The notes beneath the pieces are model-generated. The model was not told the origin of the DNA. It was given only the letters and a program-made list of their open reading frames with translations, and searched no databases. A stretch of DNA of 64,000 nt from Microglena sp. YARC (Eukaryota; Chlorophyta; Chlorophyceae; Chlamydomonadales; Chlamydomonadaceae), in the NCBI GenBank assembly GCA_022414725.1, contig CM039462.1, positions 17,992,213-18,056,212 on the forward strand, in the 5' to 3' direction. Positions 1 through 64,000 of this stretch are shown in pieces; the stretch's first letter is position 1, and each line of letters starts with the position of its first letter. A program made the translations under genes and the position numbers.

Positions 1-1665
1 TTATTATTCGATTGTGACCCACCACCGACATCCGGCACACTTATTCACAAAGATGGTGAGAAGCCGCAGCAGGGCAAAAGGGGCCCTGAGTTGTATGGTG
101 GCTGAGAGGCATCCCGTGCCAGGAACACACCTGCTCATTGGCATAGCTCAAGGCAATTTGCTTTCGGAGCAAGACAAAAATTCACTTTAATTGAATACTC
201 TATGGGAGCTCTCGCAACATGGACATGCTGGAGTAATGCTCGCAATGCTACCAGGGGTTTGTTCCAAGCTATAGCTGGAAGGACTGAGAGCAGCAGTGAA
301 ACTGATACACAACTGATGCGCTGGTCCTGCTTTGATGGCAAGCCTCTGCCGGGTATATACTGGTCGCTGTGGACAGTGCGCGCTCATTGTAGAGGGATCC
401 TATGGGCAATCAACGCATGGTTAGTGGTACTCAAGCGTGGCTTGTGGCGACCTGAATCAAGGAGCTCACAGTGGGAACAGAGAAGCTGGTGATCTACTTC
501 CCCGCATCGAGAGAGAATGAGGAGCAAGTGGTTTGTGGTTACCAATGTTTAATTCGTCAACGAACACGCCACACGGCCTTTGGATCGTCCCCCATGAGAC
601 CACTCTTCACCATCAGCGGCCCTGCCCAAATCAGCACCTACTTTAATGTGGGCGACCGATCATGGTGTCATGCAGCACCACCGGCGAATGTTGAAGCTGG
701 CGCGCGAGCTGCGTCTGTCGTAGTTTAGCATCCATCGGAGCCGTTCGAATTGGAGCGTACCCGAACGTTAGGCTGGAATGGAACTCTGACAACGGCTTTT
801 GATGTGACTGCGCCTCGAGCTGTGGATGACTTGCCCGCAGACACCCACAGATAGCCTCCCTTGAAAAGAGGAGGCGTTCGAAATGCTCAAGCGTGTCAAA
901 AACCAAAACCCAAACTGCGGCTGACAATGCGGATGGGTGCCAGCGATCGGAAACGTAAAAAGCTGCATATATTCCGCAAGCTCGATGCCATTTGACGAGG
1001 CCGAGAGTTGAGCGCTTGCTCCGACCGTGTCAGTGGAAAGCATGTGTGTGTGGCTCTGTCGCGGACCAGCTTGAAGCTGGGATCAAGAAAAAATGCGTTG
1101 GCAATCTCTGGGAAAACCAGATAAGGCTATCCTAATCGATAGCAGCCGCTTGCCGTAGAGGATCCGTGCCTCAGCTTTTTGGCACCTTGTGGTACAAGCA
1201 CTGGTCTGATCGGCTGTGACAGACCTCCGCCTTGCACCATCACAGGCATCCAGGTTGGGAAATCAGAGTTGGCACGACAGTCTATGCTTGCAAAGCCTTC
1301 AAGGTGGCGTGCGTCACGGATGGATGGCCTATAAAGGCATCTCTCTTCTGGCCTGATTTCGCACATTACTTCATCACGCTGGGGGACTACAGTGATTTAG
1401 GACAATGATGATCAACACACCATGTCCCTTCGTACTCTCGTTGCAACTCAGCTTCTTTTTAGAGGCAAACGCAGGAACGGGGGAACCGGGCCGTACTAAA
1501 GTCGCCAAGATTTCTGCTCATACTGGCAATTGAAAGGGCTCCCAAGCTTGCTTTCAGGTGTACAGCGGTGCAGCGGAGCTGTACTGCTCTCAGGGAGCAT
1601 GCACAAGAACGTCGCCACTAGGAAGATCCAAAAAAGGATGCCCAAGTAGCTCTGCGGGGATAACG
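1..1665 (+). pseudogene. Decayed inverted copy of the SET-MYND gene
   Basis: Plus-strand reading fragments match, in order, the SET and MYND parts of the minus-strand gene at 5752-8369: the DGKPLPG segment near 330-355, the region of the SET NHSC motif near 600-650, the GEEL-like segment near 700 and the C-terminal Cys/His (MYND) region near 1550-1660. The frame changes every few tens of bases and no long ORF survives. Differences from the other copy are mostly one-base insertions and deletions, often in short homopolymers, with some substitutions. The 5' part lies left of the window. It is either a dead duplicate or a poorly corrected stretch of assembly. Confidence 0.75.
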
Positions 1666-2830
1666 CCTGTTTTGCGCGGGTTTAGCGCAATGGATTGATT
1701 GCGATGCGTATCTGTATTTTGCGTGTAACGCAGGTTGGATATCGCTCGCCAGGCAACAACGCTAGAGCACGCACTCCAAAGGGCAGCTGCAGAGATTGGA
1801 GGGACGGGTCGAGGGGACCACCCCCCCCCCCCCCCCCCCCCCCCACAGTAATGGAGATGCTTGGCCAAGAACCGTATTGTTGCATTGGTCATATCCGCTC
1901 AATCTATGATCAAGTCTGGATTGGTAGTTGTTTTAGAATTAGAATGTATTGATGCTCGCTCTCAATCTGACAACGTAGATAGTGAAACAAACCTATCCTT
2001 GCCACCTAAGTAGGACATAACTGTAAATTGCCGCCAAAGCTACAAACGTCATAAATTATAGATACATAGTAACGCCTTGTTTAACGAGGCGTGAGGTTGA
2101 GGGGGCCAGCCTGTTTGCTTTCACTGGGGCCAACCACAAATAGGGGGGGGGGGGGCATCACCCCCACTGGGGGAGTTTTGGCCTGTTCTATAGCTTCTGC
2201 ACGCGAATATGGACTTGAAGCGAGCAGCTCTTTTTCCTAACATAAATGCGTGTACGCACGCCACGATTATTAATGTGTATTAGCGAAATGGTCCATCGTT
2301 TTTCTCAGGTTCTGGGTTATGTCTCGAGCTCGCGAGACTTTGGCCTGAGCATTGTTCATGAAACGATTATTAAATGTTCCCTTTTGACCCAAACGCTGGC
2401 TGCAGCATTGTGTTGGCTCAGGCATCACGCATCCCAAATTCCCAATGGAAGCGCATGCCGTGGCTGGACTGAACACATGGGTGATGCGCTGGACAGATAC
2501 CAGCCAGCTCATCCTGCTTGTTCCGCCTGCATTCCTTGATTTCCTTGATGGCTTTGCTTTTTGATCGAGCCCTATTTAGAATGGCTTAGAGATTCTTCGC
2601 CTTTCCACTGAGCCACGAGCCCACGACCTAGAACTGCTTGAAGGCAGATGCCTGCATCCCGTTTGACAGCCCATTTGGATGCACCCTTAACCCTAGACAT
2701 GCAAGGCGTGCAGCGGGGGCTTTCCGTTGGCTTTCCAACCTGCTTCCTTGATTTCCCTTGATGGCTTAGCCAAGAAACGCTCGCTCTGACCATAGTCGAA
2801 GGTCTGTGGAGGAGGAGAGTAACATCTCTG
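1..2830. repeat. Left arm of large inverted duplication
   Basis: The reverse complement of about 4648-7190 aligns along this whole stretch, including non-coding landmarks: the poly-C run at 1818-1843 against the poly-G run at 5571-5602, the segment around 2071-2150 against 5290-5370, and the TGTCTCGAGCTCGCGAGAC stretch near 2320 against 5105-5125. The arm starts outside the window and ends near 2830. Confidence 0.85.
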
Positions 2831-2835
2831 CCATG

Positions 2836-4536
2836 CATTTCATCAAAGACCTGACGAGGAACTCGGCTTGAGGAAAAGCACCTCAACGTCGCTGCCGCAG
2901 TGCATTCGTCATGCGCCGCATTTTTTCCTTGACGAGAAAGTTAAGAGAATTGTCATGTAACCGTGCAAGCCCTCTGGGCGAATTTCTGGAATGTCTACTA
3001 TCGTTTTTCTTCCAGCAAAACCTGTAATCGTGCAAAATCATTCAAAACGATTATTAATGTCTTCATGTCCCCTTAGTGCAGACCCAGGAATCGGACCCAA
3101 CGATTATTAATGTTTCGTCCAAAAACCTTAGGAACATCACTGGGAAGGTGACAGTGGCATGGGTGTGAAGTTTGGCGCAGAGCTTGAGGGCGGCTACTTG
3201 GGAGATACCTATGCGGGTGTGGTTGGGAAGTACATTGATAGTTACTGGTCCTGTGGTAACCAATGTAACAATTGGGTGTATCACTTTATATCCCTGATCT
3301 TTCAGAGCCTGTGATAGGGTATTGTGCTGATTCCCTTTACCGCTTATTTTAACCAAGTGGTTGGTGTCAGCAGTAGCCGGCTTCAACTATGTGGATGGGA
3401 GGACATGAGGTGCGATTGGAGCATGTTTTTTTATCTGGCTCTGGCAGCCGTAAACCAGGGTTTTTCTTTTGAGCGATGTGTCGCTATTAGCGATGAAAAC
3501 CATCGCTTTCGAGATTGGCTAGTGATGAAAGCGGTTTGAGCGATGCACCTAGATCTGGCCAGCCCAGCAGACTCAGCCAGGGAATCCAGGGGCCTGGCCT
3601 GGGCAGTCACCTGCCTGGAACATTCCAAGTTCCAACCGCTACTACTAGAACCTAGAAACCCTGACACGACGTAAACAATAAGTTTATGGCACGCCGGATG
3701 CTCCAGCCAAGCATCGACATCCGAAAACACTACCCACATCTGGGGAGTGCCCTATAAATCAGGCTTGTTAGAATCCCTCACGTAGGCTATCCGATCACTT
3801 AGGCCACGTACCATGTGCAGCAGATGAGCAGAAATATATAATACCGTATAACATAATCATTGTAATCGCAAAACAAAATTATCACTGCAGCACGAAGTTA
3901 GGGCCCAAGTCGAACGAATGTGTGGGTTTCAGTTCATCAGTGCTTTGCATTAGCCCCTCTTCATTCAAGGATGGGCAAGTTCAGGCTTTAGGGTTCAGCC
4001 CTTTTTAACCCCTTCCCAAGGTTGGGCAAGTCCCTTTATCCCATGGACTGTTACAGAAAAGGTAGATTAAAAAAACAAACATTACTGGACTTAATTACTG
4101 TAACCACAAACAAATTGAATACAACGGGGGCCTGGAGTTCGTGCTATGCTGACAATTAGACTTCACATTTATTGATTTATAAATGTAGCAAGATGCTTCC
4201 ATCCCCTAAATGAGTCAGGGTTCATTAGCATTGTCGTATTAGAGCCATTGACGACTGAATCATGCTCGATTCCTAATTTTAAATCATCCTCTCCGCAAAT
4301 GACACTAAAAAAACGCATTTCATCCTGTACTGCTCTCCTACCTGCAACCACCATATCACACCGCATCTACAAATTATATTAGAAGGGGCCAGGCCCCGAC
4401 CCATAATTCAGATTCAATATTTAAGTTGCGCGCACGAAGACGTAATCTAGCAATGTATTTTATATCATCCTTATTATTGAACACGTTGGTATACGCGGAT
4501 TTAAAATCTATTTCGTCAAGAGGTCTCATCTAAGTT
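2836..4536. other. Spacer between the inverted arms
   Basis: AT-rich, mostly without gene signal. It contains copies of the short motif cgattattaatg near 3050 and 3100 and, at about 3890-4050, a copy of a dispersed repeat also seen near 39475-39560, 51415-51490 and 52138-52280 (cacgaact...cagttcatca...gggcaagt). One minus-strand reading frame at 3063-3386 is listed separately. Confidence 0.5.
3063..3386 (-). CDS. Short ORF, possibly a retroelement remnant
   Basis: A 107-residue open frame with a fairly ordinary amino-acid composition (QALKDQGYKV, then HPIVTLVTTG, then LKLCAKLHTHA). The arrangement of a GYKV-type strand, a hydrophobic strand with TG, then a helix ending in LHxHA recalls tail regions of algal retroelement proteins, but I cannot name the family. 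The start is uncertain and there is no other coding sequence around it. It lies in the spacer between two inverted arms. It may be a fragment left by a mobile element or chance. Confidence 0.3.
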   Translation of the reverse strand: MKPATADTNHLVKISGKGNQHNTLSQALKDQGYKVIHPIVTLVTTGPVTINVLPNHTRIGISQVAALKLCAKLHTHATVTFPVMFLRFLDETLIIVGSDSWVCTKGT

Positions 4537-4647
4537 GCAGAGGTAATAGCTTTATACTATTTCTTTGCTGGTCATTTAACCTTCTGGGATTTGACTCAGA
4601 AATTTAAATGACCAGCAAAGAAATAGTATTAAAGCTATTACCTCTGC
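4537..4647. repeat. Near-perfect hairpin, 42/43-bp arms
   Basis: Arms 4537-4578 and 4605-4647 are reverse complements apart from one inserted A; the loop is 26 nt. The hairpin abuts the start of the right arm of the large inverted duplication, so it sits at the junction between spacer and arm. Confidence 0.9.
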
Positions 4648-5569
4648 TCCTCCACAGACCTTCGACTATGGTCAGAGCGATCTTGGCTAAGCCATCAAGG
4701 AAATCAAGGAAGCAGGTGGAAAGCCAACGGAAAGCCCCCGCTGCACGCCTTGCAGGAGTCTAGGGTTAAGGGTGCATCCAAATGGCTGTCAAACGGGATG
4801 CAGGCATCTGCCTTCAAGCAGTTCTAGGTCGTGGGCCTCGTGGCTCAGTGGAAAGGCGAAGAAATCTCTAAGCCATTCTAAATAGCTCGATCAAAAGCAA
4901 AGCCATCAAGGAAATCAAGGAAGCAGGCGGAAAGCAGGATGAGCTGGCTGGTATCTGTCCAGCGCGTCACCCAGTGTTCAGTCCAAGGCATGCTTCCATG
5001 GGGAATTTGGGATGCGTGATGCCTGAGCCAACACAATGCTGCAGCCAGCGTTTGGGTCAAAAGGGAAATTTATAATCGTTCATGAACAATGCTCAGGCCA
5101 AAGTCTCGCGAGCTCGAGACATAACCCAGACCTGAGAAAACGATGGACCATTTCGCTAATACACATTAATAATCGTGCGTACACCATTTTGTTAGGAAAA
5201 AGGCTGCTCCTTCCAGTCCATTGTCGCGTGCAGAAGACACATAGAACAGGCCCAAAAACCTCCCCCAGGGGGATGATAGTCCCCCCCCCCTATTGGTGGT
5301 TGGCCCCAGTGAAAAGCAAACAGGCTGGCCCCTCAACCTCACGCCTCGTAACAAGGCGTACTATGTATTTATATATTTATGACTTTGTAGCTTTGGCGCA
5401 ATTTAAATATGTCGCTACTATGGGTGGCAAGGATAGGTTTGTTCACTATCCATACGTGTCAATTAGACAGCATCAATACATCAATTCAAACAACTACCAT
5501 CCAGACTTGATCATAGATTCTGAGCATATGACCCAATGCAACAATACGGTTCTGGCCAAGCACTCATAC

Positions 5570-5603
<34 letters not shown>

Positions 5604-7190
5604 CCCCCTGAGCCTCCTCCAATCCTCAGCTGCCTGAGCTGCCTCTAGGTTGTGCACTGGCGAGCATATCCAACTGCTACACTCAAATACAAATACGCAT
5701 CGAATCAATCCATTCGCTAAACCCGCGCAAAAACAGGCGTTTCCCCGAGAGCTACTTGCACTCCTTTTTATGGATCTTCCAGTGGGACTTCTGATGCTCC
5801 CTGGAGCAGTACAGCTCCCTGCACCCTGTACACCGAAACAGCTTGGGAGCCCTTTCAATGCAGTATGAGCAGAAATCTGGCGACTTTAGTACGGCCCGGT
5901 TCCCCGTTCCTGCGTTTGCCTCTAAAAGAAGCTGGTTGCAACGAGAGTACGAAGGCATGGTGTGTTGATCATCATTTCCAAAATCACTGTAGTCGCCAGG
6001 TATGAGTAAGTGCAAATCAGGCAGAGAGAGAGGTAGGCCATGCCATCCAGGGACGCACGCCACCTTGAAGGCTGCAAGCATAGACTGTCGTGCCAAACTC
6101 TGATTTCCAAACTGGATGCCTGTGATGGCAAGGCGGAGGCTGTCACACACATAGACAGTGCTTGTACAAAGGTGCCAAAAGCTGAGGCACGGATGTTTAG
6201 CAAGCGCTGGTAGATAGGGATAGCCTTATCTGGTTTTCCAGAGATTGCCAACGCTTCTGCATCCAGCTCAAGCGTCCGCAAGAGCACACCACAAACTTCA
6301 CGCGTCGGAGAAGCGCTCCAAGGCCGCAAGGCATGAGCTTGGAAATTGGGCTTTTACTCTTCCGATCGCTGCACCCATCGCATTGTAGCCGACAGTTGTG
6401 TGACACGCTTGAGCATTGCGAACGCCTCTCTTTCAAGGGAGGCTATCTGGGGGTGGTCGCGGCAAGCATCACAGCGAGCGCAGTCACATTCAAAAGCCGT
6501 TGCCAGAGTTCCATCCAGCAAAGTTCGGGTACGCTCCTCGAACGGCTCCATGGGATCTAAATACGACAGACGCAGCTCCTCGCCAGCTTCAACATCCCGA
6601 GTGTGCTGATGAACATGACGTCGCCCACATTAAAGTAGGTGCTGTTGGGCAGGCAGCTGTGGTTGAAGAGGGATGGACGAATCAAAGGCCTGTGGCTGTC
6701 TTGACCGAATTAAACATGGACAACCACTTGCTCCTCATCTCCTCTCTTTCGGATGCGGGGAGTAGATCACCAGACTTCTTGTTCCACTGTAGCTCCTTGA
6801 TCAGTCGCCACAGGCCACCTGAGTAACCACTAAACCAGTTGTTGCATAGGATCCCTCTAATGAGCGGCACGTCCACAGCGCCAGTATACCCTGGCAGAGG
6901 CTTGCCATCAAAGGCAGGACCAGCGCTCAGTGTGTACAGTTCACTGCTGCTCTCAGGTCTGTCCAGTATAGCTTGGACAACCCGAGGTAGCATGCGAGCA
7001 TTACTCCCAGCATCCATGTGCGAGGCTCCCATAGAGGTATCAATAAAGTGAATGTTGTCTTGCTCGAAAGCAAATGCCTTGGCTGCCATGAGCAGTGTTC
7101 CTGCAGGGATTGCCTTCTCAGCCACCATACAACGGCCTTTTGCCCTGCTGCCCTCCACCATCTTGATAAGTGGCGATTCGTAGTCACAGT
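4648..7190. repeat. Right arm of large inverted duplication
   Basis: Matches 1-2830 in reverse complement. This copy keeps longer reading frames than the left arm. It includes the 3' half of the SET-MYND gene and about 1.1 kb of its downstream DNA, with a G run of about 32 at 5571-5602. Confidence 0.85.
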
Positions 7191-8369
7191 GGCGTTGGGA
7201 GACGCAACCGGGGGATGCATCACTCACACCACTCTCAGACTCTTTGAGCAGAGCATGCAAGTCATAGACTCCTTCTTGCTCAAGCACTGCACGCTCAATA
7301 TCAGCACGCAAGGTAGACACTTCGGTGGCAGCTCCAGTCTTGCCGCTTGTGGCCAGGCTATCAAGCAGAGGATCAGCTGCTGCCTCCCTTGCTTCCACAG
7401 GCCGCTGCAGCATCAATAATGCAAGAGCTCTGCAGTAGGCGCTCTTTCTCGTTTGTGGGATCCAATCTGAGCACCTCCTCAGACTCAGCAAGAGCAGCAG
7501 ACCAGCGACCTTGCTAACATGGCATTGCGCTCGATCGCACAAGAAGTGAGCTCGGGCTGGGTCTTCTGGAGGTGCAGTTCGCAGGGCTTTGTTGTAGAAA
7601 CTGATGGCCTCGAGGAAGCGGCCACTAGAAAATGCCAGCTTGCCTTGCTCGCTAAGCTCTGCTGCAGCAGGAGCCGACACCTGGATCACCTCCTGCTCCT
7701 CCGTCCACTCGAAGTCAGAGTGGACTGTGCACTGCTTGTAGCGACGCTCAGAAAGCAGGTGGACAGCTTGTGGATTGTCACATCGCATACACACCCAATT
7801 TCTCTGGTCATCACGAGGGAAGCGCAGGTACGGATGTACCAAAGCAATGCGGGAGCCGACGGGTAGCATCACCCCTGGTAGCACCTCCGGTGGCACATAA
7901 TTGTATAGATTGCAGACACATATTGTTCCCCTCAGTGTCTCGAACAATCATAGAGGTGGCAACAGTTCGATACGCTTCCTCCACGATGGTCAAGAACATG
8001 ACCCGACCGATTTGGATCATATTCACTTTCTGGAGAGCCTCAGAAAGCACGATAGGCTCCAAACCAGACAGTCCCTGGGGAGCGACCCCGTGTGTCACAG
8101 GTGCCAGCAGAATACTCCTCACTGGTGAGCCCTGCTGATGAACCGTATTCTCAGTGTCCCGGGCTCCGGGCCACTAAAGCACGATGCTGCAGCACCATTC
8201 CCATCCTATCTGGAAGAGTGGCATGCATCACAGGTAGGGGGCCTTGAGTCGCACGTCTCTTGGCCTCTTGGGCCATTCGCATGGTGTCTGCCATCAGGGA
8301 TGCCATCCCATCAGCTCTCTTCTTGTCTTTAACCATATCTGCTAGCATGCCTGCCATCCAGAGCTCCAC
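5752..8369 (-). CDS. TPR-SET-MYND protein (SMYD-like lysine methyltransferase), frame-broken
   Basis: Probable protein-lysine methyltransferase of the SMYD type with an added TPR region. In gene order: an N-terminal segment (about 8369-7950); a beta-rich segment with VGSRIALVHPYLRFP (near 7850); a TPR-like helical region (AELSEQGKLAFSSGRFLEAI and following, near 7680-7550); the start of a SET domain (KGRCMVAEKAIPAGTLL, near 7120); the SET core FNHSCLPNSTYFNVGD (near 6635); GEELRLSYLDP (near 6560); the post-SET cysteines FECDCARCDAC (near 6480); a second TPR-like stretch (AIPIYQRLL, near 6215); and a terminal MYND zinc finger with C-x2-C, C-x2-C, YC and H/C ligands ending at the TAG at 5752. 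The pieces lie in different frames: breaks near 7930, 6690, 6580 and 6150 overlap the homology, so they look like indels rather than introns. It may be a pseudogene or an assembly with residual errors. The start is uncertain (an ATG at 8357 or a GTG at 8369). Confidence 0.72.
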
Positions 8370-9194
8370 GTGTTGCTGGATCCTGGCTATGGCCTAGTTT
8401 TCTGTCCAGATGCCTTGGTGATAGAAGGGACTAGAAGCCCTAGACCTGCAAAAATGGGAAATTAGTAAATACAAAATTCGTTATTTTTGAAAAATGTTTC
8501 CTTCTACTCCTGCTTAAGTATTTCCCCCTACTAACTGGATAGACGAAAACTAAATGTTTGGGAATCCCTAACAAACGAGACAAAAGGAAATATGATTAGG
8601 CAGGTGTGTAAAACCACCATCCCAATGCAACCCCAGTCACCATCATCATTAATGTATAACCACGATTTCCACTTTCTCGCGTACAGGTGTAATCGAGGTA
8701 GCTTGCCCGCCCTGCTTGCCTGCAGGGATGACGAGGAATGCATTGGAGATCGATTCATGAATGCGTCATGCTTCCTGGCTGCATGATCAAGGGGATATCG
8801 TGACGTGATCAAAGGGGATATCCGGAACTCGTGTCTGGGATCGTCCAGAAATCCCAGTTTCAACTGCGTTCGTGAGTCCCAGCGCTACTTGGCACAATCG
8901 CTAGCCCTAGGCAAAAGAGCGCATACGATGTGGACAGGGTCCTTGTTGGGTATGCCCGCCAGATCTGCGTACTTCAATCTTGCTGGGGCAAGGCAAGGGC
9001 AAGGGTAGCTTCAATTTCTTACCTTCAGGAGTCAAGGGCGCAGGATGGCGAAGGTTGGGAAGCGCTTTGGAGGAGATGCAGTTGCGATGGAAACCCTTGG
9101 GCAAATGGGCAGGCACTCGCTCTCGTCGACTTTCATATTCCGTTTTGGTTACTAAGCAAGATTTCAGAACCCGTTTTTTTCACGGGTGGCAGGC
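8370..9194. other. No gene recognised
   Basis: Upstream flank of the SET-MYND gene. Unique-looking sequence with no convincing coding frame, repeat or promoter motif. Confidence 0.4.
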
Positions 9195-9284
9195 AACTCA
9201 TTAGCCGCTTGCAAGCCAAGGGTGATGTAAAGTGTGCGATTGCACACTTTGCTTTACGCTTGGCTTGAAGCGGCTGATGAGTTT
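9195..9284. repeat. Compact imperfect hairpin, about 42-bp arms
   Basis: The left arm from 9195 and the right arm ending at 9283 pair over about 42 positions with few mismatches (AGCCGCTTGCAAGCCAAG against CTTGGCTTGAAGCGGCT; AAAGTGTGC against GCACACTTT). The loop is only a few bases. It could be a MITE remnant or a miRNA-type hairpin. Confidence 0.85.
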
Positions 9285-9677
9285 GAGCTGGCATCAGAGT
9301 TGGCGTGGCCTCGACATAGTCGGTTGAGATTCAGTTAGTGGTCGACGGTTAGGTTAGCAGCCATAGCTGAATTCCTTTTACTCGACTCGACAGAATCTAT
9401 CAATTTCTGTTCGCGTTGTTCTGAACTACAATATTTATCAGTGGAGGGAGCTTCTAAACGCGCTGTCCCCTTCCATATTTCTGATGCGCTTGATTTAGGG
9501 AACATCTTTACCCGCCCCGCTTAACGGACGGATGGCAATCAGCGAATAATCTTTTCCCCTTATCGCGTAGAACATATTTCCGCCTCCCCCTCTCTTCCAC
9601 GCCCTTTATAGCTCCATCAAACATGTAGGTACTTGCCGTGGTAGGCTGTTACTTTCTCGCAAGCAGCAAAGATAGGC
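9285..9677. other. No gene recognised
   Basis: No repeat or coding signal that I can support. Confidence 0.4.
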
Positions 9678-10007
9678 TTGACTATTGTTTCTTCTAAAGG
9701 CGCGCATGTGGATGCCGCGCAATCTAGCGCAGATGTAAACTCCCCCAGATCCAAGATACAATGGCTGCAGCGCTCAACGTCAGTAGAGCGCAACAGTAGT
9801 AACAGGAAGGACAGCCAGGGCAGGACCCCACCCAAGGTCAGCGAATCCAGCATCAATAACGCCGCTGTCGCTGCTGCCGTCGCATTACAAGAGAAGGAAG
9901 TCTTCCCGAGATCCCTCCCATTCTTGGTCAACCCCGTCCATCCCAGTCTCAGACCCGTCCACTCCAGCTCCAGCCTCACCCCCCCGCAGAGACCGAAGGC
10001 TCAGTGA
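9678..10007 (+). CDS. Ser/Pro-rich ORF, uncertain
   Basis: An open frame of 109 residues rich in Ser, Asn and Pro. A different plus-strand frame continues as Pro-rich sequence to about 10127 (PSPAIGLFAKPAPEPLPV), so the two may be parts of one frameshifted or spliced low-complexity protein. No domain is recognisable. It lies 0.7 kb from a convergent minus-strand zinc-binding ORF, in a stretch bounded on one side by a repeat arm at 10369-10475. It may be mobile-element sequence. Confidence 0.25.
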   Translation: MTIVSSKGAHVDAAQSSADVNSPRSKIQWLQRSTSVERNSSNRKDSQGRTPPKVSESSINNAAVAAAVALQEKEVFPRSLPFLVNPVHPSLRPVHSSSSLTPPQRPKAQ

Positions 10008-10368
10008 CAGTGCCAGTTCCATCGCCAGCTATTGGACTGTTTGCCAAACCAGCACCAGAGCCACTTCCAGTATCTGTGCCAGCTATGGCCGCCTCAGGCC
10101 ACCCCATCAGCTGCAGCCCCATCCCCTAATTCCGCTTCGCCCCCCTCCCCCCATCCCCCCCCACCCAAGAACCCCTCTCCAGAGGGCCCTCCCCCATCCC
10201 CACCACGTCGGCCTCCGCCTCTGCCACCCCCAACTCTGCACGTGCACCACAAGGTTTGCTTGGGGGCAGGACGCCAAAATACCGAGGAATTGAACCTCAC
10301 CACCCCCTTCCAACTCTTCGCAAGTAGGGTCTATTCAGCAAGGGTACCGTGCATCACAAGGCATGTAA

Positions 10369-10475
10369 AGCACATAATTGAAATTGAAATTGTTACATCT
10401 GTGCAATACCGTTACTCACAGGACGTGAAGTTAAGGACACCATAGCGTAAGCCGGAGCTAGCTATAGTCACCGTA
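10369..10475. repeat. Inverted repeat arm, partner at 13806-13912
   Basis: About 105 bp including CACCATAGCGTAAGCCGGAG, found again in reverse complement at 13806-13912. The arms enclose 3.3 kb with a zinc-binding ORF and several MITEs. Confidence 0.85.
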
Positions 10476-10695
10476 GGGCCACCTCAGTAAAAAGAATCAC
10501 CACCGATGCCTGACCGGCAGGCAAAGCACATAACTCTTACAACTCAGCTTGCGTGTCTTGCGAACTAACGCCGCCCCCTAACCGCTTGACTTGGCCAAGA
10601 AAGTAAACCTGGGCAAGACACACAGGGATAAGTTTGGTTAACCTGAGATGCCTACTTATCTCATCAGAGACCTACCTCACACTGCCCCTTAAGGT

Positions 10696-11073
10696 CTATC
10701 TGCTTGGCTTCAACTGCTTGGCAATCTTCTCCATAAACGCTAACCCCTTGGTCTGTAGCTCCCACAGACCAGTTGGCGCCACCTCTCGACCATGCTTCCC
10801 CTTCCAGTGGGCAGCCATGCTGTACTTCCAGATGTACTTAGCACACGAGGGGCACTCAAGTGGGGTGTTGGTGCACTTTGCTCCATCCTTGGCCCAGGGG
10901 GCCTGGCTCCACCTCACGTCCTCGCTAAAGTAACCCGCTGCGCACGTCACATCTGGCTGGAACACCTTGCCCCTCCTTACCAGCTTGTATGTGCACCCCG
11001 TCCCTCCGCAGCAGCCGCACACATCAGACTCCATGCCTGACTGAATGATGTGTGCTCCCACGTGAGCACGCAT
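10696..11073 (-). CDS. Cys/His-rich zinc-binding protein fragment
   Basis: An open frame of 125 residues. It opens with MRAHVGAHI, followed by CGCCGGTGC, then two spaced single cysteines and finally CPSCAKYIWKYSMAAHWKGK with H and H downstream. This gives at least two plausible zinc sites (C-x2-C...C and C-x2-C...H-x4-H). Similar HVGxHI-CGxCG modules occur in proteins linked to mobile elements in algae and fungi; that link is from memory, not a search. The frame is clean and the composition ordinary, which argues for real coding sequence. It may be the 3' end of a larger transposon gene. It lies inside the 10369/13912 inverted repeat pair. Confidence 0.5.
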   Translation of the reverse strand: MRAHVGAHIIQSGMESDVCGCCGGTGCTYKLVRRGKVFQPDVTCAAGYFSEDVRWSQAPWAKDGAKCTNTPLECPSCAKYIWKYSMAAHWKGKHGREVAPTGLWELQTKGLAFMEKIAKQLKPSR

Positions 11074-11137
11074 CTGATTGGGAGCGACACGTGCGCTACA
11101 ACCTTCATGCGTTTCGATTCAATTCAGTTGCTGTCGG

Positions 11138-11385
11138 TTTGTGTGTGGGGGGTTGGGGTATACTTATTGCACGTGGTCCAAAGTGGTTCCAATGGACTGC
11201 CCTCACCAAGGCCTACTCAAGGGTGGTCTTATAATTGCATTTGGAATGGGCTGTGTGTGGGTTGGGTTGGGTTGAGGGGGGGGGGGGGGGTACTTTTTGC
11301 ACGAGGTCCAAAGTTGTGCCAATGAACTGCCCTTACCAAGGCATACTCATGAGTGGTCTCATAATTGCACTTGGAGTTCTGAGTA
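11138..11385. repeat. Tandem duplication, two units of about 130 bp
   Basis: The stretch with GTCCAAAGTGGTTCCAATG (about 11178) returns in diverged form as GTCCAAAGTTGTGCCAATG (about 11308), each followed by a TGGTCT(T/C)ATAATTGCA segment. A G run of about 14 at 11276-11290 lies between them. Confidence 0.8.
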
Positions 11386-11417
11386 ATTAGTGAGCAAACA
11401 AACAAATGAGGGCTGAC

Positions 11418-11450
11418 CCCCCCCCTCCCCCCCCCCCCCCCCCCCCCCCC
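11418..11450. repeat. Poly-C tract
   Basis: A C run of about 32 bases with one interrupting T. The length is probably unreliable in the assembly. Confidence 0.9.
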
Positions 11451-11564
11451 TAAATAAGGTGCCCAGGAATCCCTGAAAAATGCTCAATAAATCGCAAATA
11501 ATTAAGTCATCCTATACTCGAAATAAATTAATCGGCTTGAATCAACTTTCGTGGAGGATGCTAC

Positions 11565-11727
11565 CAGGGTACTACAAAACGCACGCGGCAGCGCAATTTC
11601 ACGCACGCTTTCTGAGCCCCACTGCGCGTTTCGCGCAGTTTTTTCAACCCCCTGTGAGCTAAGCGCGCAGTTTTTGCGCTTTTTGCACTACAAAGGGCTG
11701 ACCAATTTGACAAAATGTAGTACCCTG
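11565..11727. mobile_element. hAT-like MITE, family 1, copy 1
   Basis: 163 bp. Terminal inverted repeats CAGGGTACTAC...GTAGTACCCTG are flanked by the 8-bp target duplication GATGCTAC (11557-11564 and 11728-11735). The interior contains the characteristic GCGCGTTTCGCGCAG palindromic stretch. The 8-bp duplication and the CAGGG terminus are typical of the hAT superfamily. It is in the opposite orientation to copies 2 and 3. Confidence 0.93.
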
Positions 11728-11819
11728 GATGCTACCTCCTGCCTGAGCAAACAATTTACTTAGGGCTGTTAATATCCTACGATATTATTTTTTAATATAT
11801 ATTATAATGATATTATACA

Positions 11820-12420
11820 CCGTAGGCGCATGATATGTTGGCGGATGAGATGGCGGACACCTGTCCGCCATCGATGATTTTGGCCAAACGGGAAGCGCTG
11901 GCGGATTGGGCCATCCGCCAACAAATCGCCAGGCCAATACAGTCAGTGCAGTACACACAGTTAGGGGGGGTTGGGGGGGGGGGGGAGTAACTCCCTCTGG
12001 ACAACTTCCTGCATTCCCGACGACTTTTCATTATTTTTTCTTCAATTTCGTTCTAGCCCCCAAGTTAATGAATCCTCAACCAGCTTTGGGCGCTCAGGTG
12101 TTGCCAAACCCTGTTTTGGCTCCTCCCTCAGTCTCTCTGCCTACTGTTGCCTCCTTCAAGTTTTTTACACAGAGTGACAGGTCCAACATTTCTTATACTC
12201 CTGCTTATGCCCAGAATAACTCATTTTAGTCACACTTGACTCTGGTTTGAATTGGGAAAATGTAAAAAAGATTCCGCCATCCGCCATTGGTAATCTGAGC
12301 CAATTTATGGAGCACCCAAAATCCGTAACATCCGCCAACCTTTAAATCCGCCATGATTTTAGCCCCTTTTGGGTGCCAACCGCCATCTCTATTTTTCGCC
12401 AACATATCATGCGCCTACAG
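11820..12420. mobile_element. 600-bp TIR element
   Basis: Terminal inverted repeats of 24 bp (11820-11843 and 12397-12420), differing at one position, of the form C(C/T)GTAGGCGCATGATATG followed by TTGGCG. The interior holds repeated ccgcca-type motifs and a Pro-rich plus-strand frame ending at 12229, but no transposase. I could not fix a target duplication. Confidence 0.8.
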
Positions 12421-12424
12421 TATG

Positions 12425-12560
12425 TTACTACGGAAGACGGCGAGCAGCCTTAAAAGCTGTAGGTGAACATCATGTTTTAATATATGCTGGCTGGAGCCAT
12501 GTAACCAAGTTCAAGCCATATAACCAACTTCAAGCTATCCATGTTGGAAATCTGGTCAAG
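12425..12560. repeat. Dispersed repeat, gaagacgg...accaagttcaag type
   Basis: Carries the pair of motifs GAAGACGGCGAGCAGC and ATGTAACCAAGTTCAAG. Related sequence is found near 15340-15390, 15410-15450, 51520-51570 and in both arms of the foldback at 54845-55192. Confidence 0.6.
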
Positions 12561-12747
12561 TAGTGTTTAAACTACCAATGTTTATTACACTGCCCGCAGA
12601 AAGGGGGCAACTCGGAGCTGTGTTCCTTTTGGGGGTAAAACCCGGGCAAAATGATATTTTGACGGGTTAAATAAAAGTGTGTGCAGATACAAATGTGCGG
12701 GGGCATATGCAGACCAAACGCTCAGGAGTTGTGTTTATATTTGGGGG

Positions 12748-12930
12748 TACGCATGACAGCTTCCAGTCAGCTCCATTAGCCAGCCACAGGGCCAACCCTA
12801 AAGCTTCCTGCTACATTCAAATGCCTTTTACGTCAGCTTTTAGACACAGTAGCTAGTTTCAGGCCTGGCCCGTGGACGAGGAAAAGGAGCTGCCTAGAAG
12901 CTACTACACGAAGCACAAAAAAGATACAGT
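12748..12930. mobile_element. MITE family 2 (GCAGCTTCTAGGCAGCTCC type), copy
   Basis: About 185 bp. One end has GACAGCTTCCAGTCAGCTCC and the other GGAGCTGCCTAGAAGCTACT, an imperfect terminal inversion. Relatives are at 13352-13546, 15040-15226, 15918-16110, 27070-27235, 51095-51290 and within the inverted repeat at 62640-62935. Confidence 0.7.
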
Positions 12931-12959
12931 TTCCCGGAGGCTGATGAACCATCTAATTT

Positions 12960-13078
12960 GGGTCGTCTAGTACGATATCGTATAGAAATATCGACGATAT
13001 CATATGATATATAGTACAATATTGTATGATGTTTCACCCAATAATCTTGGGGTCCAGTACAATATTGACACCCCTACC
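12960..13078. mobile_element. AT-rich palindromic element, family 3
   Basis: Dominated by overlapping GATATCGTAT/GATATATAG palindromes and ending TCCAGTACAATATTGACACC. A relative with the same end structure lies at 17833-17985. Probably a TA-targeting MITE. Confidence 0.55.
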
Positions 13079-13351
13079 AGACCCTACATATCAATATTTA
13101 ATTGAACGGAAGTGATCACAATAAACCCTAACCCTGCACAGCGGAGGTCCAAACTGCATACTGCAGTACTTCACAATATGTACTCCCTGGTTTCCGTGGG
13201 GACCACACTGGAGACTTGGAAGACGGTGAGCAGCCAAAGTTGGCTGAAAAATCATGTAACAATCCAATCCAATCACACGATGTGCTGCATGTTCAGTTCA
13301 AGTTCAACCTGCATGTCCAGGTGGGAGACCAAGCAGTCCAGCACTATTTCT

Positions 13352-13546
13352 TTTTGTGGCTACTTGTGGTAGCTTCTATGCAGCTCCCTTTACCTGTCCT
13401 TGGGCCAAACCTGAAGCTAGCTAGTGCATATGAAAGCTGACACGGCGGGCATTTCAATGCAGCTGAGAGCCGTGGGCTTGATCCAGGGGCTAGCGATTGG
13501 ATCTGGCTGGAAGCTGCCATCGTAGCCCAAAAAGGAACAGTGGAGA
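13352..13546. mobile_element. MITE family 2, copy interrupting an ORF
   Basis: GTAGCTTCTATGCAGCTCCC at one end and GGCTGGAAGCTGCCATCGTA at the other. On the minus strand the reading frame 13773-13417 runs from ordinary protein sequence straight into this element, so the element seems to have inserted into coding DNA. Confidence 0.75.
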
Positions 13547-13810
13547 CCAGTAACAGGAATGGCACACAAATCCACTATATCTCCTACAGCGAAATTGCTG
13601 GCTGAATCTATGTAACAAAGTTCAGGTGGCTGACCAGTGGCAGGAATGTCAAATAAATCCACTTCCATGATGAGCGCCCGTTCTACACACACAAGCAGGA
13701 CGCTTGAACACTTGTTCATCCCGAGTGTAAAAGTGTGCTTTTTGTCTGTGTAGAACGAGCGCATATCATCCAAGGCCAGTTCATCACCATATCCATTATC
13801 TCCTACTAAC
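13547..13810 (-). pseudogene. Unidentified coding fragment broken by a MITE
   Basis: A minus-strand open frame of ordinary composition (FYTDKKHTFTLG, then CSSVLLVCVERALIMEVDLF, then FAVGDIVDLCAIPVTGLHC). It holds two similar short modules ending DIPATG and AIPVTG, and it breaks at the family 2 MITE at 13352-13546. I do not recognise the family. Upstream it reads VGDNGYGDELALDDM, with no clear start. It lies just inside the repeat arm at 13806-13912. Confidence 0.4.
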
Positions 13811-13912
13811 TGTGACTATAGCTAGCTCCGGCTTACGCTATGGTGTCCTTCACTTCACGTCCTGTGAGTGAATGTATTACACGGATGTAACAATTTCAAT
13901 TTTAATTATCTC
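13806..13912. repeat. Inverted repeat arm, partner at 10369-10475
   Basis: Reverse complement of 10369-10475 over about 105 bp with few differences. Confidence 0.85.
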
Positions 13913-13926
13913 CTACTGGTGGTTCA

Positions 13927-14079
13927 TTGCATGGAGCTCACCAAAAGCAGTCAATGTGGCACATGCGAAGGCAAACAGTAGGTACGGTCCACTGCTTTTG
14001 TCTTGTGGCGACGCGTCGCAAATTGAGTGATTTGGTGCGACCCCAGTGCGACACACGCTGCCCCTGCGGAGCGCAGAGC

Positions 14080-14117
<38 letters not shown>

Positions 14118-14288
14118 AATTTTGACTAGTTTAGCCAGACCCATGAGTTGCCATGCAGCAACGGATTGGCCAGGCGTCGTCGGAAACAAAAACAGTGTTA
14201 CGGTCACGACTGCCAGCGACAGATAAATAAGGGAGATTGTCACAGAAACTATATTCTATTCAAAGACTCTGCGCCAATTTGGGAAACT
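13927..14288. other. Intergenic repeat with poly-G
   Basis: Contains a G run of about 34 at 14083-14116 and, at about 14118-14180, a single relative of the 115-bp satellite unit found at 18366-19333 (GACTAGTTTAGCCAGACCCA). No gene. Confidence 0.6.
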
Positions 14289-15021
14289 GATGTTTGCTTG
14301 CATTCTGCAGTGTGATAGCAGAGTTTTGAACATCGTTGCTAATCCCTTATATGGCGAGCAGCCTCAAGGCTGGAGCCATGTCACCACTTTGATTTTAACT
14401 AAAGTTCTGTTGTCTGGTGCCATCTGCTTCAAGTGGATAGCTTTTTGTCCGTTTATTAGGTTTTCTAAACCTCAACCATCAGCATTCACACACACGCACA
14501 CATTCTCACTCCCCCCCCCCCCCCCCCCCCCCCACCACCACCACCACACACACACTTCCACACTCCCCACCACACACAAACTCCCCCCCTCCACACACAC
14601 CATAAGGGCAAATTGCTGGCTGAGGCTATGAGCTTCAAGTGGATAGCAGCCGATTGTTGTTTGCTTGCATTCTGCAGTGTGATAGCAGAGTTTGAACATC
14701 GTTGCTAATCCCTTATATGGCGAGCAGCCTCAAGGCTGGAGCCATGTCACCACTTTGATTTTAACTAAAGTTCTGTTGTCTGGTGCCATCTGCTTCAAGT
14801 GGATAGCTTTTTGTCCGTTTATTAGGTTTTCTAAACCTCAACCATCAGCATTCACACACACGCACACATTCTCACTCCCCCCCCCCAACCCCCCCCCCCC
14901 CCACCACCACCACACACACACTTCCACACTCCCCACCACACACAAACTCCCCCCCCTCCACACACACCATAAGGGCAAATTGCTGGCTGAGGCTATGAGC
15001 TTCAAGTGGATAGCAGCCGAA
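14289..15021. repeat. Direct duplication, two units of about 365 bp
   Basis: Unit 1 (14289-14653) and unit 2 (14654-15021) are almost identical, including the stretch TTATATGGCGAGCAGCCTCA and the poly-C/CCA tract. The difference is mostly in the length and interruption of the C run. A recent duplication or a collapsed/expanded assembly region. Confidence 0.92.
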
Positions 15022-15039
15022 TTGCTGGTTGCACTGTTT

Positions 15040-15226
15040 CATTTTTGGGCTACTCATGGCAGCTTCCAGCCAGCTCCATTAGCCAGCCACTTGGACAAGC
15101 CCAAATCTCTCTGCTGCATTTGAATGCCTGTCATATCAGCTTTCAGATGCACTAGTGAGCTTCAGGTTTGGCCCAAGGGAGGGTGAAAGGAGCTGCCTAG
15201 AAGCTGCTACGTGTAGCCCAAAAATG
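15040..15226. mobile_element. MITE family 2, full copy
   Basis: Bounded by TTTTTGGGCTACTCATGGCA and TACGTGTAGCCCAAAAATGA, so the outer ends are inverted (TTTTTGGGCTAC/GTAGCCCAAAAA). A near-identical copy is at 15918-16110. Confidence 0.8.
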
Positions 15227-15620
15227 AATCAGTGCAAATTGCTGGTTGAAGCTTTGAGCTTCAGGTGGACAGCTGTTTGTTCATTTATTAGTTTTCTCTA
15301 AACCTGTACCATCAGCATTCAGCAAGCATTCGGCGAGCATCCAAATTGCTGGCTGAAGCTATGTAACCAAGTTCAAGTTATCATTAGCATTTGGCGAGCA
15401 CTCGGCGAGCATCCAAATTGCTGGCGTAATCTATGTAACCAAGTTCAAGTTACCATCAGCATTCAGCCTCCCGCCGCTCTGCTGACTACTGTGTACTATA
15501 AAACGACTGTGGATTGTATAGAAGCCCACGTACACAAGACCCTCATGGCTGTTTGGAACACACGCCTGCACTGCACAAGCATAGCATATGCAAATCAACT
15601 TGGACTCTGTGTTGCTTCTT
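15227..15620. repeat. Dispersed and short tandem repeats
   Basis: Holds two or three degenerate units with CGGCGAGCATCCAAATTGCT and the accaagttcaag motif. No gene recognised. Confidence 0.5.
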
Positions 15621-15659
15621 AAGCTTGCTAGGCTTTGCAGTGCTGCCATACCAGGTTAA

Positions 15660-15830
15660 GTGGCCATTTTATGCTATTTGTGGCCATTTTTGACTTGGCC
15701 ACTATTTGAATTTCCTTAGGGCTTTTAACAATGTCCTCAGTGCTTGAAGGGTCAGCAGAGCTATCGGGGATGGCAGATGAAGGCTGCTTCTTGGTCTCTG
15801 CGTCGCTTGTCAAGCTAGCTAGGGTTTGCA
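15660..15830 (-). pseudogene. Partial copy of the transporter's last exon
   Basis: The minus-strand frame reads KKQPSSAIPDSSADPSSTED then IVKSPKEIQIVAK, close to the end of the transporter at 16135-16240 (KKQPSSVIPDSSADP, then IVKNPKEIQIVAK). A tandem partial duplication of the 3' end of the gene, separated from it by a family 2 MITE. Confidence 0.8.
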
Positions 15831-15917
15831 GTGCTGCCCTACGACGTTGAGTGGCCATTTGGTACCTTGGCCACTATTCGAATCTCCTTAGGGCTTTGGT
15901 GCCTTGGCCACGATTCA

Positions 15918-16110
15918 CTGTTTCATTTAGGGCTACTTATGGCAGCTTCCCGCCAGCTCCATTGGCCGGCCACTTGGGAAAGCCCGAATCTCTCAGCTGC
16001 ATTTGAATGCCTGTTTTATCAGCTTTCGGACGCTTTAGCGAGCTTCAGGTTTGGCCCAAGGGTGGGTGAAAGGAGCTGCCTAGAAGCTGCAACGCGTAGC
16101 CCAAAAATGA
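15918..16110. mobile_element. MITE family 2 in the transporter 3' flank
   Basis: Same ends as 15040-15226 (a TTAGGGCTAC start, GTAGCCCAAAAATGAATCAG end). It lies 25 bp beyond the transporter stop codon, so it may be part of the 3' untranslated region. Confidence 0.8.
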
Positions 16111-16134
16111 ATCAGTGCCACTATTTGAGTTTCC

Positions 16135-19100
16135 TTAGGGCTTTTGTGCCTTGGCCACTATTTGAATTTCCTTAGGGTTTTTAACAATGTCCTTAGGGTC
16201 AGCAGAGCTGTCGGGGATGACAGACGAAGGCTGCTTCTTGGCACCAAACTTATTTAAGCAGTACAAGGACAATGCAACCAGCAGGCCTCCGAGAATGTAC
16301 TTGTAGCTGAGAGGCTTGGGAAACACAACGAAACTGAGGATCACTTGAAACACCTGCGGAGCGGTAGTTGACAACAGACAGTGAAACCATTAAGGAGCGA
16401 CAGTCGAAAACAGGCAGTGAAACAGTTAAAACAAAATAACTCAAAACACCTGCGGAGTTGTAGTTTACAGGAGACAGTGAAACCGTTGGGGAGCGGCAGT
16501 TGACAACAGACAGTGATACCAATGAGCAGCAGTTGATAATAGACAGTGAAACAGTAAAAACAGAATCATTTGAAACACCTGCGGAGTGGTAGTTGACAAT
16601 AGACAGTGAAACCGTTGGGGAGCGGTAGTTGACAACACTGTGAATTCATTGAGCAGCAGTTCATAATAGACAGTGAAACAGTAAAAACAGAAACTGAGGA
16701 TCACTTGAAAGACCTGCGGAGCAGTAGTTGACAAAAGACAGCGAAACCATCAAGAAGCGATAGTTGACGACAGACAGAGAAACCGTCAGTCACAACAGAC
16801 AGTGAATAAGTTAGTCACAACAGACAGTCAAACCGTTGAGGAGCGATAGTTGACAACAGACAGTGAAACCATTGATGAGCGGCAGTTGACAACAGACAGT
16901 GAAATAGTATAAACAAAATCACTCGAAACACCTGCGGAGTGGTAGTTTACCATAGACAATGAAACTGTTGGGGAGCGGTAGTTGACAACAGACAGTTATA
17001 CCATCGAGCAGCAGTTGACAATATACAGTGAAACAGTAAAAACAGAAACCGAGGATCATTTGAAACACCTGCGGGATTGTAGTTTACAATAGACAGTGAA
17101 CCCGTTGAGGAGCGGCAGTTGACAACAGACATTGAAACAGTAAAAACAAAATCATTTGAAACACCTGCCGAGTGTTAGTTTATAATAGACAGTGAACCCA
17201 TTGAGGGGCGGCAGTTGACAATAGACAGTGAGACAGTAAAAACAAAATTATTTGAAACACCTGCGGAGCAGTAGGTGACAATAGAAAGTGAAACCGTTGA
17301 GGAGCGATAGTTGACAACGGACAGTGAAACAGTAAAAAAACAAAATGAGAATCCCTTGGAACACCTGCCGAGCTGTAGTTGAGATTGTACATTCAGTCAA
17401 ACTACATTGAGTCACAACTGACGATTCGGCAGTCCGGCGACGAAGAGAAGGGCATTAAGCTCAGGGATTTTTATTTCTGCTATATATAGCGATCGCTAGT
17501 TTTGACCCCGTTTCAGCAAAAATGTTGCTGTAAAAAAGTAAGAGAAAAAAAGGTTTTAACTTATTTTTGTCCTCAATTACCCTTAAAAGCTACAAAACGC
17601 TACAGAATGCACTCAAACGCTGTCCCTGGAGGAGCCCTGAAACCACGAAGCTAGAAGAAACCCACTTTCAGATTTGAAAACATAATCACTGATTAAGCTA
17701 CTAACTGATTAAGCTCCCAACTGCTTAAGCTACCAACTGCTGAAGCTACCAACTGCTTAAGCTACCAACTGCTTAAGCTACCAACTGCTTAAGCTACCAA
17801 CTGATTAAGCTACCAACTGATAGGTCATATGTAGGGTTGTCAAGTACAGTATCGTTAATCGTCTGATATATCGCGATATTATCTGATATATGATACAGTA
17901 TTGTACGATATATCAAAATATTGTAGGATGTTGTATGATATATCGCATGAAATTCTTGGGGACCAGTACGATCTTTACATCCCTAGTCACATGTTTTTCT
18001 CTCTGACACAATAACAGACGTACCAGAAAGAATCTTAATACTGTCCACAGGACAGCAATAAAACACCGTACACTGACTTGAAGGCTCGCCAGGATGGCCA
18101 AGACGTCCAAGGCTTTGCAATATCGTTTTTCTTTCAGCTCTATGTAAGGTTATCCGAACATCCGGCCAACCAAAAAATTGAAGCCTGCCACGTATGCCAA
18201 CTGTCTCATAATTAACTGGCTACAGTCAGCTCCATCATTGCCACCTTTCATCCCGTTGCCAACACACTCCGCCAATTTTCCGTGTCGCTTGCGATGCTGC
18301 ATAGAACATGTTCGACAACACATCACCATTCCGTTGGCATTCCGTAGCTGAATGGCGCCGCATGGGTCTGGCTAAACCAGGGGCTAAACTAGTCAGAAAT
18401 GCCCCCCCAACCCTATGCACTAATTCCATATGAGTATATGCTGCCTTACCCGCATTCCGCCGCTGCATGGCGCCGCACGGGTCTGGCTAAGCAAGGCGCT
18501 AAACTAGTCAGAAATGCCCCCCCAACCCTATGCACTAATTCCATATGAGTATATGCTGCCTTACCCGCATTCCGCCGCTGCGTGGCGCCGCACGGGTCTG
18601 GCTAAGCAAGGCGCTAAACTAGTCAGAAATGCCCCCCCAACCCTATGCACTAATTCCATATGAGTATATGCTGCCTTACCCGCATTCCGCCGCTGCATGG
18701 CGCTGCACGGGTCTGGCTAAGCAAGGCGCTAAACTAGTCAGAAATGCCCCCCCAACCCTATGCATTAATTCCATATGAGTATATGCTGCCTTACCCGCAT
18801 TCCGCCGCTGCATGGCGCCGCACAAGTCTGGCTAAGCAAGGCGCTAAACTAGTCAGAAATGCCCCCCCAACCCTATGCACTAATTCCATATGAGTATATG
18901 CTGCCTTACCCGCATTCCGCCGCTGCATGGCGCCGCACGGGTCTGGCTAAGCAAGGCGCTAAACTAGTCAGAAATGCCCCCCCAACCCTATGCATTAATT
19001 CCATATGAGTATATGCTGCCTTACCCGCATTCCGCCGCTGCATGGCGCCGCACGGGTCTGGCTAAGCAAGGCGCTAAACTAGTCAGAAATGCCCCCCCAA

Positions 19101-20288
19101 CCCTATGCACTAATTCCATATGAGTATATGCTGCCTTACCCGCATTCCGCCGCTGCGTGGCGCCGCACGGGTCTGGCTAAGCAAGGCGCTAAACTAGTCA
19201 GAAATGCCCCCCCAACCCTATGCACTAATTCCATATGAGTATATGCTGCCTTACCCGCATTCCGCCGCTGCATGGCGCCGCAAGGGTCTGGCTAAGCAAG
19301 GCGCTAAACTAGTCAGAAATGCCCCCCCAACCCTTATTATCAGCGCTCCTACATCAGCAGCTTCCCTGATAGGGTAGCCAAAGACTCCAGCAATCATGAG
19401 TATCAAATTAAATTATTATTAGCACTATAGCCTTGCGCAAGCTACCTCAGCAGCTTCACTGGTAGGGTAGCGAAAGACCCCAGCAATCATGATTATCAAA
19501 TTAAATGTGTAATTAAATCATGATCAGAACCCATACCTTGCGCAGGCTCTTGACCACTTCTGCGTTGGTAGATCCAAAGTTTTTGATAAGCAAGAGAATA
19601 AGGCAGACAGTGATGTAGCCGAGCACAGAGAATGCGCAGATGTAGGGAACCGTCTGTGTGTGGCGCTGTGAGTGAGCTATTGCCTCCCAGATCTCCCCTG
19701 CACAGCACAGTTCGAATCATCTCAAATCATTCGACCAATTTCAAGTTGGAGTCATAGGGAACCGTCTGTATGAGACGCTGTGATTGAGCTATTGCCTCCC
19801 AGATCTCCCCCACACAGCACAGTTCGAATAATTTCAAATCATTTAGCCAAGTTCAAGTTCAAGTCATAGGGAACCGTCTGTATGTGACGCTGTGATTGAG
19901 CTATTGCCTCCCAGATCTCCCCCGCACAGCACAGTTCGAATACTTTCAAATCATTTAGCCAAGTTCAAGTTCAAGTCATAGGAAACCGTCTGTGTGTGAC
20001 ACTGTGAGTGAGCTATTGCCTCCCAGAGCTCCCCCGCACAGCACAGTTCGAATGATTTCAAATCATTTAACCAAATTCAAGTTAGAGTCATAGGGAACCG
20101 TCTGTGTGTGTCACTGTGAGTGAGCTATTGCCTCCCAGATATCTCCTGCAGTGGTGGTGGTGGTGGTGGTGTGTGTGTGGGGGGGTGGGGGGTGGGCAAG
20201 GCTGGAAGGAAATATGTACAACATGCAGAGCAGCCCCAGAGTCAGCTATTGCCTCCCACATCTTTGCTGCAGTGGTTGTGGTGGTTGT

Positions 20289-20344
<56 letters not shown>

Positions 20345-20446
20345 GAGAGGCTGGAAGGAAATATGTACAACATGCAGAGCAGCCCCTGAGTCAGCTATTG
20401 CCTCCCACATCTTTGCTGCAGTGGTTGTGGTGGTTGTGGTGGTTGT

Positions 20447-20486
<40 letters not shown>

Positions 20487-20613
20487 GGGGGGGGGGGGGG
20501 GACGGGCAAGGCTGGAAGGAAATATGTACAACATGCAGAGCAGCCCCTGAGTCAGCTATTGCCTCCCAGATCTTCGCTGCAGTGGTTGTGGTGGTGGTTG
20601 TGGTGGTGGTTGT

Positions 20614-20677
<64 letters not shown>

Positions 20678-20794
20678 GGGGGAGAGGCTGGAAGGAAATA
20701 TGTACAACATGCAGAGCAGCCCCTGAGTCAGCTATTGCCTCCCAGATCTTCGCTGCAGTGGTTGTGGTGGTTGTGGTGGTTGTGGTGGGTGGGT

Positions 20795-20825
<31 letters not shown>

Positions 20826-23481
20826 GGGGGGGGCAAGGCTGCAAGGAAATAGGTGCAACATGCAGAGCAGCCCCTGAGTCAGCTATTGCCTCCCAGATCT
20901 CCCCTGCACAGCACAGTTCGAATCATTTGATCACCGTCCTTGCTTGATGTGAAAAAAGAAAAGAAGAGAAGAAGAAAAACATGTAACAGTCAAATATTGT
21001 TGTGTTGACGCTTTGAATGAGCCATTAGCTCCCAGAGCTCCCCTGCAGTGGTGGTGGTGGTGGTGTGCGTGTGAGGTGTGTGCGTCGGGGGGGTGGGGGA
21101 GTGGGGGGGGAGGAGGTAGCAAGGCTTCAAGGTAATAGGTGCAACATGCAGATCAGACCCTGAGTCAGCTATTGCCTCCCGGATCAGACCCTGAGTCAGC
21201 TATTGCCTCCCAGATCAGACCCTGAGTCAGCTATTGCCTCCCAGATCAGACCCTGAGTCAGCTATTGCCTCCCAGAGCTCCTCTGCACGCTGCAGTTCGA
21301 ATCATTTGATCACCGACCTTGTTTGATGTGTTTCAACATTTCAAAATGCAACAATAAAAACATATATGTACATGAAGTAATTGACCATACACATCCACCA
21401 AATTGCCATTGTTGTGGTGGTGAGGGTCACTGGGTGGGTAGGTGATGTTAGGTGTTTGTGGTGGTATGGGTGATATATATATGTACATGAAGTACTTGAC
21501 CATACACATCCACCAAATTGCATATTTGGGTATCCAGGGGTATCAGTGATTTTTTTTAAATCTGAAAGTGGGTTTTCTCAAGCTGTTTGGTTTTAGGCCT
21601 CCTCCAGGGACAGTATTTGTGTAGATTTTTGTAGCCTCTATAGCTTTTAAGGGCCATTTAAGGCAAATAAAAAACGGCAAGTTGGGCCAAAACGGTGTCA
21701 AAAGTAGCGATCGCTATATAGAGCGGGGAAACAATCCCTGAAGGGTACCATTCAGGGATATTTTTTTCAATTAAAAAAGAGGAAATCTTATTCCTTTTTA
21801 TTTTATTACTCCCTGTTTTCCTCCCAAAACAGCATCCTTATTCCGATTTGGGTCGATTGGGGTCATATTTAGTCAATTTCAGCAGATTTCAGTGGAAAAA
21901 AAAACATTTTTTATTTTTAGGTTTCTTATTCCGGCAACTTGGGCCAAAATGGGGTCTCGTATTCCGATCGGAATGTATTCAGAAAAAATATCCCTGGTAC
22001 CATATCAAAGCATTGCAATAGTGATCCTTGTTACGCCTCTGGAGGGCACTCACTTTAATTAATCAGCTTGAAGTAGCCGGACAACAATAAAAACAAAACA
22101 AACTTTTCAAAAACCCATATTTCCAAAATGTGACCGTCAAGACATATCCCTACATGAATTCCAAGAATATACATATTCACAAAATATCCAGGGGGGCACA
22201 GATGCACATACACCATGACAGAGAATTAGAGGAGGGTGTAAGCGGTTGATTCCGAAAATCCGGTGAAATTCTATGGACACTTTTCTGCCCCCCCCCCCAC
22301 CCCACCCCCTCCCCCCCCACCCCACCCCTCACACACACACGTTCACCCACCCACCCCACCTACACTCCAGACCATTTCCAACTTTTCCAGGTAATTCTAA
22401 CTTTTTACTGTTCGTTTGACTTCAGCCATGGACAGATTGCAATAACGCGGTCGTCATGCATTGCATATGGGAGGGGGTCGCGACCGTGTGGGATGAGGCT
22501 GGACGAGGGGTACTGCTCGAGCGGTTCACAACAACTCTCAGCAGGCAAGGTTGTTGACTTGCCATCCAAAGTTGACGGCTCTAAAGATATACAATTACTC
22601 TAAAGATACACAATTACTCTAAAGATATACAATTACTCTAAAGATATACAAATAATACAAAATGCTAAGTGAACTATCTCGTCATGATCTTGATTGATTT
22701 TCAGCACTCCAATGCGACCACCCAACTTAGCTAGCTAGCTATGGGCTGGCTATGGGCAACTAAAATGTTATGTTTTCTCTGCTTCCACTCAATATGGTGG
22801 GGGTTCACCCGGGTGTCACTGATGTAATGTTAAAGAAGAGATCATGTGCTGTCAGATGAGCTAACTTACACACACATTATTTTGAGGGCTTGCCCCCCCC
22901 CCCCCCCCCCCCCCCCGGCCCCCCCTTCATAAATATTTCAACTTTTTAAACCCCATCAGGGAGTATGTTTGTTGGCACCCTCCTGGTGAAACCAATAAAA
23001 CGATTATTAAAAGATAATCATTGTGAAAACAGAATCATGATTATAAAAATAAAATGTTGTGACACCAACAATACGAGTACACAAAGAAAATCATTGTGAA
23101 ATCCACCAAAAGATTTTTAATAAGAGACAGGGGGGGGGCAACTTCAAACCAAAATGACCCCATCGTCCAACTTTGCAGATATCATAGAGAGGATGAAGAA
23201 TCCGCTTTTATTTTTTGATTTGGCCCAGTAGAAAAAAAGTGACGGTCGTCCTAAGTTTGGGGCCGCGGGGGAAGGGGAGGGGGTGGTGAAGGAAAAAATC
23301 TGACATTTTCAAAAAATTAGGTACTTTCCAGGCACTTTATTCTAGCCCCCAGAATGACATGGGAGTGGAACTAGGGTGTTCTTCTACTAAATACCAGTCA
23401 AAAAATGCTATTGGGGGAGAGACCCACCACATATTTTGCCCCGGGCACATGGGGGGGGGGGGGGGGATGGGGGGATCCAGG

Positions 23482-23573
<92 letters not shown>

Positions 23574-26500
23574 CCCTCTCCCTCTCCACACACAACGCCC
23601 TAACCAACATTTGTACAACGACGTACAGAGCAAGACCTCTTCTTTTTCCCTTCCCGTCACTGTGCGTCTGTTTTTGTTCTGGTGACTAGTGCTAGTTGAT
23701 GTTATTCGATGGACCAACAATCAAAGGGCACTACCTGCGACAAGTGCGGTAAACAATTGCTTAGCGGCGACCACGGAAACTTAGGGCGCCATCAGAGTTC
23801 TCTTGCGTGATTGGCTGATTATTTAATGCCTGATTGAAACTTGGATTGAAGAACTGATTATTGAAGGCCTGATCCTGGCCTGATTATTGAAGAATATTGA
23901 AGGTGGGTACATTAGGGGCCAAGGGGCCCTGACCCACAAGCCCCACCAAACAATGTTACATTGATGATGATGATTTTCTATGTTTCAAACATTCCCAATG
24001 GTCTCTAGACCAACCTCAATGGATAGGCCTTTGAAAACCCTGTAAAATGAGCCTAATTAGACACCATTACACTGTGTGGTGGCTGAGATAGTGACTGTAC
24101 AGTGGGTTCCGGAGCCGGGGGGGGGGGGGGGTCTGCGGCAGGGTGCTTCGGCACTTTTTGGGATGGGGTCTTTCATTTTTTTTTTGCCCCCCCCCCCCTT
24201 GATAAGAAACCCGTTTTTTAAACCAACAAAACGATTACAAAAATAAAAACATTGAGACACCAACAAACCAATTCTTAAAAAATCGTCATTGCATAACTAA
24301 CGAAACGATTATAAAAGAAAATCATCGTGAGACAAAAAAAACAATTATATAAAAAATTGTTGTAAAACCCGTGTGAAACCAACAAAACGATTATAAAAAG
24401 AGCATCATTGCCAAACCAACAAACCAATTATAACAATAAATTGTTGTGAAGCCCGTGTGAAACCAACAAAACAATTATAGTTAGAAAACCGCTGTGAAAC
24501 CAACAAAACGATTATAAAGAGAGCCCCCGCACCTGATGCTAGGATGACAAAGAAGGACTCAGCTGCGGCAAACAAGCTTAGGTACAGCATGACCTCGGAG
24601 TGTGAGCATGGGGTCTTGATGCGGAAGAATTTTTTCTCCTCTAGGTTGGCTGTCATGGCATCACACATCTGGTAAACAGCAGGAGGACAAAGGTTTTAAA
24701 CATGCTAGCCGCCCTTATCTAAGGCTAGTTGGCTTGGGGTGAGTATTTGATGTGGGATCGTAGTGGTGCATAGGATGGCGTTTCATCTGAAGTGGATCTT
24801 AAACAGGCTGGCCGCCCTTATCTAAGGCCAGTTGGCTTGGGGTGAGTACTTGTTGTGGGATCGTAGTGGTGCATAGGATGGTGTTTCATCTGAAGTAGAT
24901 CTTAAACAGGCTGGCCGCCCTTATCTAAGGCCAGTTGGCTTGGGGTGAGTACTTGTTGTGGGATCGTAGTGGTGCATAGGATGGTGTTTCATCTGAAGTA
25001 GATCTTAAACAGGCTGGCCGCCCTTATCTAAGGCCAGTTGGCTTGGGGTGAGTACTTGTTGTGGGATCGTAGTGGTGCATAGGATGGTGTTTCATCTGAA
25101 GTAGATCTTAAACAGGCTGGCCGCCCTTATCTAAGGCCAGTTGGCTTGGGGTGAGTACTTGTTGTGGGATCGTAGTGGTGCATAGGATGGTGTTTCATCT
25201 GAAGTAGATCTTAAACAGGCTGGCCGCCCTTATCTAAGGCCAGTTGGCTTGGGGTGAGTACTTGTTGTGGGATCGTAGTGGTGCATAGGATGGTGTTTCA
25301 TCTGAAGTAGATCTTAAACAGGCTGGCCACCCTTATCTAAGGCCAGTTGGCTTGGGGTGAGTACTTGTTGTGGGATCGTAGTGGTGCATAGGATGGTGTT
25401 TCATCTGAGGTAGATCTTAAACAGGCTGGCCGCCCTTATCTAAGGCCAGTTGGCTTGGGGTGAGTATTTGTTGTGGGATCGTAGTGGTGCATAGGATGGC
25501 GTTTCATCTGAAGTAGATCTTAACAGGCTGGCTGCCCTTATGTAAAGCCAGTTGGCTTGGCTTGGGGTTGATACTTGTTGTGGGTTTGGGGTAGTGAGTA
25601 GGATGCTTCTGCTGTGGGTTGGTTGTTGGCATTGGTTGGCTGTGTGATGTGTGCGTTGTCGGATTGATGGAAGCGTAGGAGTGGAGCCTCGAGGTTGGCT
25701 GTCATAGCATGGCGCATCGGGTTAACAGCAGGAGGACAAAGGTTTTAAACATGCGGGGTTGGTACTTGTGGGTTTGGGGTGGTGTGTAGGATGCCTCTGG
25801 TGTGGGTTGGTTGCTGGCATTGGGTTGGCTGTGTGCGTTGTTGGTTTGTTGAAAGCCTAGGAGTGGAGCCTCTAGGTTGTCTGCCATAGCATCACACATC
25901 TGGTTAACAGGAGGAGGACAAAGGTTTTAAACATGCCGACCGCCCTTATATAAGGCCAGTTGGCTTGGGGTGGGTATTAGTTGTGGGATCTGTGTGGTGC
26001 ATAGGATGGCATCTCACCTCAAGTGGATCTTAAACAGGCTGACCGCCCTCATGTAAGGCCAGTTGGCTTGGGGTGGGTACTTGTTGTGGGTTCCGGGTGG
26101 TGTGTAGAATGCCTCTGGCGTGGGTTGGTTGTTGGCATTAGGTTGGCTGTGTGCGTTGTTGGTTTGTTGAAAGCGTAGGAGTGGAGCCTCTAGGTTGTCT
26201 GCCATAGCATCACACATCTGGCTAATTGCAATAAGACAATGGTTTTGCTGGTCGCCCTTCTCTTAGGCCAGTTGGCTTGGCTTGGGGCGGGTACTTGCTG
26301 TGGGTTCGGGATGGTGTGTAGGATGCCTGTGGCGTGGGTTGGCTGTGTGATGCGTGCGTTGTCGGATTGATGAAAGCGGAGGAGCCTCTAGGTTGGCTGT
26401 CGTGGCATCGACATCTGGTTAACAGCAGGAGGACAAAGGTTTTAAACAGGCTGGCCGCCCTTACCTCAGGCCAGTTGGCTTGGCTTCACACATCTGGCGT

Positions 26501-29500
26501 ACAGCAAGAGACACAAACATGTTTTTAGCAGAGCCCCCTCTTTAAGGGGGCGGGAGCCCCCAGGGGTAGGGTCACCCCGTTGTCCGTGCATGTGACCGTC
26601 TGAACGAGACGAAGCCTGACACGTCAGCCAACGGTCTCTTAACTAACTCGCTTCCGTTGCCACCTGTCGCTCTGTTGCGAACTCTCACCACCATTTTGTA
26701 GCGTCGCTTGCGACGCTGCATAGAACTTGTAATACGAACACTGGTCAGAGATTTGTGTACCTGCTACCCATCCCGATCGCTACTTCCAATCGCATTGGCC
26801 GAAATGTCCGCTACCTGAGACCCGAATGGTGATCCCAGCACTCAGACCCAAATCTGTACCCAGAACCCAAATCTGTACCCAGAACTCAAATCTGTACTCA
26901 GAACCCCACCCCACCCCAAATCTGTACCCAGAACCCCAATAAACACAATTTACTACCCAGGAGGACTAAGATTTTAATAAGGACACTGGTTTACATTAGG
27001 ACGCACATTTGCAAAAGAGTCGATAACCGTGCGCAAGGGTCGATGTGTCCTAAATTGTATTTTCCTCTGCGAGCAGCAGCTTCTAAGCGGCTCCCCTGGC
27101 TTTCTACCTAGCCAAACCTAAAGCAACGCAGTGCACCTGGAAGCTGACAGAATCATTGTTCCATTACTATTGAAATCGTGGAGCGTAGCCCAGTGACTGG
27201 CTCATGGAGCAGCCTTGAAGCTGCTAATCATAGAGGAAAAGAAAAGCCATGTGATATATAGAGCTGGAAAGAAAAGCCACGCAATGTGTTGGGGTGAAAA
27301 AAAGCACTGTGAAATGTACAGCTGAAAAGAAAAGCTGCGTGATGTGTAGGGCTGAAAAGACAAGTCATATCAGTCACATGCAGTGTTGCAAGCAACGCGG
27401 AAAATTGGTGGAGTGTGATGGCAACGGAACGACAGGTGGCAACGGACTGGAGCCGACCAAATCCAGTTAGTTATGAGACGGTTGGCTGAACTGTCAGGCT
27501 TCAATTTTTCGGTCGGACAGACAATAGGGGCTCCTGCCCCCCAGAAAGGGGGGCTCAGCCAAAAAGCCATGTGATGTGTGGGGCTGGAAAGCATGTGGCG
27601 GGATGTGATGCGGCTGAAAAGCATGTGGCAGGATGTGATGTGGCTGAAAAGCAAGTGGCGGGATGTGTGGGGCTGAAAAGCAAGTGGCGGGATGTGATGT
27701 GGCTGAAAAGCATGTGGCGGGATGTGTGGGGCTGAAAAGCATGTGGCGGGATGTGATGTGGCTGAAAAGCATGTGGCGGGATGTTTTCAGGATTCGAGTC
27801 TTTGAGAACTAACTGATGATTGGTTGATACCGTGCCGGACGTGTAACCCTGTGTGGGGGGGGGCCTACCTGGCCCCAGGCCGACTTGATACCGTGCCTTG
27901 CAGGACACCACACCGGACTAAGATGATTGGTTGATACCATAGGAAGTATAGTTGTTGACCAGATCGCTTGAGGATGACACGTCACCCAACCGTCTCGGAA
28001 CTAACTGGCTTCGGTCCGCTCCAGTCCGTTGCCACCTGTCAATCCAATAGCCAACACCCTCCGCCGCTCTAGAGTGGCACTAAGAATCTCAAATTGTATT
28101 GGATAATGTGAGAGAGGAGAGAAAGGCTTTCAGTGATTTACAATGGTCTAGTGGTTGACCAGATTGCTTGAGGATGAAGAGTCGGGGGTTTGACTCCCCC
28201 TTCAGTCGCTCTTGGCGTTGCAGGTCGTCGTCAACTTCGATGGTAGCTTGTCCAGTTGAGGTAGGAGACCACTCCCCACCCGCGTACGACGGGCTCCCTT
28301 AACACTACGTCCCACCAGGCGTTGTCATTACCTTTAGGAAGTATATCGGCTTTTTGACGATCTATCTTTAGTGACTTCAGTGACTTCAGTGACTTCAGTG
28401 GCTTTTTGATGATTTATCTTTAGTGACTTCAGTGACTTCAGTGGCTTTTTGACGATTTATCTTTAGTGACTTCAGTGACTTCAGTGGCTTTTTGACGATT
28501 TATCTTTAGTGACTTCAGTGACTTCAGTGGCTTTTTGACGATTTATCTTTAGTGACTTCAGTGACTTCAGTGGCTTTTTGACGATTTATCTTTAGTGACT
28601 TCAGTGACTTCAGTGGCTTTTTGACGATTTATCTTTAGTGACTTTAGTGACTTCAGAAATTCAGGGACTTCGAAAAAAGCCTTGTAAAACGTCAAAACGT
28701 CAAATGGAGATAGGCGTCAGAACTTGTGAAAAGTCATAACCTTGTAAAACGTCAAATGGTGATAGACGCAAAAAGACAGGAAAGCTATAGACATGATAAC
28801 TGATCGAGTGATTATGCAAAACGCATTTTGGTTTTCACCAAAACGAGGTAAATAAAAGAAAACGAGATAAATGAATGATAATCTTACCAAGGCCAGCGAA
28901 ATGAGGATAATGCCTGTGTTAGCAAAGTTGGGGGTACCGGCTGCATCTCCAGAAGTGAAGAGTGCTATCCCTGCTACTAGCCCGATACCAGCACCGTACT
29001 GCGCCAGGGTGTACTTCTGGCCGACTATTAAGCTGCGGAAGCCCATGACTGGCAAGATTCGGCAGGACTTGAACACGATGCGAGTCGCGTAGTTGAGGTA
29101 TGTGAGCGCCCAGTTGGTGAGGTACGCACCTCCCATGGCGAGAAGGGAGATCATGAAGTAGTCCTGGAATGGAAGGTGATGCGGAGGGGGTCATGGAGGG
29201 TATGTGTGTATGCGTGTGCGTATGTGTGTGTGGGTGGGGGGTGGGGGGGGGGTCAGGGAGGGTATATGTGGGTGGGTTTGTGGGTGGGTTGAAGCTAATG
29301 TGCGGAAGCCCATTACTGTTAAGATTTGGCAGGACTTGAAGTATGCACAATGCAAGTCGCGTAGTTGAGGTATGTGAGTGCCCAGTTGGTTAGGTAAGCA
29401 CCTCCCATGGCGAGAAGGGAGACCATCAAGTAGTTCTGGAATAAGAGGGGGGGGGGGGGGGGGGGGGGGGGAGCTGAGCCAACAGGTATAATTGAAGTTG

Positions 29501-30063
29501 TTGAGGTATGCGAGTGCCCAGTTGGTTAGGTAAGCACCCCCCCAATGCGAGAGGGGAGATCATGAAGTATTCCTGGCATTGGGGTTGTAGGGGGTGTTGC
29601 TGGTAGGTGTTATTGGGGGGTGTTGGAGTATGGTGCTGTTGGGGGGTGTTGTTGGGGGGAGTTGTTGTAGGTGTTGTAGGGGGTGATGTTGGGGGTGTTG
29701 TAGGGGGCGTTGTTGGGGGTGTTGTTGGGGGTGGGAGGGTGTGGTTTAGGTGAGAGGCAGGGGAGGTGTGTGCGTATATGGGTGGGATTCTTCACTCTTG
29801 CACATGTGATGTCATACTTGGTCTTCGCTGCAAGGCATGGGTGGGTGGGAATGGTGTGGGTGGGTGATAATGGCATGGGTGGGATATCAGATATGTGAGC
29901 GCCCAGTTGGATAGGCTAAAGTTACCATGAACATACGATATCATATGATGCAATTTGTATGAGATCATACTCCCCTTTGGTCAACATCGTACGATATGCC
30001 GTTCCCTACTAGTGGCCCACGCCAGATTACTAGAAACGGACCCTGTTGGAGTGTGTGTGGGGT

Positions 30064-30101
<38 letters not shown>

Positions 30102-33100
30102 TCCATGGTGCCTTTGTCTGACACAATGTACCACCCACCCACCAACCCCCCTGCCCCCCACCCCCCTCCACCCCCTACACAAGCACCCACCTTCTACCCA
30201 AACATACCCCTCACCCCCCCCCCCCCCCCTGTGAAGCTCACACCTGAGTCACGTCCCGCTGTCTACACCGATGTAATTACAACAAGTGCCCAGGGGTTGG
30301 GTGCAGTCGTGTTCATACTCCCCATGTTTACTCCGCCCAGTACTACCCACACAGCCATGGGAGTGCCCTACCACCAGTCACACAGCCACGAGACACTGGT
30401 GTGGGGTGCAGTAGTGCTTATACCCCCCATGTTTACTCCGCCCAATACTATCCACACAGCCATGGGAGTGCCCCACCACCACCAAAATAGCCATGAGGGT
30501 GCCCTACCACCATTCACACAGCCGCGAGACATGCTGGTGTGCGGTGCAGCAGTGTTTAAACTCCACATGTTTCTTCTACCTACAGAGGGTGAGCGGCCTA
30601 ACAGCTGGTAGATCACACCAAAATGCGATCAAACCAATATTATGCAATTTTATCCAATATAATCAATCCAATATAATGTAATCATATAAAGCCAATGTAA
30701 TCAAACCAATAAAATGTAATCTTATCAACCAATATAAGCAAACCAATATAATATAATTTTATCAAACCAATATAATCAAACCAATATAATGTAATCTTAT
30801 CAAATCAATATAATGTAATCTTATCGAACCAATATAATGTAATCTTATCAAACCAATATAATCAAACCAATATAACGTAATCTTATCAAACCAATATAAT
30901 CAAATCAATATAATGTAATCTTATCAAACCTATATAAAGTAATGCAATCAAACCAATAAAATGTATAATGTAATGTAATCAAACCTATATAATAAAATGT
31001 ATAATGCAATGTAATCAAACCGAACTGTAGCTCACCCTGATTCGCCCATGCCTCTGGTTGTTCCTGGTGACTGCTGTCTCAACCCAGCCACATGCAGCGT
31101 AAGTGACATATGTTACGAATGTCATCCAGCCGCCAAAATTAAAACCGTCGATGCGAAAGACATGCTCTTGGAGCATTGAAAAACCTAATGCGCTTATAAT
31201 TGATCTGTATGGCGGAGGGTGAGGAGGGGTGGGGTGGGGTGGGTGGGTGGGTGGGTGGGGGTCAGGGTGGGGGTGAGAATGAGGGTCAGGGGGTCAGGAT
31301 GGGGGTGAGAGTGAGGGTGGGGGGGTCAGGGTGGGGTGAGAGTGAGGGTGAGAGTGCCAGCCATCCAGAAGCCAAAATTGAAACCAGCGATGCGAAAGAC
31401 ATACTCTTGGAGCATAGAGAAACCTAATGAGCAAACATTTGATCTGCGTGATGGAGGGTGGGAGGGTGAGGGTGAGGGTAGGGGTGGGGTGAGAGTGCCA
31501 GCCAGCCAGCCAGCCGCCAAAACTAAAACCAGCTATGCGAAAGACATGCTCAATGAGCATTGAGAAACCTAATGAGCTTATAGCTTATAGCTGATGTGCA
31601 TGATGGAGGGTGAGGTGATAGGGGTTGGCTCTTGACAGTTGACTTCTGCATGACGGAGGGTGCGTTGGTAGGGGTTAGTTCTTGGAGCATTGAGAAACCT
31701 AATGCGCTCATAACTGATGTGCATGATGGAGAGTGAGGTGATAGGCGTTAGCTCTTGACAGTTGACTTCTGCATGACGGAGGGTGCGTTGGTAGGGGTTA
31801 GTTCTTGGAGCATCGAGAAACCTAATGCGCTTATAACTGATGTGCATGATGGAGGGTGAGGAGATAGGGGTTAGCTCTTGACAGTTGACTTCTGCATGAC
31901 GGAAGGTGCGTTGGTAGGGGTTAGTTCTTGGAGCATCGAGAAACCTAATGTGCTTATAACTGATGTGCATGATGGAGAGTGAGGTGATAGGCGTTAGCTC
32001 TTGACAGTTGACTTCTGCATGACGGAGGGTGCGTTGGTAGGGGTTAGTTCTTGGAGCATTGAGAAACCTAATGCGCTTATAACTGATGTGCATGATGGAG
32101 AGTGAGGTGATAGGGGTTAGCTCTTGACAGTTGACTTCTGCATGACGGAGGGTGCGTTGGTAGGGGTTAGTTCTTGGAGCATTGAGAAACCTAATGAGCT
32201 TATAGCTGATCTGCATGATGGAGGGTGAGGAGATAGGGGTTAGCTCTTGACAGTTGACTTCTGCATTACGGAGGGTGCGTTGGTAGGGGTTACTTCTTGG
32301 AGCATTGAGAAACCTAATGCGCTTATAACTGATGTGCATGATGGAGGGTGAGGAGATAGGGGTTAGCTCTTGACAGTTGACTTCTGCATGACGGAGGGTG
32401 CGTTGGTAGGGGTTAGTTCTTGGAGCATTGAGAAACCTAATGTGCTAATAATTGATCTGCATGATGGAGGGTGAGGGGATGAGAGTGGGGGTGAGAGTGA
32501 GGGTGAGGGGGTCATGGTGGGGTGAGGGGGTAGGGGTTAGCTCTTGATAGTTGACTTACGCATGATGAAATGTCATGGTTTGACCAAACAATGTTGCATG
32601 GTTCTTCAGCAAACTCTGGGCTGCTCACCATCTGCCAATTACAAGCCCCCCGTGCGATACCCACGGAAACCAGGGAGCACACTAAGCTGATTAAATAGTT
32701 TAAAGACTTGTCCAGTTCATTTGACAGCAAAACAGGATGCACTGCACGCTGGAGTACAGCATGCTTGTGCAGCGGAGATTTGTTCTGCTACCTATCCTGA
32801 TCGCTACCTCAGACCCCGTTTTGACTGAATTGTTCACCACCTGAGACCCCCGAATCCCCCAGCTCTCGGGGGGCGCTGCCCCCCGAACACCCCGGGCGAC
32901 CCTACTAAAGCTACCAGGACTCAGTCTCTGGAGGAGGCCAAACCCATGAAGCCACCAGGTAACCCACTTTCTGAACTGGGAAAAAAACTGTTGTGCAGAG
33001 CTGTAACCTTCAACATCTGCATACACACCACCACCACCGTCCACCCCTGCAGCCCAGCGACCACTATATGGACCGCCACAATAATGAAGGACCACCCACC

Positions 33101-35265
33101 CACAACCACCACCCACAACCACCACCGTCCACCCATGCAGCCCAGCGACCACTATATGGACCGCCACAATAGTTCAGGAACACCCACCCACCACCACCAC
33201 CCACCCACAACCCACTACCACCCACCCGCTACCTCCCACCCAAGCTAAGAGGTAGACATGCATGCTACGAAGCAGGGGTCAGGTTGTTTGGGTATGGGTG
33301 GGAATTTTATTTATTAGCATGAAGGGCGCGTTAAATTTTAAAACATGAGAGAAATGGGGAAACATGCCTCTTAAGGAGTAGAGATGGGAGGTGACATTAA
33401 TAGGTACTGGCATATCATATGATGTTGACCAAAAGCGAGTATGATCTCATACAAACTGCATCATATGATGTTGACCAAAAGCGAGTATGATCTCATACAA
33501 ACTGCATCATATGATACTGTGTATAAATGGTAACTTTAGCCTCGCCAGACTGCCGGCATCATATGATATCATATGATGACATGATATCATATTGCCTATC
33601 ATATTGCCTATCATATTGCCTATCGTATTGCCTATCCTATTGCCTATCCTATTGCCTATCCTATTGCCTATCCTATTGCCTATCCTATTGCCTATCGTAT
33701 TGCCTATCTTATTGCCTATCCTATTGCCTATCCTATTGCCTATCCTATTGCCTATCCTATTGCCTATCCTATTGCCTATTGCCAATCATATTGCCCATCG
33801 TATTGCCTATCATATTGCCTATCATATTGCCTATCATATTGCCCATCATATTGCCTATCATATTGCGTATCATATTGCCTATCATATTGCCAATCATATT
33901 GCCTATCATATTGCCTATCCCAACATTAAAGACATTAAAGTTGGTATCATATCTTTATTGTAAGACCTCTCCAGGATGTTGTTGAGTGAGCTTGTCTTGG
34001 GCCAACAATGGCCTGCCTATGACAGTATAATGTAATGTAATATGACAGGGTATTCTCTAGCTATGACGATGGTGTACCCGGGGATGCTGGTGGGATAAGG
34101 TAGCTCGAGTGCAAGACACGCTATTTGCACAAGGCCTGACAGATGGGGGCAAGTGAGTGTGAGTAAACCCTGTGAACCAGGTATTGTTTCTGGGTAGAAG
34201 TGGAGCAGATGGTAGCTCCTGACTGCATGCTAGGCTAAGAGAAGACAGGGATAGGGCCGAATTGGATGACTGGCTCCCATGATAGGCTTGGTTGTTGTGA
34301 TCCCTGCCAGACGTCTCTATGCCGAGGCGCGTCCGCTCCAAGCAGCTTGCACCCACATCACAATCCACACCACAATCAACACCCTCACCAACACCCGTGC
34401 CCACACCAATATCCACACCAACACTCACACCCATATGCACACCAACACCATCACCAACACCCATGCACACACCAACAACCTCCCATGGCCAGGAAAGAGC
34501 TCAAGCTGCCTTGAGACCACATGCCTTAACAAACGATGGCAGGTATAGGGAAGCATGGAGTGGCCATCTGACCAGATCCCACAGCAGAATTCGTTGGTGT
34601 GATCCCGGTGCGGCTGTTCTATGCCTATACGTGCCTTCACACAACAGCTTGGGCTATTGCTTGCCATAGGGTGGCCAGATCTGATGGTGGGCTAGGCTGT
34701 TGTTCATACTCTGGGCTTTCTGTGTGCACCACTACTCTAATCTGTGTGGGAGATCTCTACGTTGAACTGAACGTCGTCATTAGCTCAGGCTACCTTGAGC
34801 CAAAGAAAGCATGCGCTACTCACCCAACTGCCAAGGTAGCGAACAAAACATTCGATTGTCGTTCTGTCATTTTGGGCTTCTCGGCCTGCAGTTGCACACA
34901 ATGGGCAATTGAGAAGGTTTAAATAATCGGGCTGACAAAAGCGTAGGACTCGCAACCCGGGTGGCGGTAAAAGAGCAAATAAGTAGCGGGCAGCGGGAAG
35001 AGCCAAGGGGGAAACTCCAGTGCCGCTAATCAGCTTATTCTCTGGGATACTCAGGAGCTGCTCACAAGACTGCGTATTTTAGAACGCTTCGGAGATGAAG
35101 ATGCCGTTGACTGCTCACCTCTAACCCCCCACGCTCTGCGTCTTTGGCCGACATGCTTTGTGATGCTTCTTCTGTGGAGCTTTGCGCGTTGCCTTGAGTG
35201 TCTAGTAGAGGTGCAGATTCCGGTAATTTTGTATCCTGGCTTTCTCCAGGGGAGCATTCGTTCAT
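16135..35265 (-). CDS. PAPS transporter-like protein (SLC35B2/SLC35B3 type), split gene
   Basis: Probable multi-pass Golgi/ER transporter that imports the sulfate donor PAPS; the substrate is inferred from family likeness. Exons on the minus strand: 35119-35265, 34824-34885, 31036-31184, 28888-29163, 24533-24668, 19537-19697, 16135-16353. Every intron edge has GT and AG, and the phases agree at all joins except between 34824 and 31184, where phases 2 and 1 require one more small exon that I did not find. Landmarks: LQEHVFRIDGFNFGGWMTF, LNYATRIVFKSCRILPVM, then FTSGDAAGTPNFANTGIILI and ILSFVVFPKPLSYKYILGG, in the order seen in SLC35B3-like proteins. The start ATG at 35265 follows an in-frame TAG. 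The known exons give about 382 residues; the family usually has 400-430. The N-terminus has an ESAPLL acidic dileucine motif. About 94% of the gene is intron, mostly tandem repeat. Confidence 0.88.
16354..17395. repeat. Intronic array carrying copies of the last exon's acceptor
   Basis: Degenerate units of about 90-180 bp. Each contains CACCTGCGGAG, the acceptor of exon 16135-16353 (true site 16351-16361); further copies start near 16447, 16576, 16711, 16929, 17066, 17162, 17258 and 17362. Several also keep 15-25 nt of exon (for example ACTGAGGATCACTTGAAA near 16693). Between them lie gttgacaacagacagtgaaac units. Confidence 0.9.
17462..17691. mobile_element. hAT-like MITE, family 4, copy 1
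   Basis: 230 bp starting CAGGGAT and ending ATCACTG, flanked by the 8-bp duplication ATTAAGCT (17454-17461 and 17692-17699). Contains ATATATAGCGATCGCTAG and a CTGTCCCTGGAGGAG segment shared with copies at 21544-21740 and 57877-58082. Confidence 0.88.
17692..17825. repeat. 16-bp tandem array built on a target duplication
   Basis: About eight units of ATTAAGCTACCAACTG with variants (CTTAAGCT, CTGAAGCT). The first eight bases are the right target duplication of the adjacent hAT-like MITE. Confidence 0.88.
17833..17985. mobile_element. AT-rich palindromic element, family 3
   Basis: Starts TAGGGTTGTCAAGTACAGTA and ends CAGTACGATCTTTACATCCCTA, an imperfect inverted terminus. The interior is a series of GATATAT palindromes, and CTTGGGGACCAGTACGAT matches the family 3 copy near 13050. 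A TA target is likely. Confidence 0.7.
18366..19333. repeat. 115-bp satellite array, about 8.4 units
   Basis: GTCTGGCTAA recurs at 18366, 18481, 18596, 18711, 18826, 18941, 19056, 19171 and 19286, an exact 115-bp period with only a few substitutions per unit. The first unit is the most diverged. The array lies inside the last intron of the transporter. Confidence 0.97.
19698..20905. repeat. Intronic array carrying copies of the acceptor of exon 19537-19697
   Basis: The exon start and acceptor (GAGCTATTGCCTCCCAGATC on the plus strand, true copy near 19674) recur about every 112 bp at 19786, 19898, 20011 and 20124, then in longer units near 20246, 20396, 20553, 20731 and 20881 that also hold TGG and (GT)n expansions ending in G runs. 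Four more short units lie at 21160-21275. Confidence 0.92.
21140..21290. repeat. Tandem 35-36-bp units with exon-derived sequence
   Basis: Four units of CAGACCCTGAGTCAGCTATT plus GCCTCCC(A/G)GAT; the GCTATTGCCTCCCAGA part is the exon start from 19697. Confidence 0.88.
21544..21740. mobile_element. hAT-like MITE, family 4, copy 2 (inverted)
   Basis: 197 bp from CAGTGATT to CAATCCCTG, in the opposite orientation to copy 1. The flanking 8-mers AGGGGTAT and AAGGGTAC match at 6 of 8 positions, an aged target duplication. Confidence 0.75.
21741..24230. other. Intron DNA with simple repeats
   Basis: No exon found. Contains: a C-rich tract at 22287-22330; three or four TCTAAAGATATACAATTAC units at 22578-22650; a C run of about 24 near 22893-22916; repeated aaacgattattaaaa motifs near 23000-23120; a (TGTC)n run of about 21 units at 23486-23572; and a G run near 24118-24131. 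Confidence 0.6.
24235..24520. repeat. Degenerate array of ACCAACAAAACGATTATAAA units
   Basis: About seven units, 30-60 bp apart, each with accaacaaaacgattat and a following atcattgtgaaa-like half. Confidence 0.8.
24690..25560. repeat. 103-bp tandem array, about eight units
   Basis: CTTAAACAGGCTGGCCGCCC recurs at 24798, 24901, 25004, 25107, 25210, 25313, 25416 and (one base short) 25519. Units are nearly identical. The array lies next to the exon at 24533-24668. Confidence 0.96.
25680..26510. repeat. Intronic array carrying copies of exon 24533-24668's start
   Basis: Units of 180-300 bp. The minus strand of several repeats the exon start ATGTGTGATGC(C/T)ATG with its CCAG acceptor (copies near 25900 and 26218; degenerate ones near 25730, 26415 and 26490). 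Two encode MCDAMADNLEAPLL, close to the true exon's MCDAMTANLEE. Confidence 0.9.
26580..28075. repeat. Intron DNA with dispersed repeats and a short array
   Basis: Related segments at 26590-26700, 27415-27510 (inverted) and 27955-28075 share AACGGTCTC-type and GTTGCCACCTGTC motifs. CGTCGCTTGCGACGCTGCAT near 26702 is related to 18270-18300. At 27570-27790 there are seven or eight units of AAGCATGTGGCGGGATGTG. A family 2 MITE lies at 27070-27235. Confidence 0.65.
28100..28340 (+). mobile_element. tRNA-derived SINE, copy A
   Basis: The head has pol III box A-like TGGTCTAGTGGTTGACCAG (28144) and box B-like GGGTTTGACTCCC (28182). A tRNA-unrelated body (AGCTTGTCCAGTTGAGGTAG) follows, then the family tail TACGTCCCACCAGGCGTTGTC ending near CATTACCTTT. 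Copies B-E share the tail. Confidence 0.85.
28355..28680. repeat. 44-bp tandem array, about six units
   Basis: CTTTTTGACGATTTATCTTT plus AGTGACTTCAGTGACTTCAGTGG units, with a nested 10-bp AGTGACTTC repeat. Confidence 0.93.
29290..29575. repeat. Intronic copies of exon 28888-29163's 5' half
   Basis: 29290-29440 repeats about 140 nt of the exon with its acceptor (GCGGAAGCCCATTACTG, TTGGCAGGACTTGAAG, TCAAGTAGTTCTGGAA). 29490-29570 repeats a shorter part. A fragment near 29893 (GATATGTGAGCGCCCAGTTG) is a third. A G run of about 24 lies at 29448-29471. Confidence 0.9.
29580..29730. repeat. GGGGGTGTTG-type minisatellite
   Basis: Repeated tgttgggggtgttgtaggg units of 9-18 bp. Confidence 0.85.
29890..30010. 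mobile_element. AT-palindrome TA-type MITE, partial copy
   Basis: Contains GATATCATATGATGCAATTT and ends CGATATGCCGTTCCCTA, the terminus of the family also seen at 33400-33960, 54494-54664 and 61637-61829. A poly-G tract (30066-30099) follows. Confidence 0.7.
30280..30560. repeat. About 108-bp tandem units, two to three copies
   Basis: CCCATGTTTACTCCGCCCA recurs at about 30322 and 30428; a third, diverged unit starts near 30510. Confidence 0.85.
30610..31020. repeat. AT-rich minisatellite, CCAATATAATGTAATCTTAT
   Basis: More than ten units of 16-34 bp, all variants of aaaccaatataatgtaatcttatc. It ends 16 bp before the donor of exon 31036-31184. Confidence 0.95.
31190..32480. repeat. 123-bp array carrying the acceptor of exon 31036-31184
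   Basis: The plus-strand string CTTGGAGCATTGAAAAACCT at 31168 (acceptor plus exon start) recurs in variants near 31407, 31548, 31683, 31806, 31929, 32052, 32175, 32298 and 32421. From 31631 the period is 123 bp (CTTGACAGTTGACTTCTGCA at 31631, 31754, 31877, 32000, 32123, 32246 and 32369). The first two units (31200-31560) also copy about 45 nt of exon and hold (GGGTGAG)n. Confidence 0.95.
32578..32690. repeat. Dispersed repeat family 5 (inverted copy)
   Basis: Reverse complement of the CTCCCTGGTTTCCGTGGG...GAGCAGCCCAGAGTTGGCTG unit found near 13180, 39963, 40428, 40968, 41158, 51655 and 52308. Confidence 0.8.
33020..33240. repeat. ACC-rich duplication
   Basis: Two units of about 95 bp with GCAGCCCAGCGACCACTATA (about 33049 and 33137), joined by ccacca/cccacc repeats. 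Confidence 0.85.
33400..33960. mobile_element. AT-palindrome MITE expanded by a 10-bp array
   Basis: The left part matches the 61637-61829 element (GCATATCATATGATGTTGAC, GCCAGACTGCCGGCATCATA), with one internal 60-bp duplication. The right end (33590-33925) is replaced by about 33 units of ATTGCCTATC and variants, a unit resembling the element's own terminus attgccgatcccta. Confidence 0.85.
34000..34823. other. Intron DNA, mostly unique
   Basis: Contains a CACACCAACACC-type degenerate repeat at 34345-34470. The small exon required between 34824 and 31184 should lie here or nearby, but I could not identify it. Confidence 0.5.
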
Positions 35266-36092
35266 TTGGTTCGGGGACCCGGAGGCGATCTAATTTTGAA
35301 GTAAACCCCGGGCAATAAAATGGGTATGAAAGGGGGATATGAGAAGAAGAATCTGTGTATTGATCTTGGACGCTGCTACGCCGATTTGATGGCGCACCGC
35401 ACGACAGCCCTCTGTCGGAATGGGGTGACATGAATTGACAAACCAGGGGCAAACAAAATCAGGGACACGACCAGGCGGGATACAACTGTCGGATGTTTTG
35501 GCAGGGTATCAGTCACATGGGAGTGAGGTGCGTTGGCGTATTAGTCACATGTGATGGGTGTGCTGGCGCGCAAGGCCATGCCGACAAAGAAAGCTCCTAA
35601 CAGTGCGTCATTCACTGAAGCAATCTCAATTTTGAATCCTTGTTTTAATTGTCGTCAAACACACACCGTGGCTCGTTTGGTTGATTGAAACTCAATCGTT
35701 ACGCATCACCTCAAAGTAGCGTAACAAGTTACAAAATCAATGTAAATGGTTGCCGTGGCGTGTACACACGCTCGACTTTGTACTTCTGTACTTGAGGGAT
35801 AAGACAGCCGAAATCCAGTAGCACACTAATAATTATATGTCAAATACCGCCCCTATGCCTCTGGACTTTTCTTTGGGGGGGGGGGGCTGAGCTTGACAGC
35901 TTCTAGGCACCTCCCTTTCCCTGTTCTGGGTCAACCCTCATAATAGGATATTATAACATCCGTCACTAACGCGATCACTTGGGTGGCGACGGAGGAGCCT
36001 GTTACTATCAATGTATATGATTGCCGTCTACACAAGCTTGACTTTTACTTATGTTTTTTGTAGGGGGGGGTACGCTTGACAGTTTCTAGGCA
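35266..36092. promoter_or_regulatory. Transporter 5' flank, probable promoter region
   Basis: Upstream of the transporter ATG. No clear TATA box or other core motif. Two related segments (about 35700-35800 and 35970-36060, with GTTACTATCAATGTA-like text) and two aggcacctccctttc stretches at about 35905 and 36090 are repeats. Confidence 0.35.
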
Positions 36093-36607
36093 CCTCCCTT
36101 CAGGGTTGTTCAGGACGCTGCGTCGTGCGTCGCAGACGTTTGAGGGTCCGTTGCGTCCTGATACGCAACGTGGGGAGGGTCCGTTGCTTCGTTATGGGTC
36201 GGTTGAGGGTCGGTTGCTTCTCAGGTGACGGAATGATACCTTTTGGTGGAGAGAGGCACAGATATATGTTGACTCAAGACATCTTTACACGCTGGTGGCT
36301 GGACTATATCCAGCCGACAGTCAACTATGAGACTGGGTTACGGGCTTAGGAATGCGGCTGTCCACGAGGACACGCCACTGTTAGTTAGACTAACCTAGCT
36401 GTCGCTAGACTCTGACACTCCACCTGGTCAGGTAAACTGTAAATTAACTAAGCACCGAAACAGACAAACTTAAAAGTTAAGAACTGAAAAGTAAAGAACT
36501 TCAAACCCTCCACCTGTTGAGGTAAAGGCTGATATAAGAAGAACCAATGGGAACTCCACCTCAAAAGTGAGGAAGGAATACACCGTAGGAACCAAAGCTA
36601 TGCTTTA

Positions 36608-37012
36608 TTAAAGAGAATAGAAAGCGTAGCACATAGCGTCAACCAACATTCCACGGAATGAAGTGAGATCGGAGCAGAAGAATGGCAAAGCCAAGTCAAA
36701 ATCCAAAATGTCCAGCATGAGTAAGAGCGGCTGGTCAAATACCCGCAAGTGAAAACTCCACCTACTGAAAAATACACCTATGAACCCCAAAAAAGGGATG
36801 TAGTATGGTAATCCGTACACCACCTCAGAGCATGTGTGACAAAGAGACTTGCCCAACCATATAAAATTGGAACGTAACAAACAAAGAGATCCACTGAATG
36901 CGATCGTGTAGCCGAGGAAAGCACAATTGCAAGGGCGATAAATGGCAAGAGCAATAAGCAAGCAGACACAGACCAAGTAATCAAGATCTGCCACTAACGG
37001 CATCTCCCACAA
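36608..37012 (-). CDS. ORF of unknown function downstream of copia pol
   Basis: 134 residues, strongly hydrophobic (LVCVCLLIALAIY, LCLLRSNFIWLGKSL). It lies 3' of the copia RNase H stop, where a 3' LTR would be expected, so it is more likely non-coding LTR-region sequence than a gene. I saw no second LTR. Confidence 0.2.
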   Translation of the reverse strand: MWEMPLVADLDYLVCVCLLIALAIYRPCNCAFLGYTIAFSGSLCLLRSNFIWLGKSLCHTCSEVVYGLPYYIPFLGFIGVFFSRWSFHLRVFDQPLLLMLDILDFDLALPFFCSDLTSFRGMLVDAMCYAFYSL

Positions 37013-37062
37013 AGGGACTAGCTGCAGACCTGACAGAATCCCAGACTAGTAGCTACCAATAG

Positions 37063-38820
37063 CTACTTAGGGGGACGTCTGTACGTGGGGGGTATCGCCC
37101 CACGCTTGCAATTTACCATTCCCAGCAAACCATTCAAGAACCAGAACTGCTCAGCTTCTAGAGCTTTGGTGAGGGTGTCAGCTAGCTGCAGTTTGGTATC
37201 TACCTTCACGATCCCAATCCTCCCAGACATGGCTAGATCTCGCACATAGTGATGCATAATATCTATGTGCTTCGCACGGGGCACCAGAGCTACTTCAGCA
37301 CACCAGGAGTTGGCCACGGTAGAGTCACACTGAATTGTGATAAGGGTGCAAGGGAGCCCAAGGTCAACCCTCAAATGCTTGAACCATTGGACATCCCGAG
37401 CAGCTGCTGCAAGAGCCTGGTACTCAGACTCGCCCGTGCTCACCGCGGGAGTGATCTGCCTCTTAGAGGCCCAGTGAACTAACCCACCAGATGCCAGAAT
37501 AGCTAGGCCGGTCTGGGACCTCCTGCCCTCAGGATCCTCACCAAACGAGGCATCTGAATATGCTTGTACAGCAAACTCAGGGCCATGGCGATAGCGAATG
37601 CCAAGGTTAGGATACTTCCTGAGGTAAACCAACACACGATGAGCAGCACGCCAGTGTGTCTGAGTGGGTTTTGCAGTAAACCGTGAGAGTGCAGACACAG
37701 AGTATGCAATGTCAGGTCTGGTGCATGTGGACAGGTAGATCAGTGATCCGATGAGTGAAGCATACATGAGGTTGTTGGGCGGGGCAGGGCTGTCAGCAGC
37801 ATGTTTGGTGACAGCCCCAGTAATCCTAGAAACATGAGGGGACTGCTTAGTCTCATCATCGAGAGCAATGGGGAATCTCTCCAGCATACAAAAAATCTGG
37901 TTGTGCTGGCTGATAACAATAGAGACACATCGCCCAGCACTGTCAAGGGTGAGGTCACAGTCGATAGACAAGAAAACCTTCGGAACCCCCGTTTCAGTCA
38001 CTGTCCACTCTTCTTTCCGCATGATCTCAACGATCCTGGCGTACAGAAGGAGACAGCGTAGCGCAACCCAGAAATCGTCAACGCAGGTGAGCACCCATGA
38101 GACAGTTCCATCAGGCATGAGACGGATAAACAGTGCAGGGTCAGCCTGCGCAGGAGTAAAACCTGCAATCCTAAGAACACGACGCACCTCCTCGCTCCAC
38201 TTGCGAGGGGATTGCTTCAGCCCATAAAGGCTCTTAACTAGCTTGCAGACCCAACCCCCAGGAACAATACAACCCTGTGGTTGTTCCATGTAGATCTCTT
38301 CCTCCAAAACCCCATTCAGAAACGCCGTCTTGATGTCCAGCTGCCTGGCATACATCTTGTTGTGCACCATGCCAGCAAGCAAGGTTCGCAAAGTCGATTT
38401 CGAGGTTACTGGGGCGAAGGTCAAGTCATAATCGATCCCAGCCCGCTGCAAGTACCCCTTAGCTACTACCCGAGCCTTCTACCTTACTACTACCCCATTG
38501 CCACCGTGTTTGAAGGTGAAGGTCCACCGATTCTTGATCGGAATTACTCCAGGGGGACATTTGACAAGCTGCCAAGTCCCATGCGCATGCAAACTCTCCA
38601 TCTCGTCTCTCATGGCTAGTAGCCAGCCGTCCCTGTCGGGGTTGGAATGTGCCATGGCTTGGTTGTAGGAGAGATCAGAGGAGGTTGATAGGTATGCAGG
38701 CAGAGTGAGTCCTGGGGACTCTGACAGAGGTTCAGGGGTATCTCCACCTGAAGCCGAGCCAGAGCCCGAGGATGCATCAAGGAAGAGTGGTTTGTCAACT
38801 AGTGCGCAGGGGTAAAATGT
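37063..38820 (-). pseudogene. Ty1/copia polyprotein fragment: reverse transcriptase and RNase H
   Basis: Main frame 38451-37063 (462 residues): ARQLDIKTAFLNGVLEEEIY, GLKQSPRKWSEE, the catalytic strand as CVDD rather than the usual YVDD, then ASLIGSLIYLSTCTRPDIAY, RNase H with AYSDASFGED, STGESEYQALAAAARDVQW and QLADTLTKAL. The upstream part in another frame (38820-38479: WLLAMRDEMESLHAHGTWQL, PIKNRWTF) is the start of the RT domain; the frame breaks near 38460-38480. Integrase, protease and gag are absent because the sequence ends at the subterminal repeats of the enclosing hAT-like element. In an intact element this enzyme copies RNA to DNA in virus-like particles. It is not functional as it stands. 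Confidence 0.93.
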
Positions 38821-38881
38821 AAAATTTGTTGCGTCTCGGGACGCAGAGGTGGGGGTCCTCCTGAACAACCCTGCCTCCCTT

Positions 38882-39557
38882 TGACTGTTCTGGGTTAACC
38901 CATTGCACGTTCACATCACTCATGCAATCAATCACTCGGGTGGCGCCGGAGGAGCATGTTACTATTATATGGATGGAAGTGAATTATGGGGGCAAAGCTC
39001 GAGACTAAGGCATGAAGTTTATATGCTCTTCTCTAGGTTTCTGAAGCAGACTCTAAGGATTCCGAACAGATAGATTCATCATAAGATGCCAACTAATGAA
39101 CTAATAATAAAGCGTACAGTATGCAGGACCAACTGAAACAACTGCTTCATAAACAAAATATGAAATTAGTACTGACAATAATGCTTTCTTGCTGCATTAC
39201 CGGTATTGCCTTACTTCATTTTCCCAAGGTTTTGTTGGAAGAGCCCTCCCGAATGTTGTGGAGCGGGCTTGTCTTGGGCCATCAATGGCTTGTCAATTAC
39301 AATTTAATGAAGTGCAATGATTCAGTACGCTAGTTTTAGGTGTGACCTTTGGCAGCCTGCACTACCGTGAACCATGCCCACACCAGGTTGGTTTAACTAC
39401 GTACTTCAAAAAAATCTACGTTTGGGGACGTCACTGTTTGCAAAAGCTACGTGACATGTATGTATGTACTTTCACAGTCCAGGGGTAGCCAAATAGGCTA
39501 AAGGAACTTGCCCAACCTTGCGAACAGGAGAGACAGTTAAAGAAACAAGCACTAGAG
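38882..39557. other. No gene; repeat fragments
   Basis: 38884-38960 resembles the 5' flank repeats at 35900-36000 (GTTCTGGGTTAACCC, GGTGGCGCCGGAGGAGC). 39225-39320 matches a repeat near 33965-34020 (GCTTGTCTTGGGCCA). Confidence 0.5.
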
Positions 39558-39565
39558 AACTGAAC

Positions 39566-39836
39566 CAGGGTTGTTCAGGAGGAACCCCAGCTCTGCGTCT
39601 TGAGACCCAACCAATTTTACAGCCTGCGTCCTGAGACGCAACCGATTTCATAAAAAAAGCCTGCACCCTGAGACACACACGACCCGCACCCGACCTATAC
39701 CCTGCGTCCTGCGACGCGACCAACCCACTGAAGCTGCGTCTGCAATGCGACATACCCAACCCACGCTGGGTCTCAGGATGCAACGGACCCTTCGGACGTT
39801 TCTGCGACACAGGACGCAGCATCTTGAACAAACCTG
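39566..39836. mobile_element. hAT-like MITE related to the 36101-38873 element
   Basis: 271 bp. Ends CAGGGTTGTTCAGGA and TCTTGAACAAACCTG, with the exact 8-bp duplication AACTGAAC (39558-39565 and 39837-39844). Interior of repeated CTGCGTCCTGAGACGCAACC-type motifs, as in the subterminal parts of the larger element. Confidence 0.92.
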
Positions 39837-39962
39837 AACTGAACTCTTACAAATTGTACACAATGGGGGGCCCGAGTTCGTGCTACGGTATGCAGATAAG
39901 AATAAGCTTATATATTATATTGTGTAATACCTGGACAAGTCTGTATAATGTCTAACAATCTT

Positions 39963-41262
39963 AGTGTGTTCCCTGGTTTCCCTGGGTCTCCCACAGGGGG
40001 ACTTGGAATTGGAAGACGGTGAGCAGCCCAGAGTTGGCTGAAAACCATGCAACAATTTAAATTAAAATCATAAAGCATACTACTATGCCGCCTACCCTGG
40101 TGATTGGGTCATGGTACACACGCTGCCACACCGCTTACTTTACTCAGGCAAAATATATGAATAGGATAACATGTCGAGTACAACCTTACTCATATATTTA
40201 TATCCATACATATTATCCCATTCATATATTTGTATTCAGGCTACTTAGCTACCTGGCTACTTAGCTAAGTCACTGTAAACAGCCTACTAAACCGCCAATC
40301 TTCGTCCAGCGACTGAAGCCCCCCAGCTAGGACAAGCTACGCAAGCTACTCGGCAACCTAGTCGGTCATTTAGGGCTCATCCTGATAGACCTGGGCAACT
40401 CTTTAAAACGTTTGTCCTGCTTAGGATGCTCCCTGATTTCCGTGGGTCTTGATTGACCTGGACAACTCTACGCTTAGGATGCTCCCTGGTTTCCCTGGGT
40501 ATCGCACGGGGGACTTGGAATTGGAAGACAGTGAGCAGCCCAGAGTTGGCTGAAAACCCATACAATTATTCAAATTCAAATGAGTCAGGCTACTAAGCTT
40601 CCTGGCTAGGTCATGGTACACAGGCTACTAAACCGCCAATTGTAGTCCAGCGACTGAACTGCCTAGCTAGGAAAAGCTAAACAGGCTACTCAGCAACCTA
40701 GTTGGTCATTTAGGGCTCATCTTGATAGACCTGGGCAACTCTTTAAACTGTCTGCCCTGCTTAGGATGCTCCCTATCCCCGTTCATCGAATGGCTCAATG
40801 ACTGAGCTCCTTGAACGACAAAGGTGTCGGGTTCGAATCCCCACGGGTGCGCCTTAGTGTTCCGGTCGCTGTCACCGGCCAGGTTAAGTAGCAGCCCGTT
40901 CCCTACCGCTGTAAGACGGGGCTCCCATAATACCACGCCCCACCAAGCGATATCATTACTTTTTTTAGGATGCTCCCTGGTTTCCGTGGGTAATGCACGG
41001 GGGACTTGGAATTGGATGACAGTGAGCAGCCCAGATTTGGCTGAAAAACCATAAAATTATTCAAATTCAAATGAGTCAGGCTATTAAGCTACCTGGCTAG
41101 GTCATGGTACCTGGACGACTCTCTGCTTAGAATGGCATGGGATGGCATGGGATGGCTTAGGATGCTCCCTGGTTTCTGTGGGTACCGCACGGAAGACTTG
41201 GAATTGGAAGACGGTGAGCAGCCCAGAGTTGGCTGAAAAACTATGTGACCATCCAATCTAAT
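39963..41262. repeat. Cluster of dispersed repeat family 5, four copies
   Basis: Units near 39963-40055, 40428-40570, 40968-41060 and 41158-41262. All carry CTGGTTTCC(C/G)TGGG, GGGGACTTGGAATTGGA (one reads GAAGACTTGG) and GAGCAGCCCAGA(G/T)TTGGCTG. Between them are further duplications (AACTCTTTAAA(A/C)(C/G)(G/T) blocks at about 40390 and 40740) and a SINE. Confidence 0.88.
40785..40972 (+). mobile_element. tRNA-derived SINE, copy B
   Basis: Box A-like TGGCTCAATGACTGAG (40791) and box B GGGTTCGAATCCC (40830) in tRNA spacing; a body with GGTCGCTGTCACCGGCC; tail ATACCACGCCCCACCAAGCG, then ATATCATTAC and a short T run. The acceptor-stem ends do not pair, so it is not a tRNA gene. Confidence 0.88.
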
Positions 41263-41264
41263 CT

Positions 41265-41430
41265 TCATTGTCCGAGATTGAAAAACCCGACATTGAAAAC
41301 GCGAGATTGAAAAACCATGCAACTAACCAATCCAACCCAATCTTGATTGTTCGAGGTTGAAAAACCCGACATTGAAAACCCGAGATTGAAAAACCATGAA
41401 ACAAACCAATCCAAACCAATCTTGATTGTC
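41265..41430. repeat. Tandem duplication, CGAGATTGAAAAACC units
   Basis: Repeated ttgaaaaacccgacattgaaaac blocks in two larger units of about 70 bp. Confidence 0.85.
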
Positions 41431-41489
41431 CGAGGTAGGGCAAGTTCCTTTGACCACCCTAAGCTTACAACCGTCACTCATGATGTTAA

Positions 41490-41815
41490 TATGCAATGCC
41501 CATAGGGTTACTCTCAGGCAATGCCTATATTCATCCTGAGTGACGGGTGTAAGCTGAGGGTCGCTGAGGGTCGCTGAGGGTAGCTGAGGGTAGCGTCATT
41601 CATGACGTCTATAGGCAATGCCCATAGGGTTCCGCTCAGGCAATGCCTACGGACATCCTGAATAACGGGTGGAAGCTGAGGGTAGCTGAGGGTAGCGTCA
41701 TTCATGACATTCATCTACAGGCAATGCCCATAGGTTTCCGCTCAGGCAATACCTACAGACATCCTGAATGACGGGTGGAAGCTCAGGGTAGCTCAAGGTA
41801 ACGTGCTGTGAGCTG
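41490..41815. repeat. About 110-117-bp tandem array, three units
   Basis: GCAATGCCCATAGG(G/T)TT recurs at about 41494, 41611 and 41722, each followed by ATGCCTA and GACGGGTG-like text and a short GCTGAGGGTA repeat. Confidence 0.9.
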
Positions 41816-41816
41816 A

Positions 41817-42015
41817 AAGTAATGATAACGCCTGGTGGGGCGTGGTATTAAGAGAACCCGTTGTACACGGGTGGAGAACAGTCTACCACCTCAACTGGAC
41901 AAGCTACCATCCAGTTGATAACGACCTGCAACGCTAAGGGCGACCGTAGGGGGAATCGAACCCCCGATCCTTCTTCGTTAAAGCGACTTGGTGTACCACT
42001 TGTATGACTGAAACG
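41817..42015 (-). mobile_element. tRNA-derived SINE, copy C
   Basis: On the minus strand: box B GGGGGTTCGATTCCCCC (near 41953-41969), a body with AGCTTGTCCAGTTGAGG, then the tail TAATACCACGCCCCACCAGG and CGTTATCATTAC. Body and tail match copy A; tail matches copy B. Confidence 0.88.
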
Positions 42016-42128
42016 GGCTGCTGTGAAACGGGCTGCTGTGAATTGTATGACTGAAACGGTGTACCAATTGTACACCATTGTTGGTGTACCAATTGTATGA
42101 ATGAACCGGGCTGCTGTGAGCTATAATG

Positions 42129-45100
42129 CTAGAGGAGGTGAAGGTTGGCTTCCTTGGCCTGCTCGGAGAAAGTGGGCGCTACCTTGGCCGTCTGCCTAGC
42201 CCAGGCAAGATAGTGATAGGTGTTGAACTTTCCGTTCGGGCGAATGCCCATGGCTACCTTTGCTTGCGTCACCGCTGCGCCGACATCCAGATCCTTCCGC
42301 CCCTTCAGGGGGCATACATAGTGCTCTGTCTTGTAGATGGCCAGGTTGTTGAACATTAAACACTTGATGCACATGTACCTAACCTTGTTGGGATCAGACT
42401 TCTCTCTTGGGCCCAAGGGGACCAAAGAATCAGCTGCTTCTTTCTTCATTTTTCTTCTTTTTAGATGACCAGGTGGGGGGGAAGATGGGGGAGCAGCCGA
42501 GGCTGGGGAGCTAGGACCTGCATCCTGAAGTGCTGATGAGACGGCAGATAGGGGGGGGGCATGACCTGGGGACTAGCAGCTGCCTCACCAGCTGCTCTAG
42601 GGGCAGCAGTCCCCTTTGACTCTGTCAGGCTGCGGGTGCCTTTGAAGTCCAGTAGGGCACTGAGGCAAATCTCATCATTATCATCATCATCATTATTAGA
42701 TAGGGCGGTCAGGACCGGGGGGCCAGCAGCCGCATCAGCAGGAACTCTTTGGAGGGCAGAAGGGGCAGCCCGGGGCAGGGGGGCAGCAGCCGTACCACCA
42801 GAGGATCTTTGGGCAGCGGCCAGGGCCAGGCGCCAGGAAGCAGCCGCATCCCCAGGAGCTCTTTCGAGGGCAGATGGGGTGGCAGCCAGAGCCTGGGTGT
42901 GAGGGGTGCTGTAGGTTGGCATAAAAGGGTGCCGAAGACCCCCTAAATCTGCGGACCCGCTAGGTGCTCTTAGGACAGCAGATGGGGGCACCGCCAAGAG
43001 TGGAGGGCCAGGGGCTGTGGCGCCAGGTACTGAGGGGGCAGATGGGGGGGCTGCCAAGGCCAGGGGTCCAGAAGCTGCTCCTGCAGTTGCTTTAGGACGG
43101 CTATACAGGAGGGCACTTAGACAAACGTCATCGCGGTCATCATCATCAGATAGGGCAGCCAGGGCCGGGGGACTAGCAGCTGCATCACTAGAAGCTCCTT
43201 GGGGATCAGATGGGGGGGCGGCCTGGGCCAGGCGGTCAGCAGCTGCGTCTGCAGAAGCTCCTCGGACAGCTGATAGGGCAGGGGCTGGTGCTGGCTGGGC
43301 AACAGTAAGAGGAACAGGAGGAATAGGGAGAGGTACGGTCACTCGCCAGGGAGCCGTGGGTGGCAGGCCTCTGCCTTTCCGGCCCTTGTTGGCCTTGCGG
43401 CCCTTGTCCGGGAGGATGTACACTGGAGGGACAGCCTGTAAAGACCGCTTCTTGGGTGCGGAGGCGTCAAGAGGTCGGAGAGTTTCCGGGAGGGCCGGGG
43501 CGGCCGATGGGGGGAACGATAGGTGGGGGAGAGCTACTGGCATGATAGCCTGTGGGAGGGGCATAGATGCCAGACGTTCAGCTGCAGGTAAGTAGAACTG
43601 CATGGCGCATTCTGAGTAGGTGAATGCATCCACACCCTCCCTGCCCACGACCCATGCCAGGTACCCGACTGAATTGAATTTGCCCTTCTTGCTCCTGCCC
43701 AGGGAAACAGCCATGGCCTCTATAGCCTCAGCGACTACCCTCTCAAACTCTACTGGGTGGAGCTTGGGGCACTCCGTTCTCAATGTACTGTGCTCTGTTT
43801 TGAACATCACGTGCTTGCGGAGCAGTAGGCACTTGGTGCACAGGTACCTGGTTGGTCTTTTGAATGCTTTTAGCTCATCCGGCTTCTGGTCAGCATCAGT
43901 CCCAGACACAGCCTGTGCCTGTGCCAGTGCCTCTGCCTGTATCTGTGCCTGTGTCTGTGCCTGTGTCGATATCTGAGCATGCGACTGCACCTGTGTGTGC
44001 GACTGCACCTGTGTGTGCGGAAATGCCTGAGACGTTATCTGTGCCTGCGTCGGTGCCTGTGCCTGTGTCAACATCTGTGCATGCATCTGCACCTGTGTTT
44101 CCGGCAATGCCTGTGCATATGCCTTTGTCGCTATCTGAGCATGTGTCTGCGCCTGTGTCCCCGCCAGTGCCTGTGCCTGTGTCGCTATCTGTGCATGTGT
44201 CCCCGTCAGAGCCTGTGCCTCGGCTTGCGTCGCTGTCTGTGCCTGTGTCTGTGCCAGTGACTCTGCCTGTGTCTCGGTCTTTATTGAAGTCTGCGCCTGT
44301 GCCCCTATCATTGCCTGTGCCTCTTTCTGCGTCGATGCCTGTGCCTGTGTCAGCCCATGTTTCAGTGCCTGTGCCTTGGCCAATGCCTGTGCCAGTGCCT
44401 GTAATTGTGTAAGTACATGTGCATTTGTCTGAATCTGCGTCTGTGTCTGTGTCTGTGTCTGTGTCTGTATCTGTGTCTGTGTCTGCGGCTGTGGCTGTAT
44501 CTGTGTCTGCGGCTGTGGCTGCACCTCAGCCTGTGCCACAGGCTTCGGTGGATCTTGAGCATTGAACCTCCCGATGCCAAGAACCGAGAAGTGGCTTGCC
44601 ATTGGACGTATGATCTTGCATGGAGGAGAGAGGTCAGGTGCACTCCCTGTTGCATCACGAGTTGCATCACGAGGCGCAGCAGTAGCTTCAGCAGAAATAT
44701 GGCCAAGTGCATCTGGTGCACTCCTTTTCGTCCCACGGGGTTCTGGAGCTGCTCTCTCTGCCATGCCCGTCAGATTGAGACTCTCTGTCGAGTTCAAATT
44801 CAAATTCGAATTCCCTGTTAGGGCCCGATCTTCACCTCCACCAGGTAACTCTGCTCTCTTCTTTCTCCGCCAGGCTACTACCACTGCCTCAGGTCTTGAC
44901 GGATCCAAATTCGAATTCATATTCAAATCATTGGGTCTCGGTGCCCTGGGAGCTGACGCCTTGGCTTTTGGAACCTTGGGAGCTGATGCCTTGAGTCTTG
45001 AGGGATTCAAATCCAAATTCAAATTCAAATTCTTAGGTTTTGAGGGAGCTGATACCTTGGGTCTTGGTGTCTTGGATTTTGATGCCTTGTGAGTTGACAG

Positions 45101-47940
45101 GGGTGGGGGTGGGTGATAGTGCATCTGCATCTGCATCAGGGCACGTACAGCTTGCTCAATATCAGCTAGATCATCTCCTGCTAGAACATCCTCAAACTCA
45201 GCTAGACCCGCTCCGGCTACAACATCCTTACCCTCAGCCACATCAACCTCAGCTACATCAACCTCAGCTACATCAACCTCAGCTACATCAACCCCAGCTT
45301 GATCACCATATACTGAGTTGCCCTCCTGCATTGCTGCCGCCTCTGTCTCTGTTGCCTCCTCCACTGCCTTCGCCTCGGCCCTTACTGCCTCTGCCTCGGC
45401 CCTTGCCCTTGCTCCTGCTCCTGCCGCCTCTGCCTCGGCCCTTGCCCCTGCCCCTGCCGTCCCTGGCTCTGTCCCTGCCACCCCTGGCTCAGGTCGGGCC
45501 GCACACACACTGGACACTTGGTTCATAATTTGAAGTATCTCCAATAGGACAGGGTGGCCAGTCTTCCTTGGGTCCAGAGCGGAGTCAAGCTGATCTGGAC
45601 TGGAGGTTTTGACAGGTGGGGCCAGTCCTAGATGCTCCCCTGTGCGGCGCTTTGACCAGCAGCCACCGTTTGCATCGTCAGTGTCGGCTGCCATGTCAGA
45701 AGTGGCCTCCAGCTCCCTCTTGACCGAAGCCCCCTCCAGCCCCCTCTTGATCGAAGACGGTGGCATGGGGTCTTCTCTTCCAGGCGTTGCTTCTGCGTGC
45801 GTTTGTCTATCAGGCATTGCGCTTGGAGAAGCCTCCTCTGGCTGCTGCCCGTGTCTAGTTTGTGGAGCAGGAGTTGGTTCATCTTCGTGGAGTTGGTCTA
45901 TCTGCCCGCGTCTCGTTTGTGGACCAGGAGTTGGTCCCTCTTGCTTGGCACTTGCTTCGCCCTCCCCATGCTTCTGTCCGCTTCTCGAACATGCGCCACC
46001 ATGCATTGCACTCGATGCAGCCTCTTCATGCTTCAGACTATTTCTTGTGCTGACGCCACCCTCTAGGGAGCTTGGCTTGCCCCCACCATGCTGCCGCCCA
46101 CTTCTAGTACCTGCGACACCATGCATTGCGCTTGATGCAGCCTCTTCATGCTTCAGCCTATTCCTTGTGCTGACACCATGTTGCTCGACAGTCAGATCCC
46201 CCTTGTGCAACACCTGCATGTGTCTCGCTTTGGCCGCACGGGTCGTGCGAGTGCTCCTTGTGTGCGGCAGCTCTTCTTCAGAGTGTATCGCACCTGCAGG
46301 GGTGATCTCTGCCTGCCTAACTGGCTGTGAGGGAAGCCCTGTGTGGGAGTCCGGGTGTGAGTCTGGGTAGGAGGTCCTACGTGAGAGGCTAACTGGGTGT
46401 GTGGGTGACCCTTCCATAGGGTTCACTTCGGCATTGCTGCCGGGGTGTGCATGAGACCCTCCCCCAGGTGTTACATCTGCATCGCTAGCTGGGTGCGTGG
46501 GAGACCCTCCCGCCTCTACTTCTACTCTTCTGCCCTTCTGCCATTGGTCCTGTTGCCCCTCCGCCCCTATTGAATATCTTGCCTCTACTCTTGTCCCTGC
46601 TGGATCTACGACCTCTTCTCTTGTCCCTGCTAGATATCTTGCCTCTTCTCTTGCCCCTGCTGAATCTATTGCCTCTTCTCTTGTTGCTGCTGGATATCCT
46701 GCCCCTACTAGATCTGCCGAGGCGGCTGACAGTTCATGGAAAGTATGTAGAAAGGGGCTCAGTCCCAGCTCGAGTGCACCGTCATTAGCCATCTGCAACA
46801 CATCCACGGCACCACCAGCCGCAGATGAAGAGGTGCCCAGCAGCTCCTTGCATCGTTTATTCCACAGAGCCAGCACATGCAGCAGCATGCGCCACTTAAC
46901 GTCGTTTGACGCGTCCATGACCGACTTTACGGAAAGCTTGTCCAGCACGGCACGCCAAGTCTCAAGCAGGTAGGTCTCTGTGCTGGAATTCGTTACTGCT
47001 GCTGAAGGCGGGTAATCTGCTGCCGCTGGATGGTTCGCTCTTCCTGTTACTGCTGCTCCTGCTGCTGATGATGATGGCGGGCAATCAGCTGCTGCTGCTG
47101 CTGGATGGTTCGATCTTCCTGCTGCTGCTGCTGCTGCTGGCGGGCAATCAGATGCTGCTGCTGCTGGATGGTTCGCTCTTCCTGCTGCTGCTGCTGCTGC
47201 TGGCGAAGGGTATTCATCTGCTGCTGCTGGAGGGCGCTCTGCCTCTGCTGGTCGGTACTCTTCTTCTGCTGCTGGAGAGTTCTCTCCTCCTGCTGCTGTC
47301 TCTGTTGCTGTTGCTGCTACTGCTGGCTCTGTTGCTGTTGCTGCTGGCTCTGTTGCTGTTGCTGCTGCTGCTGCTGGCTCTGTTGCTGCTGCTGCTAGCA
47401 AGAGGTGCTCATCTGCTGCCCCTGCTGGAGGGTACTCAGCTGCTGCTGCTGCTGCTGCTGCTGCTGGAGGGTTATCTACTGCTGCTGCTGCTGCTGCTGG
47501 AGGGTTATCTGCTGCTACTGCTGCTGGCTTTTTATCAGAGCCGATATCAGGAATGAGGCCAACAATTCCTGAGAGTGTTAATTGTAATGTTAAGTGTTAG
47601 TTTATTCGTTTAAGTGTTAGTGAAAGCGCTAGTGTTCATTTTTGTGCTCATGTTCAAGTGTTAGAGGCTAAAGTATTGGCAGGGATAGTGGTGGTGGTGG
47701 TGTTAGTGTTGAAGTGTTCAAGGTTGAAATGTTGGCAGTGTTAATCTTAATGTTATTGTTATTGTAAGTGCTAGTGTTAAATTATTGGTAGGGTTAGTGT
47801 TGGTGTTAGTGTTAGTGCTAAAGTGTTAGAGGATGGTTGAGGTGGTGGAATGAAGCCGACAATTCCTGAACGTGTTGGCCGGTTCACTGGAGTCAATGGC
47901 TGGTGGCTGGGCGAGGCGGTGGTGGTTGTGTGGTTGTGCA

Positions 47941-47983
<43 letters not shown>

Positions 47984-50807
47984 TTGTGTGTGTGGTTATG
48001 TGCGTATGTGTGTGTGTGAGGTTGTGTGTGTGTGTGTTTGTGTGTGTGTGTGCGTCGCGGTTGATTACGCACCATGCATCATTCACACCCTGCACAACAC
48101 AGCATACGGTACATAGCATGTGCACTGTTTACACCTTGTGACATGGACAAGGGACTACAGCATACGGTACACAGCATGTGCACTGTTTACACCTTGTGAC
48201 ATGGACAAGGCACTACAGCATACGGTACACAGCATGTGCACTGTTTACACCTTGTGATATGGACAAGGCACTACAGCATACGGTACACAGCATGTGTATT
48301 GTTTACACCTTGTGACATGGATAAGTCACTACAGCATACGGTACACAGCATGTGCACTGTTTACATCTTGTGACATGGACAAGGCACAACAGCATACAGT
48401 ACACAGCATGTGCACTGTTTACACCTTGTGATATGGACAAGGCACTACAGCATACAGTACACAGCAACCTGCACAACACAGCATACGGTACATAGCATGT
48501 GCACTGTTTACACCTTGTGACATGGACAAGGGACTACAGCATACGGTACACAGCATGTGCACTGTTTACACCTTGTGACATGGACAAGGCACTACAGCAT
48601 ACGGTACACAGCATGTGCACTGTTTACACCTTGTGATATGGACAAGGCACTACAGCATACGGTACACAGCATGTGTATTGTTTACACCTTGTGACATGGA
48701 CAAGGCACTACAGCATACGGTACACAGCATGTGCACTGTTTACATCTTGTGACATGGACAAGGCACAACAGCATACAGTACACAGCATGTGCACTGTTTA
48801 CACCTTGTGATATGGACAAGGCACTACAGCATACAGTACACAGCAACCTGCACAACACAGCATACGGTACATAGCATGTGCACTGTTTACACCTTGTGAC
48901 ATGGACAAGGGACTACAGCATACGGTACACAGCATGTGCACTGTTTACACCTTGTGACATGGACAAGGCACTACAGCATACGGTACACAGCATGTGCACT
49001 GTTTACACCTTGTGATATGGACAAGGCACTACAGCATACGGTACACAGCATGTGTATTGTTTACACCTTGTGACATGAATAAGTCACTACAGCATACGGT
49101 ACACAGCATGTGCACTGTTTACATCTTGTGACATGGACAAGGCACAACAGCATACAGTACACAGCATGCGCCCTGTCTACACCTTGTGACAGGAACAAGG
49201 CACTACAGCATACGGTACAGAGCATGTGGATTTTGTACGCCTTGTGTCATGGACGAGGCAATATGCATACCTTGTATGGATCAGGTGATTCACCGCACAC
49301 ATCATGCTCATCTTGCAACACACAAACATCATTTCTGTCATGCACCACAAGCACCATACACACTGTGCACCACATGCACCAAACACGCTATGTTCATCAT
49401 CTACCATACAAAACAAACACACTATGCACAGCATCGTCATCTACCATACATCACCATGCGTTATCATTACATCACCATCACCATCACCATCACCATCACA
49501 TCACCATCGTCATCTACCATACATCTACCATACATCGTCATCTACCATACATCTACCATACAAAACAAACACACTATGCACAGCAGCTACTATACAAACC
49601 ACGCACATCATGCACACCATGCACACCATGCACCATACACACCATGCACCATAAAGACCACAAGCACCATGCACCAAACACACCATGCACCATACAGACC
49701 ACACACACCATGCACCATACAGAAAAAACGCACCATACACACCACGCACACCTGCACCAAACACACCATGCGCCATACGCACCACGCACAGCATGCACCA
49801 CGCACACCATGCACCAAACACACCATGCACCATACACATCATACATCATGCACCATACACACCATGCGGATCATGCACCAAACACACCACGCACCATTAA
49901 CACCACGCATATCATGCACCATACACACCATGCACCAAACACACCACGCACATCATGCGCCAAACACACCAAACACAGCATGCACACCATGCACCAAACA
50001 CAGCATGCACCAAACACAGCATGCACATCATGCGCCAAACACACCAAACACACCAAACACACCAAAGACAGCATGCACACCATGCACCAAACACAGCATG
50101 CACATCATGCACCAAACACACCAAACACAGCATGCACACAGTTTGCCAAACAACATGCACCATACACAACATCACCAAACACATCATGCATCATACACAC
50201 TATGCAGAGCATGCACCATAAAGGTGCACCACACACGCAACGTGCTCCACAAACATGATCATGCACCATGCGCATCATGCCCACCCTGTACCCAGTACAC
50301 CATGGGCCACATACCAGGGGGTAAGATATCCAGGTGAAGGTGGTCAAGCCATGAATTTCTGCAGTCCCTGCAGTAGCGTCCTTTACTGCACAAGTAAGCT
50401 GTACTGCAGCTATTTGACCTGATGGATGAGGTGGTAGCAGTACTGCCCCATGACCTGTCAGCTATATCTGTCTTCGTGCACTCTGGACAAGACAGAGCAC
50501 ACCATCTCGAGGAATCCAGGACCGTCAGGGAAACCTTCTCCACTGCTTCGTCGATCTCCTCGATTGTCTGCGTCCGAGGGAACGTAGCAACCGGCTGAAA
50601 TCGAAAGGTGAGGTCGTGAAACGGGATATGTGCCGAGGCTGCTAGCGCAGCAGCAACGTCGGAGAAGAACACTCCCCAGTCCTTGTCGCTGCAGGGCTTG
50701 CGCTTGCCTTTCTTAATGCGCGGCCGGATTAGCGTTTGCCCCTCCACGAGCAGCTCGATGGACGGTTTATCGCTGTTCGCCGGGAACGCGATTTTATGAG
50801 GAGCCAT
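42129..50807 (-). CDS. Giant low-complexity Cys-domain protein, two exons
   Basis: Function unknown. Exon 1, 50807-50315, encodes about 164 residues with a Cys-rich part (CALSCPEC, then CSTAYLC and YCRDC). Its donor (CCCCCTG then GTATGT) and the acceptor at 47569 join in phase to give ...[16 protein letters not shown]. Exon 2, 47568-42129, encodes Ala/Pro/Glu tracts, a charged Gly/Ser region, a Lys/Pro/Asn region, a long Gln/Ala/Thr repeat (about 44520-43890), then a Cys domain ([23 protein letters not shown]; about 43855-43590), a Pro/Ala region and a second Cys domain ([23 protein letters not shown]; 42380-42180). The frame breaks in a seven-G run at 42475-42481; one more G would keep it open to the TAG at 42129, so this is probably a sequence error. 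The total is about 1,970 residues. The start could be the ATG at 50807 or 50972. Opposite-strand ORFs are shadows. Confidence 0.75.
47075..47520. repeat. CTG/CAG trinucleotide tract within the coding exon
   Basis: Interrupted (gctgct)n runs, read on the minus strand as Ala-rich tracts separated by DNPPA and related modules. This suggests in-frame repeat growth inside the giant gene. Confidence 0.9.
47580..48060. repeat. Intron start: GTTAGTGTTA-type and (GT)n repeats
   Basis: 47580-47850 is a degenerate agtgttagtgtt array. 47850-47880 copies the acceptor and start of exon 2 (GACAATTCCTGAACGTGTT against AACAATTCCTGAGAGTGTT). A (TG)n-type tract follows at 47930-48055. Confidence 0.85.
48062..49290. 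repeat. 58-bp satellite in a 379-bp higher-order repeat
   Basis: Monomers of about 58 bp contain GCATACGGTACACAGCATGT and TTTACACCTTGTGACATGGA. The variant monomer beginning CTGCACAACACAGCATACGG recurs at 48090, 48469 and 48848, so blocks of about 6.5 monomers (379 bp) are repeated three times almost identically. Confidence 0.96.
49300..50265. repeat. Degenerate ACCATGCACCAAACACACC array
   Basis: Tens of 9-24-bp units rich in caccatgcac and accaaacac. It fills the rest of the intron up to the donor of exon 1. Open frames on either strand here are by-products of the repeat. Confidence 0.93.
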
Positions 50808-51000
50808 GGGCGCTAGGTGCTCTACATGTCTTTGCAGGGATTGAAAGATTACAATTCCCTGCAACAATAGAACGGATTCGTCGAAATGGCAGGAAAAGGC
50901 AGTCGGCACGCGGCGAAAGGTCGCTTGTCGGGTTACAACTTGGGTTTTGGGGAAATGAGGGGGAATGTACATTGCGTCAGTTCAATTTCCCGACTCGAGA

Positions 51001-51370
51001 ACTCCGGACCTCGAAATCTGACACAATTTTTCCCGACTCTCACATTAGGCCCATGTGGACCCTCCATAGACAATGTTTGAACTCCGGAGTCCGGACCACT
51101 TTTTCTTTTTGGGGCTACTCGTGGTAGCTTCTAGGCAGCTCCCTTTACCCGTCCTTGGGCCAAACCTGAAGCTAGGTATGAAAGCTGACACGAAGGGCAT
51201 TCTAATGAAGCTTAAAGCTTTGGGTTTTATCCAGTGGATAGCTAATGGAGCTGGCTGGAAGCTGCCATTGCAGCCCAAATAAGAAAAACAGTCCTCCAGA
51301 CCTTGAAATCTGAACAAAATTTCCCAAAATTCATTAAGTAGGTCGATGTGGACCCATTAGAGGCAATGTT
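51001..51370. mobile_element. MITE family 2 between duplicated flanks
   Basis: The MITE is at 51095-51290 (GGTAGCTTCTAGGCAGCTCC start, CTGGCTGGAAGCTGCCATTG end). The flanks 51001-51077 and 51293-51370 are diverged direct repeats (GACCTCGAAATCTGACACAA against GACCTTGAAATCTGAACAAA; GACAATGTTTGA against GGCAATGTTTGA). Confidence 0.85.
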
Positions 51371-51414
51371 TGATACGGTAGTAACAGGCCCCTTTGTCGC
51401 CAACCGAATTAAAT

Positions 51415-51740
51415 TAATACTGTAGCACGAACTCAGGCCCCCCTTCGATAAAACGATTGTCTGGGGTTCAGTTCATCAGTTGCCTTTTCGTTGTGGCCCT
51501 CCTTTTACTGCCAAAGACGGCAGGCAGCCTTATATGCTGGAGGCATGTAACCAAGTTCAAGTTCAAGTTTTGCACGTGTCTCAATGTTTCTGTGACATTC
51601 TGATCATATTTGTCTGGATCATTACATGTTAAAGTCTGCTTGACACCGCGAGGGTGTATGAGACTCAGTATACATATAACTACTGGGAATTGGAAAAGGG
51701 TGGCCAGCCCAGAATTGGCTAAAAAAAACATGTTACAATC
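51415..51740. repeat. Dispersed repeat fragments
   Basis: Holds GTAGCACGAACTCAGG...AACGATTGTCTGGGGTTCAG (as at 52138-52200), the gacgg...accaagttcaag repeat and a family 5 fragment (51655-51735). No gene. Confidence 0.65.
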
Positions 51741-51880
51741 AAATTATTTGCTATGACGTCTTTGTCAGAGTTCTATTGGACTCTACAACAAGGCCTGCAG
51801 CGTGCCGCAGAGGCGGAGTCTCAAGCTTCTGCAGGACAAGCCCCAGGAGGTGGTGGGCTCGGGGGAGGTGGAGACTCTAC

Positions 51881-52075
51881 CAGGGTACTACATTTTGTCA
51901 AATTGATCAGCGCTAAAAGCGCACAAACGTCAAATTGGTCAGCGCTTTCTAGTGCAAAAAGCGCAAAAACTGCGTGCTGCGCCCACAGGGAGTTGAAAAA
52001 ACTGCGCGAAACGCGCAGTGGGGCTCAAAAAGCGTGCGCGAAATTGCGCTGCCGCGCGCGCTTTGTAGTACCCTG
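51881..52075. mobile_element. hAT-like MITE, family 1, copy 2
   Basis: 195 bp. CAGGGTACTAC...GTAGTACCCTG with the exact 8-bp duplication GACTCTAC (51873-51880 and 52076-52083). Contains an internal partial duplication (AAATTGATCAGCGCT and AAATTGGTCAGCGCT). Confidence 0.95.
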
Positions 52076-52137
52076 GACTCTACAAGCTTTAAGCTACACA
52101 GGATTGCAACAAGTCATTACACTTTATTTACACGATC

Positions 52138-52900
52138 ACTGTAGCACGAACTCAGTTCCCTCGTCGGTAAAACGATTGTTTGAGGTTCATATAATCAATT
52201 AGTTTTATTTAGCCCCTCTTGATATCATAGTCGGGCAAGTACCTTCAACATATTTGGCTACACCTGGACTGTTACACACACACAAATTGTCTAATACGTT
52301 TAGTTGGATCACTGGTTTCCGTGGGCATCGCACTTAGGGGACTTGGAATTGGAAGATGGTGAGCAGCCCAGAGTTGGCTGAATAACCATGAAACAACCCA
52401 ATCCAATAAGTTGCAGTGACGCCTTTGGAGACTCTACAAGCTTTAGCTTTTAGCCTCGTCTGATGTCATGGTTGAGCAAGCCCCTTTAGCCTATTTGGCT
52501 ACCCCTGGACTGAGACAACACATACATAAGCTAGCTAGGAATGCAACAAGAGCAACACACACCAAAGACCTGTCCTGCTGGACTGTTTTATTTTAAGGTG
52601 TGTTTTATTGTTTTAAGGTGTGTTTTATTGTTTTAAGGTGTGTTTTATTATTTTAAGGTGTGTTTTATTGTTTTAAGGTGTGTTTTATTATTTAAAGGTG
52701 TGTTTTATTGTTTTAGCCCCTCCTGAAATCACGGTTGGGCAAGCCCCTTTCGCCTATATGGCCTACAACTGAACTGACAGCATATGTATATAAGGTGCTA
52801 CTCGTACCACAAGTGCTAGCTTAGGTACCTTGGTGTTTTGGCAGTGCTACATTAGAGCCTATTGGGGTTTCTTTCTGGGGCAAAACAAGCTGCTGGTGGC
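52138..52900. repeat. Dispersed repeats and a 20-bp array
   Basis: 52138-52280 and 52460-52510 are copies of the cacgaact...gggcaagt repeat; 52308-52405 is a family 5 copy; 52587-52715 has about seven units of TTTTAAGGTGTGTTTTATT. No coding signal. Confidence 0.85.
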
Positions 52901-53061
52901 CAGGGTACTACATGTTGTCAAATTGGTCAGCGCTTTGTAGTGCAAAAAGCGCTAAAACTGCGCGCTGCGCCCACAGGGGGTTGAAAAACTGCGCGAAACG
53001 CGCAGTGGGGCTCAGAAGCGTGCACGAAAACGCGCTGTCGCGCGCGCTATGTAGTACTCTG
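52901..53061. mobile_element. hAT-like MITE, family 1, copy 3
   Basis: 161 bp. CAGGGTACTAC...GTAGTACTCTG with the exact 8-bp duplication CTGGTGGC (52893-52900 and 53062-53069). Confidence 0.95.
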
Positions 53062-53113
53062 CTGGTGGCACCCTAAAGACTACTAGAAGCAACACGGTGA
53101 AATGTAAAGACAC

Positions 53114-53308
53114 CAGGGTAATTCAAAGCGCGCGCTTTTGGGCTTTTGAGTGCTGACTTTTTGACCCCCTCTGCGCTTTAAGCGCAGTTTTTTGCATCCC
53201 CCTGTGGGCGCTGCAAGCAATTTTTGCGCTTTTTGCACTACAAAGCGCAGTTTTTTTGTTTTCATGTGCGCTAAAGCGCTGGCCAATTTGGCCATTTGAA
53301 GTACCCTG
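53114..53308. mobile_element. hAT-like MITE, family 1, copy 4, in a duplicated flank
   Basis: 195 bp, CAGGGTAATTC...GAAGTACCCTG, orientation as copy 1. Instead of an 8-bp duplication it is flanked by diverged 28-bp direct repeats (53086-53113 and 53309-53336) starting GAAGCAACACGGTG and ending GTAAAGACAC. Confidence 0.88.
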
Positions 53309-53509
53309 GAAGCAACACGGTGCTACGTAAAGACACTGCTTCTTTCCCTTATACACGTTCTGCTCGTTATTTGGATGTTGAGTTATTTGGATGTTGAGTT
53401 ATTTGGATATTGATATATACATGATGCTCATGAGACTTATTTTCCACTGCTTCTTTTTGAAACAACCCTGGTTTCAAACCCGTCTATTATAGGCTAGGCA
53501 ACTGAATTC

Positions 53510-53905
53510 CAGGAGGAGGTGGCGGAATCTTGGGTGGCCCAAGACTGCTGCACTGTGTTGTTGCACCGTGTCTACAACAGATTAGACAGCCGAATGCCAG
53601 TGTGGGGTGGCGGAATCTTGGGTGGCCTAAGTCTGTTGCACTGTGTTGTTGCACCTTGCCTACAACAGAGATTACAAAATTCCGCGGATCTTGGGTGGCC
53701 CAAGTCTGTTGCACCGTGTTGTTCCACGGTGTCTTCAACAGATCAGACAACCGAATGCCAGTGGGAGGTGGCGGAATCTTGGGTGGCCCAAGTCTGTTGC
53801 ACCGTGTTGTTGCACTGTGTCTTTAACAGATCAGACATCCGAATTCCAGTGGGAGGTGGCGTAATCTTGGGTGGCCCAAGTCTGTTGCACTGTGTTGTTG
53901 CACCT
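53510..53905. repeat. Tandem copies of the hydrolase-like gene's 3' end
   Basis: Four units of 80-105 bp immediately beyond the stop at 53909, each repeating GGTGGCGGAATCTTGGGTGG and a TTGTTGCACC(T/G)TG(C/T)CT(A/T)CAACAG stretch, which is the last coding segment plus the 3' flank. Confidence 0.9.
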
Positions 53906-53908
53906 TGC

Positions 53909-56900
53909 CTACAACAGATTAGACAACCGAATTCCAGTGGGAGGTGGTGGAATCTTGGGTGGCTTTTCAATTGTCGGGTAGATCGCCTCCTCCACGATAG
54001 GCATCAAAGCATTTTGGCTGGCTAGGTACAGAGCTAAGCGGTGGCTATCCAAGGGGGTAACCCGCACGTCAACCTGGACAGGAGAAAGGTAAGGTAGGTA
54101 CAGAGCTAAGCAGTGGCTAGGTACAGAGCTAAGCGGTGGCTATCCAAGGGGGTAACCTGCACGTCAACCTGGACAGGAGAAAGGTAAGGTAGGTACAGAG
54201 CTAAGCAGTGGCTAGGTACAGAGCTAAGCGATGGCTATCCAAGGGGGTAACCTGCACGTCAACCTGGACAGGAGAAAGGTAAGGTAGGTACAGAGCTTAG
54301 TGGTGGCTAGGTACAGAGCTGGCTAGGTACAGAGCGAAGCAGTGGCTATCCAAGGGGGTGACCTGCACGTCAACCTAGGCATGAGAACAAGTAATGATAA
54401 CGCCTGGTGGGGCGTGGTATTAAGAGAGCCCTGTCTTATGTCCGGCGAAGGAGCATATATTTTACTACCGAAGACGGCTGTAAATTAATTAGGGAACGGC
54501 AATATGGTATCATATGATATCACGTCATCACATGATATCATGTGATGACGGCAGTCTGACTAGGCCAAAGTTACCATTAAATACAATATCATATGATGCA
54601 ATTTGTATGATATAACATGATATCATACTCATCTTTGGCCAACATCATATGATATGCCGATCCCTAAGATTAATAGAATACCGTATAGGTGGTCAAGGCA
54701 GTTCTTGATGCAAGGTCTAGGCAGTACATCATAAAAGGGGAGAGGTCAGGTCAGTACATGGTGAATGCCCAGCACTATAGAAACTGAAACTGGGCATTAC
54801 GGCACGTTGTAAAAATCAATAAGAAGACGGCTGTGAATGATCAGACTTGAACTTGGTTACATAGCTCCAGCCAGCAATTTGGCTGCTTGCCATCTTCGGC
54901 AGTAAAATGCCGGCACCTTTACCAGAAGTCTATTATCACGTTTTCCCTCTATGATGATATCTTGAAAAATACAAACAAAGTGGGTCAAAGTGGGTCGAAG
55001 AAGTTTTCGTAAAGCAACGAAGTGCGTCGAAGAGGTTTACGCATACCCTGGTTTTGCTTTTCTTTTTTTCTTCAAGATATCATCATAGAGGGAAAACGTG
55101 ATAATAGACTTCTGGGAAAGGTGCCGGCATTTTACTGCCGAAGATGGCAAGCAGCCAAATTGCTGGCTGGAGCTATGTAACCAAGTTCAAGTTCAAGTTT
55201 AAGTACTGGTGAAGGTGCAGATTTCAGCCTCAGATCTCAGCCTCAGATTTTAGGCTCAGATCTGAGCCTCAGATCTGAGCCTCAGATCTTAGCCTCAGAT
55301 CTCAGACTGCATGATGCCCCTCAAGAGATGCTCCTTGTTTTTTCCGAACAACATTTGTTTCTCGAACAACTTTTTCTCCCTCAACAACAACCCCCGGGCT
55401 CAGCCTACCTTATCGTTTGGCAGCAAGTTGCATTGGTCCAAGTCATGCTGCCAGGTACCGGTGAACGTGTAGATCTCCGCCCCTGACTTGGTTTAGTGCT
55501 GGCTTGGTTCAACACTGGCCTGCCTATGACAATGTAATATCATGTACAGCCTGCCTATGACAATGTAATATCATGTACAGCCTGCCTATGACAATGTAAT
55601 ATCATGTACAGCCTGCCTATGACAATGTAATATCATGTACAGCCTGCCTACCTTATCGTTTGGCAGCAAGTTGCACTGGTCCAAGTCATGCTGCCAGGTA
55701 CCAGTGAAAGTGCAGATCTCAGCCTCTGATTTGCTGATGCCCCTCAGGAGGTGCTCCTTGAAGCTGTTGAACCAGACTGAGTCCTTTCCAGGTCTGATGC
55801 TGGAGATATTCAGATCCACCTGTTGGGCAGGAGTGGAGGTTTGGGTGGGGGGTCAGGGTCTGGGTGGGGATGCATATCTCTGCATCTTATGCCCCTTATG
55901 GCTTGCTGATGCCCCTTAGGAGGTACTCCTTGAAGCTGTTGAACCAGACTGAGTTCTTTCCAGGACTGATGCTGGAGATATTCAGATCCACCAGTTCCTT
56001 CCAAAGTTACCTGGGGAGTCAAGGCAAGCACCACCACTACAAACAGCAACAAAAACAAACACTGCCACCTACCGACTGCCACCTTCCAGATTGACCTGGT
56101 AAGTGAACACGAGCAGCACCACCAACAACAAGAACAAACACTGTTACCTACCAACTGCCACCTTCCAATTTCACCTGTCGAGTGAAGGCGAGCACCACCA
56201 CCACCACCACCAACAAGAACAAACACTGCTACCTACCAACTGCCACCTTCCAAATTTACCTGTCGAGTGAAGGCGAGCACCACCACCACCACCACCACCA
56301 AAAATAACAACAAGAACAAACACTGCTACCTACCAACTTCCAAATTGACCTGGTGAGTGCCAACTGCCACCTACCAACTTCCACCTACCAACTTCCACCA
56401 ACTGCCACCTACCAACTTCCAAATTGACCTGGTGAGTGAACACGAGCAGCACCACCACCAACAAGAACAAACAATGCTACCTACCAACTGCCACCTTCCA
56501 AATTTACCTGTGGAGAGAAGGCGAGCACCACCACCACCACCAACAACAAGAACAAACACTGCCACCTACCAACTGCCACCTACCAACTTCCAAATTTACC
56601 TGGGGAGTGAAGGCGAGCACCACCACCACCACCACTATCAACAACAACAAGAACAAACACTGCCACCTACCAACTGCCACCTACCAACTTCCAAATTTAC
56701 CTGGGGAGAGAAGGCAAGCACAACACTTGCCATGTGGCTTAACATCAGAGCTGCAGAGGCGCCTATGCTATTTGGGGTGATAGGTAATAGAATAAAGCTA
56801 GGTATAGCACCCCAATTTTTATTCTATTACCTGTGGAGTGAAGTCAAGCACAACGCTTGCCATGTGGCTGAACATGATAAACCCTGAACTCCTCCAACTC

Positions 56901-59900
56901 ACTCAGTGTTGTTTCAATTACCAATGTTTCAATTACCAATGTTTCAATTACCAATGTTTCAATTACCTATGTTTCAATTACCAATAAAATAAATGGTACG
57001 CATTATTCAAGGCGTGAAATTGAGGGGACCAGCCTCTTTACTTTAAAGTTACCTGGGGAGTGAAGTCAAGCACAACACCCCGTCGGGAGCGTTTCGGTTC
57101 TCACGGTGGCCGTCAACCGTATGAAACGTGGCTGGTTCTAGCCTCGTTGCCAACTCGAGCAAGGTGAGCTTACGAACCGGTGTCGATAACACCACGTCCT
57201 TAGTAGGGTCAACTGTCCCCGGCAGTGTGACTTACTTGGATGTTCGAATTTTCAATTTTCAATTTTCAAGCACAACGCTTGCCATGTGGCTGCACATCAG
57301 ATGGGTGGTGTGTGGTGGTGTTGGTGGTGGGTGGCGGTGGGTGTGTGTGGTGGGGAGGGAAGGCGAGCACCAGCACCACCAACAAGAACAACCTCTACCA
57401 CCCACCAACTGCCACCTTCCAAATTGACGACACAACGCTTGCCATGTGGCTGAACACGATAAACCCTGAACTCCTCCGACTCACTCAGTGATGGTTCAAT
57501 TACCGATTGAATAAATGGTGAGGTTGAGGGGGCCAGCCCGCTAACTTAATATTTTCCTGGGGAGTGAAGGCGAGCACAACGCTTGCCAGGGGGCTGAACA
57601 TGATAAACCCTGAACTCCTCCGACTCACTGATGGTTCAATTACCAATAGTTCAATACCAATGGTTCAATCACCAATGAAACAAATGGTACGCATCATTAT
57701 GAGGCGTGAGGTTGAGGGGGCTAGCCCACTAACTTAATATTTTCCTTGGGAGTGAAGGCGAGCAGCAGCACCACCAACAAGAACAAACACTGCCACCTAC
57801 CAACAGCTAACTTCCAAATTTACCTGGGGAGTAAAGGCGAGCACAACACTTGCCATGTGGCTGAACATAATAAACCAAAGGATATTTATTTCCGCTATAT
57901 ATAGTGATCGCTAGTTTCGACCCCGTTTCAGCAATATTATCGCTATAACAAAGTAAAACAAAAATGTGTGCCCTAAATGGCCCTAAAAAGCTATAGAAAG
58001 CACTAAAACGCTGTCCCTGGAGGAGGCCTAAAACCATAAAGCTAGGAAAAAAAACACTTTCAGGTTTGAAAAAAAGGCACTGGATAAACCCTGAACTCCT
58101 CCAACTCACTCAGTGATGGTTCAATTACCAATTAAATAAATGGTACGCATTATTACGAGGCGTGAGGTTGAGGGGGCCAGCCCGTTTACTTCAAATTTAC
58201 CTGGGGGGTGAAGGCGAGCACAACGCTTGCCAGATGGCTGAACATTAGATGGGTGGTGTTGGTGGTGTGTGGTGTGTGGTGGTGCTGGTGGTGTGTGGTG
58301 GTGTAGGTTGTGGGTGGTGGAAGGTGGCGGTGTGTGTGTGCGGTGGGGAGTGAAGGAAAGCACCACCACCACCACCACCAAGAACAAACACTGCCACCTA
58401 CCAACAGCTAACTTCAAAATTTACCTGGGGGGTAAAGGCGAGCACAACACTTGCCAGGTGGCTGAACATCAGATGGGTGGTGTTGGTGGTGTGTGGTGGT
58501 AGGTGGCGGTGTGTGTGTGTGGTGAGGAGTGAAGGCGAGCAGCACCACCACCAACAAGAACAAACACTGCACCTACCAACAGCCAACTTCCAAATTTACC
58601 TGGGGAGTAAAGGCGAGCACAACACTTGCCAGGTGGCTGAACATTAGCGCTGCAGAGGCACCCATGCTATCTCCCAACATCACCACACGCGCATACTGGC
58701 TAGTGTAGCGTTCCAGTCTGCCCTCGTAGTAGTTTGGGCCGTACTTTCCCTCCCCTTGCTCAAAGGAGTCACCGCTACCGCAGTACCACCCCCTCCCCGG
58801 CTCGACGATGTACAACACGTCAAAGGCCCTGCGGAAGGTAGTAATGCAGCACGTCAATATACATCACATTAATGTACCGCACGTCACAGGCCCTACGTGT
58901 GAAAAATGGTAATGTACCGCACATCAATATACAGCACATCAATGTACAGCACGTCAACGTACATCACGTTAATGTACAGCACATCAATGTAAAGCACGTC
59001 AACGTACATCACGTTAATGTACAGCACGTCAACGTACATCACGTTAATGTACAGCACGTCAACGTACATCACGTTAATGTACAGCACGTCCAAGGCCCTA
59101 CGGAAGGAAGAAATGCAGCACGTCAATATACATCATGTTAATGTACAGCACGCCAGAGGCCCTACATGTGGGTGTAGTAATGTACAGCACGTCAATGTAC
59201 AGCACATAAATGTACTTCACGTTCATGTAGGATAGTGGATAAAGGATAATGTTACAGTCAGCAGCACCAGCAGTAATCCCAAGTGTGACCCGAAACCAGC
59301 AGTAACCCCAAATGCGCCCCAGAACCAGCAGTAATCCCAAGTGTGACCCGAAACCAGCAGTAACCCCAAATGCGCCCCAGAACCAGCAGTAATCCCAAGT
59401 GTGACCCGAAACCAGCAGTAACCCCAAATGCGCCCCAGAACCAGCAGTAATCCCAAACGTGCCCCAAGACTCACTTCACTTCTTCACCCTTGGCTGACTA
59501 GTGCAGCTTGCTCAGCAGCCCCCCCCAGGTGGGGAGGATAATGTTACAGTAATCAGCACCAGCAGTTATCTAAAATGTGATCCGAAACCAGCAGTAACCT
59601 GAAATGCGACCCGAAACCAGCAGTAACCTGAAATGTGACCCGAAACCAGCAGTAACCTGAAATGCGACCCGAAACCAGCGGTTATCCCAAATGCGCCCCA
59701 AAACCAGCAGTAACCCCAAATGCCACCGGAAACCAGCAGTAACCCCAATTGTGACCCGAGACTCACTTCAATTCTTCACCCTTGGCTGACTTGTACAGCT
59801 TGCTCAGCAGCCCCCCCCAGTTGGGGATGCCGGGGGCGCTGCCAAACGACACCACCAGAGTCTGCTGCCGGGGTAGGGTTCCGGACACCCTTGAGGTCTC

Positions 59901-59920
59901 CAACAATTTGCTCGCAGATC
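53909..59920 (-). CDS. Alpha/beta-hydrolase-like protein with GDSMGAS motif, split gene (5' end missing)
   Basis: Exons on the minus strand: 59767-59920, 58600-58828, 55652-55819, 53909-54073, all with GT/AG edges and matching phases (2/1, 0/0, 0/0), ending at a TAG. Together they encode about 238 residues: LVVSFGSAPGIPNWGGLL; AFDVLYIVEPGRGWY; YARVVMLGDSMGASAALMF, a G-x-S-x-G nucleophile elbow; VVLAFTPQ joined to VDLNISSIRPGKDSVW; then TGTWQHDLDQCNLLP; and a C-terminal LDSHRLALYLASQ with a Pro-rich tail. The order of strand, nucleophile elbow, acid (D in GTWQHDLDQ) and His (DSHRLA) suits a serine hydrolase; similar proteins are known in bacterial polysaccharide loci, but the substrate is unknown. 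The first exon starts in phase 1, so upstream exons exist; none was found before the window end. Confidence 0.8.
54074..54375. repeat. Array carrying the acceptor of exon 53909-54073
   Basis: Three further copies of GGTAACCTGCACGTCAACCT plus GGACAGGAG (near 54148, 54250 and, diverged, 54357) in units of about 102 bp with AGGTACAGAGCTAAGC(A/G)GT repeats. Confidence 0.93.
54389..54450 (-). mobile_element. SINE tail, copy D (5'-truncated)
   Basis: GTAATGATAACGCCTGGTGG then GGCGTGGTATTAAGAGAGCC, the reverse complement of the common SINE 3' end. Confidence 0.8.
54494..54664. mobile_element. AT-palindrome TA-type MITE
   Basis: About 170 bp. Ends TAGGGAACGGCAATA and ATGCCGATCCCTA; TA on each side. 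Interior CATATGATATCA palindromes and GACGGCAGTCTGACTAGG. Confidence 0.85.
54845..55192. mobile_element. Foldback element, about 125-bp arms
   Basis: Arms 54845-54970 and about 55066-55192 are nearly perfect reverse complements (GAACTTGGTTACATAGCTCC with its partner; GATGATATCTTGAA with TTCAAGATATCATC). The loop is about 95 bp. The arms include the dispersed accaagttcaag repeat. Confidence 0.93.
55205..55650. repeat. Array carrying the donor end of exon 55652-55819
   Basis: 55395-55490 copies about 90 nt of the exon end with its donor (CTACCTTATCGTTTGGCAGC). 55505-55640 has four to five units of GCCTGCCTATGACAATGTAA plus TATCATGTACA. 55225-55310 has TCAGATCT(C/G)AGCC units resembling the exon's AGATCTCAGCCTC. 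Confidence 0.9.
55830..58590. repeat. Long array carrying the donor end of exon 58600-58828
   Basis: The plus-strand string TTTACCTGGGGAGT(G/A)AAGGCGAGCAC (donor plus exon end) recurs in more than a dozen variants, for example near 56018, 56175, 56260, 56505, 56597, 56696, 57048, 57552, 57731, 57827, 58197 and 58430. Many keep CTTGCCATGTGGCTGAACAT from the exon. (CCA)n, AAGAACAAACACTGCCACCT and ATAAACCCTGAACTCCTCC units fill the spaces. 55895-56005 repeats the start of exon 55652-55819 with its acceptor. Confidence 0.92.
57877..58082. mobile_element. hAT-like MITE, family 4, copy 3
   Basis: 206 bp inserted in the intronic array between AATAAACC and GATAAACC (7 of 8 match). Shares TATATATAGTGATCGCTAGT and GCTGTCCCTGGAGGAGGCC with copy 1. 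Its left end is mutated to AAAGGAT. Confidence 0.82.
58835..59240. repeat. Array carrying the acceptor of exon 58600-58828
   Basis: Copies of CACGTCAAAGGCCCTGCGGA near 58881, 59083 and 59147, between many 10-20-bp GTACAGCACGTCAA(T/C) units. Confidence 0.92.
59265..59760. repeat. CCGAAACCAGCAGTAACC array with a donor copy
   Basis: Units of 27-54 bp at 59275-59460 and 59565-59755. Between them, 59466-59535 copies the end and donor of exon 59767-59920 (GACTCACTTCACTTCTTCAC, GCTTGCTCAGCAGCCCCCCC). Confidence 0.93.
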
Positions 59921-59945
59921 CTACGAGGGGAAGTAAATAAATAAA

Positions 59946-60060
59946 TAGTACGCCTTGTTATGAGGGGTGAGGTTGAGGGGGGCCAGCTCGTTTGCTTGCA
60001 CTGGGGCTAACCACCAATAGGGTGTGGTGTGGTGTGTGTGGGGGGGGGAGGGGGGGGGGG
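59946..60060. repeat. Dispersed repeat family 6 (GAGGCGTGAGGTTGAGGG)
   Basis: TACGCCTTGTTATGAGGGGT then GAGGTTGAGGGGGGCCAGC and TTTGCTTGCACTGGGGC. Other copies near 2071-2150, 5290-5370, 57000-57030, 57515, 57690, 58145 and 61565-61630, and both arms of 60988-61210. Confidence 0.85.
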
Positions 60061-60069
60061 GAGGGGACA

Positions 60070-60980
60070 AGAAGAAAGTCTGCTGCCGGGGCAGGGTTTC
60101 GGACACCCTGGAGGTCTCTTACCATTTGCTCACAGAGCCTGCAAGGGGACATAAATAAACAAATAAATGATTAAATAAGCAAATAAAGAGCCTGTGAGGG
60201 GGAATAAGTAAACAAACAATAAATAAATAAACAAATAAATGAATAAACAAATAAATAAACAGATAAAAGAATAAACAAATAAATGAATAAACAAATAAAG
60301 AGCCTGCGAGGGGAAATACATAAATAAACAAATAAATGAATAACCAAATAAAGAGCCTGCGAGGGGAAATACACAAATAAACAAATAAATGAATAAACAA
60401 ATAAAGAGCCTGCGAGGGGAAATACATAAATAAGCAAATAAATGAATAAACAAATAAAGAGCCTGCGAGTAGAAATACATAAATAAACAAATAAATGAAT
60501 AAACAAATAAAGAGCCTGCGAGGGGAAATACATAAATAAAGGAATAAATGAATAAACAAATAAAGAGCCTGCGGGGGGAAATACATAAATAAACAAATGC
60601 ATAAATGAATAAACAAATAAAGAGCCTGCGAGGGGAAATACATAAATAAACAAATAAATGATTAAAAAAACAAATAAAGAGCCTGCGAGGGGAAATACAT
60701 AAATAAACAAATGCATAAATGAATAAACAAATAAAGAGCCTGCGAGGGGAAATACATAAATAAACAAATGCATAAATGAATAAACAAATAAAGAGCCTGC
60801 GAGGGGAAATACATAAATAAACAAATGCGTAAATGAATAAACAAATAAAGAGCCTGCGAGGGGAAATACATAAATAAACAAATAAATGAATAAACAAATA
60901 AAGAGCCTGCGAGGGGGAATAAATAAACAAATGCATAAATGAATAAACAAATAAAGAGCCTGCGAAGGGGAATAAATAAA
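60070..60980. repeat. AAATAAA array carrying the acceptor of exon 59767-59920
   Basis: 60075-60145 copies the exon start with its acceptor. About 15 units of 45-65 bp follow, each with AGAGCCTGCGAGGGGAAATA (acceptor on the minus strand) and (caaataaatgaataaa)n. Confidence 0.94.
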
Positions 60981-60987
60981 CAAATAA

Positions 60988-61210
60988 AAAGTATGCCTTA
61001 TTATGAGGCGTGAGGTTGAGGGGACCAGCACGTTTGCTTGCACGGGGGCCAACCACCAAGAGAAGGTGGTGGGGTGTGTGTGGGTGGAGAGGGGAGGGGG
61101 GAGGGTACAAGAAGGAATTCAGATATGTTTGTTTTTTTATTTGTGCATGGCCCCAGTGCAAGCAAACAGACTGGCCCCCTCAACCTCACACCTTGTCATA
61201 AAGCGTATTA
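60988..61210. mobile_element. Foldback element made of family 6 arms
   Basis: The left arm 60988-61052 (GAGGCGTGAGGTTGAGGGG, GCACGTTTGCTTGCAC) and the right arm 61148-61210 are reverse complements with few differences. The interior is G-rich. Confidence 0.88.
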
Positions 61211-61518
61211 TTGATTTATTGTATCTTTCTTCATAGAAACTATCACCAAAGGTCCAAGTGGCCCTCAGACTAAGGAGGCCGACTTGCTAACTCCAAGTGG
61301 CCCTAAGGTAAGGGGGCCACTTGCCATGCTTTTAGAAATTCTGATTCGATTGGATGCTTCTGGATTCTTAATCGATTGGATGCTTCTGGAATTTACCGGC
61401 TCTCTGGGCGGTACTAGCAAGTCTTAGGCAGCTTTTAGCTGCCCATTACTGGTACTTGATTTGGCAAAGGAATGATAAAGCGTATTATTGATTTATTGTA
61501 TCTTTCTTCATAGAAACC
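61207..61518. repeat. Direct repeats of about 37 bp, 273 bp apart
   Basis: TATTATTGATTTATTGTATC plus TTTCTTCATAGAAAC at 61207-61241 and 61480-61515. Between them are smaller duplications (CCAAGTGGCCCT; GATTGGATGCTTCTGGA). Confidence 0.9.
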
Positions 61519-61636
61519 GAGGTGGGATGAGAGGGGACGAGAAGAAGGTAATTGAATATTGAAAATTGTTACGCCTTGCCACGGGGCGTGAGATTGAAGG
61601 AACCTTTCCGTAGGCTTGCACTGGGAAAGGTTATTG

Positions 61637-61829
61637 TTAGGGAACGGCAAATCATATGATGTTTACCAAAGGCGAGTATGATATCATATGATTTCATACA
61701 AATGGCATCATATGATATTGTATTTAAAAGGCAACTTTAGCCTAGTCAGACTGCCGGCATGATATGATATCGTATGATGTCATATGATGACATAATATCA
61801 TATGATATCATATTGGCGTTCCCTAGTTA
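61637..61829. mobile_element. AT-palindrome TA-type MITE, intact copy
   Basis: TAGGGAACGGCAAATCATAT at one end and ATATTGGCGTTCCCTA at the other. Interior of nested CATATGATATC palindromes. Reference copy for the family at 29890, 33400 and 54494. Confidence 0.88.
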
Positions 61830-61892
61830 ATGTGGGTTCTGATTCTGCAGACCGCTACTGCGCCGTGCGAAGGCATGGAGGAAATATAAAAG

Positions 61893-61935
61893 ATATCGCC
61901 TGGAGGGGCGTGGTGTTAAGGGGGCCCTCCTGTAC
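61893..61935 (-). mobile_element. SINE tail, copy E (short)
   Basis: CGCCTGGAGGGGCGTGGTGT then TAAGGGGGCCC, a diverged SINE 3' end. Confidence 0.6.
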
Positions 61936-62094
61936 GCCGCAGCTGGGGAAAGTCACCATGGCAGACATAGTAAGTGTCACTCTCCAGGCGGGAGGGACTC
62001 CTTCATGCGACGTGTGGCAAGAATGCTGGTAAAAAAAGGCATGGAGGAAAGATCTTAACCTCTTTCAAGGCAGAGAAGAAGGTCATCTTTCTTT

Positions 62095-62300
62095 GTCGAA
62101 AGTGAGACAGCGTGAAAGGAATGTGTGTGTTTGAGTGTTATGTGTGTGATTCGTAAGGAGTGAGACAGGATGATAGGAATGTGTGTGTTTGAGTGTTCTG
62201 AGTGTGATGAATGTGATTCGTAGAAAGTGAGACAGCGTGAGAGGAATGTGCGCGTTGAGTGTTTCGAGTGTTATGAGTGTGTTTCGGCTAATGAGGACGA
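62095..62300. repeat. About 60-bp tandem units, three copies
   Basis: AGTGAGACAG(C/G)(G/A)TGA then AGGAATGTG and GAGTGTT recur at about 62100, 62160 and 62226. Confidence 0.88.
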
Positions 62301-62544
62301 GAGGACGACCACACTCACCACACACACGCACATACACACATTTGAATGGGCAGAACAATACTGAGTGAGCAGTGAACCATGAGCCTAAAAAACACTCTAA
62401 CAAATACACACCTACACCCAGCACACACCTACAAATACACACACTTCCAAATACACACACACACAACCAGCAAGAGCCTGAGCATACCTTATCTTTTCTG
62501 CTACAAGCAGCAGCTTCTAGGCAGCTCCAAGCTAGGGGGTAGGG

Positions 62545-63040
62545 GGGGGATGTTGGCCATACATCAAGAATGTGTGTGGGTCTCCCCGTGAGGAGTGTGT
62601 GTGTAGGCATTGGTGTGGAGGTAGAATGCTAAGGCTCTTAGTTTTTCTTTTCCGCTACAAGCAGCAGCTTCTAGGCAGCTCCCCTGGCTTGCTACCCAGC
62701 TAATCCTATTGAAATGTAGTGCAACTGGAAGCTGACAGATTCACAGTTCCAGTACAAGCAGCAGCTTCTAGGCAGCTCCATGAACCTGCCACTGGGCCAA
62801 GCCCCTAGATTTCAACAGTACTGGAACTGTGATTCTGTCAGCTTCCAGTTGCACTACATTTCAATAGGATTAGCTGGGTAGCAAGCCAGGGGAGCTGCCT
62901 AGAAGCTGCTGCTTGTAGCGGAAAAGAAATACTAAGAGCCTTAGCATTCTACCTCCACACCAATGCCTACACACACAATCCTCACGGGGAGACCCACACA
63001 CAATCTTGATGTATGGCCAACATTTCCTCCCTACCCCCTA
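62545..63040. repeat. Large inverted repeat, arms of about 215 bp
   Basis: The left arm 62547-62760 and right arm about 62815-63035 are nearly perfect reverse complements. They include a family 2 MITE end (GCAGCTTCTAGGCAGCTCC), the unique-looking GTAGAATGCTAAGGCTCTTA and the start of the terminal tandem unit (GGAGACCCACACACA). The central loop is about 55 bp. Confidence 0.93.
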
Positions 63041-64000
63041 CTCCACATACACAAACCCATCCACTCACACAAACACACACCAGCAAATCTCCCTCCCCCC
63101 CACCCCACAACACAACACTCCACACTAATGCCTGCACACACACTCCTGAAGGGGAGACCCACTCACATTCTTGATGTATGCCCCCCCCCCCCCCCCCCCC
63201 TACCCCTACCCCTACCCCACATACACACACATCCACTTACACAAACACACGCCAACAAAGCTCCCCCCCAAACCTCCCTCCACCCCACCCCAACTACTCA
63301 CACACTCCTGAAGGGGAGACTCACACACATTCTTGATGTATGGCCAACATCCCCCCCTACCCCCTACCCCACATACACACACACATCCATGCACACAAAC
63401 ACACACCAGCAAATCTCCCTCTACCCCACCCCACAACACTCCACACCAACACATACACACACACTCCTCAAGGGGAGACCCACACACATTCTTGATGCAT
63501 GGCCAACATCCCCCCCTACCCCCAACCCAACATACACACACACCCATCCACGAACGCAAACACAAACCAACAAATCTCCCCCCCAAACCTCCCTCCACCC
63601 CACCCCACAACATCCCCCCTACACACACACTCCTCAAGGGAAGACCCACACACATTCTTGATGTATGGCCAATATTTCCCCCCATCCCCTACCCCACATA
63701 CACACACACCCATCTACGCACACAAACACACACCAACAAATGTCCCCCCCAAAACTCCCTCCCCCCACCCCACATACCCCCCAAATCTCCCTCAACCTCA
63801 CCCCACCACTAACCACTCCACCCACATACACACGCAAACCATCCACGCACACTAACACACACCAGCAAATGTCCCCCTCAAACCTCCCTCCACCCCACCC
63901 TACATACACACATCCCATCCACGCACACTCACACACACCAACAAAGGTCCCTCCCAAACCTCCCTCCATCCCACCCCACAAACACACACCCCACCCCACA
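63040..64000. repeat. CA/CCC-rich tandem array, units of about 160-190 bp
   Basis: ACACACTCCT(C/G)AAGGGGAGAC and CATTCTTGATG(T/C)ATGGCCAAC recur near 63140, 63302, 63460 and 63628, with ACCCCACATACACACACAC and CCCCAAACCTCCCTCC in each unit. The array runs to the window end. Open frames here are repeat by-products. Confidence 0.93.

Follow-up and report, generated by a model that had tools for sequence, protein, structure and literature searches.

Copies of 3' splice junctions in the long introns of a UAA/PAPS-type transporter gene from a probable chlamydomonadalean green alga

Results

The transporter gene and its neighbours

The window, by which we mean the whole 64 kb stretch of DNA that was analysed, carries a UAA/PAPS-type transporter gene on its minus strand (Table 1). 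The protein obtained by joining the exons matches the UAA transporter family PF08449 in a Pfam scan (E = 4.2e-45, residues 13-291), which places it in the UAA/PAPS transporter class (SLC35B type), with a substrate assignment that is predicted from sequence. Its nearest named relatives come from chlamydomonadalean green algae (Chlamydomonas eustigma, 66%; Haematococcus lacustris, 68%; Astrephomene, 66%; Volvox, 63-64%), and the host of the gene is probably such an alga. Several relatives are labelled by JGI as adenosine 3'-phospho 5'-phosphosulfate transporter B3. The joined protein used as the query for the homologue search, the Pfam scan and the conservation of exon starts was four residues short at the joint of exons e1 and e2.

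The top match is the EukProt protein P0001 (gene5542-4178_t), whose residues within the exons are identical to those of the window in tblastn, the C-terminal tail excepted and alignment overhangs into introns disregarded. At that tail, P0001 joins e6 to a downstream duplicate of the e6 tail, and the reading adopted here runs instead to the stop codon. Adjacent stretches match EukProt genes 5540, 5546, and 5547; since these numbers and 5542 adjoin here, EukProt probably contains gene models of the same assembly. The splice phases, read by hand, are consistent, the exons join in frame, and the exon starts are coding sequence conserved in relatives. Four of the exon starts given in the preliminary description (16353, 19697, 24668, and 29163) are correct; the fifth, 31184, is off by 20 nt, because P0001 has the residues SIIS ahead of ALGFS and e2 therefore begins at 31204.

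Elsewhere in the window, a Pfam scan of 50 open reading frame (ORF) entries gave one match above the cut-off, a MYND finger, with a B-box and DUF2561 below it. An earlier set of 5 ORFs, which shares one entry with the 50, gave the transporter and a copia reverse transcriptase, with a TPR repeat just under the cut-off. These scans covered part of the ORFs of the window, and among those scanned no second conserved multi-exon gene was found beside the transporter. Rfam at gathering thresholds gave zero matches in the window.

Table 1. Exons of the transporter gene, junction copies and arrays in its introns (window coordinates; a slash marks a splice junction)
Feature	Coordinates	Strand	Basis
Exon e0, N-terminal, MNECSPG...	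35119..35265	-	tblastn with P0001; donor GTGAGC
Exon e1, AEKPKMTERQ...	34824..34885	-	tblastn with P0001 and splice-site reading
Exon e2, SIISALGFSMLQ...	31036..31204	-	tblastn 31203..31036, 100% to P0001; acceptor CATACAG/ATCAATT
Exon e3, DYFMISLLAMGG...	28888..29163	-	tblastn with P0001 and splice-site reading
Exon e4, MCDAMTANLEEKKFF...	24533..24668	-	tblastn with P0001 and splice-site reading
Exon e5, GEIWEAIAHSQRHTQ...	19537..19697	-	tblastn with P0001 and splice-site reading
Exon e6, VFQVILSFVVFPKPL..., to stop codon	16135..16353	-	tblastn with P0001 and translation
Intron 2 junction copies, n = 9; exon nt to 82 in two, to 39 in seven	31362..32471	-	alignment
Intron 3 junction copies, n = 3; exon end points 130, 75, 68	29301..29910	-	alignment
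Intron 4 junction copies, n = 5; exon end points 31 or 24	25687..26506	-	alignment
Intron 5 junction copies, n = 14; exon end points 55, 28-29, 43	19755..21288	-	alignment
Intron 6 junction copies, n = 8; exon end points 33, 23, 14-17, 9	16436..17379	-	alignment
103-bp x 8.4 array between e4 and intron 4 junction copies	24696..25560	.	Tandem Repeats Finder
Donor-side array, intron 3; units match intron from +14, without exon sequence	30628..31021	.	Tandem Repeats Finder and alignment
Donor-side array, intron 5; units match intron from +8 at earliest, without exon sequence	24205..24517	.	Tandem Repeats Finder and alignment
Two-copy tandem duplication, probably spanning the e5 donor with 12 exon nt	19341..19548	-	12/13 junction nt identical

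Copies of the acceptor and exon start in each long intron

Copies were sought in each of the 6 introns with three kinds of probe, namely the first 60 nt of the downstream exon, the exon middle, and the last 60 nt of the upstream exon, and a copy was counted if it outscored all 60 dinucleotide-preserving shuffles made for that test. Exon-start copies passed this threshold in 5 of the 6 introns (9, 3, 4, 14, and 2 copies in introns 2 to 6); neither the exon-middle nor the exon-end probes found a copy above the best shuffle in any of the 6. When the exon-start probe was extended by the last 15 intron nt, 39 copies scored at least 32 (9, 3, 5, 14, and 8 in introns 2 to 6), with an exon portion of 9-130 nt. 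The acceptor position is spanned by 34 of the 39, with intron end and exon start contiguous, which makes them tandem duplications crossing an intron-exon boundary; the third copy in intron 3 holds exon nt 47-68 only. A BLAST search of the whole window on both strands with the first 100 exon nt returned 32 non-self matches (9, 3, 4, 14, and 2; E 1e-34 to 1e-4), and within the 64 kb all 32 have the same orientation and are confined to the intron directly upstream of their own exon.

The preliminary description had claimed that five long introns contain direct copies of their own acceptor and the next exon start, so that exon sequence lies inside the repeated units, and alignment to the exon boundaries bears out both statements. 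Its term "gene-wide" is right for the five long introns, though intron 1 (34886-35118, 233 nt, before e1) gave zero junction copies in the shuffle-tested search. That the introns are "built from" such copies is an overstatement: copies are present in all five long introns, but the stretch from the acceptor to the farthest copy takes up 32-44% of each and 6,469 of 17,728 nt (36%) overall. The remainder consists of arrays without exon sequence and of single-copy sequence. Other sequence also separates the exon from its nearest copy, over 157 nt in intron 2, 137 nt in intron 3, and 1,018 nt in intron 4.

Tandem arrays as background, and the asymmetry between acceptors and donors

Arrays of period at least 8, as found by Tandem Repeats Finder, account for 31% of the window, and in the individual long introns their share is 37-67%; tandem duplication is therefore a general local process. 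An array of this kind enters the exon at e5 alone, since at the other exons the closest copies have diverged further or do not adjoin the exon. The last 10 intron nt are reached at e5 and partly at e6. With this coverage taken as the chance level, p is about 0.03 for 5 of 5 acceptors being affected and about 0.11 for 5 of 6, a loose comparison in that alignment identified the copies whereas Tandem Repeats Finder measured the coverage. The earlier proposal that these introns grew by tandem duplication anchored at the exon-intron junction thus survives as regards duplications that include the junction; anchoring is unsupported because arrays already cover so much of the long introns.

The donor side looks different. 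No exon-containing copy scored at least 28 when donors were searched with 15 or 60 intron nt, and the array units near the donors of introns 3 and 5 omit the GT as well as the exon. At the e5 donor, 19536-19548 is copied at 19431-19443 with 12 of 13 nt identical, a match that was spotted by eye and then tested; it scores 21, against a 99th percentile of 18 and a maximum of 24 in 500 single-base shuffles. This two-copy duplication likely spans the donor, although the case is weak. With it included, exon-containing copies occur at 5 of 5 acceptors and 1 of 5 donors of the long introns (p = 0.048, in a small sample), and the tally of copies, which are not independent of one another, is 39 to 1.

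This asymmetry, together with the involvement of all five long introns and the exon end points that vary inside each of them, is what would be seen if 3' intron ends were themselves hot spots, that is, if some feature such as C/CA-rich pyrimidine tracts, R-loops, or stalled forks repeatedly initiated duplication and introns grew from the acceptor. Some intron 5 units include GT and G runs, which also fits. Such hot spots are the main alternative, but we consider them unlikely. Given the array coverage, the excess at acceptors is modest, and runs of G or C of at least 8 are as frequent in the preceding 16 kb as in the gene (0.88 per kb in both), though lower in the following 28.7 kb (0.31). The neighbouring gene model P0067 (gene5540), which rests on one EukProt protein, has two predicted introns, of which the 3,337-nt one lies among arrays, with repeats near both ends and up to -18 of the acceptor; exon-containing copies were found at neither end of either intron.

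Sequence state of the copies

Copies differ from their exons by 2-18%, indels occur in 7 of the 39, and the largest difference between copies is 7 of 33 nt in one and 3 of 24 nt in the other of two sets that were compared. Misassembly or misplaced exon boundaries could be suspected from the frame breaks in the neighbouring SET/MYND gene region, which are possibly sequencing errors, but divergence of this order both from the exon and between copies is not a product of assembly duplication. The conservation of the exon starts and the in-frame joining of the exons likewise make an artefact most improbable.

A steady rise of divergence with distance from the exon was looked for among the copies and is absent. 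In intron 5, the far copy 20918..20875 matches its exon at 43 of 44 positions and the three nearest copies at 64-66 of 70, so we discarded the idea that copies grow steadily older with distance from the exon, and orderly outward growth is unsupported. Since the exon end points vary inside each of the five introns (Table 1), the copies suggest that each intron went through several duplications, or through a smaller number whose products were truncated later.

In the exon-derived parts, 27 of 82 distinct substitutions are synonymous, against 21% under random change (p = 0.015). Part of this excess fits change in the exon itself: in intron 2, the nine copies have one base in common at a site where the exon carries a synonymous difference. 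Copy-exon differences number 55, 25, and 63 at codon positions 1, 2, and 3 (p = 7e-5, on non-independent counts) and distinct changes 30, 16, and 36 (p = 0.02). With the fewest changes at position 2, plain neutral decay of the copies is not a full fit.

Among the 34 copies that span the acceptor, the dinucleotide reads AG in 25, AC in 5, GG in 3, and CG in 1. Retention of AG, complete in intron 6, where all eight copies read AG/GT as recursive splice sites do, could be taken to mean that the copies have a role as decoy or ratchet acceptors, either in regulating splicing or in removing a long intron step by step, and the uneven codon positions could hint at coding use in the past. By our own estimate, however, AG is kept about as often as the divergence of the copies would lead one to expect, and the three copies closest to e5 have GG in its place. 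With the remaining intron retained, use of any of the 25 AG-keeping copies would place a premature stop codon ahead of the true exon. The AG/GT form does not extend to the acceptors of the other four long introns, as GT starts e6 only and e2 to e5 start with ATC, GAC, ATG, and GGG. A function of this kind is thus very unlikely.

Discussion

A proposed origin of the long introns

Intron lengthening is usually attributed to transposons. A different route, in which the acceptor is duplicated together with part of the exon, appears to be visible here at several stages in a single gene. The copies were templated by DNA and not by spliced RNA, a source we discarded because 34 of the 39 run from intron into exon without a break. 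We think it fairly probable that the introns were lengthened by ordinary tandem duplication in a repeat-rich genome, and that copies crossing an acceptor survive as the exon-proximal acceptor is the one used. Replication slippage, unequal exchange, or end joining would duplicate the junction at the DNA level. If the downstream copy retained enough of the upstream intron it could still be recognized as an acceptor, and splicing would go to the copy that directly adjoins the intact exon; the remaining copies would turn into intron and then decay. In this account we infer which acceptor the cell uses, how the DNA was duplicated, that a sufficient length of intron has to be copied along, and that exon definition provides the tolerance. 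In the gene model P0001, the exon-proximal acceptor is chosen at all five long introns and there is no additional intron at the duplication sites. In long introns the splice sites nearest across the exon are favoured (PMC9225289), and use of the exon-proximal acceptor in line with that preference fits the tolerance model.

Tolerance does not account for the scarcity of exon-containing copies at donors. Exon definition would predict equal tolerance there, and the observed asymmetry is the core that the model leaves without explanation. A stronger version, which we put forward tentatively and regard as possible but doubtful, would have acceptor-spanning duplications recur at the same 3' junctions in the manner of a ratchet: a longer intron would favour exon definition, the exon-proximal acceptor would become dominant, and the next junction duplication would be tolerated, so that later duplications are made harmless and acceptors, not donors, are growth points genome-wide. 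The asymmetry between acceptors and donors is a prediction that is testable across whole genomes. Introns with up to eight AG-keeping acceptor copies, for their part, amount to natural competition experiments on 3' splice-site choice.

Relation to known systems

Introner elements are a repetitive source of intron sequence, and the transporter introns resemble them in the repetitive origin of their sequence. Unlike introners, the transporter copies are local and bear the start of the host exon, and the 64 kb window showed no dispersal of related copies among the introns of different genes. An introner or transposon origin was discarded for the window, because the BLAST matches sit solely in the intron directly upstream of their own exon. 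The gain of introns through tandem duplication of an exonic AGGT is similar in that splicing conceals duplicated exon sequence; here, by contrast, the acceptor and flanking intron are copied, and introns appear to lengthen and not to arise.

The preliminary description knew of no described system of this kind, which was too strong, since a tandem duplication crossing an intron-exon boundary has been published for a potato RdRp gene. There, the genomic duplication made an additional spliced intron (PMC4974935). As in potato, the duplicated segment takes in the 3' end of an intron with its acceptor and continues into the start of the following exon; instead of one duplication yielding an extra spliced intron, the transporter gene has many copies inside existing introns, in five introns. 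A search of an open-access library turned up no case in which acceptors were duplicated repeatedly in every long intron of a gene and the copies taken up as intron length.

Head-to-tail units of tens to about 180 bp, as in minisatellites, occur at 19643-20140, 31583-32480, 16358-17338 (in several Tandem Repeats Finder rows), and 25578-25936; no row of this kind covers the intron 3 copies. In this form, and in diverging and being re-amplified, the units are like intronic minisatellites and satellite DNA, the latter described for volvocine algae (PMC8226300). Unlike such repeats, the transporter units carry the host gene's coding sequence and splice junction. The 103-bp array next to e4 may be akin to the acceptor, a kinship suspected by eye only.

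Transporter relative and duplicated C-terminal tail

In P0002 (EukProt gene2985), a close relative of the transporter, some 22 residues are missing where exon 2 begins, and the missing stretch is the same part of exon 2 that is copied within intron 2 of the gene in the window. This gap in P0002 may be a prediction error due to a similar array. The C-terminus in P0001, the EukProt model of the transporter, corresponds to the downstream of two tail copies, and the upstream copy in the last exon is likewise open to a stop codon.

Flanking features

The transporter gene has a Copia-type reverse transcriptase upstream of it and two copies of a 366-bp unit downstream, which match at 97% and contain C-runs. 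When residues 200-1420 of the 1,711-aa frame were searched, the sole match was P0067, the EukProt model gene5540; one predicted intron inside this frame stays open in frame. Frame breaks are present in the longer, minus-strand MYND/TPR-like region.

Features in and around the transporter gene
Feature	Position	Strand	Remarks
Decayed second copy of MYND/TPR-like region	232-1645	plus	opposite strand
MYND-finger and TPR-like gene region	5755-8348	minus	EukProt gene5546/5547
366-bp unit, two copies	14291-15032		
Last-exon tail duplicate	15687-15794 vs 16143-16241		second tail ~450 nt downstream
Copia-type reverse transcriptase	37063-38478	minus	PF07727, E 6e-34
1,711-aa open frame, low-complexity protein	42464-47596	minus
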